Both the position numbers and the translations under genes were made by a program. Shown here piece by piece: positions 1 to 64,000 of a DNA stretch of 64,000 bases. The stretch spans positions 1,612,001 to 1,676,000 of the forward strand of contig NZ_AP023243.1 in assembly GCF_016756495.1 (NCBI RefSeq). Reading direction: 5' to 3'. Below the pieces are notes generated by a model. The model saw only the letters and a program-made list of their open reading frames with translations, ran no database searches and was not told the origin of the DNA. The stretch's first letter is position 1, and each line of letters opens with the position of its first letter. The stretch comes from Mesorhizobium sp. 113-3-3 (GTDB taxonomy: Bacteria > Pseudomonadota > Alphaproteobacteria > Rhizobiales > Rhizobiaceae).

Positions 1-1068
1 GGCGTGCCGAGATCCGAGCAGCAGCCGGATCAGCAGGAACAGCCCGTCAATGTCACGATTGTGCCGCCGCCCGAGAAGCCCAAGCCGAAACCTGCTCCAG
101 AGCCACCGGAGCCTAAGGCTGAAAAGAAGGCTGAAAAGCCGCCTGAACAAAAGCCCCCTCCGGAGCCACCGAAAACGCCAGACGACCATGTTCTGAAGCG
201 GGTCTTCCAGTACGGCCAGAAAGATACGGGCCCGGAGAAATCGCTCGACGGAAGCAGCGCCAAACCCAACACGCCGTCACCGGCCAAGGATGAGCCGGCG
301 AAGCCGCCGGTAGTACCGACACCCGCGCCGACCCAGCCCGCCCCGGCTGCAACGCCACAGCAGAAGGCAGAGCCCAGCAAGCCTGACGAGAAGCCGGCAA
401 CCGCCGCGCCGGACGAAAAACCTGCGCAAAGCGAGGAAAAGCAGGCGACCGAGGATACTGACAAACAGCAGCCCGACAAACAGGAGGCGGCGCCGCAAAC
501 CGACGAGGAGCAAGCCGTCGTGGCGCCAAAGCCATTGGCGGCCGAGGCCGGCAACAAGCCAGCGCCCGCGGCCGGAAAGGCAAAACCCAAACCTGCAAAG
601 ACGATGAGTTTCAAATCGGCGCGAGCCTTCAAAGCCCCAGGCGGCAAAGCAGCGAAGTCAAGTCCCGCGAACACTGCCGCTGCAGGATCGCCGATCTATT
701 CCGGCCTTCCGGGTGTTCGAAAGCTCTTCTCGCAGGGGGCAACCGGCGATGCATTCGCCACAAGCTCCATGGAGAACGTGCCGCGCGGTCAGCGCGTGGC
801 CACCCTTTGCGGCAATGTTCTGAGCCAGGAACTGCAAAGTGCCGACTATTCGATCAAATGGGTGCCAACCATTCAGCTGGACAAAGGCAATGTCCTCAAT
901 CCTCCGCTGGCCGCCTTCAGCACGAGAAACACCTGGTACAATCTGAACTTCCGGTGCGAGGTCGACGCCGATGCGACGAGGGTGCTGTCGTTCAACTTCC
1001 GTGTGGGGTCAATAGTCCCGCCCGGCGAATGGGCCAGCCGTGGATTCACCAAGTATCCGCTGAATTAG
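1..1068 (+). CDS. DUF930-family protein, 5' truncated by window
   Basis: The frame is open from the first base, so the true start, and probably an N-terminal membrane anchor, lies outside the window. The first ~200 visible residues are low-complexity Pro/Lys/Glu/Ala sequence like the periplasm-spanning spacer of TonB-type proteins. The last ~130 residues, from about GLPGVRKLFSQG, form the conserved part and match the DUF930 family as I remember it. Two cysteines there (TLCGNVL and NFRCEVD) could form a disulfide. The function is unknown. The stop codon overlaps that of the convergent HAD gene. Confidence 0.75.
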   Translation, partial: GVPRSEQQPDQQEQPVNVTIVPPPEKPKPKPAPEPPEPKAEKKAEKPPEQKPPPEPPKTPDDHVLKRVFQYGQKDTGPEKSLDGSSAKPNTPSPAKDEPAKPPVVPTPAPTQPAPAATPQQKAEPSKPDEKPATAAPDEKPAQSEEKQATEDTDKQQPDKQEAAPQTDEEQAVVAPKPLAAEAGNKPAPAAGKAKPKPAKTMSFKSARAFKAPGGKAAKSSPANTAAAGSPIYSGLPGVRKLFSQGATGDAFATSSMENVPRGQRVATLCGNVLSQELQSADYSIKWVPTIQLDKGNVLNPPLAAFSTRNTWYNLNFRCEVDADATRVLSFNFRVGSIVPPGEWASRGFTKYPLN

Positions 1069-1745
1069 GCCGGCACGCCGATCCCGGCCAATTGCCGGCT
1101 AACTTCTTGCCAGTCGGCGCAGACGAAATCGGCGCCGGCCGCCGTCAGCCGCGCGCCATGCTCGGCATAGGTGTGGCCACCACCGGTGTAGCCGATCGCC
1201 GTCATGCCGGCGGCGACCGCGCCCTGGATGCCGAAGGGCGAATCCTCGATGACGATGCAGTCGGCCGGATCGGCGCCCATCCTGAGGGCGGCGAACAGGA
1301 AGATGTCGGGCGCCGGCTTGCCGTTCTTGACCATGGAGGAGCTGTAGATCGCCTCGCCGAAGAAATGCGCCAGACCGGTGACGGCAAGGCTGTGGTTTAT
1401 CCGCTCGACGGAGGATGATGAGGCAACGCAGCGGTCGCCCTCGAGCGTTTGCAGAAATGCCGCGATTCCCGGCGTAGGCCTCAATTCCTCGGTGAACAGC
1501 ACCTTGGTCTCGGCCCAGATGTCGCCATCCGCGGCAGCGGGAAACTGATGGCCGGTCAATTCCTTGATCCGCACGATGATGTCGGACTGCTTCATGCCGA
1601 CGCACTGGGCGATGATGCCGCCATGGACGCCGGGCATGCCGTGCTTTTCATAGACGCGCTCATAGGCCCTGGCGGCCAGCGGCTCGCTGTCGACGAGAAC
1701 ACCGTCGCAATCGAAAATGATAGGCCTTCCTCGCGCCACGCGCAT
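1065..1745 (-). CDS. HAD-superfamily (subfamily IA) sugar-phosphatase-like hydrolase
   Basis: This is a 226-residue phosphatase of the phosphoglycolate/beta-phosphoglucomutase type. Motif I is FDCDGVLVDSE near residue 12 and holds both catalytic aspartates. Motif II is the serine run ASSSS, motif III the lysine of NGKPAPD, and motif IV the acidic EDSPFG. A helical cap sits between motifs I and II. The length is normal for the family. Its position about 1 kb from the sorbitol PTS operon makes a role in hexitol- or sugar-phosphate dephosphorylation possible, but the substrate cannot be read from sequence. Confidence 0.85.
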   Translation of the reverse strand: MRVARGRPIIFDCDGVLVDSEPLAARAYERVYEKHGMPGVHGGIIAQCVGMKQSDIIVRIKELTGHQFPAAADGDIWAETKVLFTEELRPTPGIAAFLQTLEGDRCVASSSSVERINHSLAVTGLAHFFGEAIYSSSMVKNGKPAPDIFLFAALRMGADPADCIVIEDSPFGIQGAVAAGMTAIGYTGGGHTYAEHGARLTAAGADFVCADWQEVSRQLAGIGVPA

Positions 1746-1843
1746 GTCTCCTCACGTCAAATCTCGCACATCGCTATCGTCAAAAAGTCAAATGTTCAAT
1801 AGTGCGATGTCTCGGCGCGTTTTGAGCCTGAAAGGGTGGGCAG

Positions 1844-2494
1844 TCAAAGCTGGCGCAGAGCATCGCTTGCGCGGCCGGATCCGAGCGCCCGTTGCATGGC
1901 TTGCCGGGACTGCGCGCGGTCCGGCGTGATCCAGTTCGGTTCGGCTCCGAGGAAGCGGTCGAGGAAAGCCACTGCGTAGGCCGGCATCTCGGTCACGTTC
2001 TCGCGATAGGACCACCAGGTGCGCAGATCGTCGGCGCATTTGTCGATGCTGGGCGCCTTGCCGAACTCCTGCTCGTAGATCGCCGATATCACCGAGACGC
2101 AGTAGTTGGTGTAAAGGAAGCCTTCCGGCCAGAAGCGGATGATTTCCAGCGTGCCGGCATTCTGCTCCGTCTCGATGAGATCGGCGAGGCCGGAGATTTC
2201 CCGGGCCGGCGCCTGCTTGATCAGTTCGCGCAGCACGAGGCCGGCGGCAAAGACGATGAAGTCGGCGCGGTCGATCGCGGCGAAGCGCTTCTGCGCCTCC
2301 ATGATCTCGACCCAGTCGAGAAAGGCCCGCGTCAGCTTCGCCTCGTCGATCTCGAAACGCACGCCAAACGTGTCCGCGACCACCTTGGCGCTGCCGCGGA
2401 AGGTGGCGCGGAACCAGCGCAGCTGCCGCAACCGGTGGCGCAGGTCGGGCATAAGGGCCAGTTCGTCCCTGAAGGGCAGTTCCATTTCATGCAT
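1844..2494 (-). CDS. conserved hypothetical protein
   Basis: I do not recognise this 216-residue soluble protein. The frame continues upstream to 2614, but that extension is Arg-rich and would run through the gutM promoter region. The ATG at 2494 (MHEMELPFRD) is therefore the likelier start. The protein is rich in Trp, Phe and Tyr, with a helical look and no signal peptide or membrane segment. It is divergent from gutM and shares a ~180-bp intergenic region with it, so it may be co-regulated with the sorbitol PTS genes. Confidence 0.6.
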   Translation of the reverse strand: MHEMELPFRDELALMPDLRHRLRQLRWFRATFRGSAKVVADTFGVRFEIDEAKLTRAFLDWVEIMEAQKRFAAIDRADFIVFAAGLVLRELIKQAPAREISGLADLIETEQNAGTLEIIRFWPEGFLYTNYCVSVISAIYEQEFGKAPSIDKCADDLRTWWSYRENVTEMPAYAVAFLDRFLGAEPNWITPDRAQSRQAMQRALGSGRASDALRQL

Positions 2495-2569
2495 CCCGTT
2501 TGACGACAGGCTAGCACAGCCACGCCGCCGCCGAAATCGGCAGACGGCTCTGTGGATGGCGTTGTGGAG

Positions 2570-2590
2570 GTCAATATCATACATATTGAC
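2570..2590. promoter_or_regulatory. perfect inverted repeat, candidate operator upstream of gutM
   Basis: Arms GTCAATAT and ATATTGAC (8 bp, perfect) flank a 5-nt spacer, 87 bp before the gutM start and between two divergent genes. The half-site resembles the palindrome in front of the SorC-type gene at 8374-8397 (both contain TCAATA), so the same regulator may bind both. This is inference from symmetry and position only. Confidence 0.45.
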
Positions 2591-2676
2591 ATTCGCGGAA
2601 ACAAATGTTCTCACTTTGCTGTTGTCGCGCGCCGGTCCAAGGTGCGGCTCAACATAGGCTTCGGGAGGAGAACCGA

Positions 2677-3114
2677 ATGGCGATTTGGCAGTGGGGACTG
2701 CTTCTGCTGGTTATTGTGTGGGCGCTGCAGTCGCTCGGCGTCTGGCTGCAGATGCGGCACTATTCGGATGTCTTCCGGGGTGTCACCGACCAGTACAAGG
2801 ACGGCTTCGTCGGGGCCGGCAATTTTCGCGGCCGGCTGGCCAAGGGCACTATCGCGCTCGTCGTGGTGACGCCTGACCTGATCGTGCGCCGCCTGATGGT
2901 GATGAGCGGCCGCTCCGTCTTCACCAAGTTCAAGAGACATGAAGAATTCGAGGGTGTTCCCCTCGATCGACTCCGGTCCAACCCTGCGATCATGGGGGAG
3001 GGGGAACCCGGTGTGGCCGAGGCCGTGAAGCGGGCGATCGAACAGATCGACAAAACACGGTCGGAGCCGGGGAAGAAGCCGGGCCTGGCCGGCTTGAACG
3101 TAGCAAGGGCTTAG
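2677..3114 (+). CDS. gutM: GutM-family glucitol operon activator-like protein
   Basis: The protein has 145 residues with one N-terminal membrane helix (about residues 5-22, WGLLLLVIVWALQSLGVW). A conserved GutM-type body follows, with GNFRGRLAKGTI and a track of basic and hydrophobic residues. GutM is the activator that accompanies glucitol PTS operons in enterobacteria, and the three PTS genes directly downstream support the call. The start at 2677 has a strong ribosome site (GGGAGGAG, 2663-2670). A longer frame from 2605 has no such site and is a poor choice. Confidence 0.85.
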   Translation: MAIWQWGLLLLVIVWALQSLGVWLQMRHYSDVFRGVTDQYKDGFVGAGNFRGRLAKGTIALVVVTPDLIVRRLMVMSGRSVFTKFKRHEEFEGVPLDRLRSNPAIMGEGEPGVAEAVKRAIEQIDKTRSEPGKKPGLAGLNVARA

Positions 3115-3165
3115 AGGACGCCGCGCACCGACTGGGATAACCGGCGGGCGGCATAAGGAGGAGAA

Positions 3166-3927
3166 ATGTCTGTATTTTCGTTGTTGGCGCAGCATGCCGA
3201 CATGGCCGTGCACAATCTGCATGTCGCAGGTGCCATGGTCTCGGATGCTGCTTTGCATGGCAAGCTCGCCGTCGAGCATGCTTCCGACCATCTCGTTGTC
3301 CTTGCGCAGGCAGACAGCGGACCCATCACCGTCGATCAGTTCAAGGAAAAACTGAAGGACGTCCAGCAGGAAGAGCAGCTCGGCTGGCTGACCGCCATCG
3401 GCAAGTACTTCATCGGCATCTTCCAGAAGGGCGGTGAAGTGTTCGCCGGCTTCGTCACCGGCATCATTCCGACGCTGGTCGTGCTGATGACCGCCTTCTA
3501 CGCCGTCACCGAACTGGTCGGCGAAGAGCGCGTGCATGGCCTGGCGCGCGGCGCCGGCAGGATCGCCTTGACCCGTTACACGCTGCTGCCGCTGCTGGCG
3601 GTGTTCTTCCTCACCAATCCGATGGCCTACACGTTCGGATCGTTCCTGGAAGAAAAGCACAAGCCGGCCTTCTATGACGCGGCCGTCTCTTACGTGCATC
3701 CGCCGCTTGGCCTGTTCCCACACATCAATCCCGGCGAGTATTTCGTCTGGGGCGGCATTCTCGTGGCTCTGCTCGAGCTCGAGAAGAAGGGCGTTGTCGT
3801 CGCCGGTTACCACGTCAAGGTGGCGATCTGGTACGCCATTGTCGGCCTCGTCGTCATCCTGCTCAAGGGCATGCTGACCGAGCGCATCACCACCATCATG
3901 GCACGCCGCCAGGGCGTCGAGCTGTAA
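3166..3927 (+). CDS. srlA: PTS glucitol/sorbitol transporter subunit IIC
   Basis: This integral membrane subunit forms part of the sorbitol channel. The conserved core starts near residue 75 (IGIFQKGGEVFAGFVTGIIP) and holds the family signature GLFPHINPGEYFVWGG. At 253 residues it is about 65 longer than the E. coli protein. The extra part is an N-terminal His/Asp-containing leader ending at DSGPITVDQFKEK, whose role is unknown. An AAGGAGGAGA ribosome site precedes the ATG. It is followed 16 bp later by srlE. Confidence 0.92.
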   Translation: MSVFSLLAQHADMAVHNLHVAGAMVSDAALHGKLAVEHASDHLVVLAQADSGPITVDQFKEKLKDVQQEEQLGWLTAIGKYFIGIFQKGGEVFAGFVTGIIPTLVVLMTAFYAVTELVGEERVHGLARGAGRIALTRYTLLPLLAVFFLTNPMAYTFGSFLEEKHKPAFYDAAVSYVHPPLGLFPHINPGEYFVWGGILVALLELEKKGVVVAGYHVKVAIWYAIVGLVVILLKGMLTERITTIMARRQGVEL

Positions 3928-3943
3928 GGGCGGGGAGGACATC

Positions 3944-4948
3944 ATGGCCAAGACATTCAAAGCCGTTAAGATCTCCCGGGGCAACACAGGCTGGGGCGGC
4001 CCGCTCGTCATCGAGCCGACCAGCCAGCGCGACAAGGTCGTCTCCGTCACCGGCGGCGGCATCCATCCCGTGGCCCAGCTTATCGCCGACATGACCGGCG
4101 CCACGGCCGTCGACGGTTTCAAGGCGCCGCCGGTCGAAGGCGAGATGGCGGTGGTCGTCGTCGACTGCGGCGGCACCGCACGCTGCGGCGTCTATCCGCG
4201 CAAGCGCATCCCGACCGTCAATCTGACGCCGGTCGGCCAGGCTGGGCCGCTCGCCCAGTTCATCACCGAGGACATCTACGTTTCGGGCGTGAAGCCGGCC
4301 AACGTCACAATGGCGGACGGATCCGAGGCGGTCACCACTGCGGGGGGAGCAGCATCGATGAGTTCAAACAACAACACCGCAGCCGCTGCACCACAGCCGC
4401 TGCCGAGCGAAGGCGGGCTGATCGGCCTGATCAGCTCGATCGGCCGCGTCATGGGCCGGGTGGTTGGCATCTTCTTCAATGCCGGCCGCCGCACGATCGA
4501 CCAGGTGGTGCGCAACGTGCTGCCGTTCATGGCCTTCGTGACCATGCTCATCGGCCTGATCCTCTATACCGGCATCGGTGACGTGCTCGCCCAGCCGATG
4601 GGACCGCTGGCCAACAACATTGTCGGCCTGCTGATCATCTCGGCCATTTGCGGCCTGCCGTTCCTGTCGCCTATCCTCGGGCCAGGCGCCGTCATCGCGC
4701 AGGTCATCGGCGTGGCCATCATCGGTCCGCAGATCGCCAATGGCACGATTTCGCCGGCAATGGCCCTGCCGGCGCTGTTTGCCTACAATACCCAGGTGGG
4801 CTGCGACTTCGTCCCCGTCGGCCTGGCGCTCGGTGAAGCCAAGCCGAAGACGATCGAAATCGGCGTTCCGGCGGTGCTCATCAGCCGCCAGATCATGGGC
4901 CCGGTCTCGGTGCTGATCGCCTGGGTCGTCAGCCTGATCGTGTTTTAA
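3944..4948 (+). CDS. srlE: PTS glucitol/sorbitol transporter subunit IIB (with membrane part)
   Basis: The 334-residue protein receives phosphate from IIA and passes it to the incoming hexitol. The N-terminal ~125 residues form the IIB domain, with the probable phospho-cysteine in VVVVDCGGTARCGVYPRKR. A Ser/Asn/Ala-rich linker follows near residues 130-155. The C-terminal half is hydrophobic and contains the second part of the membrane unit (GLPFLSPILGPGAVIAQVIG). Length and domain order match the E. coli subunit. It is co-transcribed with srlA and srlB. Confidence 0.93.
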   Translation: MAKTFKAVKISRGNTGWGGPLVIEPTSQRDKVVSVTGGGIHPVAQLIADMTGATAVDGFKAPPVEGEMAVVVVDCGGTARCGVYPRKRIPTVNLTPVGQAGPLAQFITEDIYVSGVKPANVTMADGSEAVTTAGGAASMSSNNNTAAAAPQPLPSEGGLIGLISSIGRVMGRVVGIFFNAGRRTIDQVVRNVLPFMAFVTMLIGLILYTGIGDVLAQPMGPLANNIVGLLIISAICGLPFLSPILGPGAVIAQVIGVAIIGPQIANGTISPAMALPALFAYNTQVGCDFVPVGLALGEAKPKTIEIGVPAVLISRQIMGPVSVLIAWVVSLIVF

Positions 4949-4974
4949 GGAAAGTTGAAAATGAGGTTCGCCAC

Positions 4975-5355
4975 ATGACGGTTCTGTTGAGAACACGGGT
5001 CACTTCCATCGGGCCCGAAGTGGCGGATCTTGCCGAAGGGGGCGTGGTCATCCTGTTTGCGGATGGCTCGCCGCCGGAGCTTGCCGAGGTTTCGGTGCTC
5101 CACAAGACGGAGCTCGGACCCAGCGACGGCGCGCCCCAGAAAGGCGCGTCGATCACCCTTGGTCCGGTTTCCGCTGTCATAACCGCCGTCGGCTCCAACG
5201 CGTGGAGCAAGGTGCTCGAGATGGGCCACGTCGTCATCTCGTTCAACGGCGCCACCGAGGCCGAGAGGCCGGGCGAAATATGTGCGTCGCAGGTCGATGC
5301 CCAGGCGCTCGTGGCCGCCCTGAAGACGGATGCGATCATCACCATCGCCGGCTGA
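4975..5355 (+). CDS. srlB: PTS glucitol/sorbitol transporter subunit IIA
   Basis: This is a soluble 126-residue IIA component, close to the usual 123. The phosphorylated histidine is probably the one in LAEVSVLHK near residue 43. The C-terminal half contains the typical ITAVGSNAW and GHVVISFNG segments. It lies 26 bp after srlE. A repeat-bearing gap then separates it from the HPr-Enzyme I fusion, which would be its phosphate donor. Confidence 0.92.
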   Translation: MTVLLRTRVTSIGPEVADLAEGGVVILFADGSPPELAEVSVLHKTELGPSDGAPQKGASITLGPVSAVITAVGSNAWSKVLEMGHVVISFNGATEAERPGEICASQVDAQALVAALKTDAIITIAG

Positions 5356-5388
5356 AGCATCCGCGCCGCAACCATCTGGTTTTGGCTC

Positions 5389-5457
5389 CAGAGCAATTCC
5401 AGGAAAAGTGTGAAACGGTTTTCCGTCCGGAATTGCGTTAGAACAAAGAGTTAGAGC
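5389..5457 (+). repeat. dispersed Mesorhizobium-type intergenic repeat, copy A
   Basis: The copy begins AGAGCAATTCCAGGAAAAG, has a central hairpin-like part (CGGTTTTCCG), and ends with AATTGCGT then AACAAAGAGTTAGAGCA. Degenerate copies lie at 21099-21193 (opposite orientation) and 33700-33770. All three are between genes. Their shared ends and imperfect internal symmetry resemble a REP or MITE-like family. Confidence 0.8.
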
Positions 5458-5492
5458 AATTCGTCGTTTCCGAGAAACGACGAATTGCTCTA
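5452..5492. repeat. perfect 18-bp inverted repeat next to copy A
   Basis: Arms at 5452-5469 and 5475-5492 are exact reverse complements around a 5-nt loop, and 20 bp of sequence separate the hairpin from the next start codon. The arms contain GAGCAATTCGTCGTTT. It overlaps the end of repeat copy A. It could form a strong stem in the leader of the HPr-EI mRNA or act as a partial terminator between srlB and that gene. No T-run follows on the plus strand. Confidence 0.7.
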
Positions 5493-5512
5493 GAAAAAGC
5501 AGAGTATTTGCC

Positions 5513-7489
5513 ATGGAACGCTCGACCATCGTCAGAGTGCATGAAGGTTTGCACGCCCGTCCCGCCACGCGGTTCGTCAAGCTCGCCAAGGGCTTCGAAT
5601 CCGATGTCGAGCTGGTCAAGGACGGCAAGGCGGTCAGCGCCAAGAGTTCCGTCAAGCTGATGCTGCTGGCGGTCAAGGAAAACCAGGAAGTCACCGTGCG
5701 GGCCAACGGCGCCGACGCCATCGAGGCGATCGAAGCGCTGATCGGCTATCTGGAAAACCCCAAGGCGGGTCTCGACGACGAAGCCGAGCCGCAGAGCCCG
5801 GCCAATGATGCCGGCCAGGCGGCACCCGCACCGGCGTCTGTGCCGGCCGCGCCAGGCGAAGCGAACGGCTTGCGCGGTGTCGCCGCAAGCGAGGGCGTCG
5901 CGATCGGGCCGGCCTTCGCGCATTTCCCGCCTGACATCGCCGGGCAGGGCCGCATGCTGCAGGCCGAAGAAATCGCTGGCGAGATCGATAGGTTCCGCGC
6001 CGCCGTTGCTGCCGTCCAGGCGCGCATGGACCGGGCCTTGGCGCAGGACAGCCTGTCGGCCGGCGACCGAGGCATCGTCGCGGCCCTCAGGGATATCGCC
6101 GCCGACGACAGCCTGACCGGCGAGGCCGAGAAGGCGATCAAGGGCGGCAACGATGCGGTCTCGGCCGTCATCACCGCAGCCGCCACCATCGCCGCCGATT
6201 TCAGCGCCGTCGACGATCACTATCTCAATGCGCGGGCGGATGATGTCCATGCCGTCGGCCGGCAGATCTGCCTGGTGCTGCTCGGCCAGGACGACGTCAG
6301 CCTCGAAAGCATTCCCGAAGGGGCCATTCTGATCGCCGACGATATCGGCGCCTGGGATCTGGCGCGTGCGCCGCTGAAGCGCATTGGCGGGGTGATCTGC
6401 GGCCATGGCGGCGCCACCTCGCACATTGCCATCATCGCCCGCTCGCACGGCATTCCGGCGGTGCTGGGCCTTGGCGAGCAGATCAACGCCTTGCGTGCCG
6501 CGCGCGACGTGGCGCTCGACGGCAACAGCGGTCATGTGATCATCGACCCGGACGAGGCGACGCGTGCCGAATACGCCGGCCGCGTCGAGGCGGCCGCCAA
6601 GGAGCGCGCCGGCCTGACCGCCTTCAAGACAGTGACGCCGAAACGCGCCGACGGCAAGCTGATCGAGGTTGCGGCCAATATCGGCTCACTGGAAGAAATC
6701 GAGGCGGCGCAGGAAGCGGGCGCCATGGGCGTCGGCCTGTTCCGCACCGAGCTCCTGTTCATGCGCCATATGCATCTTCCCTCGGAGGACATGCAGGCCG
6801 AGACCTATGCGGCGCTGGCCAAGGCCTTCGCGCCCTATCCGGTCATTGTGCGCACGCTCGACATCGGCGGCGACAAGCCGATCGCCGGGATCGAGTTTCC
6901 CGACGAGGAGAACCCCTTTCTCGGCTGGCGCGGCATCCGCATGTGCCTCGACCGGCCCGATATCTTCAAGCGCCAGCTCAGGGCGCTGCTGAGGGCGGCC
7001 GTGCACGGCAACATCAAGGTGATGCTGCCGATGGTGTCCGATATTTCCGAAGTCACGCGCACCCGCGCACTGGTCGATGAATGCGCCGCCGAACTCAAGG
7101 CCGAAGGCGTGCCTTACGCGACATTCGATCTCGGCGTGATGATCGAAACGCCGGCTGCCGTGCTGATCGCCCCGGCATTGGCGAAAGAGGTGGCCTTCTT
7201 CTCGATCGGCACCAACGACCTGACCCAGTACATCATGGCCGCCGACCGGCTCAACCCGACCGTGGCCAAGCTCAACGACGTCACCAATCCGGCGGTCATG
7301 TCGGCGATCGAGATGACCGCCAAAGCCGGCGTCGCCGCCGGCATCATGGTGGGCATGTGCGGTGAGGCTGCCGGACGCCCGGAGCTGATCCCGGCCTTCA
7401 TCGAGATGGGACTGACCGAGCTTTCGATGAGCCCGGCCTCGATCCAGCGCGCCAAAAAAACGATCACAGCCATGACGGCCGGAGACTAG
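5513..7489 (+). CDS. HPr-Enzyme I fusion, phosphoenolpyruvate-protein phosphotransferase
   Basis: This 658-residue protein combines both general PTS proteins. Residues 1-~88 are HPr, with active His14 in HEGLHARPATRF and the Ser-46-like region AKSSVKLMLL. An Ala/Pro linker (~90-118) leads into Enzyme I. There the phospho-histidine is about residue 304 in GGATSHIAII, and the PEP-binding barrel carries LFRTELLFM, DIGGDKPIAG, FSIGTNDLTQYIMA and GMCGEAAG. No GAF or IIA domain is attached, unlike PtsP or DhaM. Placement right after srlB indicates a dedicated phosphate supply for the sorbitol permease. Confidence 0.92.
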   Translation: MERSTIVRVHEGLHARPATRFVKLAKGFESDVELVKDGKAVSAKSSVKLMLLAVKENQEVTVRANGADAIEAIEALIGYLENPKAGLDDEAEPQSPANDAGQAAPAPASVPAAPGEANGLRGVAASEGVAIGPAFAHFPPDIAGQGRMLQAEEIAGEIDRFRAAVAAVQARMDRALAQDSLSAGDRGIVAALRDIAADDSLTGEAEKAIKGGNDAVSAVITAAATIAADFSAVDDHYLNARADDVHAVGRQICLVLLGQDDVSLESIPEGAILIADDIGAWDLARAPLKRIGGVICGHGGATSHIAIIARSHGIPAVLGLGEQINALRAARDVALDGNSGHVIIDPDEATRAEYAGRVEAAAKERAGLTAFKTVTPKRADGKLIEVAANIGSLEEIEAAQEAGAMGVGLFRTELLFMRHMHLPSEDMQAETYAALAKAFAPYPVIVRTLDIGGDKPIAGIEFPDEENPFLGWRGIRMCLDRPDIFKRQLRALLRAAVHGNIKVMLPMVSDISEVTRTRALVDECAAELKAEGVPYATFDLGVMIETPAAVLIAPALAKEVAFFSIGTNDLTQYIMAADRLNPTVAKLNDVTNPAVMSAIEMTAKAGVAAGIMVGMCGEAAGRPELIPAFIEMGLTELSMSPASIQRAKKTITAMTAGD

Positions 7490-7512
7490 ATCCCCGCGAC
7501 AGCTGCTGGAGC

Positions 7513-8307
7513 TTACGGCAAGTGGGCAAGCAAGGTGGCAAAGACTGGCGTCAGTTCCTCGACCGGGCTTGCCTTGGCGCAGGCCTGCACGATGCGGTCG
7601 TGACGGATATCGGCAGCCAGGATCGCGATCTCCAGCATGTCCGGCTCCGGCGCGCCGTCGCGGCCGGTTGTCGCCAGGCCGCAGGCCAGAACCACCGGCG
7701 CCAGGCAGCTTACGTCGAGCGCTCTCTCGCCGGCCATTTCCGGCGCGGCTTCGCCAAAGCGCACCGGACGCTGGCTGAGCAACTCGACCAGCAGCGCCGC
7801 GCAGGTGGCCGCGATTGCCTGCAGTCCAGTATCCGGGGCGGTCAGCGCGGCCAGCAGGTCGCCATGGCGCTTGCGCATCGTGGCATGCGCGGCGGCGAAA
7901 TCGGCCTCATGAATGCGGGCATTGTCGATCTTCAGCCCGGCGAGAACCGCCTTCGTCAGATAGTACATGTCGCGCCGGAACAGGCGCTCGGCACTCAACT
8001 GCTGGTCTTCGTTTCCGGCCGGGAAATAGGTGCCGAGGCCTTTCACGGTCGTGCCGTCCACCTTGATCGGGCGCTCGTGCGGGACAAAGGATTCGGCGAT
8101 CGACAGCGCTTCATCGACGGCGCTGGCGGCATGGCTGAGCAGGCCTTCGATGCCCTTGCCCGGAAACGGCGGCAGATGGCTGGTCGCTTCGCGCAACACG
8201 CTGGCGTCACCGGTGCCGTCATGACGGCTTTGCCGGATGATGTCGCGGACTTCCCGCAACCGGTCCTTCAAATTGACGCGCACGTCTTCGGAGATTTGTC
8301 GGAGCAT
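7513..8307 (-). CDS. conserved hypothetical protein in the sorbitol PTS locus
   Basis: I do not recognise this protein of about 264 residues. I chose the ATG at 8307 (MLRQISEDVRVNLKDR) because the longer frame to 8481 would cross the palindrome and promoter shared with the SorC-type gene. It is soluble, helical and Ala/Leu-rich, with no signal peptide. The region PFPGKGIEGLLSHAASAVDEAL and a C-terminal Ala/Leu-rich bundle are the main features. It is divergent from the regulator and tail-to-tail with the HPr-EI gene, so probably part of the same regulon. Confidence 0.6.
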   Translation of the reverse strand: MLRQISEDVRVNLKDRLREVRDIIRQSRHDGTGDASVLREATSHLPPFPGKGIEGLLSHAASAVDEALSIAESFVPHERPIKVDGTTVKGLGTYFPAGNEDQQLSAERLFRRDMYYLTKAVLAGLKIDNARIHEADFAAAHATMRKRHGDLLAALTAPDTGLQAIAATCAALLVELLSQRPVRFGEAAPEMAGERALDVSCLAPVVLACGLATTGRDGAPEPDMLEIAILAADIRHDRIVQACAKASPVEELTPVFATLLAHLP

Positions 8308-8373
8308 CGCGGTCTGCCTCGAAAGTGGCTTGCAGGGCGGCCGGCAAGGGCCCGTCGCCGACTCTACATTGTT

Positions 8374-8397
8374 CCTATCGATTGGTAGATCAATAGG
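8374..8397. promoter_or_regulatory. inverted repeat, candidate SorC-type operator
   Basis: Arms CCTATCGAT and ATCAATAGG (9 bp, one mismatch) surround a 6-nt spacer in the divergent promoter region between the hypothetical gene and the SorC-family regulator. The position suggests autoregulation. It shares the TCAATA half-site with the perfect palindrome before gutM. Confidence 0.45.
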
Positions 8398-8412
8398 CGA
8401 TACTAGACCAGC

Positions 8413-9489
8413 ATGCAGAATCGGCGACGGCGCGCTCGTCCGTCGCCGCGGGGGAGGGATGACTTGGCCAGGCGACGACAAACCGAAGAGGGGCGGGCCG
8501 AAGGGGGGCGTGCAGGAGCCGAGGCGACCGAGCAGGTCGCCAGTGAAAGCCGGACGGACCGCCTCCGGATTCGCGCTGCCTGGATGTATTTCGTCGAGCA
8601 GATGACGCAGAACGAGATCGCCGACGTGCTCGGCGTCGGCCGCGTCACCATCGTGCGCATGCTGGCCGAGGCGCGCTCGCGCAACGAAGTGAAGATCACC
8701 ATCGAGAGCGAATTGTCGGAGATCGTGCGGCTGGAGCGCGCGCTGGAGCGGACGTTCGGCCTGCAGCAGGCGCTGGTCGCCCCGCTCACCGCGCCCAATG
8801 CCGATCCGATCCCGGCAATCAGCGCCAAGACCGGGGCTTTCCTGTCCGACACGATGAAGTCAGGCATGCGCGTCGGCGTCGGCTGGGGCCGGACGCTGTT
8901 CTCCAGCCTGCCCTTCATCAGCGCCAAGTCGCTCTCCGATTTCAAGGTCATTTCGCTGCTGGGCGGCGTCGGCGTCGTGCGGCGATACAACCCGGCCGAG
9001 TTCGCCTGGCGCTTCGCCCAGATCTTCCAGGGCGACGGCTATCTGATCCCGACGCCGGCCGTCGTCGACAGCGTCGAGACCAAGATCGCGCTGGTCGAGC
9101 GCTGCGGCCTGCAGGAGGTTTTCGAAATGGCCAACGTGCTCGATGCGGTTCTGCTGAGCGTCGGCGGCATCGCTTCGGCCACCACCTTCTCTCGCGGAGG
9201 GTTCCTCAAGGAAGCGGATCGGGAGGCGCTGCTCGAGCGCGGCGCCGTCGGCGACCTTCTGTTCCATTTCTTCGACCGCAATGGCGATCTGGTCGACCAT
9301 CCCGTCAACAGCCACGTGATGTCGGTCGAAGTCGACCGCCTGCGCGCGGCCCCGATCCGCATCCTCACCTCGGGCGGCGAGGAGAAGACCGAGGCGCTGC
9401 TCGGCGCGATGAGCCTGATCGCGCCGACGATCCTGATCACCGATGAGGAAAGCGCCAAGCGCATGCTCGAGGCGTTCAGCGCAAGCTGA
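8413..9489 (+). CDS. SorC/DeoR-type sugar-binding transcriptional regulator
   Basis: The regulator has an N-terminal helix-turn-helix (QMTQNEIADVLGVGRVTIVRMLAEAR) and a C-terminal SorC-type effector domain. Phosphosugar-binding loops are likely at VGVGWGRTL and VGGIASATTF. The ATG at 8413 has no good ribosome site. A TTG at 8464 lies 6 nt after GGGAGG and may be the real start, which would remove 17 Arg-rich residues. It probably controls the sorbitol PTS genes in response to a phosphorylated sugar. Its stop overlaps the tail of the next, convergent gene by 14 bp. Confidence 0.87.
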   Translation: MQNRRRRARPSPRGRDDLARRRQTEEGRAEGGRAGAEATEQVASESRTDRLRIRAAWMYFVEQMTQNEIADVLGVGRVTIVRMLAEARSRNEVKITIESELSEIVRLERALERTFGLQQALVAPLTAPNADPIPAISAKTGAFLSDTMKSGMRVGVGWGRTLFSSLPFISAKSLSDFKVISLLGGVGVVRRYNPAEFAWRFAQIFQGDGYLIPTPAVVDSVETKIALVERCGLQEVFEMANVLDAVLLSVGGIASATTFSRGGFLKEADREALLERGAVGDLLFHFFDRNGDLVDHPVNSHVMSVEVDRLRAAPIRILTSGGEEKTEALLGAMSLIAPTILITDEESAKRMLEAFSAS

Positions 9490-10327
9490 AGGATCCCGTG
9501 ATGTAGTTGGGCCAGGCCCGGTGCTCGTCGAAAACGGCGGCGAGATCCGGTGTGTCCGCCAATATCCCGCCGAGCACCAGCGCCGTGGCGATGCCGGCGC
9601 CGTTGCCGCCCGCTACGTCGTGCTCGACGCTGTCGCCGACGCAGACGACGCTGCCGCGCTCAGGCTCGCCGGCCAGCGCCAGGGCCGCATCGAAGATCGC
9701 CGGATAGGGTTTGCCGATGCGCGTGACGCTGCCGCCCAAGCTTTCGTAGAGATCTGCGATCTCGCCGGCGCCGAAGCGGGGGCCGACCGCCGTCAGCATG
9801 ATCCTGTCGGGATTGGTGCAGAAGCCCGGCACTTTTCGCGCCGCCGCCGGGGCGAGCAGGCGGCGATAGTGGTCAAGGTCGTGGCGGTCGCCTTCGCTGG
9901 CCGAGATCAGCACCAGTTCGGCGTCTTCGCCGGCCTGCGTCAGCACGAAAGGCAGGCACTCGATCGCCGTACGGTCGTTGTCGCGGCTGATCAGCAGGCA
10001 CTTTGTCCCCGGACGCAGCTTTCCCGATTCGGCCATGTCGTTGAAGGATCGCCACGCCACCTCCCCGGAGGAGACAAAATGGTCCCAGCTTCCGGCGGCG
10101 AAGCCGAGTTTCAGCAGGCGGTCCTCATTGGGCCTGGCGCGCTTGCCGGAATTGGAGATCAGAACGACTGTCTTGCCGGCACGCTTGAGTGCCGACAAGG
10201 CCTCCACCGCGCCGGGATAAGGCGCCTGGCCGTCATGCAGCACGCCGAACTGGTCGAGCAGGAAAACCTGGTAGCGCTCGGCCAGCGGTCCGATGCCGTC
10301 GAGGCGTTCGATTGTTTTCGCGCTCAT
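9476..10327 (-). CDS. HAD-IIA family hydrolase (TIGR01459-like)
   Basis: This 283-residue phosphatase is related to NagD and p-nitrophenyl phosphatases. Motif I is FLLDQFGVLHDG near residue 25, followed by LISNSGKR, GKPYPAIFD and the motif IV region VGDSVEHDVAGG. It overlaps the upstream kinase gene by ATGA, so it is the last gene of a minus-strand operon aldolase-kinase-phosphatase. A sugar-phosphate substrate of that pathway is likely, though its identity is open. Confidence 0.87.
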   Translation of the reverse strand: MSAKTIERLDGIGPLAERYQVFLLDQFGVLHDGQAPYPGAVEALSALKRAGKTVVLISNSGKRARPNEDRLLKLGFAAGSWDHFVSSGEVAWRSFNDMAESGKLRPGTKCLLISRDNDRTAIECLPFVLTQAGEDAELVLISASEGDRHDLDHYRRLLAPAAARKVPGFCTNPDRIMLTAVGPRFGAGEIADLYESLGGSVTRIGKPYPAIFDAALALAGEPERGSVVCVGDSVEHDVAGGNGAGIATALVLGGILADTPDLAAVFDEHRAWPNYITGSFSLR

Positions 10328-11598
10328 AGCAATCCCGCCTTGCTTGCGCCCTTCAGCGCCAGCCGCGCTGTGCCGGCAGCCGCCTCGTCGGAAAGAGTGG
10401 GCAGGAAATCGACGCCGAGCTTGCGTTTCCGGATCGCCGTCCAGGCCGCGTTTGCCGCGCCGCCGCCGACGCTGCGGACCGAAGTCAGCCCAGGCGCGCC
10501 GAGTTCGGCCAGCCTGCGGTAGCCGAGCGCCTCGATCGCGGCCATGCCTTCGAACATCGCCTTGAGATAATCGGCATCGTCAGCCGGTCGCGGCGAAAGG
10601 CGCGGCGGCAAGGCGGGATCGGCGATCGGGAAGCGTTCGCCTGATGTGCCGAGCGGATAATAGTCGAGCCCGGTCTCTGTCGTGGGGTCGATTGTCGCGC
10701 TGAGTTCGATGATCCGCGCCAGTGGAAAATGCTGTGCCAGCACCTTGCCACCCGAATTGGATGCACCGCCGGCCAGCCATGTGTCGCCGAGGCGATGGCT
10801 GTAGATGCCGAAGCGTGGCGCGGAAATCGGCCGGTCGGACAGGATCTTGATGGTGAGCGAAGATCCCAGCGCCGTGACGCCGTCGCCGGCTGATGTGGCG
10901 CCGGTCGCCAGGAACGAGGCGCAGCCATCCGTGGTGCCGGCGACCACCACCACATCGGGCGATAGGCCGAACAACTCAGCGGCGGCCGCGGTGAGCGTGC
11001 CGGTGACATCGCCTGGCTCGACGACATCAGGCAGCAGGTCCATGTTCATGCCGGTGGCCGCGATCCAGTCCGGCCAGCGGCGGGCCTCGACGTCATAGCC
11101 TGTCTTCAGCGCATTGTTCTCGTCGCTGACGTGGAAGCGGCCGGTAAGATTTCCAGCAATCCAGTCGGCCTGGTGCAGCACGGCTGCGATGCCGGGCAGA
11201 TGCTGGAACCGCAACGCCTTGGCGAGGCCTGATGTCGCGCCGTGCGCTGCGCTCGCTTCCGGCGCCTCGCGGGCGATGGCGGCCAGGATGCCGGCGTCGT
11301 CGACCTTGTCGTTGTACATCAGCGGTTCGGCCAGCGGCCGCCCGGCGGCGTCGATCGGCAGCAGCGTGCCGGACGTGCCGTCGACGGCGATGGCGCGGAC
11401 AGCAGTGCGGTCGATGCCCGAAAGCAGTTCCGTCAGAGCTGCCTCGACCGATTGCCGCCATACCGAGGGGGCGCGTGGATCTTGGCCGAATCTGTCGAGC
11501 CGAACGGCGGACTGGCCGGCGATCGAAAAATCCGGGCGCATGGCCACGGCGCGCGCGCCCGACGTGCCGATGTCGATGCCGATGACAAGGGGCATCAT
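10324..11598 (-). CDS. FGGY-family carbohydrate kinase (xylulokinase-like)
   Basis: A 424-residue sugar kinase. The N-terminal ATPase-fold signature GIDIGTSGARAV is present, as are the second-domain motifs (VVVAGTTDGCASF; TALGSSLTIKIL; SVGGGAANAAW), the last being the usual adenine and phosphate site. It is somewhat shorter than xylulokinases (~480). It lies between a class II aldolase and a HAD phosphatase gene in one operon, so it probably phosphorylates a ketose or polyol that the aldolase later splits. A second, different FGGY kinase lies at 13619. Confidence 0.88.
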   Translation of the reverse strand: MMPLVIGIDIGTSGARAVAMRPDFSIAGQSAVRLDRFGQDPRAPSVWRQSVEAALTELLSGIDRTAVRAIAVDGTSGTLLPIDAAGRPLAEPLMYNDKVDDAGILAAIAREAPEASAAHGATSGLAKALRFQHLPGIAAVLHQADWIAGNLTGRFHVSDENNALKTGYDVEARRWPDWIAATGMNMDLLPDVVEPGDVTGTLTAAAAELFGLSPDVVVVAGTTDGCASFLATGATSAGDGVTALGSSLTIKILSDRPISAPRFGIYSHRLGDTWLAGGASNSGGKVLAQHFPLARIIELSATIDPTTETGLDYYPLGTSGERFPIADPALPPRLSPRPADDADYLKAMFEGMAAIEALGYRRLAELGAPGLTSVRSVGGGAANAAWTAIRKRKLGVDFLPTLSDEAAAGTARLALKGASKAGLL

Positions 11599-11613
11599 GT
11601 CTTCTGTCCTTTG

Positions 11614-12657
11614 CTAGCCGCCGGAGGCATTGAGCTTCTGGCGATACTGCTCGGCGTCCCAATTGACCAGTTCGTCGTTCTCGGCGGCGGTGAGATAATT
11701 GAGCCGCGCCGCGACATCGACGCGTGCCGTCACATCGGCGAGGCAGCGCTGCATGGCGTCGGCGCCGGCACTGGCGTCGCCGCGCATCAGCACGCCGGCG
11801 CCGGGAAACAGGATCGCCATGGGGGCCGCACCGAGGCGCGCGGTGACGCCCGCCGCGTTCTCGCCCGGCTTGGCCACCACCGAGCCCTGGCCGAGGAAGA
11901 TGACATGGTCGGGATAGAGGCTGCCGGCCCCGGCCATGCGGCGGCTTTGCGGATCGAGCGCGACCGCATGGGCTTCGACATCCACCGGCAATCGGTAGAC
12001 GCTGCCGTCGGCGAGCGCCGTCAGGGCCGTGATATCGGGCGCTGCAGTCTCGCGCGCCGGCCGTGCCAGCAGCGAGCGGACGCGATGGAGCAGCCGCTCC
12101 GCCTCGGCGACGGTCTCGGCGGCGACGACCAGCCCGTGATTGCCAAGGATCAGCACGTCGACACCAGGCCGCAGTTTCTCGGAAATGCCACGGGCGAGCG
12201 GCAGGCCCGGCCGGCAATAGGGCACATAGGCCCATTCGATGCCGCCGAGCCGCCTGGCGACCTCGGCTTCGCCGTCGGCCTGCACGGCCAGCGAGATCGT
12301 GTCGACGCAGTGCACATGGAGAACCACGCGTTGCGGCATCAAGGCGTGTACCGTGGTTTCGATTGACGGGCGCAGGCCGCGCGGATTGAGTTCGTCGATG
12401 GCGAAGGCCTGCGGCTTGTCGGCGGCCGGATCGCGTTGTTCGACCGCCTCGAGCAGCGGCGCCATCGCCACCGGCACCATGATGTCGTCGCTCAGCGCAT
12501 CCTTCAGCCAGGTGCCGGAGGCCTTGATCCACAGCGTGTCGCCGGCCTTGAGCGAGGTGTTGCCGCCCGCCGCCTGAGTCATATGCGGGTTGAGACCGAT
12601 GCTGGCTGAAAGCGCCCGCAAGGCTGCCAGTTCCTGCGCGTCAGCTTGGGTTGCCAT
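11614..12657 (-). CDS. class II aldolase/adducin-domain protein
   Basis: The 347-residue protein has an N-terminal class II aldolase domain. Features are AAGGNTSLKAG (phosphate-binding loop), SGTWLKDA, the zinc-ligand pair in LHVHCVD, and the third ligand region LILGNHGLVV. It is about 130 residues longer than fuculose- or ribulose-phosphate enzymes. The C-terminal part resembles the long aldolases linked to rhizobial sugar-alcohol or rhamnose-type pathways. It heads the minus-strand operon with the kinase and phosphatase genes and is divergent from the DeoR gene. Substrate unknown. Confidence 0.85.
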   Translation of the reverse strand: MATQADAQELAALRALSASIGLNPHMTQAAGGNTSLKAGDTLWIKASGTWLKDALSDDIMVPVAMAPLLEAVEQRDPAADKPQAFAIDELNPRGLRPSIETTVHALMPQRVVLHVHCVDTISLAVQADGEAEVARRLGGIEWAYVPYCRPGLPLARGISEKLRPGVDVLILGNHGLVVAAETVAEAERLLHRVRSLLARPARETAAPDITALTALADGSVYRLPVDVEAHAVALDPQSRRMAGAGSLYPDHVIFLGQGSVVAKPGENAAGVTARLGAAPMAILFPGAGVLMRGDASAGADAMQRCLADVTARVDVAARLNYLTAAENDELVNWDAEQYRQKLNASGG

Positions 12658-12839
12658 GGCGCCTTTCCCTCAACGCTTGCCCAAGATCCCGCCTTCGGGA
12701 CCGGTGTTGGCGCTGATATCGCAGATGCGAGCGACTTACGTCAACAGTGATCTACTATCATCAAAACTGGCTTGCAATCTGACTAATGTTGAGTAAGTTG
12801 CACCAACTGCCGTGGAAAATGGCACTTGGGAGGAAAGAG

Positions 12840-13622
12840 TTGAGCGACTCCGGCCGCCAGCGTCAGATCGTCGAACTGCTGCGGGACCGTCCGTTCGCCT
12901 CGGTGCGCGAGCTGCAGGAACGGCTTGGCGTTTCGGCGGCGACGGTCAGGCGCGACATCGACCGGATCGATGAAGCCGGCGAGGCGCGCAAGGTCTATGG
13001 CGGCATCTCGGCGCTCGACGGCGCCTCGCATGCCGGTGTCGCCTACGCCCGGCCCTATGACGAGAACCGCGACCTCGCGGTCGAAGCCAAGCGGCAGATC
13101 GCGACCATCGCCGCGACCATGGTGCGCGATGGCGATGCGGTCATCGTGCATGGCGGCTCGACCTGCTTTCATCTCGGCGTCAAGCTCGCCGAGCGCAACA
13201 TCCGGCTCTACACCAATTCGATGCCGCTCGCGGCCTATCTCAGCGACCATGGCCATTGCAGCCTGACCGTTGCCGGCGGCGACCTGCATCGCGAGCCCGG
13301 CATCATCCATTCGTCGGCCCAGGCGACGCCCTTCTACGCCTCGAAATTCTTTCTCGGCGCGCAGGGCCTCAATCAGGAAGGCGTGCTGGAATCGCATCCG
13401 CTTTTGGTGCGCTCCATTGTCGATCTCAGCCTCTGCGCGGATCAGATCGTGGTGCTGGCCGACAGCCGCAAACTGTCGATCCACGCTCGCAATGTCGCGC
13501 TGCCGCTGTCGCGCATCGGCACGCTGATCACCGATGACGGCCTTTCGGATGCCGATGCACGCATGCTCGAGGATGCCGGCGTCATGGTGCGGATCGCGTC
13601 CACTTCGGGAGCCGTCCCGTGA
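12840..13622 (+). CDS. DeoR/GlpR-family transcriptional regulator
   Basis: About 260 residues, with an N-terminal DeoR helix-turn-helix (ASVRELQERLGVSAATVRRDI) and a C-terminal phosphosugar-sensing domain. The latter includes VIVHGGSTCFHLG and VVLADSRKL near its end. I chose the TTG at 12840 because GGGAGGA (12828-12834) sits 5 nt before it. The upstream ATG codons at 12786 and 12819 lack such a site. The next gene begins inside its stop codon (GTGA). It likely represses both this operon and the divergent aldolase operon. Confidence 0.88.
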   Translation: MSDSGRQRQIVELLRDRPFASVRELQERLGVSAATVRRDIDRIDEAGEARKVYGGISALDGASHAGVAYARPYDENRDLAVEAKRQIATIAATMVRDGDAVIVHGGSTCFHLGVKLAERNIRLYTNSMPLAAYLSDHGHCSLTVAGGDLHREPGIIHSSAQATPFYASKFFLGAQGLNQEGVLESHPLLVRSIVDLSLCADQIVVLADSRKLSIHARNVALPLSRIGTLITDDGLSDADARMLEDAGVMVRIASTSGAVP

Positions 13623-14998
13623 AAGTGGCGGTCCTCGATTTCGGCAAGACCAATTCGAAGCTGTTCGTCTTCGGCCAGGACGGACGCATCCTCGACGAGC
13701 GCCGCACCCAGCCGAGATGGACGCGCCAGGGCGGCTTCAGCGTGCTCGACGAGGCCGCACTGCATGGCTGGGCGCTCGGTGCCGTCACCGAGGTGGTCGA
13801 AAGCCATGGCGTGGAAGGGGTGATGGTGTCGGGCCATGGCTGCACCTTCGCCCTGGTGGACGACGCGGCGCTGACGCATCCGATCCTCGATTACGAGCAG
13901 GAGCCGCCGGCCGAAATCGCCGCCCGGATCGATCGCCGCATTCCGGATTTTGCCGAGACGTTCTCGCCGCGCCTGCCGCTCGGCTTCAACTATGGGCGTC
14001 ACATGCTGTGGCTGCAGGAAGTCGATCCCGACGCGTTCGCGGCGGCGAAATCGATCCTCGGCTATCCCCAGTACTGGAGCTGGCGCCTCGGTGGCCGACC
14101 CGTCTCGGAAGTATCCTACCTCGGCTGCCATTCGCATTTGTGGGCGCCGCGCAAACGCGACTTTTCCTCGTTGGTCGATGCCGAGGGGTGGCGCGGCCAG
14201 ATGCCGGCCTTCGCGCGCGCCGGCACCGTGATCGGCGAGCGGCAACTTGGCGGCGCGGCGCGGCCGATCGCCATCCACAATGGCGTCCACGACTCCAATG
14301 CGGCGCTCCATGCCTATCGCCGCCAGGAGCTTGGCCGGCTGACCGTGGTGTCGACCGGCACGTGGGTCGTCGTGCTCAATCCCGATTGCCCGCTGGACGT
14401 GCTCGACCGTGACCGCGACATGCTGGTCAATGTCGATGTCGATGGCGGCCCGGTACCGACCATCCGCTTCATGGGCGGGCGCGAATTCGCCGCCATCAGC
14501 GGCGGCTGGCAAGGCGCGATCCCGCATGGCGCGGTCCAGCAAGCGATCGACGCCGGCATCATGGCGCTGCCGAGCTTCGCGCCGGGCGGACCGATGCCGG
14601 ACCGTCCCGGCCAGCTGGTCGGGCGCACGCCAGATGCCGCAGAACGCGCCGCGGCAGCGCTGCTCTATGTGGCGCTGATGGTCGATCTCTGCCTTGACCT
14701 CATCCATTCGCAAGACACCGTCATCGTCGATGGCGGGCTGAACACTGGCGGCCTGCTTGCCGGGCTGCTGGCTGAGCTGCGTCCGGGCCAGGCCTTCCTG
14801 CAAGGCGCCACGCTGGAGGGCAGCGCCACGGGGGCGGCGGCGCTCGCCTTCGAGAGCGTCGGGCGCGACTTCGCCGCCGAGACGCCGGAGCCGGTACAGG
14901 CGACGCGCTTCACTGGTTTCGCCGGCTATCGCAACGTCTGGCGCGATCGCGTTGCCGGGCAGGACGCCGCCGTCAAAACGGCAAGAGGTGCGCGATGA
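13619..14998 (+). CDS. FGGY-family carbohydrate kinase (rhamnulokinase-like)
   Basis: A 459-residue sugar kinase starting at a GTG that overlaps the regulator's stop. N-terminal signature [13 protein letters not shown]; substrate-side loop [15 protein letters not shown]-side motifs [11 protein letters not shown] and [11 protein letters not shown]. It is closer to the rhamnulokinase type than the other kinase of the locus. It overlaps the next gene (ABC ATPase) by ATGA, so uptake and phosphorylation are translationally coupled. The sugar is likely a ketose, since an epimerase-like gene closes the operon. Confidence 0.88.
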
Positions 14999-16539
14999 CC
15001 GCGACCGCTGAGACGCAGAGGGCGGGCCAGCCGGTGCTGGAGATGCGTCACATCTCCAAGACGTTCGGGGCGATCCGCGCGTTGCAGGATGTCTCACTCA
15101 CCGTCCATGCCGGCGAGCTGCACGCGCTGATGGGCGAGAACGGCGCCGGCAAGTCGACGCTGATGAAGGTCCTGTCGGGCGCCTATCGGCCGGATACCGG
15201 CGGCGAAATCCTGATCGACGGCGTGCCCGCCGCGACCGGTGATCCGATCAAGGCGCGCGCCGCAGGCATCGCGGTTATCTATCAGGAGCTGTCGCTGGCG
15301 CCCAATCTGACGGTGGCGCAGAACATCTTCCTTGGCAACGAACCGCGCCGCTTCGGTATTGTCGACCGCGATCAGTGCAATCGGCGGGCGAACGAAATCA
15401 TTGCGCGGCTCGGTGTCTCCTTCTCGGCACGTGCGCTGGTCTCCAGCCTGTCGCTCGGCGAGCGCCAGCTGGTCGAGATTGCGCGCGCGCTGTCGACCAA
15501 TGCGCGCATCATCGTCATGGACGAGCCGACGACGTCGCTGACGTCGCGCGAGACCGACAGCCTGTTCGAGGTGATCGCGACGCTGAAGGCGCAAGGCATC
15601 GCCATCATCTACATCAGCCATCGCATGGAAGAGGTCTACCAGCTCGCCGACCGGGTCAGCGTGCTGCGCGACAGCGGCTATGTCGGCACGCTGGAGCGCG
15701 CCGACCTCAACGCCTCGCGGCTGGTTTCGATGATGGTCGGCCGCGATCTCTCCGCCTTCTACAAGAAGGATCATCGTCCGCCGGACGCCAAGCGCGCCAT
15801 CGCACTCTCGGTGCGCGGCATGTCCGACGGACGCCTGCTGAAAAACTGCTCGTTCGACCTGCACAAGGGCGAGGTGCTGGCCCTCTCTGGTCTCGTCGGT
15901 TCAGGCCGCACCGAGCTTGCCCGACTGATCTTCGGCGCTGACAGGCGCAGCGCCGGCACGCTGGAACTCGACGGCAAACCGATTTCCATTGGCTCGCCGC
16001 GCGAGGCGCTCGACGCGGGCATCGCCTACCTGACCGAGGATCGCAAGGAACTCGGCCTGTTCCTCGACATGTCGATTTCCGACAACATCAGCATGGGCGT
16101 GCTGGCCAGGGACGCGCGGACCGGTGGATTGCGCGACTTCAGCGCCGCCGAAAGGCGTGCGGCAAAGGCGATCGCGGACCTGTCTATCCGCACCCGCTCG
16201 GCGCAGGCCAATGCCGGCTCGCTGTCGGGCGGCAACCAGCAGAAGGTGCTGCTCGCCCGGCTGCTGGAGACGGAGCCGAAGGTCGTCATCCTCGACGAGC
16301 CGACGCGCGGCGTCGATGTCGGCGCCAAGTCGGAAATCTACCGGCTGATCGACAACCTCGCCAACCGGGGCATCGCCATCCTGATGATCTCCAGCGAATT
16401 GCCCGAGGTGATCGGCGTAGCCGACCGCGTGCTGGTCATGCGCGACGGCACTATCGCGGGCGAGGTGACGGCATCCGGAGGCGAGCCGCTGCGGCAGGAG
16501 GCGATCATGGAACTTGCGACGGGAGCGGCCCAGGGATGA
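14995..16539 (+). CDS. ribose-type sugar ABC transporter, ATP-binding protein (RbsA-like)
   Basis: The 514-residue protein has two fused nucleotide-binding domains, as in RbsA and XylG. The first has a full Walker A (GENGAGKST), signature [15 protein letters not shown] and Walker [12 protein letters not shown]. The second has a degenerate Walker A ([11 protein letters not shown]), signature [15 protein letters not shown] and [14 protein letters not shown]. Degeneration of the second A site is usual for this family. It forms the importer with the permease and binding protein that follow, overlapping the permease start by ATGA. Confidence 0.94.
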
Positions 16540-17528
16540 CCGACAGAACGACGACGAGCGTGGATCAGGCGACGGTCAGGAGCCGGCGGCTGCGCACAGC
16601 CTTCGCCGCACTTGGCATGCTGCCGGTGCTGGTGCTGCTGGCGGCGGGCTTCCAGTTCATCAATCCCCGCTTCCTCACCGAGACCAACCTGCTCATCGTC
16701 ACGCAGCAATCGTCGATCAACATCGTGCTCGCCGCCGGCATGACCTTCGTCATCCTGACGGGCGGCATCGACCTGTCGGTCGGCTCCATCCTCGCCGCCT
16801 CGGCGATGGTGGCGGTAATGGTGTCTCTGGTGCCGGACTGGGGCCTGCTCGGCGTGCCGGCAGCCATCCTCGTCGGCCTCGGCTTCGGTCTCGTGAACGG
16901 GCTCCTCGTCGCCTATATCAGGTTGCCGCCCTTCATCGTCACCCTGGGGTCGCTGACGGCCGTGCGCGGCATTGCCCGCCTGCTCGGCCAGGACACCACC
17001 GTGTTCAATTCGGACCTGCCGTTCGACTTCATCGGCAATGGCTCGCTGTTCGGGATTCCCTGGCTGGTCGTCATCGCGCTGTCGGTGGTCGTTTTGTCCT
17101 GGCTGGTGCTCAAGCGCACGGTGCTCGGCACCTGGATCTACGCCGTCGGCGGCAATGCCGAGGCGGCGCGGCTGACCGGCATCAAGGTGCCGCTGGTGCT
17201 GCTTTTCGTCTATGGCGTGTCCGGCCTGCTCGCCGGCCTCGGCGGCGCCATGTCGGCGGCAAGGCTATACGCCGCCAACGGCCTGCAGCTCGGCCAGTCC
17301 TACGAGCTCGACGCCATCGCCGCCGTCATCCTCGGCGGCACCAGCTTCGTCGGCGGCGTCGGCTCGATCTGGGGCACGCTGATCGGCGGCCTGATCATCG
17401 CGGTTCTGTCCAACGGGCTCATCTTGGCCGGCGTTTCGGACATCTGGCAGTACATCATCAAGGGATTGGTCATCATCGTGGCGGTCGCCCTCGACCGCTA
17501 CCGGCTCCAGGCAGGGGCGAGAACGTGA
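16536..17528 (+). CDS. ribose-type sugar ABC transporter permease (RbsC-like)
   Basis: A 330-residue integral membrane protein with about 8-10 hydrophobic helices. It carries family signatures [14 protein letters not shown] near the N-terminus, and [16 protein letters not shown] and [20 protein letters not shown] toward the C-terminus. Only one permease gene is present, so the channel is presumably a homodimer, as for ribose. It is coupled to the ATPase gene upstream. An 80-bp gap with a strong ribosome site leads to the binding-protein gene. Confidence 0.93.
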
Positions 17529-17608
17529 GTGACCTGGTCGCCGGCATCAAAGACCGGCTTGTGTAACGCACCGTGAGAGGCTCGGTGCATCAGGAGGAAG
17601 TAAGCGTA

Positions 17609-18547
17609 ATGAAGACCATCGCCAAACTGCTCTGCGGCGCCGCTTTCGCGGCCGTCGCCATCGCGCCGGCATCGGCCAAGGACCTCAACAAGGTCGGCAT
17701 CTCGGTCGGCCTGCTCGGCAACCCCTTCTTCGTCGCCACCATCAAGGGCATCGAGGACGCGGCCAAGAAGATCAATCCGAAGGTCGAGGTGACGTCGGTG
17801 TCCGCCGACTATGACCTCAACAAGCAGGTTTCGCAGGTCGATTCCTTCATCGCCGCGGGCGTCGACGTGATCATGCTCAATGCGGTCGACGCCAAGGCGA
17901 TCGCGCCGGCGGTGAAGAAGGCACAGGCTGCCGGCATCATCGTTGCCGCCTTCGACGTCTCGGCGCCGGGCGCCGACGTCACCGTGATGACCAACAACGT
18001 CAAGGCCGGCGAAGAGGCGTGCCAGTACCTGGTCGACCACACCGGCGGCAAGGGCGACTACGTCATCCTCAACGGTCCGGCATCGTCGTCGATCCTTGAG
18101 CGGGTCAAGGGCTGCAAGAACGTGCTTTCGCAGCATCCCGACATCAAGATCCTCTCCGACGACCAGAACGCCGAAGGCTCGCGCGACGGCGGCCTGAAAG
18201 TGTTCCAGTCGCTGCTCACCCGCTTCGACAAGATCGATGCGGTGTTCGCCATCAACGATCCGACGGCGATCGGCGCCCAGCTTGCCGCCAAGCAGCTCAA
18301 CCGCTCGGAGTTCATCTTCACCGCGGTCGACGGCGCGCCGGATATCGAGAAGGAGCTCTCTTCCGGCACCTCGATGATCAAGGCCTCGGCCTCGCAGGAT
18401 CCCTATGTGATGGCCGGCCAGTCGCTGACGATGGCCGCCGAGCTGCTCGCCGGCAAGAAGCCGGCGGAGGCCACCGTGCTGCTCGATCCCAAGCTGATCA
18501 CCGCCGAGAACCTGAAGGACTACAAGGGCTGGACCGCGGCCCGCTGA
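17609..18547 (+). CDS. ribose-type sugar ABC transporter, periplasmic binding protein (RbsB-like)
   Basis: A 312-residue periplasmic protein. Residues 1-23 form a Sec signal peptide (MKTIAKLLCGAAFAAVAIAP, cleaved after ASA). The mature part shows the type I sugar-binder pattern: VGISVGLLGNPFFVATIKG at the start, the ligand-side AINDPTAIGAQLA, and a hinge near FTAVDGAPD. ATG at 17609 follows AGGAGGAAG, and the longer upstream frame has no signal. A perfect 26-bp palindrome follows the stop and may protect or limit the mRNA, as often seen after binding-protein genes. Confidence 0.93.
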   Translation: MKTIAKLLCGAAFAAVAIAPASAKDLNKVGISVGLLGNPFFVATIKGIEDAAKKINPKVEVTSVSADYDLNKQVSQVDSFIAAGVDVIMLNAVDAKAIAPAVKKAQAAGIIVAAFDVSAPGADVTVMTNNVKAGEEACQYLVDHTGGKGDYVILNGPASSSILERVKGCKNVLSQHPDIKILSDDQNAEGSRDGGLKVFQSLLTRFDKIDAVFAINDPTAIGAQLAAKQLNRSEFIFTAVDGAPDIEKELSSGTSMIKASASQDPYVMAGQSLTMAAELLAGKKPAEATVLLDPKLITAENLKDYKGWTAAR

Positions 18548-18559
18548 TCCCTCCAACAC

Positions 18560-18585
18560 GCGCGGCCGGATCGATCCGGCCGCGC
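18560..18585 (+). terminator. perfect 26-bp palindrome after binding-protein gene
   Basis: Arms of 13 bp (GCGCGGCCGGATC and its reverse complement) meet without a loop, 12 bp after the binding-protein stop and before the epimerase gene. CTTTCC follows, but there is no real T-run. It may be an mRNA-stabilising stem or attenuator rather than a full terminator. Confidence 0.5.
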
Positions 18586-18616
18586 CTTTCCTCATCGCGA
18601 CACACCGGAGACGATC

Positions 18617-19510
18617 ATGGCGCGCATCGGAATCCATTCTTTCGTCTGGTCGGCGAGTTCGGCGCAAAGCGCGCTCGAACGCACGCTGGCCAACACCAGG
18701 GAGGCCGGTTTCGACCTGATCGAATTCTCCTATCTCGACCCGGCCGATGTCGACATTGCCGCGCTTGCCAAACGCATCGCCGATCTCGGCCTCGGCGTGG
18801 CGATCAGCATCGGCCTGCCTGGTGACGGCGACATATCGAGCGCCGACAAGGCGGTTGCGGCGCGCGGCGTCGAGATCCTCAACCAGACTATTGCGCTGAC
18901 GCGCGATCTCGGCGGCAGCAAGGTCGCCGGCATCCTGTCGGCCAGCCACGGCCTGCAGGTAGAAGCGCCGACGCGCGATCAATGGAACCGCAGCACTGCT
19001 GCGCTGGCCAAGGTCGCCGAGACGGCCAAGGCTGCCGGCGTCACGCTCAATCTCGAAATCGTCAACCGCTTCGAAAGCAACCTGCTCAACACCGCCGCGC
19101 AAGGTCTTGCCTTCATCGAAGACACCGGCTCGGACAACATCTTCCTGCATCTCGACACGTTCCACATGAACATCGAGGAGGCCGATGTCGGGCTGGCCAT
19201 CCGCCACGCCGCGGGCAAGATCGGCTATGTCCATATCGGCGAGAGCCATCGCGGCTTCCTTGGCACCGGCAATATCGACTTCGCGGCGATTTTCGACGCG
19301 CTGACCGCCATCGGCTATGCCGACGATCTCAGCTTCGAGTCCTTCTCGTCGGAGATCGTCGACGAGAACCTGTCGAAGAAGACCGCGATCTGGCGCAATC
19401 TGTGGACCGACAATATGGCGCTCGCCAAGCACGCGCGCGCCTTCATCGGCCTCGGGCTGGAGACGGCGCGGCGCAAGGCGGAACTGGTTTCGGCCCGTCA
19501 GAAGCCGTAG
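18617..19510 (+). CDS. sugar isomerase/epimerase, D-tagatose/D-psicose 3-epimerase-like
   Basis: A 297-residue TIM-barrel enzyme of the xylose-isomerase-like superfamily. The metal site of ketose 3-epimerases can be followed in order: Glu in LEIVNRFES, Asp in LDTFHMNIEE, His in YVHIGESHRG, Glu in FESFSSE. These segments are close to what I remember of the Agrobacterium psicose 3-epimerase. This suggests that the imported sugar is, or becomes, a ketose. It is the end of the DeoR-kinase-ABC operon. Confidence 0.85.
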   Translation: MARIGIHSFVWSASSAQSALERTLANTREAGFDLIEFSYLDPADVDIAALAKRIADLGLGVAISIGLPGDGDISSADKAVAARGVEILNQTIALTRDLGGSKVAGILSASHGLQVEAPTRDQWNRSTAALAKVAETAKAAGVTLNLEIVNRFESNLLNTAAQGLAFIEDTGSDNIFLHLDTFHMNIEEADVGLAIRHAAGKIGYVHIGESHRGFLGTGNIDFAAIFDALTAIGYADDLSFESFSSEIVDENLSKKTAIWRNLWTDNMALAKHARAFIGLGLETARRKAELVSARQKP

Positions 19511-19638
19511 GACAGCCGCGGGCGGCAGGACGTCCTAGGCTGTGCGCAAAAGCTTCTGGCCTCATGGCGCGTGCATTGCTCCCGTGCCATGCATCGGCTA
19601 TCCGACCTCTGCGACACATGAAGCGGAAGGAACCCGGC

Positions 19639-19992
19639 ATGACGAACAAGACGATCCTCAAATTCGGCCCCGTCGAGCACGCGGAAGCCGGCGACCTGCC
19701 CGGCTGGATCGTGGTCGAGGGTCACCCGACCATGCAGACCGCCGTCCAGCACACCACGGAGGACGGCAAGGTGATGTCGGGGACCTGGCGGGCGTCGCCC
19801 GGCACCTATCACGCGACCTACACCGATTATGAGTTCGTGCACATGATCGCCGGCCGCATCATCATCACGCCCGACGGCGGCACGCCTGGCGAAGTCGGCC
19901 CCGGCGACGCTTTCGTGGTGGAAGCCGATTTTAAGGGCACGTGGAAGATCGTCGAGCCGGTGACCAAGCATTTCGTGGTCAGGGTGGCCTGA
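19639..19992 (+). CDS. small cupin-domain protein
   Basis: A 117-residue single-domain beta-barrel protein. The cupin pattern is visible as YTDYEFVHMIAGRIIITPDGG then GEVGPGDAFVVEADFKGTWKIVEPVTK. The usual metal histidines of motif 1 are largely missing, so it may bind sugar or amino-acid ligands without metal. I placed the start at 19639 after GAAGGAACC. A longer frame upstream is not supported. It is followed by a strong stem-loop. Function unknown. Confidence 0.78.
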   Translation: MTNKTILKFGPVEHAEAGDLPGWIVVEGHPTMQTAVQHTTEDGKVMSGTWRASPGTYHATYTDYEFVHMIAGRIIITPDGGTPGEVGPGDAFVVEADFKGTWKIVEPVTKHFVVRVA

Positions 19993-20013
19993 TCACCCCG
20001 ACCGTAGAAGCAG

Positions 20014-20038
20014 GCAGGTCGGCAATGTGCCGACCTGC
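20014..20038 (+). terminator. stem-loop after cupin gene
   Basis: Perfect 11-bp arms (GCAGGTCGGCA / TGCCGACCTGC) with a 3-nt loop, 22 bp after the cupin stop. No T-run follows, so Rho-independent termination is uncertain. It separates the sugar-uptake locus from the arabinofuranoside locus. Confidence 0.5.
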
Positions 20039-20085
20039 ACGTGGCGGGGACCACGCGGTTCGATTTGTAACGCCCCCGCTTTATT

Positions 20086-20106
20086 TGTATCTGATCTGCT
20101 GATACA
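20086..20106. promoter_or_regulatory. inverted repeat before the ArsR-type regulator
   Basis: Arms TGTATC and GATACA separated by 9 nt lie 27 bp before the likely ATG of the regulator gene. The place and symmetry fit an autoregulatory site of a winged-helix repressor. No other evidence. Confidence 0.35.
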
Positions 20107-20132
20107 TAGCCCGTGTGACGAGCGCGGGCCAT

Positions 20133-21059
20133 ATGTCGAATGAAATCATGGTTGTCGATCCGCTTGAGCGGCTCGACCTGTTGAAGAGCCTCGCGAGCGA
20201 GGTCCGGGTCCGGATTCTCGACCTGCTGCACCGCAAGGGGCCGAAAAACGTCAATCAAGTGGCCGAGGAACTGGGTCTTCCGCAATCGACAATTTCGGCA
20301 AACATCCAGGTTCTTGTCGATGTCGGTTTGATCGAGACGAAATCACAGAAGGCGCGCAAGGGAAGCCAGAAGGTCTGCTATTCGACCTTCTCCGAACTGG
20401 TTGTCGTCTTCAAGGACCGCACCCCCGCGCAAGACCTCGGCGTCATAGAAGTGGCGATGCCGCTTGGACTCTACACAAGATGCGAGGTTTCCGCTCCCTG
20501 CGGCCTGTGTTCAAAGGACGGCGTTATCGGACTTCTCGATGTGCCCGATACCTTCCTCGATCCCGACCGTATGCGGGCCGGGCTGCTGTGGTTCACGCGC
20601 GGCTTCGTCGAATACCAGTTTCCCAACAATGCGACGCTTGCCAATGCCAAAGTCGGCGGGCTGGAGCTGGCGATGGAGCTTTCGTCCGAGGTGCCGGGCA
20701 CGTCGAAGGATTGGCCATCGGACATCACGGTCGCGATCAACGGACATGAGATCGATACCTGGACGGCGCCGGCCGATTATGGCGACAAGCGGGGCAAGCA
20801 TACGCCCGGCTGGTGGAAGCTGGCTGGATCGCAGTATGGCGATCTCGTGCACTGGCGCGTCACGAACAACGGTACCTATCGCGGTAACGACAAGGTTTCC
20901 AAATGCTCGCTGGCTGACCTGGAGCTTGAGCGGCACCGCTCGATCCGGATACGAATCGGCGTGAAGGAAGATGCGCGTCACCCTGGCGGCATAAACATCT
21001 TCGGCAACGGCTTCGGCAATTACAGCAACGACATCGTTCTGCGCCTGCTGAAGGCTTGA
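20133..21059 (+). CDS. ArsR-type winged-helix regulator with long C-terminal domain
   Basis: About 308 residues from ATG 20133; a GTG at 20115 is the alternative start. The first ~85 residues form an ArsR-like DNA-binding domain (LASEVRVRILDLLHRKG; AEELGLPQSTISANIQVLVDVGLI). The rest is ~220 residues of beta-rich sequence, which ArsR proteins normally lack. It includes a cysteine group near residues 117-126 (RCEVSAPCGLCSKDG) and Trp-rich stretches (TPGWWKLAGSQYGDLVHW). It could sense a sugar. It lies directly upstream of the GH51 gene and probably regulates that locus. Confidence 0.8.
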   Translation: MSNEIMVVDPLERLDLLKSLASEVRVRILDLLHRKGPKNVNQVAEELGLPQSTISANIQVLVDVGLIETKSQKARKGSQKVCYSTFSELVVVFKDRTPAQDLGVIEVAMPLGLYTRCEVSAPCGLCSKDGVIGLLDVPDTFLDPDRMRAGLLWFTRGFVEYQFPNNATLANAKVGGLELAMELSSEVPGTSKDWPSDITVAINGHEIDTWTAPADYGDKRGKHTPGWWKLAGSQYGDLVHWRVTNNGTYRGNDKVSKCSLADLELERHRSIRIRIGVKEDARHPGGINIFGNGFGNYSNDIVLRLLKA

Positions 21060-21098
21060 GGGCATACTGGATCGGTTTACGGTCTCACGGAAACGGCG

Positions 21099-21193
21099 AA
21101 CTGCTCTAACTCTTTGTTTTGACGCAATTCCCAAAGGAAAGCGCACCGCGCTTTTCCCGGGAAAACCGCACACACCTTTCCTGGAATCGCGTC
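21099..21193 (-). repeat. dispersed intergenic repeat, copy B (reverse orientation)
   Basis: Read on the minus strand it gives ATTCCAGGAAAGGTGTG, a GGTTTTCCCGGGAAAA-like centre, then GAATTGCGT and AACAAAGAGTTAGAGCA. This matches copy A at 5389 with an expanded centre. It sits between the regulator stop and the arabinofuranosidase promoter. Confidence 0.78.
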
Positions 21194-21235
21194 AGGCCCT
21201 TGACGGGCGGACGAACTCCGCCCTTAACTGACCCA

Positions 21236-21258
21236 TGACCCGGATATAAATCGGAAAG
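21236..21258 (+). promoter_or_regulatory. shared operator-like motif, abfA promoter
   Basis: The sequence TGACC-CGGATATAAATCGGAAAG aligns with motifs before the binding-protein gene (22805-22827) and the ATPase gene (27118-27140, minus strand). The common part is a TGAC box followed by CGG, an A/T centre and an ATC half with AAA. A second small palindrome (CGGATT-GAT-AATCCG, 21260-21274) follows directly. Confidence 0.55.
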
Positions 21259-21288
21259 TCGGATTGATAATCCGCAGTGGGAGGGATC

Positions 21289-22794
21289 ATGAAGGCCAGA
21301 GTCACGGCGAACGCGGCTTATGCCGTCGCGGATATCGACAAACGCCTCTACGGCTCGTTTCTCGAACATCTCGGCCGGGCGGTCTATACGGGCATCTACG
21401 AGCCCGGACATCCGCAAGCCGACGCACAGGGGATGCGCAAGGACGTCATTGAGCTGGTGCGTGCGCTCGACACGCCGATCTGCCGTTACCCCGGTGGCAA
21501 CTTCGTGTCCGCCTACAATTGGGAAGACGGCATCGGTCCGAAGGAGAACCGCCCGCGGCGGCTCGATCTTGCCTGGCGTACCACCGAGCCGAACCTGGTT
21601 GGCATCCACGAATTCGCCGACTGGGCCGAAAAAGCCGGCACCGAGATGATGCTTGCCGTCAATCTCGGCTCCCGCGGCCTCGACGAGGCACGGGCCTTCG
21701 TCGAGTATGTCAACCACCCGGGCGGCAGCTACTGGTCCGACCTCAGGGCCAAGAACGGACGCGCGCAACCCTGGAACTGCCGCCTCTGGTGTCTCGGCAA
21801 TGAAATGGACGGCCCCTGGCAGGTCGGCCACAAGTCGGCGAGCGAATACGGCCATCTCGCCAACGAGACCGCCAAGGCGCTGCGCGGCCTCGACCCCACG
21901 GTGGAACTGGTCGTCTGCGGCTCGTCGCATTCCAACATGCCGACCTATCCGCAGTGGGAAGCAACCGTGCTGGAAGCGACCTACGAGCAGGTCGACTACA
22001 TCTCCCTCCACATGTATTTCGAGAATTACGAGAAGAATACGGCCGAGTATCTGGCTCTTCCGGCCAAGCTCGACCGCTACATCGGCACGGTCGCCGGCAT
22101 TATCGACTACGTTAAGGCCAAGACCCGCTCGAAGCGGGACGTGAAGATCTCCTTCGACGAGTGGAACGTCTGGTACCACCAGCGCAAGCAGGACGCCGAG
22201 CGCATGCGCGGCTGGGACTGGCCGGAAGCGCCCAGGCTCCTGGAAGACATCTACAATTTCGAGGACGTGCTGCAGGTCGGCTGCATCATCAACACCTTCA
22301 TCCGCCGGTCGGATGTTGTTCGCATCGCCTGCATTGCACAGCTGGTGAACGTGATCGCGCCGATCATGACCGATCCCGGCGGCAGCGCCTGGCGGCAGAC
22401 GATCTACTGGCCCTTCATGCTGGCCTCCAGGCACGGCCGTGGCACCGCGCTGCAGCTCGCGGTCGAGGTACCCACCTATGACGCGGCCGCGGCCGACAAG
22501 GTGCCGTGGCTCGACATTGCAGGCGTGCACGATTCGAACGCCGGCACGCTGACCTTCTTTGCAATCAACCGGCACGGGTCCGAGACGATAGAGGCCGAAA
22601 TCGCCCTCGAGCGGTTCGCCGCCAAGTCCATCGAGCACACGATCATCCGTCATGACGATCTCGAGGCCTGCAACACGAAGGATGCGCCGGACAACGTATC
22701 GCCGGTCAAAGGCAACGGGGCGGCGCTCAGTAGCAAGGGAATGACGCTGAACTTGCCGCCGCACTCCTACTCGATGGTGCGCGTGACGCTCTGA
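21289..22794 (+). CDS. abfA: alpha-L-arabinofuranosidase, GH51
   Basis: The 501-residue glycoside hydrolase removes terminal arabinofuranosyl units from arabino-oligosaccharides. The general acid/base Glu is in LWCLGNEMDGPWQ and the nucleophile Glu in ISFDEWNVWY. The RYPGGNFVSAYNWEDG signature lies near residue 70. There is no signal peptide, so it acts in the cytoplasm on oligosaccharides brought in by the adjacent ABC importer. ATG 21289 follows GGGAGGG. The length is normal for bacterial GH51. Confidence 0.95.
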   Translation: MKARVTANAAYAVADIDKRLYGSFLEHLGRAVYTGIYEPGHPQADAQGMRKDVIELVRALDTPICRYPGGNFVSAYNWEDGIGPKENRPRRLDLAWRTTEPNLVGIHEFADWAEKAGTEMMLAVNLGSRGLDEARAFVEYVNHPGGSYWSDLRAKNGRAQPWNCRLWCLGNEMDGPWQVGHKSASEYGHLANETAKALRGLDPTVELVVCGSSHSNMPTYPQWEATVLEATYEQVDYISLHMYFENYEKNTAEYLALPAKLDRYIGTVAGIIDYVKAKTRSKRDVKISFDEWNVWYHQRKQDAERMRGWDWPEAPRLLEDIYNFEDVLQVGCIINTFIRRSDVVRIACIAQLVNVIAPIMTDPGGSAWRQTIYWPFMLASRHGRGTALQLAVEVPTYDAAAADKVPWLDIAGVHDSNAGTLTFFAINRHGSETIEAEIALERFAAKSIEHTIIRHDDLEACNTKDAPDNVSPVKGNGAALSSKGMTLNLPPHSYSMVRVTL

Positions 22795-22804
22795 GTTAAT
22801 ATCC

Positions 22805-22827
22805 TGACATCGGATATGTATCGCAAA
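22805..22827 (+). promoter_or_regulatory. shared operator-like motif, binding-protein promoter
   Basis: TGACATCGGATATGTATCGC followed by AAAAT lies about 80 bp before the binding-protein start. It shares TGACATCGG, the A/T centre, TATC and AAA with the motif on the ATPase promoter, and most of these with the abfA motif. The CGGATA..TATC core is nearly palindromic. Confidence 0.55.
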
Positions 22828-22908
22828 ATCCGTTGCAGGTGGTTCGGTTTGGTGTAGCATTGAAATGTTCAAGGCGGATCTAACCGCCGTACTCGGGAGG
22901 AAGCTGAG

Positions 22909-24183
22909 ATGAACTTTCGCAGGATGATGGCTATAGCGGTGGTAGCGGCCGGAGGATTTTGGGCCGTCGCGGCCCAGGCCGAAGAAACCGTCGCATGGTG
23001 GGATTTCCTCGGCGGCGGTGACGGTGTGCGCATGAAGCAGATGATCTCCGACTTCAACGCCGCCCATGCCGGCAAGATCAAGATCGACGCCACGACGCTG
23101 GAGTGGGGCACGCCCTTCTACGCCAAGGTGCAGACCTCGGCCGCGGTCGGTGAGGCGCCTGACGTCATGACCTATCACGCCAGCCGCATCCCCTTGGCGG
23201 TGAGCCAGGACATTCTCGAAGAAATCACCGCCGACGACATGAGCAAGATGGGTCTCTCGGCCGCGGACTTCGCCCAGACGACGATGGGCGCCGTGACGGT
23301 CGACGGCAAGCAATACGCAGTGCCGCTCGATACCCATCCGATCGTCCTGTACTACAATCGCGTCCTCCTGAAGAAGGCAGGCGTGCTCGGCGACGACGGC
23401 CGTCCCTTGGGTATGAAAAACAAGGAGGAATTCACCGCGACACTGCAGAAGTTGAAGGATGCCGGCGTCGAGTTCCCGTTGGGGAGCGTCACCGCCGACG
23501 GCAACTTCATGTACCGCACCATTTATTCGCTGGTGTGCCAGCAGGGCGGAGAACTTCTGACGGGCAAGGAGTTCCTCGCGGGCGACAATGCCGAAAAGCT
23601 GGCGAAAGCCTTGACGGTTCTGCAAGGCTGGACGAAGGCCGGGCTGCAGTCGACCTATACGGACTATCCTGCGACCGTCGCCCTGTTCACCTCGGGCAAG
23701 GCAGCGATGATGATCAACGGCGTCTGGGAAGTTCCCACGATGACCGACCTCGCCAAGCAGGGCAAGCTGTTCGACTGGGGCGCCGTCGAGATCCCGGTGA
23801 TCTTCGACAAGCCATGCACCTATGCGGACAGCCATTCTTTCGCGATCCCGAAGAACAAGGGCAAGGAGATCAGCCCGCAAAAGCGTGCCGCCGTCCTCGA
23901 GGTGATCTCATGGATGGACAAGCACTCGCTGTTCTGGGCCACGGCAGGCCACATCCCGGCATACAAGCCGGTCACCGAGTCGGCCGAATACAAGGCAATG
24001 GAGCCCAATGCGACCTACTCGACGCTGACGGCCAACATGATCTTCGATCCGAAGTCGCCCAAAGCCGGTGTCGCCGGGCCGATCTTCGACATCATGTCCA
24101 ACTATTTCGTGCCGACCCTCAACGGAGAGATGGATCCGGCCGAGGCGGTGAAATCCATCAAGGAAGAGCTGAACGGCATGTAG
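22909..24183 (+). CDS. ABC transporter sugar-binding protein (family 1), arabino-oligosaccharide locus
   Basis: A 424-residue secreted binding protein with a signal peptide at residues 1-24 (cleavage near AAQAEE). The mature domain shows the usual family-1 features: TVAWWDFLGGGDG at the N-terminus, YAVPLDTHPIVLYYNR at the hinge, and AAMMINGVWEVPTM. GGGAGGAAG precedes the start. It is the first gene of a binding protein-permease-permease operon just after the GH51 gene, so the ligand is probably an arabinose-containing oligosaccharide. Confidence 0.92.
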   Translation: MNFRRMMAIAVVAAGGFWAVAAQAEETVAWWDFLGGGDGVRMKQMISDFNAAHAGKIKIDATTLEWGTPFYAKVQTSAAVGEAPDVMTYHASRIPLAVSQDILEEITADDMSKMGLSAADFAQTTMGAVTVDGKQYAVPLDTHPIVLYYNRVLLKKAGVLGDDGRPLGMKNKEEFTATLQKLKDAGVEFPLGSVTADGNFMYRTIYSLVCQQGGELLTGKEFLAGDNAEKLAKALTVLQGWTKAGLQSTYTDYPATVALFTSGKAAMMINGVWEVPTMTDLAKQGKLFDWGAVEIPVIFDKPCTYADSHSFAIPKNKGKEISPQKRAAVLEVISWMDKHSLFWATAGHIPAYKPVTESAEYKAMEPNATYSTLTANMIFDPKSPKAGVAGPIFDIMSNYFVPTLNGEMDPAEAVKSIKEELNGM

Positions 24184-24193
24184 AGCTCAAAGA

Positions 24194-24223
24194 CTGGGAC
24201 CGCCCTGCCCAGAACGGTCCCAG
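24194..24223 (+). repeat. stem-loop between binding-protein and permease genes
   Basis: Perfect 9-bp arms (CTGGGACCG / CGGTCCCAG) with a 12-nt spacer lie in the 59-bp gap after the binding-protein stop. Such stems commonly reduce expression of downstream permeases relative to the binding protein. Confidence 0.5.
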
Positions 24224-24242
24224 CCATCCTTGAGGAAGAGCC

Positions 24243-25127
24243 ATGCTTCGCAACTCCCGCACTGAACGTCTTGTCGCGCTGGTGCTGGTCGCTCCCTTCC
24301 TGGCGATCTACCTGCTGGCGTTCGTCTATCCGACGGTCCAGATGTTCCGCATCTCCTTCACCGATGCGCCGCTGATCGGCGCGGGCCGGTGGGTAGGTTT
24401 CGACAACTATTTACGGCTCGACAACGACCCGATGTTCCGGCGCGCGCTCTGGAACACCGCTTACTTCGTGCTGATGACGGTCGTCCCCGGGACATTCATC
24501 GCCCTGCTGATCGCGCTTGGCGTGTCGCGGCTCAAGGGAAGGTTCCAGTCGATCGTGCTGGCGCTGTTCTTCCTGCCCTACATCCTGCCGGTGTCCGTCG
24601 TCTATCTGATCTGGGACTGGACGCTGAATTTCCAGTTCGGGATCGCGATGCATGTGCTGGACTGGCTGGGAATCCCGCGCGTACCGGTCTTCAAGTCGCG
24701 CGTCTGGTTCCTGCCGGCGGTGGCCGGGGTGACGATCTGGTGGACCGCGGGCTTCTCGATCCTCCTCTTCCTCGCCGGACTGCGGTCCATACCGGCGGAA
24801 ATCTACGAAGCCGCGGCGCTCGACAACGCGACGCGATGGACCACGTTCCGGCGTATCACCTGGCCGCTGCTGTGGCCGATCACCTCGCTGGTGTTCACCA
24901 TCCAGCTCATCCTGCAGCTCAAGATCTTCGACCAGGTCTATCTGTTCTCGATCGGCGGCCGGCCGAACGACAATATGGTGCTCGTCTATTACGTCTTCCA
25001 GAAGGCCTTCCAGCAGAACCAGGGAGGCAGGGCGGCGGCTGTCGCCGTCACCCTCTTCGTGCTTGTGGTCGTCGTCTCGGTCCTGCAATTCCAACTGCTC
25101 CGGTTCGCCGAAAGGCGGCGCCGATGA
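24243..25127 (+). CDS. sugar ABC transporter permease (MalF/UgpA-like)
   Basis: A 294-residue inner-membrane protein with six predicted helices. The cytoplasmic EAA loop that contacts the ATPase is visible near the C-terminal third (EIYEAAALDNATRWTTFRRI, then TWPLLWP). GAGGAAG precedes the ATG. It pairs with the second permease, whose start overlaps this stop (ATGA). Confidence 0.93.
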   Translation: MLRNSRTERLVALVLVAPFLAIYLLAFVYPTVQMFRISFTDAPLIGAGRWVGFDNYLRLDNDPMFRRALWNTAYFVLMTVVPGTFIALLIALGVSRLKGRFQSIVLALFFLPYILPVSVVYLIWDWTLNFQFGIAMHVLDWLGIPRVPVFKSRVWFLPAVAGVTIWWTAGFSILLFLAGLRSIPAEIYEAAALDNATRWTTFRRITWPLLWPITSLVFTIQLILQLKIFDQVYLFSIGGRPNDNMVLVYYVFQKAFQQNQGGRAAAVAVTLFVLVVVVSVLQFQLLRFAERRRR

Positions 25128-25966
25128 ATGCCATGGCCGCGCGACGCTGGAACTTCTGGGGCGGGATAATCACGGCACTGACGGTCGTCTGGGCCCTCCT
25201 TTGGGCATTCCCGCTCTATTGGGGGGTGATCTCATCGCTCAAACCGGACGACGAGGTCATTCGGCCCTACATCGAACTCTGGCCCGAGACGCCGACGCTG
25301 GAGAACTACGTTAGCGCCCTGACCACCACGCAGATCGGCATCTGGTACGTCAACTCGGTGGCGGTCGCGGTGGGCGTAACGGTCATCACCATCTTCATCT
25401 CGATGCTGTGCGGCTATGCAATCTCGCAATTGCGGTTCCCGGGGCGGATCGCGCTGTGGTGGCTGATCCTCGCCTCCTTCATGGTTCCGATCTCGGCGCT
25501 GATCATCAATCACTTCGTGCTGGTTGCCAACCTTGGCCTGCTCAACAGCTGGGCCGGAATCATGTTGCCGCAGCTCATCCACCCCGTCATCATCATCGTG
25601 TACAAGCAGTTCTTCGATCAGGTCCCGAAGGATTTTCGCGAGGCCGCGGTCATGGACAATGCGTCCGAATTCGGGATCCTCTTCAAGATCTACATGCCGA
25701 TGAACTGGGGGGTGACGACGGCGCTGTCGATCGTCTGCTTCATCTGGACATGGAACGCTTTCTTGTGGCCGTTCCTCTCGGTGACCCGCACCGAGATGAT
25801 GACCATCACTGTCGGCATCACGCAGGTCAACGACGCCTTCGGCGTCTACTACGCGCGCCAGCTGTCGGCAGCCGTACTGGCCGGCCTGCCGGTGGCACTG
25901 GCCTACCTCTTCTTCCAGCGCCGGGTAACCGAAGCGATAACGCTGTCGGCAGGTATCAAGGGCTAA
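25124..25966 (+). CDS. sugar ABC transporter permease (MalG/UgpE-like)
   Basis: A 280-residue inner-membrane permease with six helices and the EAA-type loop (DFREAAVMDNASEFGILFKI). It starts inside the stop of the first permease gene, indicating a coupled heterodimer. The matching ATPase gene is encoded convergently just downstream. Confidence 0.93.
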   Translation: MNAMAARRWNFWGGIITALTVVWALLWAFPLYWGVISSLKPDDEVIRPYIELWPETPTLENYVSALTTTQIGIWYVNSVAVAVGVTVITIFISMLCGYAISQLRFPGRIALWWLILASFMVPISALIINHFVLVANLGLLNSWAGIMLPQLIHPVIIIVYKQFFDQVPKDFREAAVMDNASEFGILFKIYMPMNWGVTTALSIVCFIWTWNAFLWPFLSVTRTEMMTITVGITQVNDAFGVYYARQLSAAVLAGLPVALAYLFFQRRVTEAITLSAGIKG

Positions 25967-26005
25967 GGCGCCGGCAAGTGCACCGCAATGCCGGAGGGCA
26001 CGGGT

Positions 26006-27091
26006 TCAGGCCCCGTCGGCGCCCGCGTGCCAGGCCGATCCATCCGCGGCGAAGAGGTGCAGGCCTGCGGTGTCGAACTTCAGCCGAACGGTGTCGCCCG
26101 GTTTGACGCTCGAAAGCCCGCGATCCTGTGCCGTCACCTGCGTCCCATCCGCGAGCCGCGCATAGACGAGCGTTCGCTCGCCAAGGCGCTCGACGACAGT
26201 GGCCGTGGCGGATGTTTCATTGCCATCGGAGACGACAGTCAGCGATTCCGGCCGCACGCCGAGTTCGCGCCAATCCATGTTGGCCGGCGCGCCGGGAAGT
26301 CCGACGAGTGATCCGTCCGTCAAGCGCGCATTGAGCCTGTCGCCCGAGCCCGAAACCGTGACAGGCAGGATGTTCATCGCCGGAGACCCGACGAAGGTCG
26401 CGACGAATCGCGACGCCGGACGTGCATAGACATCGACGGGCCTTCCCATCTGCTCGATCCGGCAATTGTTGAGGATCACGATACGGTCGGCGAGCGTCAT
26501 CGCTTCCACCTGGTCGTGGGTGACGTAGATCATCGTCGACTTCAAACGCTGATGCAGCTCGGCAAGCTCGACGCGTGTACGGGCTCGGAGTGCCGCGTCC
26601 AGATTGGAGAGCGGCTCGTCGAACAGGAATGCCTTGGGCTCCTTGACGATCGCACGCCCGATGGCCACGCGCTGGCGCTGCCCGCCGGAGAGCTGCGACG
26701 GCCGCCGATGAAGCAGCGCTTCGATCTCCAGGATACGCGCAGCCTCGGCGATCCGGTGGCGGATGACATCCGGCGCGACCCGAATATTCTTCAGCCCAAA
26801 GGCCATGTTCTCCGCGACGGTCATATGCGGGTAAAGCGCATAGTTCTGGAAGACCATCGCAACGTTGCGCCTGCCCGGCGCGAGGTTCTCCGAGCGCACC
26901 CCGTCGATCGTCAGCGTGCCCACGTCAATGCTTTCGAGGCCGGCGATCATCCGCAGCAGCGTCGTCTTGCCGGAACCGGACGGACCGAGAAACACGACCA
27001 GTTCTCCCGGCTCGATGTCCAGGCTCACGTCGCGGATCACTTCGACTGCGCCGAAGTGCTTCGATACACCCGAAAGCGTGATTCCCGTCAT
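26006..27091 (-). CDS. sugar ABC transporter ATP-binding protein (MalK/UgpC-like)
   Basis: A 361-residue ATPase. Walker A is GPSGSGKTT, the Q-loop is [13 protein letters not shown], the signature [15 protein letters not shown], Walker [13 protein letters not shown], and the switch His [10 protein letters not shown]. The C-terminal ~125 residues form the OB-fold regulatory domain of CUT1 importers ([22 protein letters not shown]). It is separated from and convergent to its permeases, with its own promoter carrying the motif shared with abfA and the binding-protein gene. Confidence 0.93.
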
Positions 27092-27117
27092 GCCTGCGAT
27101 CCTTCTTTCCTACATAA

Positions 27118-27142
27118 TTTCGGATAAATACCCGATGTCAAG
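27118..27142 (-). promoter_or_regulatory. promoter with shared operator-like motif, ATPase gene
   Basis: On the minus strand TTGACA is followed after exactly 17 nt by ATTATG, a plausible -35/-10 pair. The spacer holds TCGGGTATTTATCCGAA, the element also seen before abfA and the binding-protein gene. A repressor bound there would block RNA polymerase directly. Confidence 0.6.
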
Positions 27143-27256
27143 GAACTATGGGCGGCGAACCGATCAGGCGGCCCAACGCCGCATTGACCTGGCGGGGCGT
27201 CGGCAGTCTCCTAGGGGCGCCCTTCGGTGTTCAACGTCTGATCGAGGAAATGAAAG

Positions 27257-28765
27257 ATGCATCGGCGCGGTTTTCTGGCGGCAGGTCTTGCGGCGGTTCT
27301 TGTGAGCGAGCGCGCCGTTGCCCAGATGAAGATGGACGACATGCCCGGCATGGAGATGGGCGGTCACGCGGGCCACGATATGGGCACCGCGCCGCAAGGT
27401 ACGGTCGTTCTGCCCGAGGGCGAGGCGTTGCGCGAATTGCCCCTGCTGGCGAACGAGGCAAGCGCGCCCGGCCTGTTCAAGGCGACGCTGACGGCGGGAT
27501 CCGCCACGGCGCGTTTTGCGCAGGGACTGGACACGCCGATCCTCGCCTACAATGGCACTAGCCCCGGGCCGCTGATCGAGGCAGTCGAGGGCGATCGCGT
27601 CGAGATCACCTTCGCCAACCGGATCGCGGACGAGGCAAGCACCATCCACTGGCACGGCATGCCGGTGCCGGCCGATCAGGACGGCAACCCGATGAACCCG
27701 GTCGCCACCGGTACCGATCGAACCTATAGTTTCGATCTGCCGGAAGGCAGTGCCGGCTCTTATTGGTATCACCCGCATCCGCACGGCAAGACCGCCGAGC
27801 AGGTCTATCGCGGCCTTGCCGGCGCGTTCGTGGTCAAGCCGAAGGCCGATCCGGTCCCGGCCGCCTATGGCGATACGGTGCTGGTGTTCACCGACCTGCG
27901 CCTTGCGGCCGATGGCACCTTGCCCGGCAACACGATGACAGACCTGATGAACGGGCGCGTCGGCGACCATGTGCTGGTCAACGGGCAGAAGAATCCCACA
28001 CTGACGGTGCCTTCTGGCGCGAAGCGGCGCTTCCGGCTCTACAATGCCACCAACGCGCGCTTTCTGCGGCTCTCCTTCGACGGCGCGGCGATGACGATCA
28101 TCGGAACGGACGGCGGTCTGCTGGAGGCCCCGGTCGCCGCCGGCGACATCCTGCTCAGCCCGGCGGAACGGCTTGAACTGGTGGTCTCTTTCGACAAGCC
28201 CGGCGCGGCGACGCTTACCACGCTCGACTATGACCGCGGCTGGATGGGTCCCGGACGCCCTGCCGATGCCGGGCTGACGCTGCTGACGGTCAGTGTCTCG
28301 GAGACGCCTGCCGAGTCGGTCCCGCCACTGCCCGACAGGCTGCGGCCGATCGCGCAGCTCGGCGCCCCGGCGGTCAGCCGCCGCTTTGTCTTCACCGAAA
28401 CCATGGCCATGAACGCCAGCGGCATGGAGATGGGGTTCCTGATCAACGGCGCCGCTTTCGACATGCAGCGCATCGACGTCGTCGCCAGGGCTGGGCAGGT
28501 CGAACTCTGGGAGATCGTCAACGAGGCGGACATGGATCATCCATTCCATGTGCATGGGACGCAGTTCCAGGTGATCGAGCACGAACGCGGCGGCAACGTG
28601 TCAAAGCCGGCCTATCGCGCCTGGAAAGACACCGTCAATGTCGCGCGCGGTGAGACGGTGCGGCTGCTGCTGCGGCAGGATCGGCCGGGGCCGAGGATGT
28701 ATCACTGCCACATCCTCGAGCATGAGCAGCTCGGCATGATGGGCGTCGTCGACGTGCAGGCCTAG
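27257..28765 (+). CDS. multicopper oxidase (CueO/laccase-like)
   Basis: A 502-residue periplasmic copper oxidase with a short Tat-like signal (MHRRGFLAAGLAAVLVSERAVA). A Met/His-rich stretch follows (MKMDDMPGMEMGGHAGHDMG), likely copper-binding. All four copper motifs are present in order: IHWHGMP, YWYHPHPHG, HPFHVHGTQF and YHCHILEHEQLGMM, the last giving the type 1 ligands with an axial Met. A role in copper tolerance or oxidation of phenols is likely. It is followed 6 bp later by the membrane protein gene. Confidence 0.93.
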   Translation: MHRRGFLAAGLAAVLVSERAVAQMKMDDMPGMEMGGHAGHDMGTAPQGTVVLPEGEALRELPLLANEASAPGLFKATLTAGSATARFAQGLDTPILAYNGTSPGPLIEAVEGDRVEITFANRIADEASTIHWHGMPVPADQDGNPMNPVATGTDRTYSFDLPEGSAGSYWYHPHPHGKTAEQVYRGLAGAFVVKPKADPVPAAYGDTVLVFTDLRLAADGTLPGNTMTDLMNGRVGDHVLVNGQKNPTLTVPSGAKRRFRLYNATNARFLRLSFDGAAMTIIGTDGGLLEAPVAAGDILLSPAERLELVVSFDKPGAATLTTLDYDRGWMGPGRPADAGLTLLTVSVSETPAESVPPLPDRLRPIAQLGAPAVSRRFVFTETMAMNASGMEMGFLINGAAFDMQRIDVVARAGQVELWEIVNEADMDHPFHVHGTQFQVIEHERGGNVSKPAYRAWKDTVNVARGETVRLLLRQDRPGPRMYHCHILEHEQLGMMGVVDVQA

Positions 28766-28771
28766 TCCGGC

Positions 28772-29206
28772 GTGGTGGCGCTCTATGGCGTACTGTTCCT
28801 CAGTGCCTTCCTCGCCGCAACCATCCTGCCGGTTTCGTCGGAAGCTGTGCTCGCCGGCCTGATCGTCTCCGGCCGCGGTGACCCTTGGCTGCTCCTTGTG
28901 GTGGCGACCATCGGCAACACGCTCGGCTCCGTGGTGAACTGGGGTCTGGGGCGTGGCATCGAGACACTGCGCAACAGGCGCTGGTTTCCTGTCACCGCGG
29001 ATCGCTATGAACAGGCATGCAGGACCTTCCGGCGCTTTGGCCAATGGACGCTGTTGTTTGCCTGGCTGCCGGTCGTCGGCGATGCTTTCACCCTCGCCGC
29101 GGGCGCCGCACGCGTAAACCTTGGCGTGTTCGTCGCTCTTGTCGCAACAGGCAAGGCTGCACGCTATGCGGCGATCGTCGCGGGAGGGTTGTGGGCGACG
29201 GCTTGA
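28772..29206 (+). CDS. YqaA/DedA-like small membrane protein
   Basis: A 144-residue membrane protein starting at GTG, 6 bp after the oxidase stop. It has about four hydrophobic segments and the family pattern LPVSSEAVLAGLI, GNTLGSVVNWGLG and WLPVVGDAFTLAAG, typical of YqaA-family proteins distantly related to DedA. The exact role is unknown. Co-transcription with the copper oxidase is likely from the spacing. Confidence 0.82.
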   Translation: MVALYGVLFLSAFLAATILPVSSEAVLAGLIVSGRGDPWLLLVVATIGNTLGSVVNWGLGRGIETLRNRRWFPVTADRYEQACRTFRRFGQWTLLFAWLPVVGDAFTLAAGAARVNLGVFVALVATGKAARYAAIVAGGLWATA

Positions 29207-29240
29207 GCCATCGTCCGCATCGTCGACCGCACCAGCATTT

Positions 29241-29834
29241 TCATTCGCGCGAGGCCGTGTTCGGCCGGCCGAGAACCATGCTTCGCATGACACCATCGCG
29301 CAACAGCACCAGATGCACCATGGCAGCCAGGACGTGAATGCCGACAAGCCCAAGCATCATCCAGACCAGCTTCTGATGGACGAACGCGAAACCCCTTGCC
29401 GACAGCGCGCCAACGTATGGCGCCAGCGGCACAGGCAAGGTTCCAAAAAGTCGTGCGGGGGGCATGAAGGGCATAGGCCGGTAGCCCAGCCATCCCGTTA
29501 TCACGACGGCTAGGATCGTGACGTAGAGAACCATTTGGAAGAAAGCCGTCGCCAGCCGCACGAACCGTGAAGTCGGCCTGACGGGGGCCTGGGTGAAACC
29601 GCGCCAGCAAAGCCTTAGGACGATGATGGCCAGGATCGTCACGCCGATCGACATGTGAAGCGGCAGCCAGTTCATCATCGTCATGCCGGGCCCCCGCATC
29701 GGCCCGAAGGCAATGGCGATTTGCGCCGCGAGCGCGGCCACGGTCAGCCAATGCAGCAGACGAATGCCGAAATGCCAATGCAAGCGAGGTTTCCCGCTCA
29801 CTCTCGCGGCCCGACGTTTATCAAGGGTGTGCAT
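29241..29834 (-). CDS. cytochrome b561-family protein
   Basis: A 197-residue membrane protein with four helices and paired histidines suited to two b-type hemes (HWHFGIRLLHWLT; LPLHMSIGV; FVHQKLVWMM; IHVLAAMVHLVLL). It belongs to the prokaryotic cytochrome b561 group, which moves electrons between quinol and periplasmic acceptors. It is convergent to the YqaA-like gene. Immediately upstream lies the tRNA 3'-end fragment that I take as the island boundary, so this is the last flanking gene on that side. Confidence 0.88.
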   Translation of the reverse strand: MHTLDKRRAARVSGKPRLHWHFGIRLLHWLTVAALAAQIAIAFGPMRGPGMTMMNWLPLHMSIGVTILAIIVLRLCWRGFTQAPVRPTSRFVRLATAFFQMVLYVTILAVVITGWLGYRPMPFMPPARLFGTLPVPLAPYVGALSARGFAFVHQKLVWMMLGLVGIHVLAAMVHLVLLRDGVMRSMVLGRPNTASRE

Positions 29835-29909
29835 GAGGGCGTGATGTCTTCGTCCCCTTCAACGGGCTGATTTCGTCCAGAGGTACGGCACTTCCAGGCT
29901 CTTGAAACC

Positions 29910-29933
29910 TGGTGGTCCCGACAGGAATCGAAC
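29910..29933 (-). repeat. tRNA-Arg 3'-end fragment, probable attachment-site copy
   Basis: These 24 bases match the 3' end (T-loop to CCA) of the tRNA-Arg gene at 52076-52099 with one mismatch and in the same orientation. There is no anticodon or D arm here. The one difference restores a Watson-Crick pair with position 2 of the tRNA-Arg acceptor stem, so this copy could be the displaced original end. Confidence 0.7.
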
Positions 29934-29942
29934 AAGCCGTCT

Positions 29943-32261
29943 TTACAGGGTTTTCAAATACTCGATCAACGCGGAACGTTCGCGGTTGAGCAGTTGGCGG
30001 CCAAGAACACCAGGTGGTGGTGAGCGATTCGGCAGACCTTCGAAGGAATGGCCGAGATTGGAGTTGCCCCGTTGCCGCACGTCGAACCGGGTCAACCCAG
30101 CCTCACATTCAGTGGTCGTCAGTTTGGTGGCGACAGGGACGGGCAGGCCCACTCTTTCCGGGTCGAATTCCACCGGGCCGACACAGAAGACCTGTGGCCG
30201 GTCGGCCTGCGGCCTGAGCAAATCGTCAAGAGTTGGAACCGAACCATTGTGCAGATAGGGCGCCGTCGCCCAGACGCCGTCGAGCGGCCGGGCGCGATAA
30301 TGCGGCGTGGCAAGATAGGTGACTTCGGTCGAATCGCTTGCTGCTTGCGCCGTATCCTTGTCGCTGGCCGGCCGCATGGGCTTGAAGACCTTCGGGTTTG
30401 GGCAATTCGGTCTTTCGCTGCGGAGCGCAGCGGCTTCTTGCCCTGACATCGCGCTGCCGTCGGCACGCCTGGGGTCCTTGTCCCATTGCTTCTCGGTCCT
30501 GCTGACCGCCGCCATCAGATTGACGACATAGGATTTTTTCAAGACCGCGCTGGCCTTCAAAGAGCAGTCGTTGAAAACCTCCGCGTTGAGATCCAAGCCG
30601 AGATATTTCGGAACGTTCACCTGCCGTTCGGTGAGCACGCGGCCCTGTTCGGGATCGGTACCCATATGAGCAACCGGCTTCTGCACCACATTGAACAGCC
30701 ATTCCTTGGGGCCTGCGTTGGGCGGCCATTCCTTGCCGACGCGAACCCAGTTGTTGTCGTTCGCAGGGCCGTCGGTCTGGTCGCTGTTTTTCTCCCGCCA
30801 GAACGAGTCCGGGTCGTCAGCCGAAATCCCGGGGTCGCGCAACGGCGCGCGATGGCATTCGAAGCAGAATTGGCGATAGAGCTTGCGGCCTTCGGCCACC
30901 ACTTCGGGGTGGGTACGCCACTTTTCATCGTCTCCGGCATCCCAGCCCTTCATGGCTTTGAGCTTGCTCGCAGCATCATCCCACCGCGGCGCTGCCAGCG
31001 GCTCGGGTGGGCCATCGAAGCTGGTTGGCATCCCATCCATGTGCTTGCGGCCCTGCAGCATGCTCTCGATCCTTGCGATCTCGGCGACATGGACCGTCGA
31101 CGCAAACAGCGGGCGCTCCGGGTTGGTCATATTGATCTTGGCGGTGACACCCATGGCTTCGCCGATGTTGCGGATGTTGGGATTGAGGATCGAGGCGTCG
31201 TACTGCGCCCAGGAGAAATTGGGGACGTCCCAGATCGGCGGGAAGCTGACGGGCGCGGTATGGGCGGAAAAATTGGCGTCCAACGCGGCCTGCGACAGGC
31301 CGCCTTCACTCTCCGGTACAGCCGGCTCTTCCGGCTTCAGCGGGTTGACGAGGTTGTCGTGGAACACCTGGTTGCCGATACGGTTGAGCGCGTCGAGCCG
31401 GCCGAAACCTTCCTCCGTATGGACCATATGCTGGCGGGCAAGGATGTTCCTTTCGGCGGTGACCTTGCCGAAGACCTCGTTGTCGCAGATTCTTTTGATC
31501 TCCGTCGCGACCTTATCCCTTGCCGGATAATCCTGCCCACTGCCCGCAGAAGCAACGACAGCATCGACGAAGCGGTCTTTGCGCCAGGGGGCTTTGGCCG
31601 TGTAGCAGATCGACAGACCGATGATCCGCTCCAGGTTCTGCAGGTCGATCATCGCCTGCGCCCCATCGATGCGCAGCTCGAATCCCTTGTAGAAGATGTG
31701 GCCAGTGTGACATGCCGCGCAGGTCAGCCCCAGCCCGGCTTCGAATCCTTCGCCGGTTGTTGGATCGGTACCGGCCTTGAGCACGGCGAAACCGACCGGA
31801 AGCGTGCCATAACCCTGCGGCTTGTCGCTGCCCGCTTTTGGATCGCAATCGCGCGGCGCCATGAAGCCGAGCCGGCCCAGATAGTCGGGGTCGCTGATCA
31901 GGCCGCGGCGCGCCACCAGGTCGAACGGACTGATTTCCGGGCGTTCGAGCTGCTGGAACCAGGGGTAGGGCACCGGGAAGGTCGCGGTGCCCTGCGAGAC
32001 GTTGTGGAACCAGGCCCGGTCCTCGGCCGACCAGTTCTGGTCGAGCCAGGCGCAACCCTTCCGCGGCCGCTCGGCCACAAGCGGCGGTGGAAGCAGCGCT
32101 GAAGCGAATTCCACGATCCTGCCCCTGAAGGCCAGGAAGGACCGGGCACGGTCCGGGGCATAACTCAGGACCAGAACCGCTGCGGCGATCGCCACGATAG
32201 CGATCAGCCCCAGTTTGAGGACGCCCCGTCCGAGTTTTCGCAATGCCGACCGGAGTTTCAT
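29943..32261 (-). CDS. RoxA-like di-heme cytochrome c protein (CCP/MauG superfamily)
   Basis: A 772-residue protein anchored or secreted through an N-terminal hydrophobic segment (residues ~13-33). Two c-type heme motifs, CAACH (about residue 186) and CFECH, lie in the two halves. The C-terminal part holds APYLHNGSVPTLDDLL, typical of di-heme peroxidases and of the rubber-oxygenase RoxA group, whose length this approaches. It might act as peroxidase or as a dioxygenase; sequence reading cannot decide. A secreted mono-heme protein gene lies 35 bp upstream as partner. Confidence 0.82.
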   Translation of the reverse strand: MKLRSALRKLGRGVLKLGLIAIVAIAAAVLVLSYAPDRARSFLAFRGRIVEFASALLPPPLVAERPRKGCAWLDQNWSAEDRAWFHNVSQGTATFPVPYPWFQQLERPEISPFDLVARRGLISDPDYLGRLGFMAPRDCDPKAGSDKPQGYGTLPVGFAVLKAGTDPTTGEGFEAGLGLTCAACHTGHIFYKGFELRIDGAQAMIDLQNLERIIGLSICYTAKAPWRKDRFVDAVVASAGSGQDYPARDKVATEIKRICDNEVFGKVTAERNILARQHMVHTEEGFGRLDALNRIGNQVFHDNLVNPLKPEEPAVPESEGGLSQAALDANFSAHTAPVSFPPIWDVPNFSWAQYDASILNPNIRNIGEAMGVTAKINMTNPERPLFASTVHVAEIARIESMLQGRKHMDGMPTSFDGPPEPLAAPRWDDAASKLKAMKGWDAGDDEKWRTHPEVVAEGRKLYRQFCFECHRAPLRDPGISADDPDSFWREKNSDQTDGPANDNNWVRVGKEWPPNAGPKEWLFNVVQKPVAHMGTDPEQGRVLTERQVNVPKYLGLDLNAEVFNDCSLKASAVLKKSYVVNLMAAVSRTEKQWDKDPRRADGSAMSGQEAAALRSERPNCPNPKVFKPMRPASDKDTAQAASDSTEVTYLATPHYRARPLDGVWATAPYLHNGSVPTLDDLLRPQADRPQVFCVGPVEFDPERVGLPVPVATKLTTTECEAGLTRFDVRQRGNSNLGHSFEGLPNRSPPPGVLGRQLLNRERSALIEYLKTL

Positions 32262-32296
32262 CGTCGCCTCTCGAACGCAATCTCCCGGCTCGCCGA

Positions 32297-33640
32297 TTAC
32301 TGCGCTTGCAGCAACGCGTTCGCAGCCTTCACCACCTCAGCGGTTTCGGTCGCGGTGCGCCGGGTGATCGTCGGCCTCATGTCGCCGCCGGCCTCACGCC
32401 CCCAGCCGAAGTTGCGCACGTTCCATCTGTCTTTCGGGAGCACCGTGTCCGCTACGCCTTCGATCTTGGTCGTCGGAGACTTGCTTCTCAGCAGCCGGGT
32501 CTCCGTATGGCAACTGACACAATCGGTGTTGAAGAAATGGCTCTTCGACGGATCGGCGATGATATTCGTCAGGGTTATCGTGTCCTGCTCGGTCGGTGAC
32601 GCCTTGAGCAACGTCGCCGTGGAAACGCCTTTGCGATCGCTTGGCGGTCGAGAGCAAATCGTCATGGTCTCATTCAAATTGTCGGAGATGGGGGCCGGGA
32701 TCACTTTGTCTCCGAAAAACCGTACCAATTCGGCAGTTGCGTTGCCATCGAGCGCCGGGCTTGGAACCGCCACCAATTTCCCCGTGCCGGGTTGCCTCTG
32801 CATGGCGATGAAAATCCATGGCTCGGGGTCGGATTTCGGCAATCCCATGGCTGCCATGGAGCCGAGTTGTCCAGCCGAAAGGTTCTTGTCCAGGATTTCC
32901 ACCAGACGATCACGGAATGGTTTCCTCGCCTTGGGGTCCGCGAGCGCGGGATGGATATCGAGAAGACCCTGCGTGGTGATCGGCGTGGCTCCAAAGGTCC
33001 CTTTGGCCAGATCGTCGCGCAGCGACACGAAGGCGGCGAGCGTCGCTCGAAAATGAATGAAGTCGGGATCGACCTTAGGCAGCGGCTGCTTTATGCAAAT
33101 CTCCTGTGGTTTCGGTATTCCTCCGATAAAACTGAAGATCATATGAGCGGCGCGGTCGTGGATTTTGAGCTTGCCGTCCTCAATAGTCACGGGCTGCAGG
33201 ATCAGGCGGACCTGCGGAATCTGGCCGAACGCTGTCATGATGTTTTTCGACAGGCCTGGCGCGCCGACATCGACACGGATGCCGGCGATGAACCAGTTCT
33301 TGATATCCTCGACACCATCCGGGAGACCGATCTGTGCCGGTGGTCCGCCAGGGACAGCGATTTTGCTGGCATCACCGGCCGCGATCGCCAGAAACTCCTG
33401 GAACCGCGGGACAGAAACCAGTGGCGTGCCGCTGGCGTCGGCCAAGTCCGCGACGGAAATGAAATTGACAAGGTCGGCCGCGTCTTTCGGCGCCGGGAAC
33501 AGGATCGACACGTCGAGGGGATGAAGCGGCGCGGGCGCGTCGGCGACCACTGCCGGCGAGGTAAAGCTCAGTATCGCGGCAAACGCCATCGCGCCGGCTG
33601 CCAGGATTGTCCTTCGATAGGCCCCTATAGATTTCGACAT
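32297..33640 (-). CDS. secreted protein with one c-type heme motif
   Basis: About 447 residues from ATG 33640 (MSKSIGAYRR). The upstream extension to 33688 has no merit. A signal peptide ends near PAVVADAPA. I do not recognise the family. The only clear motif is CVSCH near residue 380 (TDCVSCHTETRLL), one covalent heme site. Operon position upstream of the RoxA-like gene suggests an electron-transfer or accessory partner for it. Low similarity to any enzyme I know. Confidence 0.7.
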   Translation of the reverse strand: MSKSIGAYRRTILAAGAMAFAAILSFTSPAVVADAPAPLHPLDVSILFPAPKDAADLVNFISVADLADASGTPLVSVPRFQEFLAIAAGDASKIAVPGGPPAQIGLPDGVEDIKNWFIAGIRVDVGAPGLSKNIMTAFGQIPQVRLILQPVTIEDGKLKIHDRAAHMIFSFIGGIPKPQEICIKQPLPKVDPDFIHFRATLAAFVSLRDDLAKGTFGATPITTQGLLDIHPALADPKARKPFRDRLVEILDKNLSAGQLGSMAAMGLPKSDPEPWIFIAMQRQPGTGKLVAVPSPALDGNATAELVRFFGDKVIPAPISDNLNETMTICSRPPSDRKGVSTATLLKASPTEQDTITLTNIIADPSKSHFFNTDCVSCHTETRLLRSKSPTTKIEGVADTVLPKDRWNVRNFGWGREAGGDMRPTITRRTATETAEVVKAANALLQAQ

Positions 33641-33699
33641 ATTTTGCCCCCCGGCTATGTTGAAAGTGTTTCCTGCTCCGTTGTCCAAAGGCGTGGTCG

Positions 33700-33770
33700 A
33701 GAGCTATTCCGGGAAGAGCGTGAAATGGCTTTTCGCCAAGAATTGCGTGAGAACAAAGAGTTAGAGGAGT
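33700..33770 (+). repeat. dispersed intergenic repeat, copy C (degenerate)
   Basis: GAGCTATTCCGGGAAGAGCG, then GGCTTTTCGCCAAGAATTGCG, then GAACAAAGAGTTAGAGGA aligns over its whole length with copy A at 5389 with several substitutions. It lies inside the putative island, upstream of the mono-heme gene. Confidence 0.75.
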
Positions 33771-33963
33771 TTTTCGCACCCGAGAGGACGGTCAACTTCT
33801 CTACAAAGAATTGTCGAGCGTCGACGCATCCATCAACAGATGACAGATAAGGATCGACGTTATGCACGGGAATTCATATTTGTAGTTGTATAAGCATATT
33901 GATACATACGATGCACGCCTGATGTCAATTACCACGCTTTATTTGGCGCGATAATAAAGCCTA
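33771..33963. other. non-coding stretch
   Basis: Together with repeat copy C this makes a gap of about 320 bp. It is noticeably AT-richer than its surroundings around 33860-33960 (TTGTAGTTGTATAAGCATATTGATAC). I see no gene. It may hold the promoter of the minus-strand heme-protein operon. Confidence 0.5.
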
Positions 33964-34155
33964 AATGCTTTTCGGCGGCCGTCGGCAAACGCCGACTGGG
34001 GACTCATGGTCAACGAGAGCCGCAACTCGCTCACAATCCAGCCCCGGGCTGTTCTTGCCCCAATCAGCGCGATCGCCGTCCTGTCCATCGGCGGCAACTT
34101 CTTCGCCGAGGGGATGGCGCGGGCTATCGGACGGACGGAAAAGACCGAACAATGA
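33964..34155 (+). pseudogene. C-terminal remnant of a dipeptide ABC permease (DppC-like)
   Basis: The frame reads RRPSANADWGLMVNESR, then AVLAPISAIAVLSIGGNFFAEGMARAIG, and ends in TGA. This is the usual last ~60 residues of a DppC/OppC permease. Nothing of the other ~220 residues is found upstream. The stop overlaps the ATG of the following ATPase relic (ATGA), as in intact dipeptide operons. Confidence 0.75.
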
Positions 34156-34854
34156 CTGGTGTTTCCGTTAGCGGTTTGAACGTCGCACTCGACGATGGAA
34201 CGCTCATCGTCAAGGACATCGGCTTTTCCATTGCTCCCGGCCAGGTGATGGGACTGGTCGGTGAAAGCGGTTCGGGCGAGAGCACCATTGCACGTGCCCT
34301 TCTGGCTTTTGCAAGCAAGGGATCCAGGATCACCGGCGGCCGCGTTTCCATCGGCGGGAAAGATGTTTTCGCTATGAGCGCCAGCCAGGCGCGCGCCTGC
34401 AGGGGGAGCCTTGTGAGCGGTCGCGTTCAGGCACTTCTTTCCCGAACGGAGGAAAGACACCTTCCGCGAGGTTCACGCCGCGATGGCATGGGCTGGTCTT
34501 GCGGCGGGCCTTGCCTCGAGATTTCCTAACGAACTTTCTGGAGGTGAAGGACAGCGAGTGGCGATAGCCCGGGCGCTGATCTGCAAACCGGACGTGCTTG
34601 TATGCGACGAGGCAACCTCGGCGCTGGACGTCTCCGTCCAGGCGACAATCGTCGAACTGCTCAGGCAGTTGATGTCCGAGGGCCTAGGGTTGCTTTTCGT
34701 GACCCATGACCTGGCTGTGGTGCGCAGCCTTGCAGATCGTGTGGTTGTCTTGGACAGAGGCAGGATCGCGGAAGCCGAGACTGTCGAGCGAATTTTCACC
34801 GAGCCGCAGGCGGAGACTACACGAAAACACTGCTGCGACAAACCATGGACGTGA
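34152..34854 (+). pseudogene. broken dipeptide ABC transporter ATP-binding gene (DppD-like)
   Basis: The first part (34152 to about 34440) carries the beginning of a DppD ATPase, but its Walker A reads GESGSGEST, with Glu replacing the essential Lys. The middle, including the Q-loop, is missing. The sequence then continues in a different frame from about 34450, with LSGGEGQRVAIARAL, LVCDEATSALDVSVQ and LLFVTHDLAVV. Frameshift, internal deletion and a dead Walker A together show that it is not functional. Confidence 0.85.
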
Positions 34855-34909
34855 TAGCGCTGGTCGAATAACGATGCCGGGCGGCGGCGAGTGATCGCCG
34901 TGGGCGTTG

Positions 34910-35638
34910 TCAATTCGAAAGTCTTGCCACGTGAGCCGCGATCTCGGCGCGGTTGGAGCATTCGAGCTTCGACAGGCAATTGCCCAGATGCGTGCGGACC
35001 GTAGCGAAGCCGATGTTCAGCACGCGAGCAATATCCTTGTCGGAGCAGCCGCGCGCGACAAGCAATGCGACGTCGCGCTCCCTGTCCGTCAGCTGTTCCA
35101 GGCTAACTCCTGGCGCTATCGACAGGGCACGCCGCACGAAGGGCGCAAGGGCCGCGAGAAGATCGAGCTCCCGGTTGCCGAAATCGGGGCGGGACTTGGT
35201 CCGCCAAACCCTCAAATCAGCGAGTTCCCGACCGTCGCGATGCATGAACAGGTTGACGCCGTGCTGCATTCCATCGCGCGCGAGGAAATCGTTGTAGAAT
35301 TCGGTCTTGTTCAGTTCGCGTTTTGAGATGACTTCCGCCACATGCGCCGGGCGCCGGAGATCGCGCAGCTTGTCCGTCATCGGATCGCGGTACTGAAACC
35401 ACTTCTGGTACCGTGCGACGTTCTCGGGGGCCTGATTTATCATGAACGGCTTGCAATAGGATTTGCTGTGCTTGTCCCATTCGAAGGACGCCAGCACATC
35501 TGCTCGAAGCAAGGTCAGGATGTCAGGAAACACGACCTCGCGGACAGCGTCCTTCAAATTTTGAGCAGAAAGAGAACCGACGATGTTGGCAAAGATGCGC
35601 ACTTCGTCCGACGTCATGTCGTATATAGGACCAACCAC
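34910..35638 (-). CDS. LuxR-family transcriptional regulator
   Basis: A 242-residue regulator. The C-terminal LuxR helix-turn-helix is clear (LTDRERDVALLVARGCSDKDIARVLNIGFATVRTHLGNCLSKL, given here only as landmarks near residues 180-225). The N-terminal ~165 residues form a sensor domain with the pattern RYQKWFQYRDPMTDKL. This resembles LuxR solos, though the canonical acyl-homoserine-lactone residues cannot be assigned with confidence. No autoinducer synthase gene is nearby. It may control the amidase gene upstream of it on the same strand. Confidence 0.85.
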   Translation of the reverse strand: MVGPIYDMTSDEVRIFANIVGSLSAQNLKDAVREVVFPDILTLLRADVLASFEWDKHSKSYCKPFMINQAPENVARYQKWFQYRDPMTDKLRDLRRPAHVAEVISKRELNKTEFYNDFLARDGMQHGVNLFMHRDGRELADLRVWRTKSRPDFGNRELDLLAALAPFVRRALSIAPGVSLEQLTDRERDVALLVARGCSDKDIARVLNIGFATVRTHLGNCLSKLECSNRAEIAAHVARLSN

Positions 35639-35817
35639 TCCCGCCTCGCAGTTACCGCAAGCCGTCGCTAATGAAGCAATAAACGCATACCCTGCCGCAT
35701 GCGGACGTGCCGATCAATGCAATTTTTCAGGAAGTGGAGATCGAGGGGCTTCCAACAGACATTTGGCATCGTTTTTCCAGCGGAACCGACACCATCGCAG
35801 GCGACATCGCCTTTCGA

Positions 35818-37233
35818 TCAGTTCGGCAAGGACGGTGTCAGCGCAGGGAAATGGGTCTCCAGTTCGATCGCGATGTCGAGCAGAAGCCGGTCCGCTCCTG
35901 CCGCGGCGTCGAGCCCCAGTCCGACGGGCAAGCCTCGCCTGGTCAATCCAACAGGGATGGTTATACCGGGAATGCCCGCGTTGCTGCCGATATCGGTGTT
36001 GTGAATTGCGGTCTGGAACAGCGGCTCCGGCTTGCCGTTCAACATCACCGTCTCATCCTCGCCTATGAGCGGCGCGGCGATCAGCGAGGTGGGAAATGCA
36101 AGCACGTCCAGAGAATTGTCACGAAAGAGGCGACGGTAGATTTCCTGTATCGCGGGGCGATGAACGCTGAGCGCCTCGGCATAGGTTGCGTCGGGTATCG
36201 CCGTTTCGGCACCCAATTGGCTCATCAGTATCGCGCGAACATCGCTTGCAGCTATGCCTTTGGCGACGGCCTCGAGCGATTGCCCCACCGCATGGGCATC
36301 AAGGAACTCCTGCAAGGTCACCTTTCCTTCGAAAACCGCGATCGTCGTTGTCGATGCGAGATGGTGCTGCAGCAACTGACTTGCCTTGACAGGCACCAGT
36401 TCGGCCCCAAGCTGCTCCAGGAGCCGCAACGCTCGCTCGCAGATAGCGGAAACCTCAAGATCGGCCATGCTCCAGAACAGATCGTTGGCAATCCCAATTC
36501 TCAGTCCGCTGAGTACCTGCGGCCTGGGAACCTGCGGTACACCGACCACAACGCTGTCGAGGAGAGCGAGATCGCTGGGTGAGCGGGTGATAGGGCCGGG
36601 CGTATCGCGTGTGATGGATATTGGAACGATGCCCGTTCGCGGCCAGCGACCCGGCGTCGGCCGGAAACCCCACAGCCCGCAGAAGGAGGCGGGTACTCTG
36701 ACCGAACCGCCGGTGTCCGTGCCTATGCTTGCCGGCACCATCCGGGCGGCGACGGCGCAGGCGCTTCCTCCGCTCGATCCACCGCAGACGTGTCTGGTGT
36801 CGAAAGGATTGAGCGAGGGCCCGAAGAGAGCGTTGTTTGTTGTCGCGCCATAAGCCAGCTCGTGCATGTTGTTCTTGCCGAAAACGATTGCGCCGGCAAG
36901 CTTGAACGCCTTGGCGACTGGCGCATCCTCCTCGGGGCGAAAGTCACGCATGGCTGGTGTGCCAGCTGTCGTCGGATAGCCGCGTACGTTGATGTTGTCC
37001 TTGAACGATAATGGGACGCCATGAAGGGGACCGACTGCCTCTCCCGAGGCGGTGATGCGGTCGGCTTCGGCGGCCGCCGACAGCGCCGCCTCGGCATTCA
37101 GCGACGCGAAGGCATTGTAGCCCTGGAGCGTTTCTGCTCTGTCGATCAAGGCTCCCACGATCTCGACAGCTGTAACCTGCTTGGAAGAAACAAGTCTCGC
37201 GATATCGGTGCAATTCAAGTCTGAAGCAATCAT
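35818..37233 (-). CDS. amidase-signature family amidase
   Basis: A 471-residue cytoplasmic amide hydrolase. The Ser-cisSer-Lys triad is in place: Lys in PLSFKDNINV, the first Ser in CGGSSGGSACAV, and the nucleophile Ser in GTDTGGSVRVPASFCG. I chose ATG 37233 (MIASDLNCTDIARL), since the longer frame to 37380 is unlike the family. Within this island it would convert the amide made by nitrile hydratase to the acid and ammonia. It is not in the nitrile hydratase operon, and other amides are possible. Confidence 0.88.
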   Translation of the reverse strand: MIASDLNCTDIARLVSSKQVTAVEIVGALIDRAETLQGYNAFASLNAEAALSAAAEADRITASGEAVGPLHGVPLSFKDNINVRGYPTTAGTPAMRDFRPEEDAPVAKAFKLAGAIVFGKNNMHELAYGATTNNALFGPSLNPFDTRHVCGGSSGGSACAVAARMVPASIGTDTGGSVRVPASFCGLWGFRPTPGRWPRTGIVPISITRDTPGPITRSPSDLALLDSVVVGVPQVPRPQVLSGLRIGIANDLFWSMADLEVSAICERALRLLEQLGAELVPVKASQLLQHHLASTTTIAVFEGKVTLQEFLDAHAVGQSLEAVAKGIAASDVRAILMSQLGAETAIPDATYAEALSVHRPAIQEIYRRLFRDNSLDVLAFPTSLIAAPLIGEDETVMLNGKPEPLFQTAIHNTDIGSNAGIPGITIPVGLTRRGLPVGLGLDAAAGADRLLLDIAIELETHFPALTPSLPN

Positions 37234-37805
37234 CTTGCGCTTTCGGTTCGATGGCGATTGGGGCGCGAAAGGCGCTGGGATGCCTTGTTGCCTGAACTCA
37301 ATCGCAAACTCAGCTTGTGCTTGCCGCTGGCCCGACCTTTGATGGCGCGAGGAAACGTTGCAATCCCCTTGCGCACTCATGAGCGTCAGGCACTGGTGGC
37401 CCCGTGGTGCTGGAAGTTCCTCAAGGCACGGGACTGTTTCGGCTGGCGCCGGGGTAGTTGTTCCGAAGTCTCGCTGCAGACATGCTGATGCCCGGTTTGG
37501 TTTCGGGAACTATCGACCGGGCCGCGTAGTATTCGCTATCCACATTATTGTGGACCAAACGAGATCAGGGTCTCTAGGCACGCGGACGGCGGCCCACCAT
37601 CGCTTCGCCACCGCGGTCAAGCCAAACGGTGCCTTTCTCGCGCCGATACCACCCGGCGGCCTCTGCCTGCCGGATTTCGATCAAGGTATTGCAGGCGGCC
37701 GGGGGCGCGTTCGGTGCGCAGGCGCCATGAATGATGATCCGCTTGCCCACGGGCTCCGTGACAGTTGAGGACCAGACCCTTGCCGATCAGGGCCAATTCG
37801 GCGTT
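37234..37805. other. 572-bp gap with a possible gene relic and a palindrome
   Basis: No intact gene is seen between the amidase start and the pobA stop. On the minus strand, 37574-37750 is open from a GTG and would give 58 residues (KRIIIHGACAPNAPPAACN... ending GGEAMVGRRPRA), possibly a relic, unassigned. A palindrome TCCACA-TTAT-TGTGGA at 37539-37554 could be an operator for the amidase gene downstream of it on the minus strand. Confidence 0.4.
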
Positions 37806-40167
<2,362 letters not shown>

Positions 40168-40171
<4 letters not shown>

Positions 40172-41598
40172 GGTTTGCGCGCGGGGATGTGGTGGCCAAC
40201 GAAAGCAAGCGAGAGGGCGAGACCGATCATGGCGAGCGCCAGCATCAGGAGATAGCCATCCTTCCCGCCGATCGTGATCACCGTTGCACCGGCAAAGGCA
40301 CTGAGGATGGCCCCAAGCCGACCAAAGGCGAGGGCGGAGGCCGTGCCGGTGGCCCGGACCGTCGTCGGGTAGACGTACGCGCAGACGGCATACATGGTCG
40401 ACTGCACGGCATTGGCGAAAAAGCCTTGCACGCCGAACCCGGCTATCAGGATGCCCGTCTCCAGCTTGGTGTTCACGCCGGTCAGGTAAAGCGCGGTGGC
40501 GGCACCCAGAAGGCTGCACAGCAGGAGCGGCCAGCGCGAACCATACCGCGTGATGGTCATGGCGCATATCAGTGCGCCGAACACGCCCCCGAAGTTGTAA
40601 GCCGTTAGACCGGATCCGGCGATCGCGACGTCGAGCCCTTCGGAAGTCAACATCGTCGGCAGCCAGGTGAAGGCGCTGTATACGGCAAGCAAATTGAGAA
40701 AGAAGGCGCACCAGAGCGCAATCGTGTCGCGCGCCCGGCCGTTTTCGAACAAGGCAAGCAGGCCCTCGCGCTTCCCGATCTGCTGCTCGCCCAAATCTGT
40801 GAAGACAATATCGGCCGGAACTGGTCGCGACATGCGTCCGACGAGCCGGCGCAGCTCTTCCCATCGTGCCGGCCGGCGCACCAGAAAGCGGGGCGTTTCT
40901 GGGAGAATGAACAGCAGAATGAAGCCCAGGAGCACGGCCAGAGCACCGCCAAGAAAGAACAGGGCCCTCCAACCGAGATTTGGCAGGACTACACCGGCGA
41001 ACAGGCCGGCGAGCATGCCTCCAAGCGGGACGCAGACGATGGTCGCGGTAATGGCGAGCGTCCGACGCCGCGCGGGTGTGAATTCCGCCGCGACGGTGGT
41101 GGCGCTTGGCAAGGCGCCGCCGATGCCTAGCCCCGCGATAAATCGCAAGGCGCCGATCTGCCAGAGGTTTTCTGCGAAGCCGATGCAGAAGGTCGCCAGC
41201 CCGAAGACCATCACGCTGACGATCACGGCCCCGCGTCGTCCAAACCGGTCAGCGAGTAGACCGGCGAAGGCGCTTCCTATTCCCATTCCGACCAGCCCGG
41301 CCGCAAGTGCGGGAGCAAAGTCGCCGCGGGTAACGCCCCACTCCTTGATCAGAACCGGGACGGCGAAGCCAATCAGTTGCCCATCGAACCCGTCCATGAT
41401 GATCGACATGGCGGCCATGAGGACGACGAGCTTCTGGACGACGGTCCAAGGGCCATTATCGAGAAGCTGCCCGATGTCCAAGGAGGGATTTGCGCTGCCG
41501 CCGCTACCGCCCACCTCACCGGGAAGGCGAACTGCACCGTTGCCGGTAGCCGGGATGGTCGGAGCGGACGTAGGGCCCTTTGGGTACGATCCTGTCAC
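40168..41598 (-). CDS. MFS transporter, aromatic acid:H+ symporter (PcaK/BenK-like)
   Basis: A 476-residue permease with twelve hydrophobic helices after a ~45-residue Gly/Pro-rich N-terminal tail. Signatures DGFDGQLIGFAVP in the first helix and GLLADRFGRRGA in the loop 2-3 region are those of the aromatic acid group. It likely imports mandelate, 4-hydroxybenzoate or related acids. It overlaps the small upstream ORF and the mandelate dehydrogenase gene by 4 bp each, so translation is coupled. Confidence 0.9.
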
Positions 41599-41834
41599 AA
41601 CTTTCCTCCTGTTGCTTTGCGTCGTGTGGTCGACATGCCAGCACGATCATTCGTGTGCCTCATCAGCTGCGTAAGATGCTCTCCGCGTTCAGCAATTCCG
41701 GCGATCTTTGCCTCGCTGTGCCGGATCAGGGTGATGTCCGATCGGCCTTTGAAAAGACGAGCGCGGAACAAGGGCGGCTTCGCGCCGGAGCCGAGAAAGT
41801 CGATCCCATGGCGCTGTAGCTGGTGATCTGACAC
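41595..41834 (-). CDS. small unassigned protein in the mandelate operon
   Basis: A GTG at 41834 preceded by GGGAGGAG (6 nt away) opens a 79-residue frame that ends exactly overlapping the MFS start (ATGA). The protein is basic (HQLQRHGIDFLGSGAKPP; LFKGRSDITLIRHSEAKIAG), without membrane segment or motif I recognise. The strong ribosome site and coupling argue for a real gene. It could also be the tail of a decayed one. Confidence 0.5.
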   Translation of the reverse strand: MSDHQLQRHGIDFLGSGAKPPLFRARLFKGRSDITLIRHSEAKIAGIAERGEHLTQLMRHTNDRAGMSTTRRKATGGKL

Positions 41835-41932
41835 CCTGCTCCTCCCTTTGCGCGAACTCTCCCCGCGCCTCTCCAGCAATGCTGAGAGAGCAACGTCAAT
41901 TCATTGGAGAATGAGATCGGGCTCGCGCCTGA

Positions 41933-42323
41933 TCAGAACGGGTAATGTCGTTCGCTTGTCTGGATAGTGATCCAGCGGAGGTCGGTGAACTCAGCGATTC
42001 CTGCCTTGCCTCCGATCCGCCCGTATCCGCTATCCTTGACTCCTCCGAACGGCATCTGGGCTTCGTCATGCACGGTCGGGCCATTGATATGGCAGATCCC
42101 GGACTGGATGCGGGACGCGAGGAGCGCGACGCTCCGAGGGCCCTGTGGCAGCCCAGTTCGGGAAGGCTGTGGCGGCTGCTTCCACGGCCGCAACCGCATC
42201 GCCCGCCGTTGCTGCCGGCGCTCGCGTTGCGATCTGGCCATCGAGTGGATTTGCGCGCTCAAACGTGGCCTTACCGGTGGCCGCTTCTGGTTCGCCGTCG
42301 ATCAGCATCGAAATTGTGTTCAT
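41933..42323 (-). pseudogene. internally deleted aromatic aldehyde dehydrogenase
   Basis: The start (MNTISMLIDGE, ATG 42323 with GGGGAGGAAG before it) and about 65 following residues, to ATGPSERRA, match the N-terminus of salicylaldehyde/vanillin dehydrogenases. The sequence then jumps, in another frame, to the last ~65 residues (SRIQSGICHINGPTVHDEAQ, MPFGGVKDSGYGR, ending SERHYPF). About 330 residues with the catalytic Cys and Glu are missing. It stands in the operon just after the decarboxylase gene, where the benzaldehyde-oxidising enzyme would be expected. Confidence 0.88.
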
Positions 42324-42345
42324 GTCTTCCTCCCCTGGTTCTTGT

Positions 42346-43971
42346 TTATTGGTGCACGTCTCTGTCCTCGACCTCGACTTCAATCAGAGTTGGTCGCTCG
42401 GATGAAATTGCCTCGGCAAAAGCGTCATGCAGGCCTGTGGCATTCCTGACATGAACTGAGGAGCAACCCAGGCCCCTCGCAATCGAGACGAAATCGAGCC
42501 CGGGAAGGTCGGTGCCCTGGACATGCTCTTGCGAACTAAAGCCGAACACGGGTGCGAAATCCTGTAGCGCTGCGTAGCGCCCGTTCTTGAGAATGACGAA
42601 CGTGACGGGCAGACCGAGTTGCACCGCGCTCCAGATTGCCTGGATCGAGTAGAGGCTCGAGCCATCGCCCACCAGTGCGACCACGCGGTGGCCGGGCTTG
42701 CCGAGCGCTACGCCCACGGCCGCCGGCATGCCGTAGCCGAGTCCGCCGCTGTCCATCGTGTAGAAGGCTCCGCTCTGCGTGATGGGCAAATGCGTCTGCA
42801 TTACGGATCGGGCGCCTGGCGCCTCCTCGACGATAATGCCGTCCGCAGGTTTTGTGTCTGCAATGGTTTGCATGACATACGCAGTTGAGAGCGGCACCGT
42901 CGGCATTACCCTCGGCGCGATAGCGCGCGCCGGCGGCGCCCCGCGCTTCGTCGGTGTCGCGCGAGCAAGAAGATCCAGCAGCCCGAGTCGCACGCTGCCG
43001 ATCGCGGCCATTCCCTGCGGCGTCCAGGCGGCGGTCTGGGGATCGTCGGTCAACTGGCAGAGTTCGGCTCCGGCCGGCAGATGCGGCCCGAACCCCTCGA
43101 CATGATAAGAGAAAGCCGGCGCGCCGATAGCGAAGACGAGGTCGTGGCCCTGAAGCAGGCCGACGATCTTGTCGCGGATCGCAGGCAGGAATCCGGCGAA
43201 CAGAGGATGATCCTCCGGGAAGCTGCAACGCCCGGACATGGGCGCAGCGAAGACTCTGGCGTTGTGTGCCTCGGCGAGCAGGCGCGTTTCGTCGAATGCC
43301 TCGTCGCGATCGACAGCCGCCCCGACGACGAACACGGGTCGTTTCGCATCGTCTAGCGCGTTTCCGATCTTTTCGAGGATGGCGGCATCGGGGCGGACCC
43401 GCTGGCTGACGATCCGCGATGGCACGTACTCCGCGGCGCGATCCCAGTCGTCGACGGGCACCGAGACCAAAACTGGACCGCAGGGCTGCGTCATCGCCAC
43501 GTAGTAAGCGCGCGCGATGGCGAGGGGCACGTCCTCTGCGCGAGCGGGCTCGACGCTCCATTTCACATAGGGCTTGGGAAGCTCGGTTGCTTCCCGGGAG
43601 GCGAGAAACGGATCGAAAGGGAGGATGGAGCGGGCCTGCTGTCCGGCCGTGATCACGAGGGGCGTTCGGTTCTTGAACGCGGTGAAGACGTTTCCCATCG
43701 CATTGCCTACACCTGCCGCCGAATGCAGGTTGACAAAAGACGCGTTGCGGGTCGCTTGCGCGAACCCGTCGGCCATACCGACGACGACGGCCTCCTGGAG
43801 CCCGAGAATGTAGCGGAAGTCTTCGGGGAAGTTCCGGAACAACGGCAATTCCGTCGATCCGGGGTTGGCGAAGATCGACGTCATGTTGAGACGACGCAGC
43901 AGATCGATGGCGGCATCCCGCACGGTCGGCGCGCTCACGCGTCGCAACTCCGGCGCGTCGACAATACCCAT
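42346..43971 (-). CDS. mdlC: benzoylformate decarboxylase
   Basis: A 541-residue thiamine-diphosphate enzyme converting (4-hydroxy)benzoylformate to the aldehyde and CO2. Key residues of the Pseudomonas enzyme can be matched: Ser in NPGSTELPLF, the ThDP Glu in LGLQEAVVVGMADG, His in NLHSAAGVGNAMG, and His in AFSYHVEGFG. The Mg-ThDP motif begins at VALVGDGSSLYS and ends near KNGRYAAL. It is the first gene of the catabolic operon, divergent from the LysR gene. Confidence 0.9.
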   Translation of the reverse strand: MGIVDAPELRRVSAPTVRDAAIDLLRRLNMTSIFANPGSTELPLFRNFPEDFRYILGLQEAVVVGMADGFAQATRNASFVNLHSAAGVGNAMGNVFTAFKNRTPLVITAGQQARSILPFDPFLASREATELPKPYVKWSVEPARAEDVPLAIARAYYVAMTQPCGPVLVSVPVDDWDRAAEYVPSRIVSQRVRPDAAILEKIGNALDDAKRPVFVVGAAVDRDEAFDETRLLAEAHNARVFAAPMSGRCSFPEDHPLFAGFLPAIRDKIVGLLQGHDLVFAIGAPAFSYHVEGFGPHLPAGAELCQLTDDPQTAAWTPQGMAAIGSVRLGLLDLLARATPTKRGAPPARAIAPRVMPTVPLSTAYVMQTIADTKPADGIIVEEAPGARSVMQTHLPITQSGAFYTMDSGGLGYGMPAAVGVALGKPGHRVVALVGDGSSLYSIQAIWSAVQLGLPVTFVILKNGRYAALQDFAPVFGFSSQEHVQGTDLPGLDFVSIARGLGCSSVHVRNATGLHDAFAEAISSERPTLIEVEVEDRDVHQ

Positions 43972-44029
43972 GGTTCCTCCTGTCTCGGATTTCTATCGAT
44001 CCTCATCCCAGACTAGAACCGCGAGCCCT

Positions 44030-44043
44030 TGCAAGGAATTGCA
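44030..44043. promoter_or_regulatory. candidate LysR-type binding site
   Basis: TGCAA-GGAA-TTGCA, a perfect 5-bp inverted repeat, lies in the 101-bp divergent region between the decarboxylase and LysR genes, 29 bp before the LysR start. The dyad fits the loose T-N11-A form of such sites. Confidence 0.4.
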
Positions 44044-44072
44044 TAAGAAGGGAGAAGTCATTACACTTGGTT

Positions 44073-44990
44073 ATGGCATTGAGCGTCGAGCAACTGGCGA
44101 CTTTCACGGCGATCGTCAAGGCGGGAAGCCTTGGCCGGGCGGCCATCGTGCTCAACATGACGCAGCCCGCACTCAGCCGAGCCATCAAGCGCCTTGAGGA
44201 GCAGCTTGGGACCGATCTCTTCGAGCGCCACTCAAAAGGCATGCAGCTGACCGAGATCGGGAAGGCCTTTCTGCCGCACGCCACTTCGCTGCATGCCGGG
44301 GCCGCACAGGCCCTGGAGGAGATTCAAGCCTTGCGTGGCGGGGGAAAGGGTACCGTTCGCGTTGGCGCGGTCGCAAGCATTGCCAGTTCGATCCTGCCGC
44401 CCGCCATCGAGCGCACGCTACGAAAATGGCCCGGGCTGCACTTCGATGTCGTGGAAGGCGTTTGGGATTTGTTGGCCGCGGGTCTTGCGAAACACGAGAT
44501 CGATCTCGCCCTTGGCGCGGAATCGCCTGACACGGATGAAATTGTGGCGATTCGTGATTGCCGGTGGCAGGACACCAGTCATATCATCGTTGCTGCGGAG
44601 CATCCGCTCAGGCGCCGGCGCAAGCTGGCTCTCGGTGATACTCTCCAGGAGAGATGGACTATCCCGCCGGCCGGTACCGGTCCTCACCAGCATCTCGAAC
44701 GCGTTTTCGCCGAGCAGGGTCTCGGGCTGCCTGATATCGTCGTCAGAACGCGCTCGATCACCGTGCTCAAGAGCCTTGTCGTCGACTCCGGCTTCCTGAG
44801 CTGGATGGCGGAGCCAATGTTCGAGCCCGAACGACGTGCGGGATTGGTCGCACCCCTCTCGATTGCGGGGGTGGATGGACGTCGTACCCTTGTGGCATTT
44901 CGTCGGCGCCGCGGCCTGCTTCCGGTTCCGTCTTTGAAACTGCTGGATGAACTAAGAGGACTGACGTCGAGCACAAATAGTAAGAGCTGA
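44073..44990 (+). CDS. LysR-family transcriptional regulator
   Basis: A 305-residue regulator from ATG 44073. A TTG at 44067 is in frame but less likely. The N-terminal winged helix is typical (FTAIVKAGSLGRAAIVLNMTQPALSRAIKRLEEQLG; motif within residues 10-45). The effector domain begins near GTVRVGAVASIASSIL. Placement back-to-back with mdlC predicts control of the mdlC-pobA operon by an aromatic inducer such as mandelate or benzoylformate. Confidence 0.9.
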   Translation: MALSVEQLATFTAIVKAGSLGRAAIVLNMTQPALSRAIKRLEEQLGTDLFERHSKGMQLTEIGKAFLPHATSLHAGAAQALEEIQALRGGGKGTVRVGAVASIASSILPPAIERTLRKWPGLHFDVVEGVWDLLAAGLAKHEIDLALGAESPDTDEIVAIRDCRWQDTSHIIVAAEHPLRRRRKLALGDTLQERWTIPPAGTGPHQHLERVFAEQGLGLPDIVVRTRSITVLKSLVVDSGFLSWMAEPMFEPERRAGLVAPLSIAGVDGRRTLVAFRRRRGLLPVPSLKLLDELRGLTSSTNSKS

Positions 44991-45026
44991 GCGTAAGGCG
45001 TTGGCGGTGGGGGAATGCATGGCGCT

Positions 45027-45137
45027 GTTGGTCGCGCCATCTTTCATGGATTGGCGGCAGCCGGTGAGGCGGGCGTTCGCACGGTGCTCGATCTGCCGAC
45101 CTCTGAAATGAACACAACGCTTGCTGTTACGGATTGA
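45027..45137 (+). pseudogene. C-terminal remnant of a second FMN alpha-hydroxyacid dehydrogenase
   Basis: In one frame the sequence reads VGRAIFHGLAAAGEAGVRTV, then LDLPTSEMNTTLAVTD and TGA. This is the last ~35 residues of the lactate/mandelate dehydrogenase family (compare [20 protein letters not shown] in the intact gene at 38999). Nothing before it is recognisable. It lies between the LysR gene and nitrile hydratase. Confidence 0.7.
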
Positions 45138-45260
45138 GATGCCGCAGACGCGCTATGCGCGGATTGTCTGCATTCATCGCTCGCGATGTGACCCTCCACA
45201 AAATTGATGATACGATGAGCGGCCGCTCTAGAGCATATTGGTGACCAATCGATTTGTTGA
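45138..45260. promoter_or_regulatory. leader region of the nitrile hydratase operon
   Basis: I see no gene here. With the remnant before it, the interval from the LysR stop to nthA is 270 bp. It must hold the promoter of the plus-strand nitrile hydratase operon. No convincing -35/-10 pair or operator stands out by eye. Confidence 0.4.
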
Positions 45261-45881
45261 ATGGCGGGCGAGATGAGCCACCAAGATCATACCGTACCAC
45301 CGTCCGATCCGGCGCTTAGGATCAAGGCGATTGAAACCTTGATGGTTGAAAAGGGGAAGATCGACCCCGGCGCCGTTGCAGAGATTGTGGACATTTTTCA
45401 GAACAAACTCGGCCCGCGTGTCGGTGCAAAGGTGGTCGCTCGTGCCTGGACCGACCCGGATTTTAAACAGCGACTTTTGGCAGATGGCACGGAGGCTCTG
45501 AAAGAGCTGAATGTGAGCGGTCTTCAGGGTGAAGCCATGGTGGTCCTGGAGACCACGCCGGAAGTTCACAACGTTATCGTCTGCACGCTCTGCTCCTGTT
45601 ATCCATGGACGGTACTTGGTCTGCCGCCTACTTGGTACAAATCCGCGCCATATCGCAGCCGCATCGTCATCGAGCCGCGCGCGGTGCTTGCCGAGTTCGG
45701 CTTGAAGATATCGAGCGACTGCGAAGTAAGGGTGTACGACAGCAATGCGGAGATCCGCTACATGGTCCTGCCCATGCGACCTGACGCAACCGAGGACTGG
45801 AGTGAGGAGAGACTAGTCGAGCTCGTGACGCGAGATTCCATGATCGGAACCGGCATCCCCCTTTCCCCACATCGGTCTTGA
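45261..45881 (+). CDS. nthA: nitrile hydratase alpha subunit, cobalt type
   Basis: Up to 206 residues; ATG 45273 (MSHQDHTV) has the better GGGCGAG site and would give 202. The metal centre CTLCSC lies in [10 protein letters not shown] near residue 115. Thr at the second position marks the cobalt form, whereas iron enzymes have Ser. The flanking [10 protein letters not shown] and [11 protein letters not shown] segments are standard for alpha subunits. The enzyme hydrates a nitrile to the amide in the cytoplasm. The gamma subunit of thiocyanate hydrolase is a close relative, but it is longer (~240) as I recall. Confidence 0.93.
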
Positions 45882-45894
45882 AGGGAGAGCAACG

Positions 45895-46212
45895 ATGCAC
45901 TCCATAGCAGACATGGGTGGGATGCAGGGGTTTGGCCCTGTTGTGAGGAATGACGACGAGCCGCTTTTCAAGGCCGAATGGGAAGAGACGACTTTCGCGG
46001 TGAACCTTCTTTTACTTGCCGCCGGCTGCTTCAATATCGACGAAAGCCGCCATTCCATGGAACGCATGGCGCCGCTCGAATATCTCAAGACATCCTACTT
46101 CGAACACTGGCTACACTCACTTGAGGATCTTCTGATAGCGAAAGGCATCGTCACCAGGGAAGAGTATGATGCCCGGCTGGCCCAACTCGCTGTAAAAGGG
46201 AGCGATCTCTGA
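45895..46212 (+). CDS. nitrile hydratase beta subunit, N-terminal half as separate gene
   Basis: A 105-residue protein equal to the helical N-terminal domain of a normal beta subunit: SIADMGGMQGFGPV at the start, EWEETTFAVNLL, then RMAPLEYLKTSYFEHWLHSL. AGGGAGAG precedes the ATG. It ends with TGA inside TGATG, where the C-terminal half gene begins at once. In ordinary enzymes both halves form one ~220-residue chain. The break is in the linker and both parts look intact, so this seems a genuine three-subunit enzyme rather than damage. Confidence 0.9.
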   Translation: MHSIADMGGMQGFGPVVRNDDEPLFKAEWEETTFAVNLLLLAAGCFNIDESRHSMERMAPLEYLKTSYFEHWLHSLEDLLIAKGIVTREEYDARLAQLAVKGSDL

Positions 46213-46559
46213 TGCTGCCGAAAGAGATGGTCGCCACTGCAATCGCTACTGGCGCCTCGACATTGCGGGAAGTAGACACCAAGCCTTGTTTCAAGCCGGG
46301 TGACGAGGTCCGGACAGTTAACGACAGCCCGGCTACACACACGCGCTTGCCACGCTACGCAGCCGGCAAGAATGGAACGATCGTCGCCTGTGAAGGGGCG
46401 CATGTCTTTCCCGATAAACATGGTCATGGGCGAGGGGAGTGCCCGGAGCATCTTTATCGCGTGCGTTTTGACAGCGCCGCACTTTGGGGGAGCAGCAATG
46501 ATGGCCCCGGCGCCGTCTATCTGAGCCTTTGGGAAAGTTACCTGCAGGCTGAGGAGTGA
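46212..46559 (+). CDS. nitrile hydratase beta subunit, C-terminal half as separate gene
   Basis: A 115-residue protein equal to the SH3-like C-terminal domain of beta: FKPGDEVRTVNDSPATHTRL, PRYAAGKNGTIVACEGAHVF, YRVRFDSAALWG and the ending VYLSLWESYL. The arginines that reach the metal site are in the RLPRYAAG part. Its start overlaps the previous stop as TGATG, and its translation probably depends on termination-reinitiation, giving equal amounts of both halves. Known split-beta relatives are thiocyanate hydrolase and, as I recall, toyocamycin nitrile hydratase. Confidence 0.9.
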   Translation: MLPKEMVATAIATGASTLREVDTKPCFKPGDEVRTVNDSPATHTRLPRYAAGKNGTIVACEGAHVFPDKHGHGRGECPEHLYRVRFDSAALWGSSNDGPGAVYLSLWESYLQAEE

Positions 46560-46563
46560 GTTC

Positions 46564-47028
46564 ATGGTTGCAGATGAACGCGAAATTGGCCCCGAATGGC
46601 TCGAAAACGGTCCCGCCTTTTCCGAGCCGTGGCAGGCGGAAGCCTTTGCGGTCGCGGTGCAGCTGTCACGAGAAGGCCATTTCGGTTGGAACGAATGGGT
46701 GAACGTCTTCTCCGAAGAGATAAGGTCATCACCTCAACGGGAAGGTGAGGCAGTCAATGCCGCCTACTACCGCCAATGGATGCTGGCCCTGGAGAAGATC
46801 GCGACGAACGCAGGTTTTCTCACAATCAAGGAGATCCGCGAATATAGCGAACACTGGCGCCGATCCTATTACCATACTGCGCATGGCCAGCCGATAGATT
46901 TCCGCAAGGATCTCGAGCCCATCCCGGACGGTGCCCTTGAGGAGCTTGATCACGATCACTCCGAGGATCACGAACATGATCACCATGTCGGTCCGGTGGC
47001 GATCAGCCCTGCACTGGCTCGACCGTAA
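46564..47028 (+). CDS. nitrile hydratase accessory protein (activator) with His/Asp-rich tail
   Basis: A 154-residue protein resembling the beta N-terminal domain (EPWQAEAFAVAVQLSREGHF; YYRQWMLALEKIATNAGFL). This is typical of NhlE/P14K-type chaperones, which deliver metallated alpha subunit by subunit exchange. Unusually, its C-terminus holds LDHDHSEDHEHDHH (about residues 128-141), a likely cobalt-binding stretch. It starts 4 bp after the beta C-half. A clear terminator closes the unit 37 bp after the stop. Confidence 0.88.
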   Translation: MVADEREIGPEWLENGPAFSEPWQAEAFAVAVQLSREGHFGWNEWVNVFSEEIRSSPQREGEAVNAAYYRQWMLALEKIATNAGFLTIKEIREYSEHWRRSYYHTAHGQPIDFRKDLEPIPDGALEELDHDHSEDHEHDHHVGPVAISPALARP

Positions 47029-47064
47029 CAACCGCCAGCCTGAAGCATCCTCCCGGATAGGCAC

Positions 47065-47090
47065 AAAAGCGGAGCTTCGGCTCCGTTTTT
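47065..47090 (+). terminator. Rho-independent terminator after nitrile hydratase genes
   Basis: Stem CGGAGC-TTCG-GCTCCG, extended by AAAAG/TTTTT pairing, with an uninterrupted T-run at 47086-47090. The UUCG tetraloop adds stability. It separates the enzyme unit from the importer genes downstream. Confidence 0.85.
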
Positions 47091-47255
47091 GTTGATGGCG
47101 TCATTTCTCGCCAGCCTTCCATACCACCACAGTTATCCGCAATTCTGTTGATGCCGACGCTTGGAGGAACCTCTTACTATCACCTTACCGGCATGCACCA
47201 AATTGTCGGCAGCCAACAAGCCGAACGAACGGCGAATGCTTCAGAGGGATAGGAC

Positions 47256-48560
47256 ATGACTCTTTCAAAGAACACGCGGGGACTGACCCGCCGCAAGCTC
47301 CTTGAGGTGGTGGGGACTGGCGCAGTCGCGGGTGCCGTTTCATCCATTCTGCCTGCACCTGCCATCGCGTCGGCGCCCACACTGCGTATTGGGTACATCA
47401 GCCCGCAGACAGGAGCTCTCGCACCATTTGCCGAAGCCGATCCCTTCATGCTCGGCAAGGTTCGTGAAGTCCTGAAAGATGGACTCAAGGTCAACGGCAC
47501 AAACTACAAGGTGGAAATCACCGCCATCGACGACCAATCGAACTCCGACCGCTCGGCAACATCCGCAAGCCAGCTCATCAATGGCAACGGCGTCAATTTG
47601 ATGCTCGCTCAGGGCGCGCTGACCAATGTACCGGTCGCTTCGCAATGCGAAGTCGCCGGTGTTCCGTGCATCACCACGATGGATCCCTGGCAGGGCTGGA
47701 TGTTTCCGCTCAATGGCAAACCCGACAAGGGCTTCAGTTACGTAAATCACTTCTTCTGGGGCATCGAGGACATCATCCAGACATTCATCGGCATGTGGGA
47801 TGGCCAGCAAACCAACAAGATAGTTGGCACCGTTTGGTCAAATGATCCCCCCGGCAAGGTTTTCGCCAACCCGGAAATCGGTTTCCCGGCATCGCTTGGC
47901 AAAGGCGGCTACAAGGTTGTCGATGTCGGGACCTTCCAGCCTGGCGCGGATGACTTCTCCCGTCAGATCGTCGCTTTCCGCGATGCCGGATGTGACATTG
48001 TCACCGGTCTGTTTGCTCCGCCCGAATGGGCTGTTTTTTGGCGCCAGGCGCAGCAACTCGGTTTCAAGCCGAAGATTGCGACCCCGGCCAAGGCGCTTCT
48101 GTTTCCATCTGGCGTCGAAGCCCTCGGCCAGAATGGCGACGGCATGTCTACCGAAATCTGGTGGGCGCCAAGCTACCCGTTCAAGTCCACGCTGACCGGT
48201 CAATCATGCAAGGAGCTTGCAGACGACTACCAGAAAACCACAAGCAAGCGATGGACGCAGCCAATTGGCGTCATTCACGCACTTTGGGAGGTCGGCATCA
48301 ATGCGCTGAAGAACGCGGCCGATCCGACAGATCCCGATGCCGTTCAGAGCGTCATCAAGAACACGAAGTTGACGACGGTGGTCGGGGACATCGACTGGGC
48401 TGGAAGCCCGATCAAGAACGTCGCGAAACTGAAGATTGCTGGCGGTCAGTGGCGTCTCCAGCCAGATGGCAAATACGATCTGAAGGTGACCTACAACAAG
48501 AACGCGCCTGAGGTCCCTGTCCAGGCGGATTTCACCATGACCCTTGGCGCGAAAGCTTAA
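47256..48560 (+). CDS. Liv/amide-type ABC transporter substrate-binding protein
   Basis: A 434-residue secreted protein. The leader has a twin-arginine-like start (LTRRKLLEVVGTGAVAG) and is cleaved near AIASAP. The mature part is a type I periplasmic binding fold of the branched-chain amino acid/amide group (RIGYISPQTGALAPFAEAD; DDFSRQIVAFRDAGCDIV; VIHALWEVGINALKNA). It heads a complete importer operon right after nitrile hydratase, so a nitrile, amide or aromatic acid is the likely ligand rather than leucine. Confidence 0.9.
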   Translation: MTLSKNTRGLTRRKLLEVVGTGAVAGAVSSILPAPAIASAPTLRIGYISPQTGALAPFAEADPFMLGKVREVLKDGLKVNGTNYKVEITAIDDQSNSDRSATSASQLINGNGVNLMLAQGALTNVPVASQCEVAGVPCITTMDPWQGWMFPLNGKPDKGFSYVNHFFWGIEDIIQTFIGMWDGQQTNKIVGTVWSNDPPGKVFANPEIGFPASLGKGGYKVVDVGTFQPGADDFSRQIVAFRDAGCDIVTGLFAPPEWAVFWRQAQQLGFKPKIATPAKALLFPSGVEALGQNGDGMSTEIWWAPSYPFKSTLTGQSCKELADDYQKTTSKRWTQPIGVIHALWEVGINALKNAADPTDPDAVQSVIKNTKLTTVVGDIDWAGSPIKNVAKLKIAGGQWRLQPDGKYDLKVTYNKNAPEVPVQADFTMTLGAKA

Positions 48561-48563
48561 GTC

Positions 48564-49322
48564 ATGGAGGCGACTGGCACGTCTCCGGCCCTCGTTGTCC
48601 AAAATGTCATAAAATCCTATGGCGGGCCGGTCGTGCTGAATGGGGTGAGCATCAAAGTCGATCCCGGGACAATTCTCGGGATCATCGGCCCCAACGGTTC
48701 GGGAAAGACTACTCTTTTCGGCGTCATTTCCGGCGCCTTTGCGCCGTCCTCAGGCGAAGTGTTTCTGAACGGGATCGACGTAACACCACTTCGTGCATCG
48801 GCTCGAGCGGTGGCCGGTATCGGCCGCACGTTCCAGATACCCCAAACCTTTGCGCACATGACGGTTTTCGAGAATGTTCTGGTCGCCGCCAGATTCGGTG
48901 CGGCCCTCCCGAACCACGAAGCTGAAACCACCGCGTTTGAGGTGCTCCAAACGTGTGGTCTTCATGATCGCGGCGATACGATCGCAGGGACGCTACCTCT
49001 TCTGGATCGCAAGCGCCTGGAACTGGCTCGAGCACTGGCGACGAGACCTTCGGTGCTTCTGCTGGACGAGATTGCGGGGGGGCTTACCGATGACGAGGCC
49101 GCGGGAGTGGCCAAGCTCGTTCAGACATTTGCACGGAGTGGCGTTGCAATCATCTGGATCGAGCACCTCGTGCATGTATTGACCAATACGGCTGATCAAC
49201 TGGCCGTTCTGGGTGATGGGCAAATTATTGCCCACGGCGATCCGCAACAGACCATGCAGATGCCGAAAGTCAGGCAGATCTACCTCGGCATGGAGCCGGA
49301 TAGCCATGATAACAGTAACTGA
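48564..49322 (+). CDS. Liv-type ABC transporter ATP-binding protein (LivG-like)
   Basis: A 252-residue ATPase with Walker A GPNGSGKTT, Q-loop GRTFQIPQTFAHMT, Walker B VLLLDEIAGGLTDDE and switch region WIEHLVHVL. The signature is unusual (LPLLDRKRLELARAL, without the LSGG core). It begins 3 bp after the binding-protein stop, and its end overlaps the second ATPase gene. Confidence 0.92.
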   Translation: MEATGTSPALVVQNVIKSYGGPVVLNGVSIKVDPGTILGIIGPNGSGKTTLFGVISGAFAPSSGEVFLNGIDVTPLRASARAVAGIGRTFQIPQTFAHMTVFENVLVAARFGAALPNHEAETTAFEVLQTCGLHDRGDTIAGTLPLLDRKRLELARALATRPSVLLLDEIAGGLTDDEAAGVAKLVQTFARSGVAIIWIEHLVHVLTNTADQLAVLGDGQIIAHGDPQQTMQMPKVRQIYLGMEPDSHDNSN

Positions 49323-50001
49323 TTTGAGGGCCGGCTACGGGCCCCTGCCGGTGCTATTTGGGATTAGCCTCGAAATGAGCCGGGGCGAGACGCTGGCTCT
49401 AATCGGCGCCAATGGCGCAGGCAAAACAACCACATTTGCCGTGCTCACGGGACGCATTAAGCCGCAATCCGGGCATGTAACCCTCCGGGGAGGCGACATC
49501 TCTTCGATGTCGCCGATGCAGATCGTTGGCGCGGGGTTGTCAATGGTGCCGGAAGGCCGTCAGCTCTTTCCAAGCCTGACGGTCGAAGAAAATCTTCTTG
49601 TCGGTGCTCATTGCCGGCGTTCCGGTCGATGGACCCTGGAGCGGGTCTACGAGATATTCCCAACGGTTGCGGAATTTCGCAAGCGACCATCCACGGCGCT
49701 TTCGGGCGGACAGCAGCAACTGGTCGCAATCGGTCGCGCCTTGATGTCCAACCCGGACGTTCTGCTATGCGACGAGCTTTCGCTTGGCCTTTCTCCCGTC
49801 GCGGTCGACACGGTCTATGTTGCGTTCGACAGGTTAAGGTCCGAAGGGCTGACCACGATCCTTGTCGAGCAGGACATTGCCAGAGCGCTTTCGGTCTCCA
49901 ACCGCTTTGCCTGCGTGCGGCACGGTCAGATCGTGCTTACCGGCGCTTCCGCTAACGCAGACCGCGCCGAAATTTCGCACGCCTATTTCGGGATGCACTG
50001 A
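49306..50001 (+). CDS. Liv-type ABC transporter ATP-binding protein (LivF-like)
   Basis: A 231-residue ATPase from ATG 49306, overlapping the LivG-like gene by 17 bp. Walker A GANGAGKTT, signature LSGGQQQLVAIGRAL, Walker B VLLCDELSLGLSP, and the LivF pattern LSMVPEGRQLFPSLTVEENL are all present. It forms the ATPase pair with the previous gene. The permease gene starts one base after the stop. Confidence 0.93.
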   Translation: MITVTDLRAGYGPLPVLFGISLEMSRGETLALIGANGAGKTTTFAVLTGRIKPQSGHVTLRGGDISSMSPMQIVGAGLSMVPEGRQLFPSLTVEENLLVGAHCRRSGRWTLERVYEIFPTVAEFRKRPSTALSGGQQQLVAIGRALMSNPDVLLCDELSLGLSPVAVDTVYVAFDRLRSEGLTTILVEQDIARALSVSNRFACVRHGQIVLTGASANADRAEISHAYFGMH

Positions 50002-50002
50002 A

Positions 50003-50863
50003 ATGTTGGAAACGCTCATCAATGGAGCACTGGTCGGAGCACTGTACGGTCTTTACGGTCTCGGTTTGTCACTGTGCTTGGGACTCATGCGACAGATCAA
50101 CATGGCGCATGGGGACTTTATCGTATTCTCTGCCTTCTTGGCGTTGCAGGTAACCGGCTTCCTCGGCATTCATCCTCTTTTGGCAATGCCCCTCATCGCG
50201 TTGATTATGTTTGCGGTGGGTTGGGCGGTGCAGCGCCTTTTCATCGAACGTACCCTTGGTCGTGGCGATATGCCGCCAATTCTCGTGACTTTCGGCTTGT
50301 CGATCATTCTCCAAAACGTGATGCTGGAGCTTTTCAGCGCCGATACGAGAAGTCTTGATCCGGGTGCGCTCGGGGCTGCGGCGGTTAAGCTTGGTCCGGT
50401 GACCGTCGGTATTCTGCCTCTCCTGACGCTTGTCGTATCAGTCGGCATTTTCGCCGTCACGGCCAAGATCTTTGGCGCCACACGCTTTGGCCGCGCAGTT
50501 CGTGCAACCTCCGACAACGAGCAAACGGCGCAGTTGATGGGGATCGCCACCAAGAAGGTATTCGCGAACGCAATGGGGGTGGCATTGGCAATATCGGCTG
50601 TCGCGGCAATCTTCTACGGAATGCGGGGAACATTCGACCCCTCGACCGGCCCCGAACGTATGCTCTTTGCTTTCGAAGCCGTCATCCTGGGAGGTCTGGG
50701 TTCCGTTTGGGGCACACTTTTCGGAGGCATTATTCTCGGCCTGTCGCAGTCCGCGGGAACGCTGATTATCCCGAGCCTCGGTCCCCTGGTCGGACACCTC
50801 GTGTTTCTTGTCGGGCTCCTCGCCGTGCCCAACGGTCTCTTCGCAAAGAGGGCGCGCACATGA
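50003..50863 (+). CDS. Liv-type ABC transporter permease (LivH-like)
   Basis: A 286-residue membrane protein from ATG 50003, with about eight helices. The characteristic NGALVGALYGLYGLGLSLCLG opening gives LivH-type membership, with GLMRQINMAHGDFIVF and the C-terminal VILGGLGSVWGTLFGG. The last codons overlap the LivM-like start (ATGA). Confidence 0.92.
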   Translation: MLETLINGALVGALYGLYGLGLSLCLGLMRQINMAHGDFIVFSAFLALQVTGFLGIHPLLAMPLIALIMFAVGWAVQRLFIERTLGRGDMPPILVTFGLSIILQNVMLELFSADTRSLDPGALGAAAVKLGPVTVGILPLLTLVVSVGIFAVTAKIFGATRFGRAVRATSDNEQTAQLMGIATKKVFANAMGVALAISAVAAIFYGMRGTFDPSTGPERMLFAFEAVILGGLGSVWGTLFGGIILGLSQSAGTLIIPSLGPLVGHLVFLVGLLAVPNGLFAKRART

Positions 50864-51876
50864 ACTCGGTTTCACCTTTTGCTCGTTCATTGTTCGCCCT
50901 GGCGATCACCGCCGCCATTCTGGTTGCCGTTCCGCTGGTGGCGTCGCGGCAAGCTGTCGTTCTAATCACGGAAGTCGCGGCGGTGTTGTCGATTGCCCTG
51001 ATGTGGAACTTGTTGGCGGGGTTCGGCGGCATTGTGTTCATGGGGTTTCAGGTTTTTATCGGTATCGGCGGCTACACCTTGTTCGTTGCAGCAAACAGCC
51101 TTGAACTGACACCTTTCCCCCTCGTCATCCTGTCGGCGCTGGTTTGCGCGACGTTCGGACTCGCCATCACGCCGGTCCTGTTCAGGTTAGGGGGCGCACA
51201 GCTTGCAATTGGTTCCTGGGTTGTTTCAGAAGTCGTGCGCCTTGTGGTGTATCACACCAATTCTCTCGGAGCCGGTGGCGGGATTTCCCTTACCGCAATG
51301 CGCGGAGTGAATCGCTCCGTCCGCATTCTGGCGACCTACAGTACGTCCGCAATAGTTCTCATGACCGCGCTTGTGCTCTGTGTCTTTCTGATGCGGGGCC
51401 GTTTCGGATTGGCTTTGCGTGCCATGAAGGATAGCCCGGTAGCCGCAGAAGCCATGGGCGTTCCGATCCGCAGGACACAGACATACATCCTTCTGATTAC
51501 GGCCGCGATTTCCGGAGCGGCCGGCGCCTGCTACTACATGATAGCCCTCCAGGTCAGCCCGACTGCCGCCTTTTCGGTGAACTGGATGGCGCTGATACTG
51601 TTTTCGGTCATCCTTGGTGGCATCGGCACCCTGGAAGGGCCCATTGTCGGCGTCGTCATCTACTTCGTGCTGCGTGAGACAATGGGCAATATCGGGTCAG
51701 TCTACTTCATCGTTCTGGGAATTCTCGCCATCGGCGTGACGCTCTTTGCGCCGGCTGGTGCGTGGGGCTTGCTAAGGACTGGGTTCAAGTTCGACGTGTT
51801 GCCCATCCGCAGGAAAATGCCCAGCGAGATAAATCTACGAGAGAGAAAAATCATCTCGGAAGCATCGCTGCTGTGA
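50860..51876 (+). CDS. Liv-type ABC transporter permease (LivM-like)
   Basis: A 338-residue membrane protein from ATG 50860 with about nine helices. LivM-type features are LMWNLLAGFGGIVFMGFQ, the cytoplasmic loop GLALRAMKDSPVAAEAMGV, and SVILGGIGTLEGPIVG. It is the last cargo gene of the putative island. Beyond it are ~200 bp without a gene (51877-52075) and then the tRNA. Confidence 0.92.
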   Translation: MNSVSPFARSLFALAITAAILVAVPLVASRQAVVLITEVAAVLSIALMWNLLAGFGGIVFMGFQVFIGIGGYTLFVAANSLELTPFPLVILSALVCATFGLAITPVLFRLGGAQLAIGSWVVSEVVRLVVYHTNSLGAGGGISLTAMRGVNRSVRILATYSTSAIVLMTALVLCVFLMRGRFGLALRAMKDSPVAAEAMGVPIRRTQTYILLITAAISGAAGACYYMIALQVSPTAAFSVNWMALILFSVILGGIGTLEGPIVGVVIYFVLRETMGNIGSVYFIVLGILAIGVTLFAPAGAWGLLRTGFKFDVLPIRRKMPSEINLRERKIISEASLL

Positions 51877-52075
51877 GTGCGTCTCTCTTGCAATTTGGTA
51901 GCTGTCGCTAAACCAAAACAGGTTCGCCAATGTGAGCTGGGTCAAGCAAGGGCTCGATCCATAGCCCTTGCGGCCACGGCTTATTTAAACGTCCGATCAA
52001 CTCCTGTTTGATCATGGGTTACGCTCGACCACAGCTGTCGCAACGAAGAATTTCTGACGGACCCTTTGAAAACAT

Positions 52076-52152
52076 TGGTGATCCCGACAGGAATCGAACC
52101 TGTGACCTACAGATTAGGAATCTGCCGCTCTATCCTACTGAGCTACGGGACC
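52076..52152 (-). tRNA. tRNA-Arg (anticodon CCT)
   Basis: Read on the minus strand the sequence folds as a full cloverleaf. The acceptor stem is GGTCCCG/CGGGATC with one G-T wobble at pair 2-71. D stem GCTC/GAGC. Anticodon loop TTCCTAA on stem GCAGA/TCTGT. T loop TTCGATT within ACAGG/CCTGT. CCA is encoded. It decodes AGG. Its 3' end is duplicated at 29910-29933. Confidence 0.95.
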
Positions 52153-52235
52153 ACGCGGTCCGACACATAACCGCTTCGGACCGTTTCGCCAAGAGGCCGA
52201 CCGCATGCAATCGGCCGGCCTTCTGGCAATAAACT

Positions 52236-53399
52236 TCAGGCGGCCAGCGCGGTTTCCGCCAGTTTCACCCAGTAGCTCATGCCGTGCGGAATGGCCTCGT
52301 CGTTGAAATCGTAGGCCGGGTTGTGAAGACCGGCGGTGTCGCCATTGCCGATGAAAATGAAGGCGCCGGGGCGGGCTTCCAGCATGTAGGAGAAATCCTC
52401 GCCGCCCATCACCGGCTGGATGCCGCGGTGGACATGGGCGTCACCGGCGACGTTGGCCGCGATATCGCTTGCAAACACCGTCTCTTCGGCATGGTTGAAG
52501 GTGACGGGGTAGTTCGCCTGGTAGTCGACTTCGATCTTGGCGCCGAAGGCGGTCGCCAGCCCGTCGCAGATGGTGCGGATGCGCTCTTCGGATTTCTTGG
52601 CGATTTCCTTGCGCAAGGTGCGCACGGTGCCGGCGATCTCGGCCGATTCCGGAATGATGTTGTAGGCGTCGCCGGCATGGAACTTGGTCACAGAGACCAC
52701 CACGGCCTCGACCGGATCGGTGCTGCGCGAGGCGATCGTCTGCAGCGCGCCGACCAGTTGGCTGGTGATGACGATCGGATCGATCGTGCCGTGCGGCATC
52801 GCGGCATGGCCGCCCCGGCCTTTCACGGTGATGGTGAATTCGGCCGTCGCGGCCATGATCGGGCCCGGGCGGATGGCGAACTGGCCGACCGGCAGGCCCG
52901 GCATGTTGTGCATGCCGAACACTTTTGCGATGTCGAATCGCTCCATCATGCCGTCCTTGACCATTTCGTTGCCGCCGCCGCCGCCTTCCTCTGCCGGCTG
53001 GAAGATGACCGCCACGGAGCCAGCGAAATTGCGCGTCTCGGCGAGGTATTTGGCCGCACCCAAAAGCATCGCCGTGTGGCCGTCATGGCCGCAGGCGTGC
53101 ATCTTGCCGGGAACGGTCGAGGCATAGGGCTTGCCGGTGATCTCGTTGAGCGGCAGCGCATCCATGTCGGCGCGCAGGCCGATGGTGGCGCCTTCACCCT
53201 GGCGGCCGCGAATGATGCCGACGACGCCGGTCTTGCCGAGGCCGGTGACCACATCGTCGCAACCGAACTCCTTCAGCTTTTCGGTGACGAAAGCCGCCGT
53301 CTTGAAGACATCGAAATTCAGCTCCGGTGTCTGGTGCAGATGCCGGCGCCAGCCGGCGACTTCGTCCTGCATTTCAGCGGCGCGGTTCAGGATTGGCAT
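52236..53399 (-). CDS. M20-family amidohydrolase (hippurate hydrolase/N-acyl amino acid deacylase-like)
   Basis: A 387-residue zinc or manganese peptidase-like hydrolase. Metal-site motifs are GLRADMDALP, HACGHDGHTAML, FQPAEEGGGGGNEM and HNMPGLPVG. The dimerisation domain follows near GRGGHAAMPHG. ATG 53399 is used; the frame extends to 53450 through a small tandem repeat and is less likely. It probably deacylates N-acyl amino acids, with hippurate only one candidate. It is the first gene on the core side of the tRNA. Confidence 0.88.
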   Translation of the reverse strand: MPILNRAAEMQDEVAGWRRHLHQTPELNFDVFKTAAFVTEKLKEFGCDDVVTGLGKTGVVGIIRGRQGEGATIGLRADMDALPLNEITGKPYASTVPGKMHACGHDGHTAMLLGAAKYLAETRNFAGSVAVIFQPAEEGGGGGNEMVKDGMMERFDIAKVFGMHNMPGLPVGQFAIRPGPIMAATAEFTITVKGRGGHAAMPHGTIDPIVITSQLVGALQTIASRSTDPVEAVVVSVTKFHAGDAYNIIPESAEIAGTVRTLRKEIAKKSEERIRTICDGLATAFGAKIEVDYQANYPVTFNHAEETVFASDIAANVAGDAHVHRGIQPVMGGEDFSYMLEARPGAFIFIGNGDTAGLHNPAYDFNDEAIPHGMSYWVKLAETALAA

Positions 53400-53441
53400 G
53401 ATGGTTCCATTCGTTGTTGGAGCAGCCGGCTTCAGCCTGGT

Positions 53442-53500
53442 GTTTTGCAATTGTGCCCGGGTTTTACAATTGTGCCCGGGGTTTTGGAATTGTGATTGTC
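53442..53500. repeat. short tandem repeat, ~20-bp unit, 2.7 copies
   Basis: Units GTTTTGCAATTGTGCCCGG, GTTTTACAATTGTGCCCGGG and GTTTTGGAATTGTG follow each other directly in the leader of the M20 gene. Each of the first two has a CAATTG core. Replication slippage is the simplest origin. Confidence 0.75.
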
Positions 53501-53653
53501 AGGCACTTTGCCATGTTGGCGTCACATAGGCTAAATAGCACCGCACCGATGCGGTCCGTTTTTTGAGGGTCGGACCTATTCTGCTGGCGGTCGCGTAACG
53601 AAATCTTACGGAGCCAGGGGCAATCAGGGCAAGAGGCGATTTCGGATTAGATC

Positions 53654-54820
53654 ATGCGGCACAGGCATTTCCTCAAACTATTCTCGGCTGGCGCAATCAT
53701 GCTGTCGGTCCTGGCTGGATCGGCGCTGGCCAATCCGGTGGTTGTCTTCGACCTGAAGAACGGCCAGATCCTGCAGCATCAGGATGCCTTCAAACGCTGG
53801 TATCCGGCCTCGCTCAGCAAGCTGATGACCGCCTATGTGACCTTCCGTGCGATCGCGGCCGGCGAGGTCCAGCTCGATTCGCCGATCAAGGTGACCAAGC
53901 ATTCCGCCGGCGAGCCGCCAAGCAAGATGGGTTTCAAGCCGGGCTCGGTGATGCGGCTCGACAATGCGCTGAAGATGATGCTGGTCAAATCGGCCAACGA
54001 CATCGCCATGGCGGTCGGTGAGAATGTCGGCGGCTCACAGGCCGCCTTCGCCGAAAGGATGAATGCCGAGGCGGCCCGGCTCGGCATGAACGGCACCCAT
54101 TTCGTCAACCCGAACGGCCTTTATTCGCCCGACCAGTACACGACGGCGCGCGACCTTTCGGTCCTGGTGATGGCGATCCGCCGCGAGTTTCCGCAATATG
54201 CGTCGTGGTTCTCGATCGAAGGTCTCGCCGTCGGCAAGAAGGCCATTCCGAACTACAATCTCCTGATCGGCCGCTATCCCGGCGCCGATGGCATGAAGAC
54301 GGGCTTCGTCTGCCCTTCCGGCTTCAACATGATCGGTTCGGCGACGCGCAACGGCCGTACGCTGGTCGCGGTCGTGCTTGGCGAGAAGTCGGCGGTCAGC
54401 CGTGCCGAGGCCGCGGCAAAACTGCTCGACCAGGGGTTCGACACGCAAGCCGCCGGCTCGGCCACCGTTGCGACGCTGGCGCCTTATGGCGACACGGTCT
54501 CGCCCAACGACATGCATGACGAGGTTTGCAAGAAGAAGACGCCGGAGGAGCAGTCCGAGGCGCCGCCTGCGGCTGCCGTCAAGGACGCGCCGAAATCGCC
54601 CTATCAGGAAAAGCTCGACCATGTGCCGACGCTGGTTGCCGTCGGCCTCGGCGGCGCGACGGGCCCGGCACCCAAGGCGATGCTCGACCAGGGCGGCCAG
54701 GAATATGCCGACGTGCCGATCCCGAGCTGGCGGCCCGACAAGCCGGTACCGGCTGGCACCGGCCCGAAAGTGGTGGGTACCGCAGCGCAAGGCGACCAGC
54801 CGGTCAAGGTCGCGAACTGA
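53654..54820 (+). CDS. D-alanyl-D-alanine carboxypeptidase (S11 family)
   Basis: A 388-residue periplasmic penicillin-binding protein with signal peptide 1-26 (cleavage at ALANP). Active-site motifs are SLSK (SxxK, in WYPASLSKLMTAY), SAN (VKSANDIAMA) and KTG (DGMKTGFVCPSG). It trims the terminal D-Ala of peptidoglycan stems. The C-terminal ~110 residues are a Pro/Ala-rich tail rather than the usual PBP5 beta domain. It is followed 4 bp later by a CobW-type gene. Confidence 0.93.
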   Translation: MRHRHFLKLFSAGAIMLSVLAGSALANPVVVFDLKNGQILQHQDAFKRWYPASLSKLMTAYVTFRAIAAGEVQLDSPIKVTKHSAGEPPSKMGFKPGSVMRLDNALKMMLVKSANDIAMAVGENVGGSQAAFAERMNAEAARLGMNGTHFVNPNGLYSPDQYTTARDLSVLVMAIRREFPQYASWFSIEGLAVGKKAIPNYNLLIGRYPGADGMKTGFVCPSGFNMIGSATRNGRTLVAVVLGEKSAVSRAEAAAKLLDQGFDTQAAGSATVATLAPYGDTVSPNDMHDEVCKKKTPEEQSEAPPAAAVKDAPKSPYQEKLDHVPTLVAVGLGGATGPAPKAMLDQGGQEYADVPIPSWRPDKPVPAGTGPKVVGTAAQGDQPVKVAN

Positions 54821-54824
54821 CCTG

Positions 54825-55946
54825 ATGAGCGGATTCCCGATCCCCGTCTCGGTGCTGACCGGCTTCCTTGGAGCGGGCAAGACGACGCTGCTCAACCGGC
54901 TGCTGAAGGACCCGGCGCTGGCCGACACGGCGGTCATCATCAACGAATATGGCGAGGTGGCGATCGACCATCTGCTGGTGGAGCAGGCTTCCGACGGCAT
55001 CATCCAGCTTTCCGACGGCTGCCTGTGCTGCACCGTGCGCGGCGAACTGGTCGACACGCTGGCCGACCTGGTCGACCGGCTGCAGACCGGCCGCATCGCC
55101 CGGCTTACCCGCGTCATCGTCGAGACCACGGGACTGGCCGACCCGGCGCCGGTGCTGCAGTCGATCATGGCGCATCCGGCGCTCGTCCAGGCTTTTCGGC
55201 TCGACGGCGTCATCACGTTGGTCGACGCGGTCAACGGGAACGCCACGCTCGACGGCCATGTCGAGGCGGTCAAGCAGGTCGCCGTCGCCGACCGTATCGT
55301 GCTCAGCAAGGCCGACCTGGCGACCGATGCCGGCGACCTCGACACGCTGCGCATGCGCCTGCGGCAGATCAATCCCGGCGCCGAACTGCTCGATGCCGGC
55401 AATTCAACAACGGGTGTGGCGGCGCTGTTTGACTGCGGCCTCTACAATCCCGCCACCAAATCCGCCCACGTGCGCCGCTGGCTCGGCGAGGAAGCGGCAC
55501 ATGATCACGACCATCACCATGACGGTCATGACCACGGGCATAGTCATGATCACAGTCATGACCATGGCCATCGCCACGATCAGCGCGTGCGTTCCTATTC
55601 GCTGGTCCATGACGGTCCGGTGCCGTTTTCGGCAATAGAAATGTTCCTCGACCTGTTGCGTTCGACGCATGGCGAGAAACTGCTGCGCATGAAGGGTGTG
55701 ATCGAACTCCGCGAAGATCCCTCACGCCCGCTGGTCATCCACGGCGTGCAGAAGATCCTGCATCCGCCGGCAAGGCTGCCCGCCTGGCCGGACGGCCAGC
55801 GCGGCACGCGGCTGGTGCTGATCACGCTTGACATGCCGGAAGACTATGTGCGCCGGCTGTTCGCCGCCTTCACCAACCGGCCGTCGATCGACACACCCGA
55901 CCGTGCGGCACTGGAAAACAATCCGCTGGCGATCGCCGGAAGATAG
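54825..55946 (+). CDS. CobW/COG0523-family GTP-binding metal chaperone
   Basis: A 373-residue P-loop GTPase. Walker A LTGFLGAGKTTLLNR, the metal-binding CxCC in DGCLCCTVRGEL, and the G4-like VLSKADLA are present. A His/Asp-rich loop lies at about residues 225-250 (EEAAHDHDHHHDGHDHGHSH, followed by more His-Asp pairs), suited to zinc or cobalt. The C-terminal CobW domain follows. Family members insert or deliver metal (Zn or Co). The proximity to the cobalt-type nitrile hydratase is probably chance, since this lies beyond the tRNA among core genes. Confidence 0.93.
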   Translation: MSGFPIPVSVLTGFLGAGKTTLLNRLLKDPALADTAVIINEYGEVAIDHLLVEQASDGIIQLSDGCLCCTVRGELVDTLADLVDRLQTGRIARLTRVIVETTGLADPAPVLQSIMAHPALVQAFRLDGVITLVDAVNGNATLDGHVEAVKQVAVADRIVLSKADLATDAGDLDTLRMRLRQINPGAELLDAGNSTTGVAALFDCGLYNPATKSAHVRRWLGEEAAHDHDHHHDGHDHGHSHDHSHDHGHRHDQRVRSYSLVHDGPVPFSAIEMFLDLLRSTHGEKLLRMKGVIELREDPSRPLVIHGVQKILHPPARLPAWPDGQRGTRLVLITLDMPEDYVRRLFAAFTNRPSIDTPDRAALENNPLAIAGR

Positions 55947-55960
55947 CGTTTACATCGAAT

Positions 55961-56206
55961 TCAGGCGGTCTCGCCGCGCTCGACCAGGAATCGATGGCCG
56001 CCTGACATCGCGGCCGTTTCAACCAGCTGGTGACCGGCGTCCGCGCAGAAGGCGGGAATATCGATGACGGCGAGCGGATCGGTGGTCTCGAGCCAGAGCC
56101 GGCTGCCCGGCTCCATCCCGGCCAGGCGCTTCTTTGCCTTCAGTACCGGCAAAGGGCAATTCAGCCCTTTCAGGTCGTAGATAGCGGTATCCCTGGCCAA
56201 GACCAA
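55961..56206 (-). CDS. TusA-family sulfurtransferase
   Basis: An 81-residue single-domain protein with the conserved Cys-Pro-x-Pro motif in LKGLNCPLPVLKAKK. The Cys would carry the persulfide. It may act in tRNA thiolation or other sulfur relay. It follows the L,D-transpeptidase gene on the same strand with a 2-bp gap and is convergent to the CobW gene. Confidence 0.9.
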   Translation of the reverse strand: MVLARDTAIYDLKGLNCPLPVLKAKKRLAGMEPGSRLWLETTDPLAVIDIPAFCADAGHQLVETAAMSGGHRFLVERGETA

Positions 56207-56208
56207 GC

Positions 56209-57540
56209 TCAGCCGCCGAACATGCCGAGCAGCTTGTTCTTCAGCTTTGTCACCCGGCTCTCATCGGCGCTCGCTGCCTGCGTTTCGGCTTCCGGCGCGG
56301 CCGCCGCCGGGGCGGCGATGGTGGCGGTGGCGACCGGGGCTTCCTTGGCGGCCTTGGCTGCTTCCTTTGCCGCCACGGCTTGCGCCTTGGCCGCTTCCTT
56401 TTCGGCCAGCGCCTGTGCCTTTGCGGCCGCCTTGGCCTGCTTGGCGGCCTCTATGGCGGCCAGCCTCTGTTCCTCGGCCTTCTGCTTGGCGGCTTTTTCG
56501 GCCTCCAGTGCCGCCATCTTGCGGCCGGCGGGCGAATCGATGCGGCCCATGCGCGCCGTCTCGGTCACCGAGCCGTCGGAATTGAGCGAAGGCGGATCGA
56601 TCGGCACGCGCTCGCCGCGCGCCCGGCGCTTCGACCAGTCGGAGACGATGCTGGCTTCCTTGACACCGGCGATGGTCGGCTTCGGCGGCGGCACACTTGC
56701 CTTGAGCGCGCTGTTGAAGGCCGCGTCGTAGCTGCTCTGATAGGCGTTGTAGGCGCTCTTCAGCGAATCCGGCTGGGTGGTTGCCGGGCACGGTCCGGTC
56801 GGATCGAAGGTCTGGCCATCGGCGGCGACCTGGTTGAAGACGTAGCGCTTCTCGCAGACGTCGACCTTCGGCGGAACCTTGGTGACCTCGAAATTGTCGT
56901 AGCCGACCTTCAGCATCTTCCAGAACTCGTAGTTCGGGTCGTTGCGGTAGCGCGCCATGTTGGCGGCGGTCATGCGGAACGGAAAGGCCTGGACCTGGAA
57001 TTCCGTCTGCCCACCCTGGAAGGCGTCGCGGCCGAAGGCATAGATCTGCTCGATCTGCGCGTCGGTCATCGAATAGCAGCCCGAGGACGAACAGGCGCCG
57101 TGCACCATCAAATTCTGGCCGGTGCGGCCATTGGCGCGGTCATAGGCGTTTGGAAAACCGATGTTGAAGGACAGGTGGTAGTTGGAGCGCGGATTCATCT
57201 GCGACGGGCGGACCGTGTAGAAGCCTTCCGGCGCCTGGCGGTCGCCTTCGGTGTATTTGGGACCCAGCTTGCCCGACCATTTGCAGATGTCGTAGCTCGC
57301 GACCATGTCGTAGCGGCCATTGGTCTTGGCCTTCCAGATCTCGAGCTTGCCCTCTTCCTTGAAGATGCGTGCCATCACCGAGGAGGTGCGCACCATGCCC
57401 TTGGCCTTCATGTCGGCCAGGATCTTGTCCGGCAGCGGCTTGTTGGCTTCAGGGGCAAAGTCCTTCATCGACGAATCATTGCAGCCGGCGACGGCTATTG
57501 AGGCGACGAGGACTCCGGTGCGGGCGAGCTTGGCAAACAT
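56209..57540 (-). CDS. lipoprotein L,D-transpeptidase (YkuD fold)
   Basis: A 443-residue protein from ATG 57540. The N-terminus is a lipoprotein signal with the lipobox IAVAGC. The YkuD catalytic motif is MVHGACSSSGCYSMTD, where the second Cys is the nucleophile. The fold starts near RIFKEEGKLEIW. The last third is Ala/Lys/Glu-rich (residues ~320-430), probably a helical stalk. It likely forms 3-3 peptidoglycan cross-links or anchors proteins. Confidence 0.88.
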   Translation of the reverse strand: MFAKLARTGVLVASIAVAGCNDSSMKDFAPEANKPLPDKILADMKAKGMVRTSSVMARIFKEEGKLEIWKAKTNGRYDMVASYDICKWSGKLGPKYTEGDRQAPEGFYTVRPSQMNPRSNYHLSFNIGFPNAYDRANGRTGQNLMVHGACSSSGCYSMTDAQIEQIYAFGRDAFQGGQTEFQVQAFPFRMTAANMARYRNDPNYEFWKMLKVGYDNFEVTKVPPKVDVCEKRYVFNQVAADGQTFDPTGPCPATTQPDSLKSAYNAYQSSYDAAFNSALKASVPPPKPTIAGVKEASIVSDWSKRRARGERVPIDPPSLNSDGSVTETARMGRIDSPAGRKMAALEAEKAAKQKAEEQRLAAIEAAKQAKAAAKAQALAEKEAAKAQAVAAKEAAKAAKEAPVATATIAAPAAAAPEAETQAASADESRVTKLKNKLLGMFGG

Positions 57541-57781
57541 GGATACGGCTATGTCTTTTCCCTCGGGCCAATGGCTTCGAAACTGCCGAGCCCGTATGCT
57601 GAACACCGACGGACCGTAAGCCCGTTAACCTTGAAAATTCCTTACCGCAAGCTTCGACCAATCCTTCACGGCAATTTCATTGACGCGAATCCGGCGGCAT
57701 TTTTGTGGCGAAATTGCTCATTGCCGCCATATTGCCGCGAGGGAGGGGTTCCGACGGCCTTGTTCCGCCGTCAGAGGACCG

Positions 57782-58732
57782 TCAGAGGCTGCGGCCCATC
57801 GCCAGATATTTCTCGCGGCGCTGTTCGCGGAAGTCGGTGTTGGCGCCGGCAAATTCCTTCATTGTCTTGGCGATGAGGTCGCCGGTCGCGGCAATCACCG
57901 TTTCGGGCGCGCGCTGGGCGCCGCCCATCGGCTCGGGAATGATGCCGTCGATGATCTTCAATTGCAGAAGATCCTGCGCGGTGATCTTCATATTGGTCGC
58001 CGCATCCTTCAAGCGGGTGGTGTCGCGCCACAGGATCGAGGCTGCCCCTTCAGGCGAAATCACCGAATAGATGGCATGTTCGAGCATGTAGACGCGGTTG
58101 GCGGTGGCGATGGCGATGGCGCCGCCCGAACCGCCTTCGCCGATGACCACCGAGATCGACGGCACTTTCAGGCCAAGGCAGGCTGAGGTCGAGCGCGCGA
58201 TGGCTTCGGCCTGGCCACGTTCCTCCGCACTGACGCCGGGATAGGCGCCAGCGGTGTCGACCAACGTCAGAAGCGGGATCTTGAAACGATCGGCAAGCTC
58301 CATCAAACGCACCGCCTTGCGGTAGCCTTCGGGGCGCACGGAACCGAAATTGTGTTTCAGGCGGCTCGTCGTGTCCGAACCCTTTTCCTGGCCGATGATC
58401 GCAATGGGCTCGCCGCGAAAGCGGGCAAAGCCACCGACGATCGCCTGGTCATCGCCGAAATTGCGGTCGCCGGCCAGCGGCGTGAAATCGCTGAACAGGC
58501 CCTTGATGTAGTCGACGCAGTGCGGCCTGTCGGAATGGCGTGCCACCTGCACCTTCTGCCATGGTGTCAGGGCCTTGTAGAGTTCGCGCAGCGCGTCGTG
58601 GGAACGCTTCTCCAGCCTGGCGATCTCATCGGCGACATCGACCGCCTCGCCATTCTCGGCAAGCTTCTTGAGCTCGAGGATCTTGAGCTCCAGATCCTGC
58701 ACCGGCTTTTCGAAATCGAGGTAATTATACAT
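57782..58732 (-). CDS. accA: acetyl-CoA carboxylase carboxyltransferase subunit alpha
   Basis: A 316-residue enzyme of the first step of fatty acid synthesis, acting with AccD. Family motifs are MYNYLDFEKPVQDLELKI at the start, GQEKGSDTTSRLKHNFG, LVDTAGAYPGVSAEERGQ, and the oxyanion region VVIGEGGSGGAIAIA. ATG 58732 gives the standard N-terminus; the extra 18 codons upstream do not belong. A 241-bp gap downstream, to 57541, holds no gene. Confidence 0.96.
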   Translation of the reverse strand: MYNYLDFEKPVQDLELKILELKKLAENGEAVDVADEIARLEKRSHDALRELYKALTPWQKVQVARHSDRPHCVDYIKGLFSDFTPLAGDRNFGDDQAIVGGFARFRGEPIAIIGQEKGSDTTSRLKHNFGSVRPEGYRKAVRLMELADRFKIPLLTLVDTAGAYPGVSAEERGQAEAIARSTSACLGLKVPSISVVIGEGGSGGAIAIATANRVYMLEHAIYSVISPEGAASILWRDTTRLKDAATNMKITAQDLLQLKIIDGIIPEPMGGAQRAPETVIAATGDLIAKTMKEFAGANTDFREQRREKYLAMGRSL

Positions 58733-58830
58733 GCTTGGGCGGACCGATATTTCGGAAGGCAAGAACTGCGGAACCCTTGAAACCAAGGCTCCCGGCGGTG
58801 AAATGTCGTCCTCACATAGCGATATGAGGC

Positions 58831-59748
58831 CTAGTCGGCAAGCGGATGATGATCGTTGACCAGCCGCACCAGCCGCTCCTCCAGCACATGGGTGTAAATC
58901 TGTGTCGTCGATATGTCGGCATGGCCAAGCAGCTGCTGCACCGCCCTGAGATCGGCGCCGTTCTGCAGGAGATGGCTGGCGAAAGCATGGCGCAGCACAT
59001 GCGGCGATATCTTGGCCGAGGCGATGCCGGCTCGTGCCGCCAGCCCTTTCAGGTCGCGGGCAAAGACCTGGCGCGAGAGATAGCCGCTGTCGGAGGCAGC
59101 CGGAAACAAAAACGGGCTTTCGGCGAAAGCGGGCACTGCGGTCCGGGCGGCAAGCCAGGCGCGCATTGCCGTGCGCGCCTTGGCCGACAGCGGCACCATG
59201 CGCTCCTTGTCACCCTTGCCGCGCACCATGAAGAAACGGTCGTCGCGCTGCGCAACCGTCACCGGCAGACCGACCAGTTCGGAAACGCGCAGGCCGGTGG
59301 CGTAAAGCACCTCGACCAGCGCGTGAAGGCGAAGCGCTGCCAGCCTGTCGCTGTAGCCGAGCCCGGCATCGCCGGCTTCCACAGCGGCGCGGTCAATCAG
59401 CCGGCCGGTGTCGGCCTCGCTCATCGTCTTGGGCAGCGGTCGGCCCTTTTTCGGGCTGTCCAGTGTGCCGGTCGGGTCATCGGTGCGCAGGCCTTCGGCG
59501 TAGAGGAATTTGAAGAACTGGCGGATCGCCGACAGTTTGCGCGCCTGCGAGGTCGGCGCGAAGCCGCGCGCGGCGATGTCGTCGAGATAGGCGCGGATAT
59601 CGGCGGCACCTGCACCGGCAAGTCCGCCATCGATCTCGGTGGAAGCGTCTTCGAGGTCGCGTCGGTATGAGGACAGCGTGTTTTCGGCGGCGCCGCGCTC
59701 GGCGCTCATCATTTCCAGGAAGGCCTCGATGCGGGCGGCGCTGTTCAT
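58831..59748 (-). CDS. xerD: site-specific tyrosine recombinase XerD
   Basis: A 305-residue recombinase resolving chromosome dimers at dif. Catalytic residues are Arg in [10 protein letters not shown], Lys in [13 protein letters not shown], the His-x-x-Arg in [16 protein letters not shown], His in [16 protein letters not shown], and the final Tyr there. The normal length and its place between accA and aroK mark it as the housekeeping enzyme and not an island integrase. Confidence 0.95.
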
Positions 59749-59772
59749 CCTTGGGGATCGGTTTTCTTCAGG

Positions 59773-59925
59773 TCAGTTTTTCTTGGGGTTCAGCTTTTCC
59801 GGCGGGATGCGCACGCTCATCTCCGCTTTTTTCGGCTCGACGAACATCACCAGCGCGAACATCGTACCATAGGCAATGCCGGCCAGAATCGCGAGGGTCA
59901 CGACAAAGCGAAACAGTGTCGGCAT
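59773..59925 (-). CDS. 50-residue conserved small membrane protein
   Basis: ATG at 59925 opens a short frame. One membrane helix (FVVTLAILAGIAYGTMFALV) is followed by a charged tail with FVEPKKAEMSVRIPPEKLNP. It lies 24 bp before xerD on the same strand. I recall small proteins of this type at this position in related genomes. Function unknown. A longer in-frame extension to 60318 runs across the divergent aroK start and is rejected. Confidence 0.7.
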   Translation of the reverse strand: MPTLFRFVVTLAILAGIAYGTMFALVMFVEPKKAEMSVRIPPEKLNPKKN

Positions 59926-60136
59926 CAATTTTCGCCCGTCTTCTTGTTCTGCGTTTCCAAACCCTGTGCCCTTATGGGACGCCAATCCGGCCAATTCAAG
60001 GAAGAAGCGGAGGCCTGTTAGCAACTTCTGATGCGGGTTTCCCCCGGCCGATATAGGCTTGCCCGTGCTCGGCACGCTTGACGCAAACCGGCTTTTCATG
60101 TCGATACGCCGGCAAAGAGGGCCCAAGAAACAGCTG

Positions 60137-60742
60137 ATGACCCAGGCAAATCCTCCAGGCGAGAGCCACTCAGCGCTGCTTGGCCGACTGGGCAGCCGGT
60201 CGATCGTCTTTGTCGGCCTGATGGGCGCAGGCAAGACGGCGATCGGGCGCAAGGTGGCGACGATGCTTTCGCTGCCTTTCATCGACAGCGACCAGGAGAT
60301 CGAAAGCGTCTCGCGCATGACCGTGCCGGAGCTGTTCGAACGCTATGGTGAGGCCGAGTTCAGGGCCCTGGAACAGCGCGTGATCCTGCGCGTGCTGGAA
60401 AATGGTCCGCAGGTGCTTTCGACCGGCGGCGGCGCCTTCATGAACGCGCAGACGCGCGAGGCGATCGCCGCGCATGGCGTGTCGGTGTGGCTGAAGGCGG
60501 AGCTCGATCTTCTGATGGAGCGGGTTTCGAAGAAGCAAAACCGGCCGCTGTTGAAAAGTGCTGACCCCCGCGCCGTGCTGGAGCGGCTGATGGGCGAGCG
60601 CTACCCGGTCTACGCGACATCGGATGTTACCGTGCCGACCCGCGACGACCGCAAGGAAGTTATCGCGGCGGAGGTGCTGGACGCACTGTGCCGGCATTTC
60701 GGCATCGATGAGATTGCAGCGACGGGAGAGGTCGAATCGTGA
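60137..60742 (+). CDS. aroK: shikimate kinase
   Basis: A 201-residue kinase of the shikimate pathway. Walker [13 protein letters not shown], the substrate-binding IDSDQEIE and GGGAF ([11 protein letters not shown]), and the lid region KKQNRPLL are visible. Starts at 60059 and 60098 are also in frame; the ATG at 60137 gives the usual length. It overlaps aroB by GTGA. Confidence 0.94.
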
Positions 60743-61875
60743 GAGCGGATCAGCCAGTCACCGTCGAAGTCGGGCTTGGCGACCGGGCCTACGACATATT
60801 GATCGGTTCAGGCCTTTTGTCACGCGCGGGCGAGGAGATTTCGCGCCGGCTGCCGGGTACGCGCGCCGCTGTGGTCACCGACGAGAATGTCGCCGCCGCG
60901 CATCTCGATACGCTGAAGACAGGGCTCGAGAAGGGCGGGATCCAGCCAACCGTCATCACGTTGCCGCCCGGCGAGAAGACCAAGAGCTTTGCTCATCTCG
61001 AAGAGGTGGTGGACGGCGTTCTGGCCGCCAGGCTGGAGCGCGGCGACGTCGTCATCGCGCTTGGCGGCGGCGTCATCGGCGATCTCACCGGCTTTGCCGC
61101 CGGCATCGTGCGGCGCGGCATGAATTTCGTGCAGATCCCGACTTCGCTGCTGGCGCAGGTCGATTCCTCGGTCGGCGGCAAGACCGGCATCAACAGCCCG
61201 CGCGGCAAGAACCTTGTCGGCGTCTTCCTGCAGCCCAGGCTGGTGCTGGCCGACACGGAAGTGCTCGACACGCTGCCGATCCGCGAATTCCGCGCCGGCT
61301 ATGCTGAACTTGCCAAATACGGGCTGATCGACCGGCCGGAATTCTTCGCCTGGCTCGAGGCGAACTGGGAAAAGGTGTTCGCCGGCGGGCGGGAGAGGGG
61401 AGAGGCGATTGCCGAGGCCTGCCGCGCCAAGGCCGATGTCGTCGCCCGCGACGAATTCGAGACAGGCGACCGCGCTTTGCTCAATCTCGGCCATACATTC
61501 GGTCACGCGCTCGAAGCCGCCACGCAGTATGACGGCGCCCGCCTCGTCCATGGCGAAGGGGTCGCCATCGGCATGGCGCTGGCGCATCGGTTTTCCTCGC
61601 GGCTCAATCTGGCCAGCCCCGACGACGCGGCGCGCGTCGAGACGCATCTGCGCGCCGTCGGCCTGCCCTGGCGGATGTCCGATATTCCAGGCGAATTGCC
61701 CGATGCCGAAGCGCTGCTTTCATTCATCACGCAGGACAAGAAGGTGTCGCGCGGGGCGCTGACCTTCATCCTGACGCGCGGCATCGGCCAGGCTTTCATT
61801 GCCAAGGACGTGCCGGCTTCGGAAGTGCTGTCGTTCCTCAGGGAAAACCATCCAGCCAACCGGAAAGCCGACTGA
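60739..61875 (+). CDS. aroB: 3-dehydroquinate synthase
   Basis: A 378-residue NAD- and Zn-dependent enzyme turning DAHP into 3-dehydroquinate. The GTG start overlaps the aroK stop. Motifs are [48 protein letters not shown], and the zinc ligands in [13 protein letters not shown] and [10 protein letters not shown]. The aroK-aroB coupling is the common order in alphaproteobacteria. Confidence 0.96.
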
Positions 61876-61876
61876 G

Positions 61877-62767
61877 ATGGGCAACGAGACGGGTTGGGTC
61901 GTCGTCGCCGTCCTTGCCATCCTCATCCTCCTGGTTGTTGCCGTGCGCACGCGCCTTCTCGCCATGTTCGGCTACGAGCTTTCGCGCATCGAGCCGCAGC
62001 GCTCCAGCCAGGACGAGTTGCGCGGCGCAGTCGACGATTTTCGCCGCGACGGCCAGGTGGTGCGCGAGGACCGCGACCGTATCGGCGGCCTGTTCGATCT
62101 CGAAGAGCTCGAAGTCTCCGACATCATGGTCCACCGCACCAATATGCGCTCGGTCAATGCCGACAATGCGCCGGAGGCGGTGGTGCGCGAGATCCTGCAG
62201 AGCCCGCACACACGCATGCCGCTGTGGAAGGGCTCGCTCGACAACATTGTCGGCGTACTGCACGCCAAGGATCTGCTGCGTGCGCTGAACGAAGTCGGCA
62301 ACGACTTTTCCAAGATCGACGTGATGAAGATCGCCTCGAAGCCCTGGTTCGTGCCCGACACCACGACGCTGCAGGAACAGCTCAATGCCTTCCTGCGCCG
62401 CAAGGCGCATTTTGCCGTCGTCGTCGACGAATATGGCGAGGTCGAGGGTCTGGTGACGCTGGAGGACATAATCGAGGAGATCGTCGGCGAGATCGCCGAC
62501 GAGCACGATGTCGACATCCAGGGCGTCAAGCAGGAGGCCGACGGCTCCGTCGTGGTCGACGGCAATGTGCCGATCCGCGACCTGAACCGGGCGCTCGATT
62601 GGAACCTGCCGGACGAGGAAGCGACGACGATTGCCGGCCTCGTCATCCACGAGGCGCAGTCGATCCCCGAGGAAAAGCAGGCTTTTACCTTCCACGGCAA
62701 GCGCTTCATTGTCATGAAGCGCGACAAGAACCGCATCGCCCGGTTGAGGATCAGGCCGGTCGCATAG
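61877..62767 (+). CDS. CorC/HlyC-like CBS-domain protein, apparently lacking most of the membrane domain
   Basis: A 296-residue protein starting 1 bp after aroB. It has one hydrophobic segment (WVVVAVLAILILLVVAV), then the linker usual before the CBS pair (DELRGAVDDFRRDG; DRDRIGGLFDLEELEVSDIMVHR), two CBS motifs (LHAKDLLRAL; VVVDEYGEVEGLVTLEDIIEEIVGEI), and the C-terminal CorC_HlyC domain. Family members in this position are normally ~430 residues, with a three- or four-helix DUF21/CNNM domain. Here TM1 runs straight into the post-domain segment VRTRLLAMFGYEL. Confidence 0.82.
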   Translation: MGNETGWVVVAVLAILILLVVAVRTRLLAMFGYELSRIEPQRSSQDELRGAVDDFRRDGQVVREDRDRIGGLFDLEELEVSDIMVHRTNMRSVNADNAPEAVVREILQSPHTRMPLWKGSLDNIVGVLHAKDLLRALNEVGNDFSKIDVMKIASKPWFVPDTTTLQEQLNAFLRRKAHFAVVVDEYGEVEGLVTLEDIIEEIVGEIADEHDVDIQGVKQEADGSVVVDGNVPIRDLNRALDWNLPDEEATTIAGLVIHEAQSIPEEKQAFTFHGKRFIVMKRDKNRIARLRIRPVA

Positions 62768-62849
62768 CGCCGTCACAGGCCACGTTACCGATCCTTCATT
62801 GGAACTCCGCCGCGCCATGGTGCATTTTGCGCCGGGCGGTCAGGAGAAG

Positions 62850-63653
62850 ATGATGATCGATCGGCGAACCCTGCTTCTGGCTTCGATGGCGGCCTTTCTG
62901 CCGGCCACGACGTTTGCGCGCCAATCCTCGCCATCACCCAAAACTTTCGACTACGGTCCGGCCAAGCTCGACATCTATGCGCCCGATGGCGCCAGCGGCC
63001 TGCCGGTCGTCTTCTTCGTCCATGGCGGGGCCTGGGAATTCGGCAAACGCAGCCAGGTTGGCGCAAAGCCGGCCTTCCTGCTCGCCAACGGCTTCTGCTT
63101 CGTCTCCATCGATTACCGCATGCTGCCTGAGGCCGATGTCGCCACCCAGGCCAATGACGTGGAAAAGGCCTATGCCTATGTCAGGGCCAACATCGCGGCG
63201 CATGGCGGCGACCCCAACCGCATTGTCGGTATGGGCCATTCGGCCGGCTGCCACCTGATCGCGCTGACCGGTATGCGCGGCGGACTGCCTGGCGTCGCCG
63301 GGCTCCTGCTCGACGACACCAGGGCCTATGATCTCGTAGCGCTTCAGAAGAACGGCGGCATGGTGCGAGCCTATGCGCGCGTCTTTTCCGACCCCTCGCA
63401 ATGGGCGGCACTGTCGCCGGCGAGCTATGTCGATGGCCGCAAGCATCCGCCGACCTTCATCGCTTATTCGGGAGCGTCAGGCCGTGGCGAGGAGTCGAAG
63501 GCCTTTGCCGAGCGCCTGCGCGCCACCGGGACCAAAGTCACCCTGTTCGACGGCAGCGCGTACACGCACATGTCGATCAATCACGATTTCGGCAGGGATG
63601 GCGACGCGCTGACCGCCGCCGCGCTGGCATTCCTGAAATCGACGGCCGGTTGA
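62850..63653 (+). CDS. secreted alpha/beta hydrolase (esterase/lipase-like)
   Basis: A 267-residue protein from ATG 62850 (after AGGAGA) with a signal peptide MMIDRRTLLLASMAAFLPAT. The oxyanion loop is FFVHGGAWEFG, the nucleophile elbow GMGHSAGCHL, and the catalytic acid and His are near the end (TKVTLFDGSAYTHMSIN). It belongs to the hormone-sensitive-lipase/carboxylesterase-like group. Substrate unknown. Confidence 0.85.
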   Translation: MMIDRRTLLLASMAAFLPATTFARQSSPSPKTFDYGPAKLDIYAPDGASGLPVVFFVHGGAWEFGKRSQVGAKPAFLLANGFCFVSIDYRMLPEADVATQANDVEKAYAYVRANIAAHGGDPNRIVGMGHSAGCHLIALTGMRGGLPGVAGLLLDDTRAYDLVALQKNGGMVRAYARVFSDPSQWAALSPASYVDGRKHPPTFIAYSGASGRGEESKAFAERLRATGTKVTLFDGSAYTHMSINHDFGRDGDALTAAALAFLKSTAG

Positions 63654-63802
63654 TCGCGGCCGATTTCCACTCGCCCATCGCTGTCACTGGCTCATGCCAA
63701 AAGCAGCGGCGGGATATTGCCGTGCGGACATCCGTGAGTGCAATTGCTTCATCTGCCGGTTTTTGACGCAATTCCGCTGATCGCCGGATGGGAGAGAAAT
63801 GC

Positions 63803-64000
63803 ATGAATGGCGCCGATGTGCTGTGCGACGTGCTGCTGGCCAATGACGTGAAGGTCTGCTTTGCCAATCCTGGCACCTCCGAAATGCACTTCGTCGCCGC
63901 GCTCGACCGCAAGCCCGAGATGCGTTGCGTGCTCGGTCTGTTCGAGGGCGTGGTGACGGGTGCGGCCGACGGCTATGCGCGCATGACCGACCGCCCGGCC
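63803..64000 (+). CDS. thiamine-diphosphate enzyme (acetolactate synthase-like), cut by window end
   Basis: The first 66 codons, open to the last base. The start follows GGAGAG. The N-terminal ThDP domain is clear: [30 protein letters not shown] and the ThDP glutamate in [20 protein letters not shown]. The same NPGTSE..E..ADGYAR layout as in benzoylformate decarboxylase and acetolactate synthase-like proteins is seen, so the exact enzyme cannot be fixed from this part. Confidence 0.8.

Follow-up and report, generated by a model that had tools for sequence, protein, structure and literature searches.

A gene for the alpha subunit of a cobalt-type nitrile hydratase (NHase) in Mesorhizobium sp. 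113-3-3 is followed by two short genes that each resemble one half of a beta subunit. Is this a natural enzyme of three chains or a broken gene, and on what would such an enzyme act? We addressed these questions within a window of 64,000 nucleotides, meaning the whole stretch of DNA analysed. The initial annotation, made from the window's sequence alone, had described two undamaged beta halves joined stop-to-start as TGATG. It had proposed either a three-subunit NHase, possibly of unusual substrate range, or a relative of thiocyanate hydrolase (SCNase).

Genes of the nitrile hydratase

The positions of the two halves after nthA, their lengths and their TGATG joint were all confirmed. The locus comprises the following features:

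45261..45881, plus strand: nthA, Co-type NHase alpha subunit, 206 aa (Pfam, NCBIfam, PDB)
45895..46212, plus strand: beta-N, the N-terminal half of NHase beta as a separate gene, 105 aa (PF21006, PDB)
46210..46214, plus strand: TGATG stop-start overlap of beta-N and beta-C (read directly)
46212..46559, plus strand: beta-C, the C-terminal half of NHase beta as a separate gene, 115 aa (PF02211, PDB)
46564..47028, plus strand: NHase activator, presumed cobalt chaperone, 154 aa, with a His-rich tail ...DHDHSEDHEHDHHVGPVAISPA (TIGR03889)

The alpha subunit, for which an alternative start at ATG 45273 would give 202 aa, contains the metal motif VCTLCSC as read in its translation. In the motif Cys-Thr-Leu-Cys-Ser-Cys, threonine denotes the cobalt type of NHase. 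This motif and the NCBIfam NHase alpha model TIGR01323 (294.9 bits, cut-off 249.85) support the cobalt type assigned by the initial annotation. The protein also matched Pfam PF02979 (NHase_alpha; 288 bits, E = 3e-86), and its top single-stretch match in the PDB was the Co-type NHase of P. putida (3QXE_A; 292 bits, E = 1.4e-86).

Both halves aligned without gaps to one-chain beta subunits. The beta-N protein matched PF21006 (NHase_beta_N; E = 9.8e-36) and aligned to residues 1-91 of 3QXE_B, with Arg52 of the active site kept. Similarly, beta-C matched PF02211 (NHase_beta_C; E = 4.3e-32) and aligned to residues 117-224 of 1IRE_B, where its Arg45 corresponds to Arg157. These two beta arginines of Co-type NHases have a role in catalysis, and PDB entry titles include mutants of exactly Arg52 and Arg157. 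Since one is on beta-N and the equivalent of the other on beta-C, the active-site arginines are located on separate chains. Residues R52, E56, Y68 and W72 of beta-N were invariant in eight split beta-N sequences. Against TIGR03888, the model of the one-chain beta subunit (226 positions), beta-N covered positions 1-99 and beta-C covered 117-224. Neither half reached its cut-off of 152.2 (114.9 and 122.0 bits, respectively), and such sub-threshold matches of each half to its own part mark a split variant.

At the junction, CTCTGATGCTG, a single base is common to the beta-N stop and the beta-C start. Sequences resembling a Shine-Dalgarno (SD) site precede both genes: AAGGGAG 7 nt upstream of the beta-N ATG and AAAAGGGAG 9 nt upstream of the beta-C ATG. 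The activator scored 79.2 against TIGR03889 (cut-off 46). We also modeled the structures of the halves as single chains, with moderate confidence. When the PDB was searched with Foldseek, the beta-C model (pLDDT 72.4) had 7w8m_B as its top match (E = 2.8e-10), and it resembled NHase beta C-domains as well as SCNase alpha (TM 0.71). The beta-N model, built with four sequences, was weaker (pLDDT 66.7). Judged by the family matches of alpha, beta-N and beta-C, which favor the three-subunit NHase of the initial annotation, the window enzyme is a Co-type NHase in split-beta form with three predicted subunits.

An inserted segment with probable catabolic genes

The NHase genes belong to a segment of ~22 kb that is bounded by 24-bp direct repeats and also carries an arylacetamide-type amidase, a dehydrogenase, a decarboxylase and an importer. 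Its further features are:

29910..29933, plus strand: left direct repeat, 24 nt, matching the tRNA end at 23/24 positions (repeat comparison)
34910..35638, minus strand: LuxR-type regulator (homologue adjoins the amidase in locus L036)
35818..37380, minus strand: amidase-signature amidase of indoleacetamide hydrolase type, its start probably lying inside the frame (NF005688, PF01425)
37806..38984, minus strand: pobA-like 4-hydroxybenzoate 3-monooxygenase, start approximate (subfamily NF006091, 593 bits, cut-off 351)
38999..40171, minus strand: (S)-mandelate dehydrogenase homologue, an FMN alpha-hydroxyacid dehydrogenase, start approximate (PDB 6BFG)
40168..41598, minus strand: MFS transporter of aromatic acid/H+ symporter type (TIGR00895, 303.6, under the cut-off of 418.55)
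41933..42323, minus strand: aldehyde dehydrogenase remnant (tblastn with the intact R. tropici homologue; family scan)
42346..43971, minus strand: benzoylformate decarboxylase (NF005485, PDB 4Q9D)
44067..44990, plus strand: LysR-type regulator (family level; none shown above model cut-off)
47256..48560, plus strand: ABC substrate-binding protein (PF13458, E = 5.8e-29; same-place homologues in L035-L037)
48564..49322, plus strand: ABC ATP-binding protein 1, branched-chain/urea type (homologues; none shown above model cut-off)
49309..50001, plus strand: ABC ATP-binding protein 2, start approximate (homologues in relatives)
50003..50863, plus strand: ABC permease 1 (homologues in relatives)
50857..51876, plus strand: ABC permease 2, start approximate (homologues in relatives)
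52076..52099, plus strand: right direct repeat, which is the tRNA-Arg(CCT) 3' end; the tRNA gene is at 52076-52152 (minus strand)

Six genomes of the same genus have a right-hand alignment that begins at 52,066 or 52,076. To the left of the junction, L255, L258 and L259 aligned only to ~19,992 and L256 to 27,146, with just 0.3 kb separating the two flanks in L259, while L254 and L257 had no left alignment in the 18-19 kb fetched. The segment thus combines the two features of a tRNA-integrated island, namely a repeat of the tRNA end and a site that is empty or differently filled in relatives. GC content drops to 0.57-0.59 over 45-52 kb. Inspection by eye of the ORFs listed at 29.9-52.1 kb recognised no integrase, and we therefore call the segment inserted without treating self-mobility as proven.

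The top PDB match of the FMN dehydrogenase was (S)-mandelate dehydrogenase (6BFG; 437 bits, E = 5.2e-130). The next enzymes were lactate oxidase (286 bits, a 736-aa chain) and glycolate oxidase/4-hydroxymandelate oxidase (~219 bits), and no NCBIfam model scored above its cut-off. The decarboxylase, a thiamine diphosphate (ThDP) enzyme, was well above the cut-off of NF005485 (841.9 versus 493) and matched 4Q9D in the PDB (E = 9.3e-133). P. putida has a mandelate pathway that includes mdlB and mdlC. As in that pathway, homologues of mandelate dehydrogenase and benzoylformate decarboxylase are clustered in the window, although here the set is joined to an NHase and an amidase.

The same company is kept by three further split loci of the window's clade, found in Roseinatronobacter HJB301 (L035), Rhizobium tropici IGFRI Rhizo-19 (L036) and Sulfitobacter DFL-14 (L037). 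In each, homologues of the amidase, mandelate dehydrogenase, substrate-binding protein, two ATPases and two permeases were found within 7 kb. We scanned 80 loci once, four of them shortened by contig ends, counting as homologues those with at least 40% identity over at least 60% of length. Homologues of the amidase, hydroxy-acid dehydrogenase and importer occurred in 3/3 split loci and 0/77 other loci. In L035-L037 the genes run on one strand as hydroxy-acid dehydrogenase, alpha, betaN, betaC, activator and five importer genes; the amidase closes the series in L035 and L037 and opens it in L036. The cluster's hydroxy-acid dehydrogenase was the best match in its own genome in the window's genome (G000) and in G795, G796 and G797, and that of L036 was also nearest (S)-mandelate dehydrogenase (E = 7.4e-132). 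Each of the three relatives additionally encodes, farther downstream (L207, L208, L209), a ThDP enzyme that passes NF006203.

Based on this neighborhood of amidase, dehydrogenase, ThDP enzyme and importer, we infer that the genes catabolise aromatic alpha-hydroxynitriles such as mandelonitrile, which suggests a direction for the unusual substrate range raised by the initial annotation. Mandelonitrile-like compounds derive from plant cyanogenic glycosides, as is generally known and as stated in one report (PMC7193024). The Co-type NHase of alpha, betaN and betaC, with its metallochaperone, is probably the first step of an aromatic alpha-hydroxynitrile pathway. Ribosomes would end beta-N at TGA and start again at the ATG that overlaps it. 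Both halves would thereby be made in roughly equal amounts and would pack on alpha as one beta subunit. Each active site would then place Arg52 from betaN and the Arg157 equivalent from betaC beside the Co-binding Cys-Thr-Leu-Cys-Ser-Cys claw, with cobalt loaded by the His-tailed activator. The importer would bring in the aromatic alpha-hydroxynitrile (mandelonitrile or 4-hydroxymandelonitrile), which the NHase would convert to the hydroxyamide and the amidase to the alpha-hydroxy acid and NH3. Mandelate dehydrogenase would yield the alpha-keto acid, and benzoylformate decarboxylase the aldehyde and CO2. A dehydrogenase encoded elsewhere, the local copy being broken, may oxidize the aldehyde to the aromatic acid, which could pass to PobA. 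The substrate is not readable from the NHase sequence, and its assignment comes from the neighboring genes.

Several observations run counter to this pathway. The amidase, mandelate dehydrogenase and decarboxylase are on the strand opposite the NHase in the window, whereas amidase and dehydrogenase are co-directional in L035-L037. True benzoylformate decarboxylase was found in the window's genome only, with none above cut-off in G795-G797; this enzyme is not supported as a conserved cluster part, and the ThDP enzyme conserved instead belongs to NF006203, a family without assigned function. Homologues of PobA, the MFS transporter and the LysR regulator were present in 0/80 loci, and the PobA-like protein missed its equivalog cut-off (TIGR02360, 504 versus 538.7). 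The amidase model NF005688 is named for indoleacetamide rather than mandelamide, and two of the four clade amidases pass its cut-off of 532 (window 546, L036 543, L037 513, L035 494). The aldehyde dehydrogenase remnant retains the two ends (residues 1-66 and 421-482) and lacks the middle of the 482-aa homologue that is intact in R. tropici (L207). Reading the window's ORFs, part of which were also scanned, revealed no beta-glucosidase. The search of these ORFs for a glycosidase acting on cyanogenic glycosides ended with one gene at 21277-22794, outside the repeats, which we take to be arabinofuranosidase-like, and this candidate was set aside.

The amidase scores also bear on a different substrate. 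The three-subunit NHase might act on another arylacetonitrile, such as indole-3-acetonitrile, from which the indoleacetamide hydrolase would lead to auxin, the hydroxy-acid genes being mere neighbors. Such a route suits a rhizobial background and the amidases of the window and L036, while the amidases of L035 and L037 fall short of the equivalog and the (S)-mandelate-dehydrogenase homologue, directly before nthA in L035-L037, is present in all four clade members read. As auxin formation has no need for mandelate dehydrogenase, benzoylformate decarboxylase or PobA, we regard this substrate as unlikely and retain the aromatic alpha-hydroxynitriles.

If that pathway is true, it supplies a class of natural substrates for a nitrile hydratase, in a rhizobial system where the idea is open to gene deletion; the NHase literature that we found mostly concerns industrial nitriles and insecticides. 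It is conceivable, though we put this forward only tentatively, that the split NHase forms a mobile module through which soil and marine alphaproteobacteria gain carbon and nitrogen from the aromatic cyanohydrins of cyanogenic plants. The nitrile would be caught as the amide before HCN is lost and passed to the amidase, mandelate dehydrogenase and ThDP decarboxylase, with the coupled split beta and His-tailed activator being an adaptation of this enzyme line.

Integrity of the split

The genome encodes a second NHase with an ordinary one-chain beta at C1:3455881. This enzyme could do the work if the window's beta gene had recently broken, and broken one-chain copies do exist elsewhere (L083, L177, L179, L180). 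We consider a recent break very improbable in view of the shared split, the selection on both halves and the position of the break. Among the best 80 loci in genome contigs, three were splits of the window's clade (L035-L037) and 75 of the other 77 were one-chain; the remaining two (L059, L083) had an interruption inside or at the end of the beta-N part. The ratio dN/dS was 0.08-0.09 for beta-N and 0.10-0.18 for beta-C in three of four pairs, dS being saturated in the fourth. The break falls in the linker, and the linker total is kept: the inter-domain stretch has a median of 19 aa in one-chain genes (185 hits, near-copies included), and the window's 11-aa beta-N tail and 8-aa beta-C head sum to 19 aa. 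While an SD-like sequence precedes beta-C in the window, only L083 among the four broken copies has a start codon (TTG) near its break. These results bear out the description of both halves as undamaged.

Free-standing C-halves constitute a family in the protein collection: among 30 matches, the first 13 have lengths of 115-121 aa and share 64-100% identity with the C-half of the window. Their presence in several assemblies speaks against a sequencing error at the TGATG, and the clade loci read (L035-L037) are all split, with no fused gene among them. We accordingly rejected both sequencing error and pseudogene. Closest among database proteins is P0002 from Rhizobium bangladeshense (82% identity, 121 aa), which is represented here by the protein and not by a locus. 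A plasmid of Neorhizobium EC2-8 carries a decayed remnant in which a C-half of 72.5% identity adjoins a truncated importer permease; neither alpha nor beta-N was found within the 20 kb read.

The form of the joint is less constant than the split itself. The one-base TGATG overlap recurs in L034, but L035-L037 have an 11-nt overlap, and the junctions of other split lineages are ATGATG, TAATG, TAAATG or ATGA. Given these several overlap types among relatives, a conserved TGATG was rejected as a signature.

Distribution, family tree and known systems

Within the genus, the split was seen only in the window's genome. There, 136/146 genomes had a match to the C-half, and among the matches listed all others were at most 50% identical. 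The family search returned matches at E ≤ 1e-28 in 42/394 genomes; besides the window's own (100% identical), those among the matches listed were at most 52% identical and lay in open frames of at least 193 aa. In the order (397 genomes), where splits were sought among short open frames of the matches listed, at least four more genomes (G183, G186, G225, G407) had genuine splits belonging to other clades. Broken one-chain genes appear to account for G514 and, within the genus, for the loci of G071 and G091.

To place the split on a tree, we classified beta genes in 242 loci, ignoring beta-C matches below 50 bits. The resulting table of 218 rows leaves out L059, L083, L177, L179 and L180 as broken or doubtful one-chain genes. 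Near-copies were then removed at alpha identities of 99% (split) and 80% (one-chain), and an unrooted tree was built from alpha, beta-N and beta-C for 74 of the 218 rows (29 split, 45 one-chain). The window grouped with L035-L037 at 100/100 support. SCNases (L191-L194) and their split relatives were across a 100/100 branch from the window, and the actinomycete split loci L219, L220, L222 and L223 formed a separate clade. Although they stand apart on the tree, one clade of window and actinomycete splits was not rejected (p-AU 0.227), nor was a single origin of 11 alpha-first splits without L197 and L205 (p-AU 0.128). In contrast, a single origin of all splits was rejected, as 0% of 200 bootstrap trees needed only one change. 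The split label requires six changes on the tree, at least five of them forced by well-supported branches, which implies that beta was split or fused several times; the unrooted tree gives no direction. This alternation between split and one-chain beta makes the NHase family a ready test case for the effects of gene fission and fusion on a metalloenzyme.

A thiocyanate hydrolase or near relative acting on SCN-, the kinship raised by the initial annotation, shares the logic of three chains and the likeness of the beta-C model to SCNase alpha, but it is the least probable reading, and membership among the SCNases was rejected, given that nthA scored 202.1 bits against the SCNase gamma model TIGR03887 (cut-off 291.45), that one clade with the four SCNase loci was rejected (p-AU 2.2e-6), and that those loci have the order betaN-betaC-gamma. 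The T. thioparus enzyme (2DD4) resembles the window in having three chains that correspond to alpha, beta-N and beta-C, yet it is distant in sequence and belongs to a far clade.

Among known NHases, the Co-type enzyme of P. putida (3QXE) is the top PDB match for beta-N and has the same motif and residues, but its beta is one chain instead of two. The toyocamycin enzyme is another split-beta NHase, and none of the fetched loci was identified as a Toy sequence. The AnhD-AnhE-AnhA enzyme of Streptomyces canus CGMCC 13662 is a split-beta NHase studied experimentally, with published chain masses of 10.41, 11.35 and 21.33 kDa (PMC7329996; also PMC13243292). The predicted chains of L220, under one choice of start codons, are 10.39, 11.39 and 21.33 kDa, and on this fit to AnhD, AnhE and AnhA we took L220 to represent the S. 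canus type on the tree. The S. canus enzyme, like that of the window, has three chains, cobalt and a beta encoded as N and C halves; its order is betaN-betaC-alpha without an activator, whereas the window has alpha-betaN-betaC with an activator. The two also fall in separate clades, with the common clade not rejected as above.

A plasmid of Aminobacter sp. MSH1, pUSP2 (L034), carries an arrangement close to the window's, with an amidase, alpha, halves meeting at TGATG and a His-tailed activator. Identity is 43-45% in the halves and 65% in alpha; unlike the window, L034 has cbtB/cbtA in place of the mandelate set and an amidase of another family. A split beta has been published for S. canus and appears repeatedly on the tree, so this kind of architecture was known before. 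The apparent novelty lies in the catabolic setting and in the alpha-betaN-betaC order combined with a His-tailed activator; no description of this cluster was found in the open-licence papers searched.

The His-rich activator tail was rejected as a mark of all splits. Where an activator was detected, the tail was present in 8/13 distinct alpha-first split loci and in 0/155 alpha-first one-chain rows, a comparison that includes near-copies and ignores kinship. The tail also occurred in 5/8 beta-first one-chain rows with an activator.

Variable segments of the window

Two segments of the window vary among genomes of the genus:

29910-52099: inserted segment, 22-kb, at tRNA-Arg(CCT), bounded by 24-bp direct repeats
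19992-27146: second variable segment, containing an arabinofuranosidase-like gene and a sugar ABC transporter

Because other same-genus genomes (L254-L257) hold different content left of tRNA-Arg(CCT), this site may be an insertion hotspot. The alignment of one such genome, L256, to the window covers 20,051-27,146, within the second variable segment, and those of L255, L258, and L259 end at approximately 19,992.

The leftmost part of the inserted segment (29943-33688) carries a gene for a RoxA-like cytochrome of 772 aa and, next to it, one for a 463-aa protein with a CVSCH motif, for which a Pfam search returned no match. An aldehyde dehydrogenase gene at 41933-42323 lacks its middle; the homologue in R. 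tropici (L207) is intact.

Nitrile hydratase loci on plasmids

Aminobacter sp. MSH1, a dichlobenil degrader, carries a split-beta nitrile hydratase (NHase) with an amidase and cbtB/cbtA on its conjugative plasmid pUSP2 (L034, 7337-11772). In passages of the MSH1 genome paper, nitrile metabolism is the only related mention for pUSP2. A plasmid of Neorhizobium EC2-8 contains a decayed remnant of an NHase cluster (L033, 2542-10321), close to genes annotated as a GH3 glycosidase and a sugar ABC transporter.

Beta-subunit arrangements at other loci

Near the thiocyanate hydrolase (SCNase) branch lies a group of beta-first split loci (L144-L148, L156, L195, and L229), possibly representing another substrate class. 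The loci of this group that were scored (L144-L148, L156, and L195) all fall under the SCNase cut-off. Two actinomycete loci (L230 and L233) fall inside the SCNase branch and encode a one-chain beta subunit, the opposite of what is usual for SCNases. The split beta genes of two gammaproteobacterial loci (L197 and L205) have a longer overlap, with the start of betaC falling within the end of betaN.
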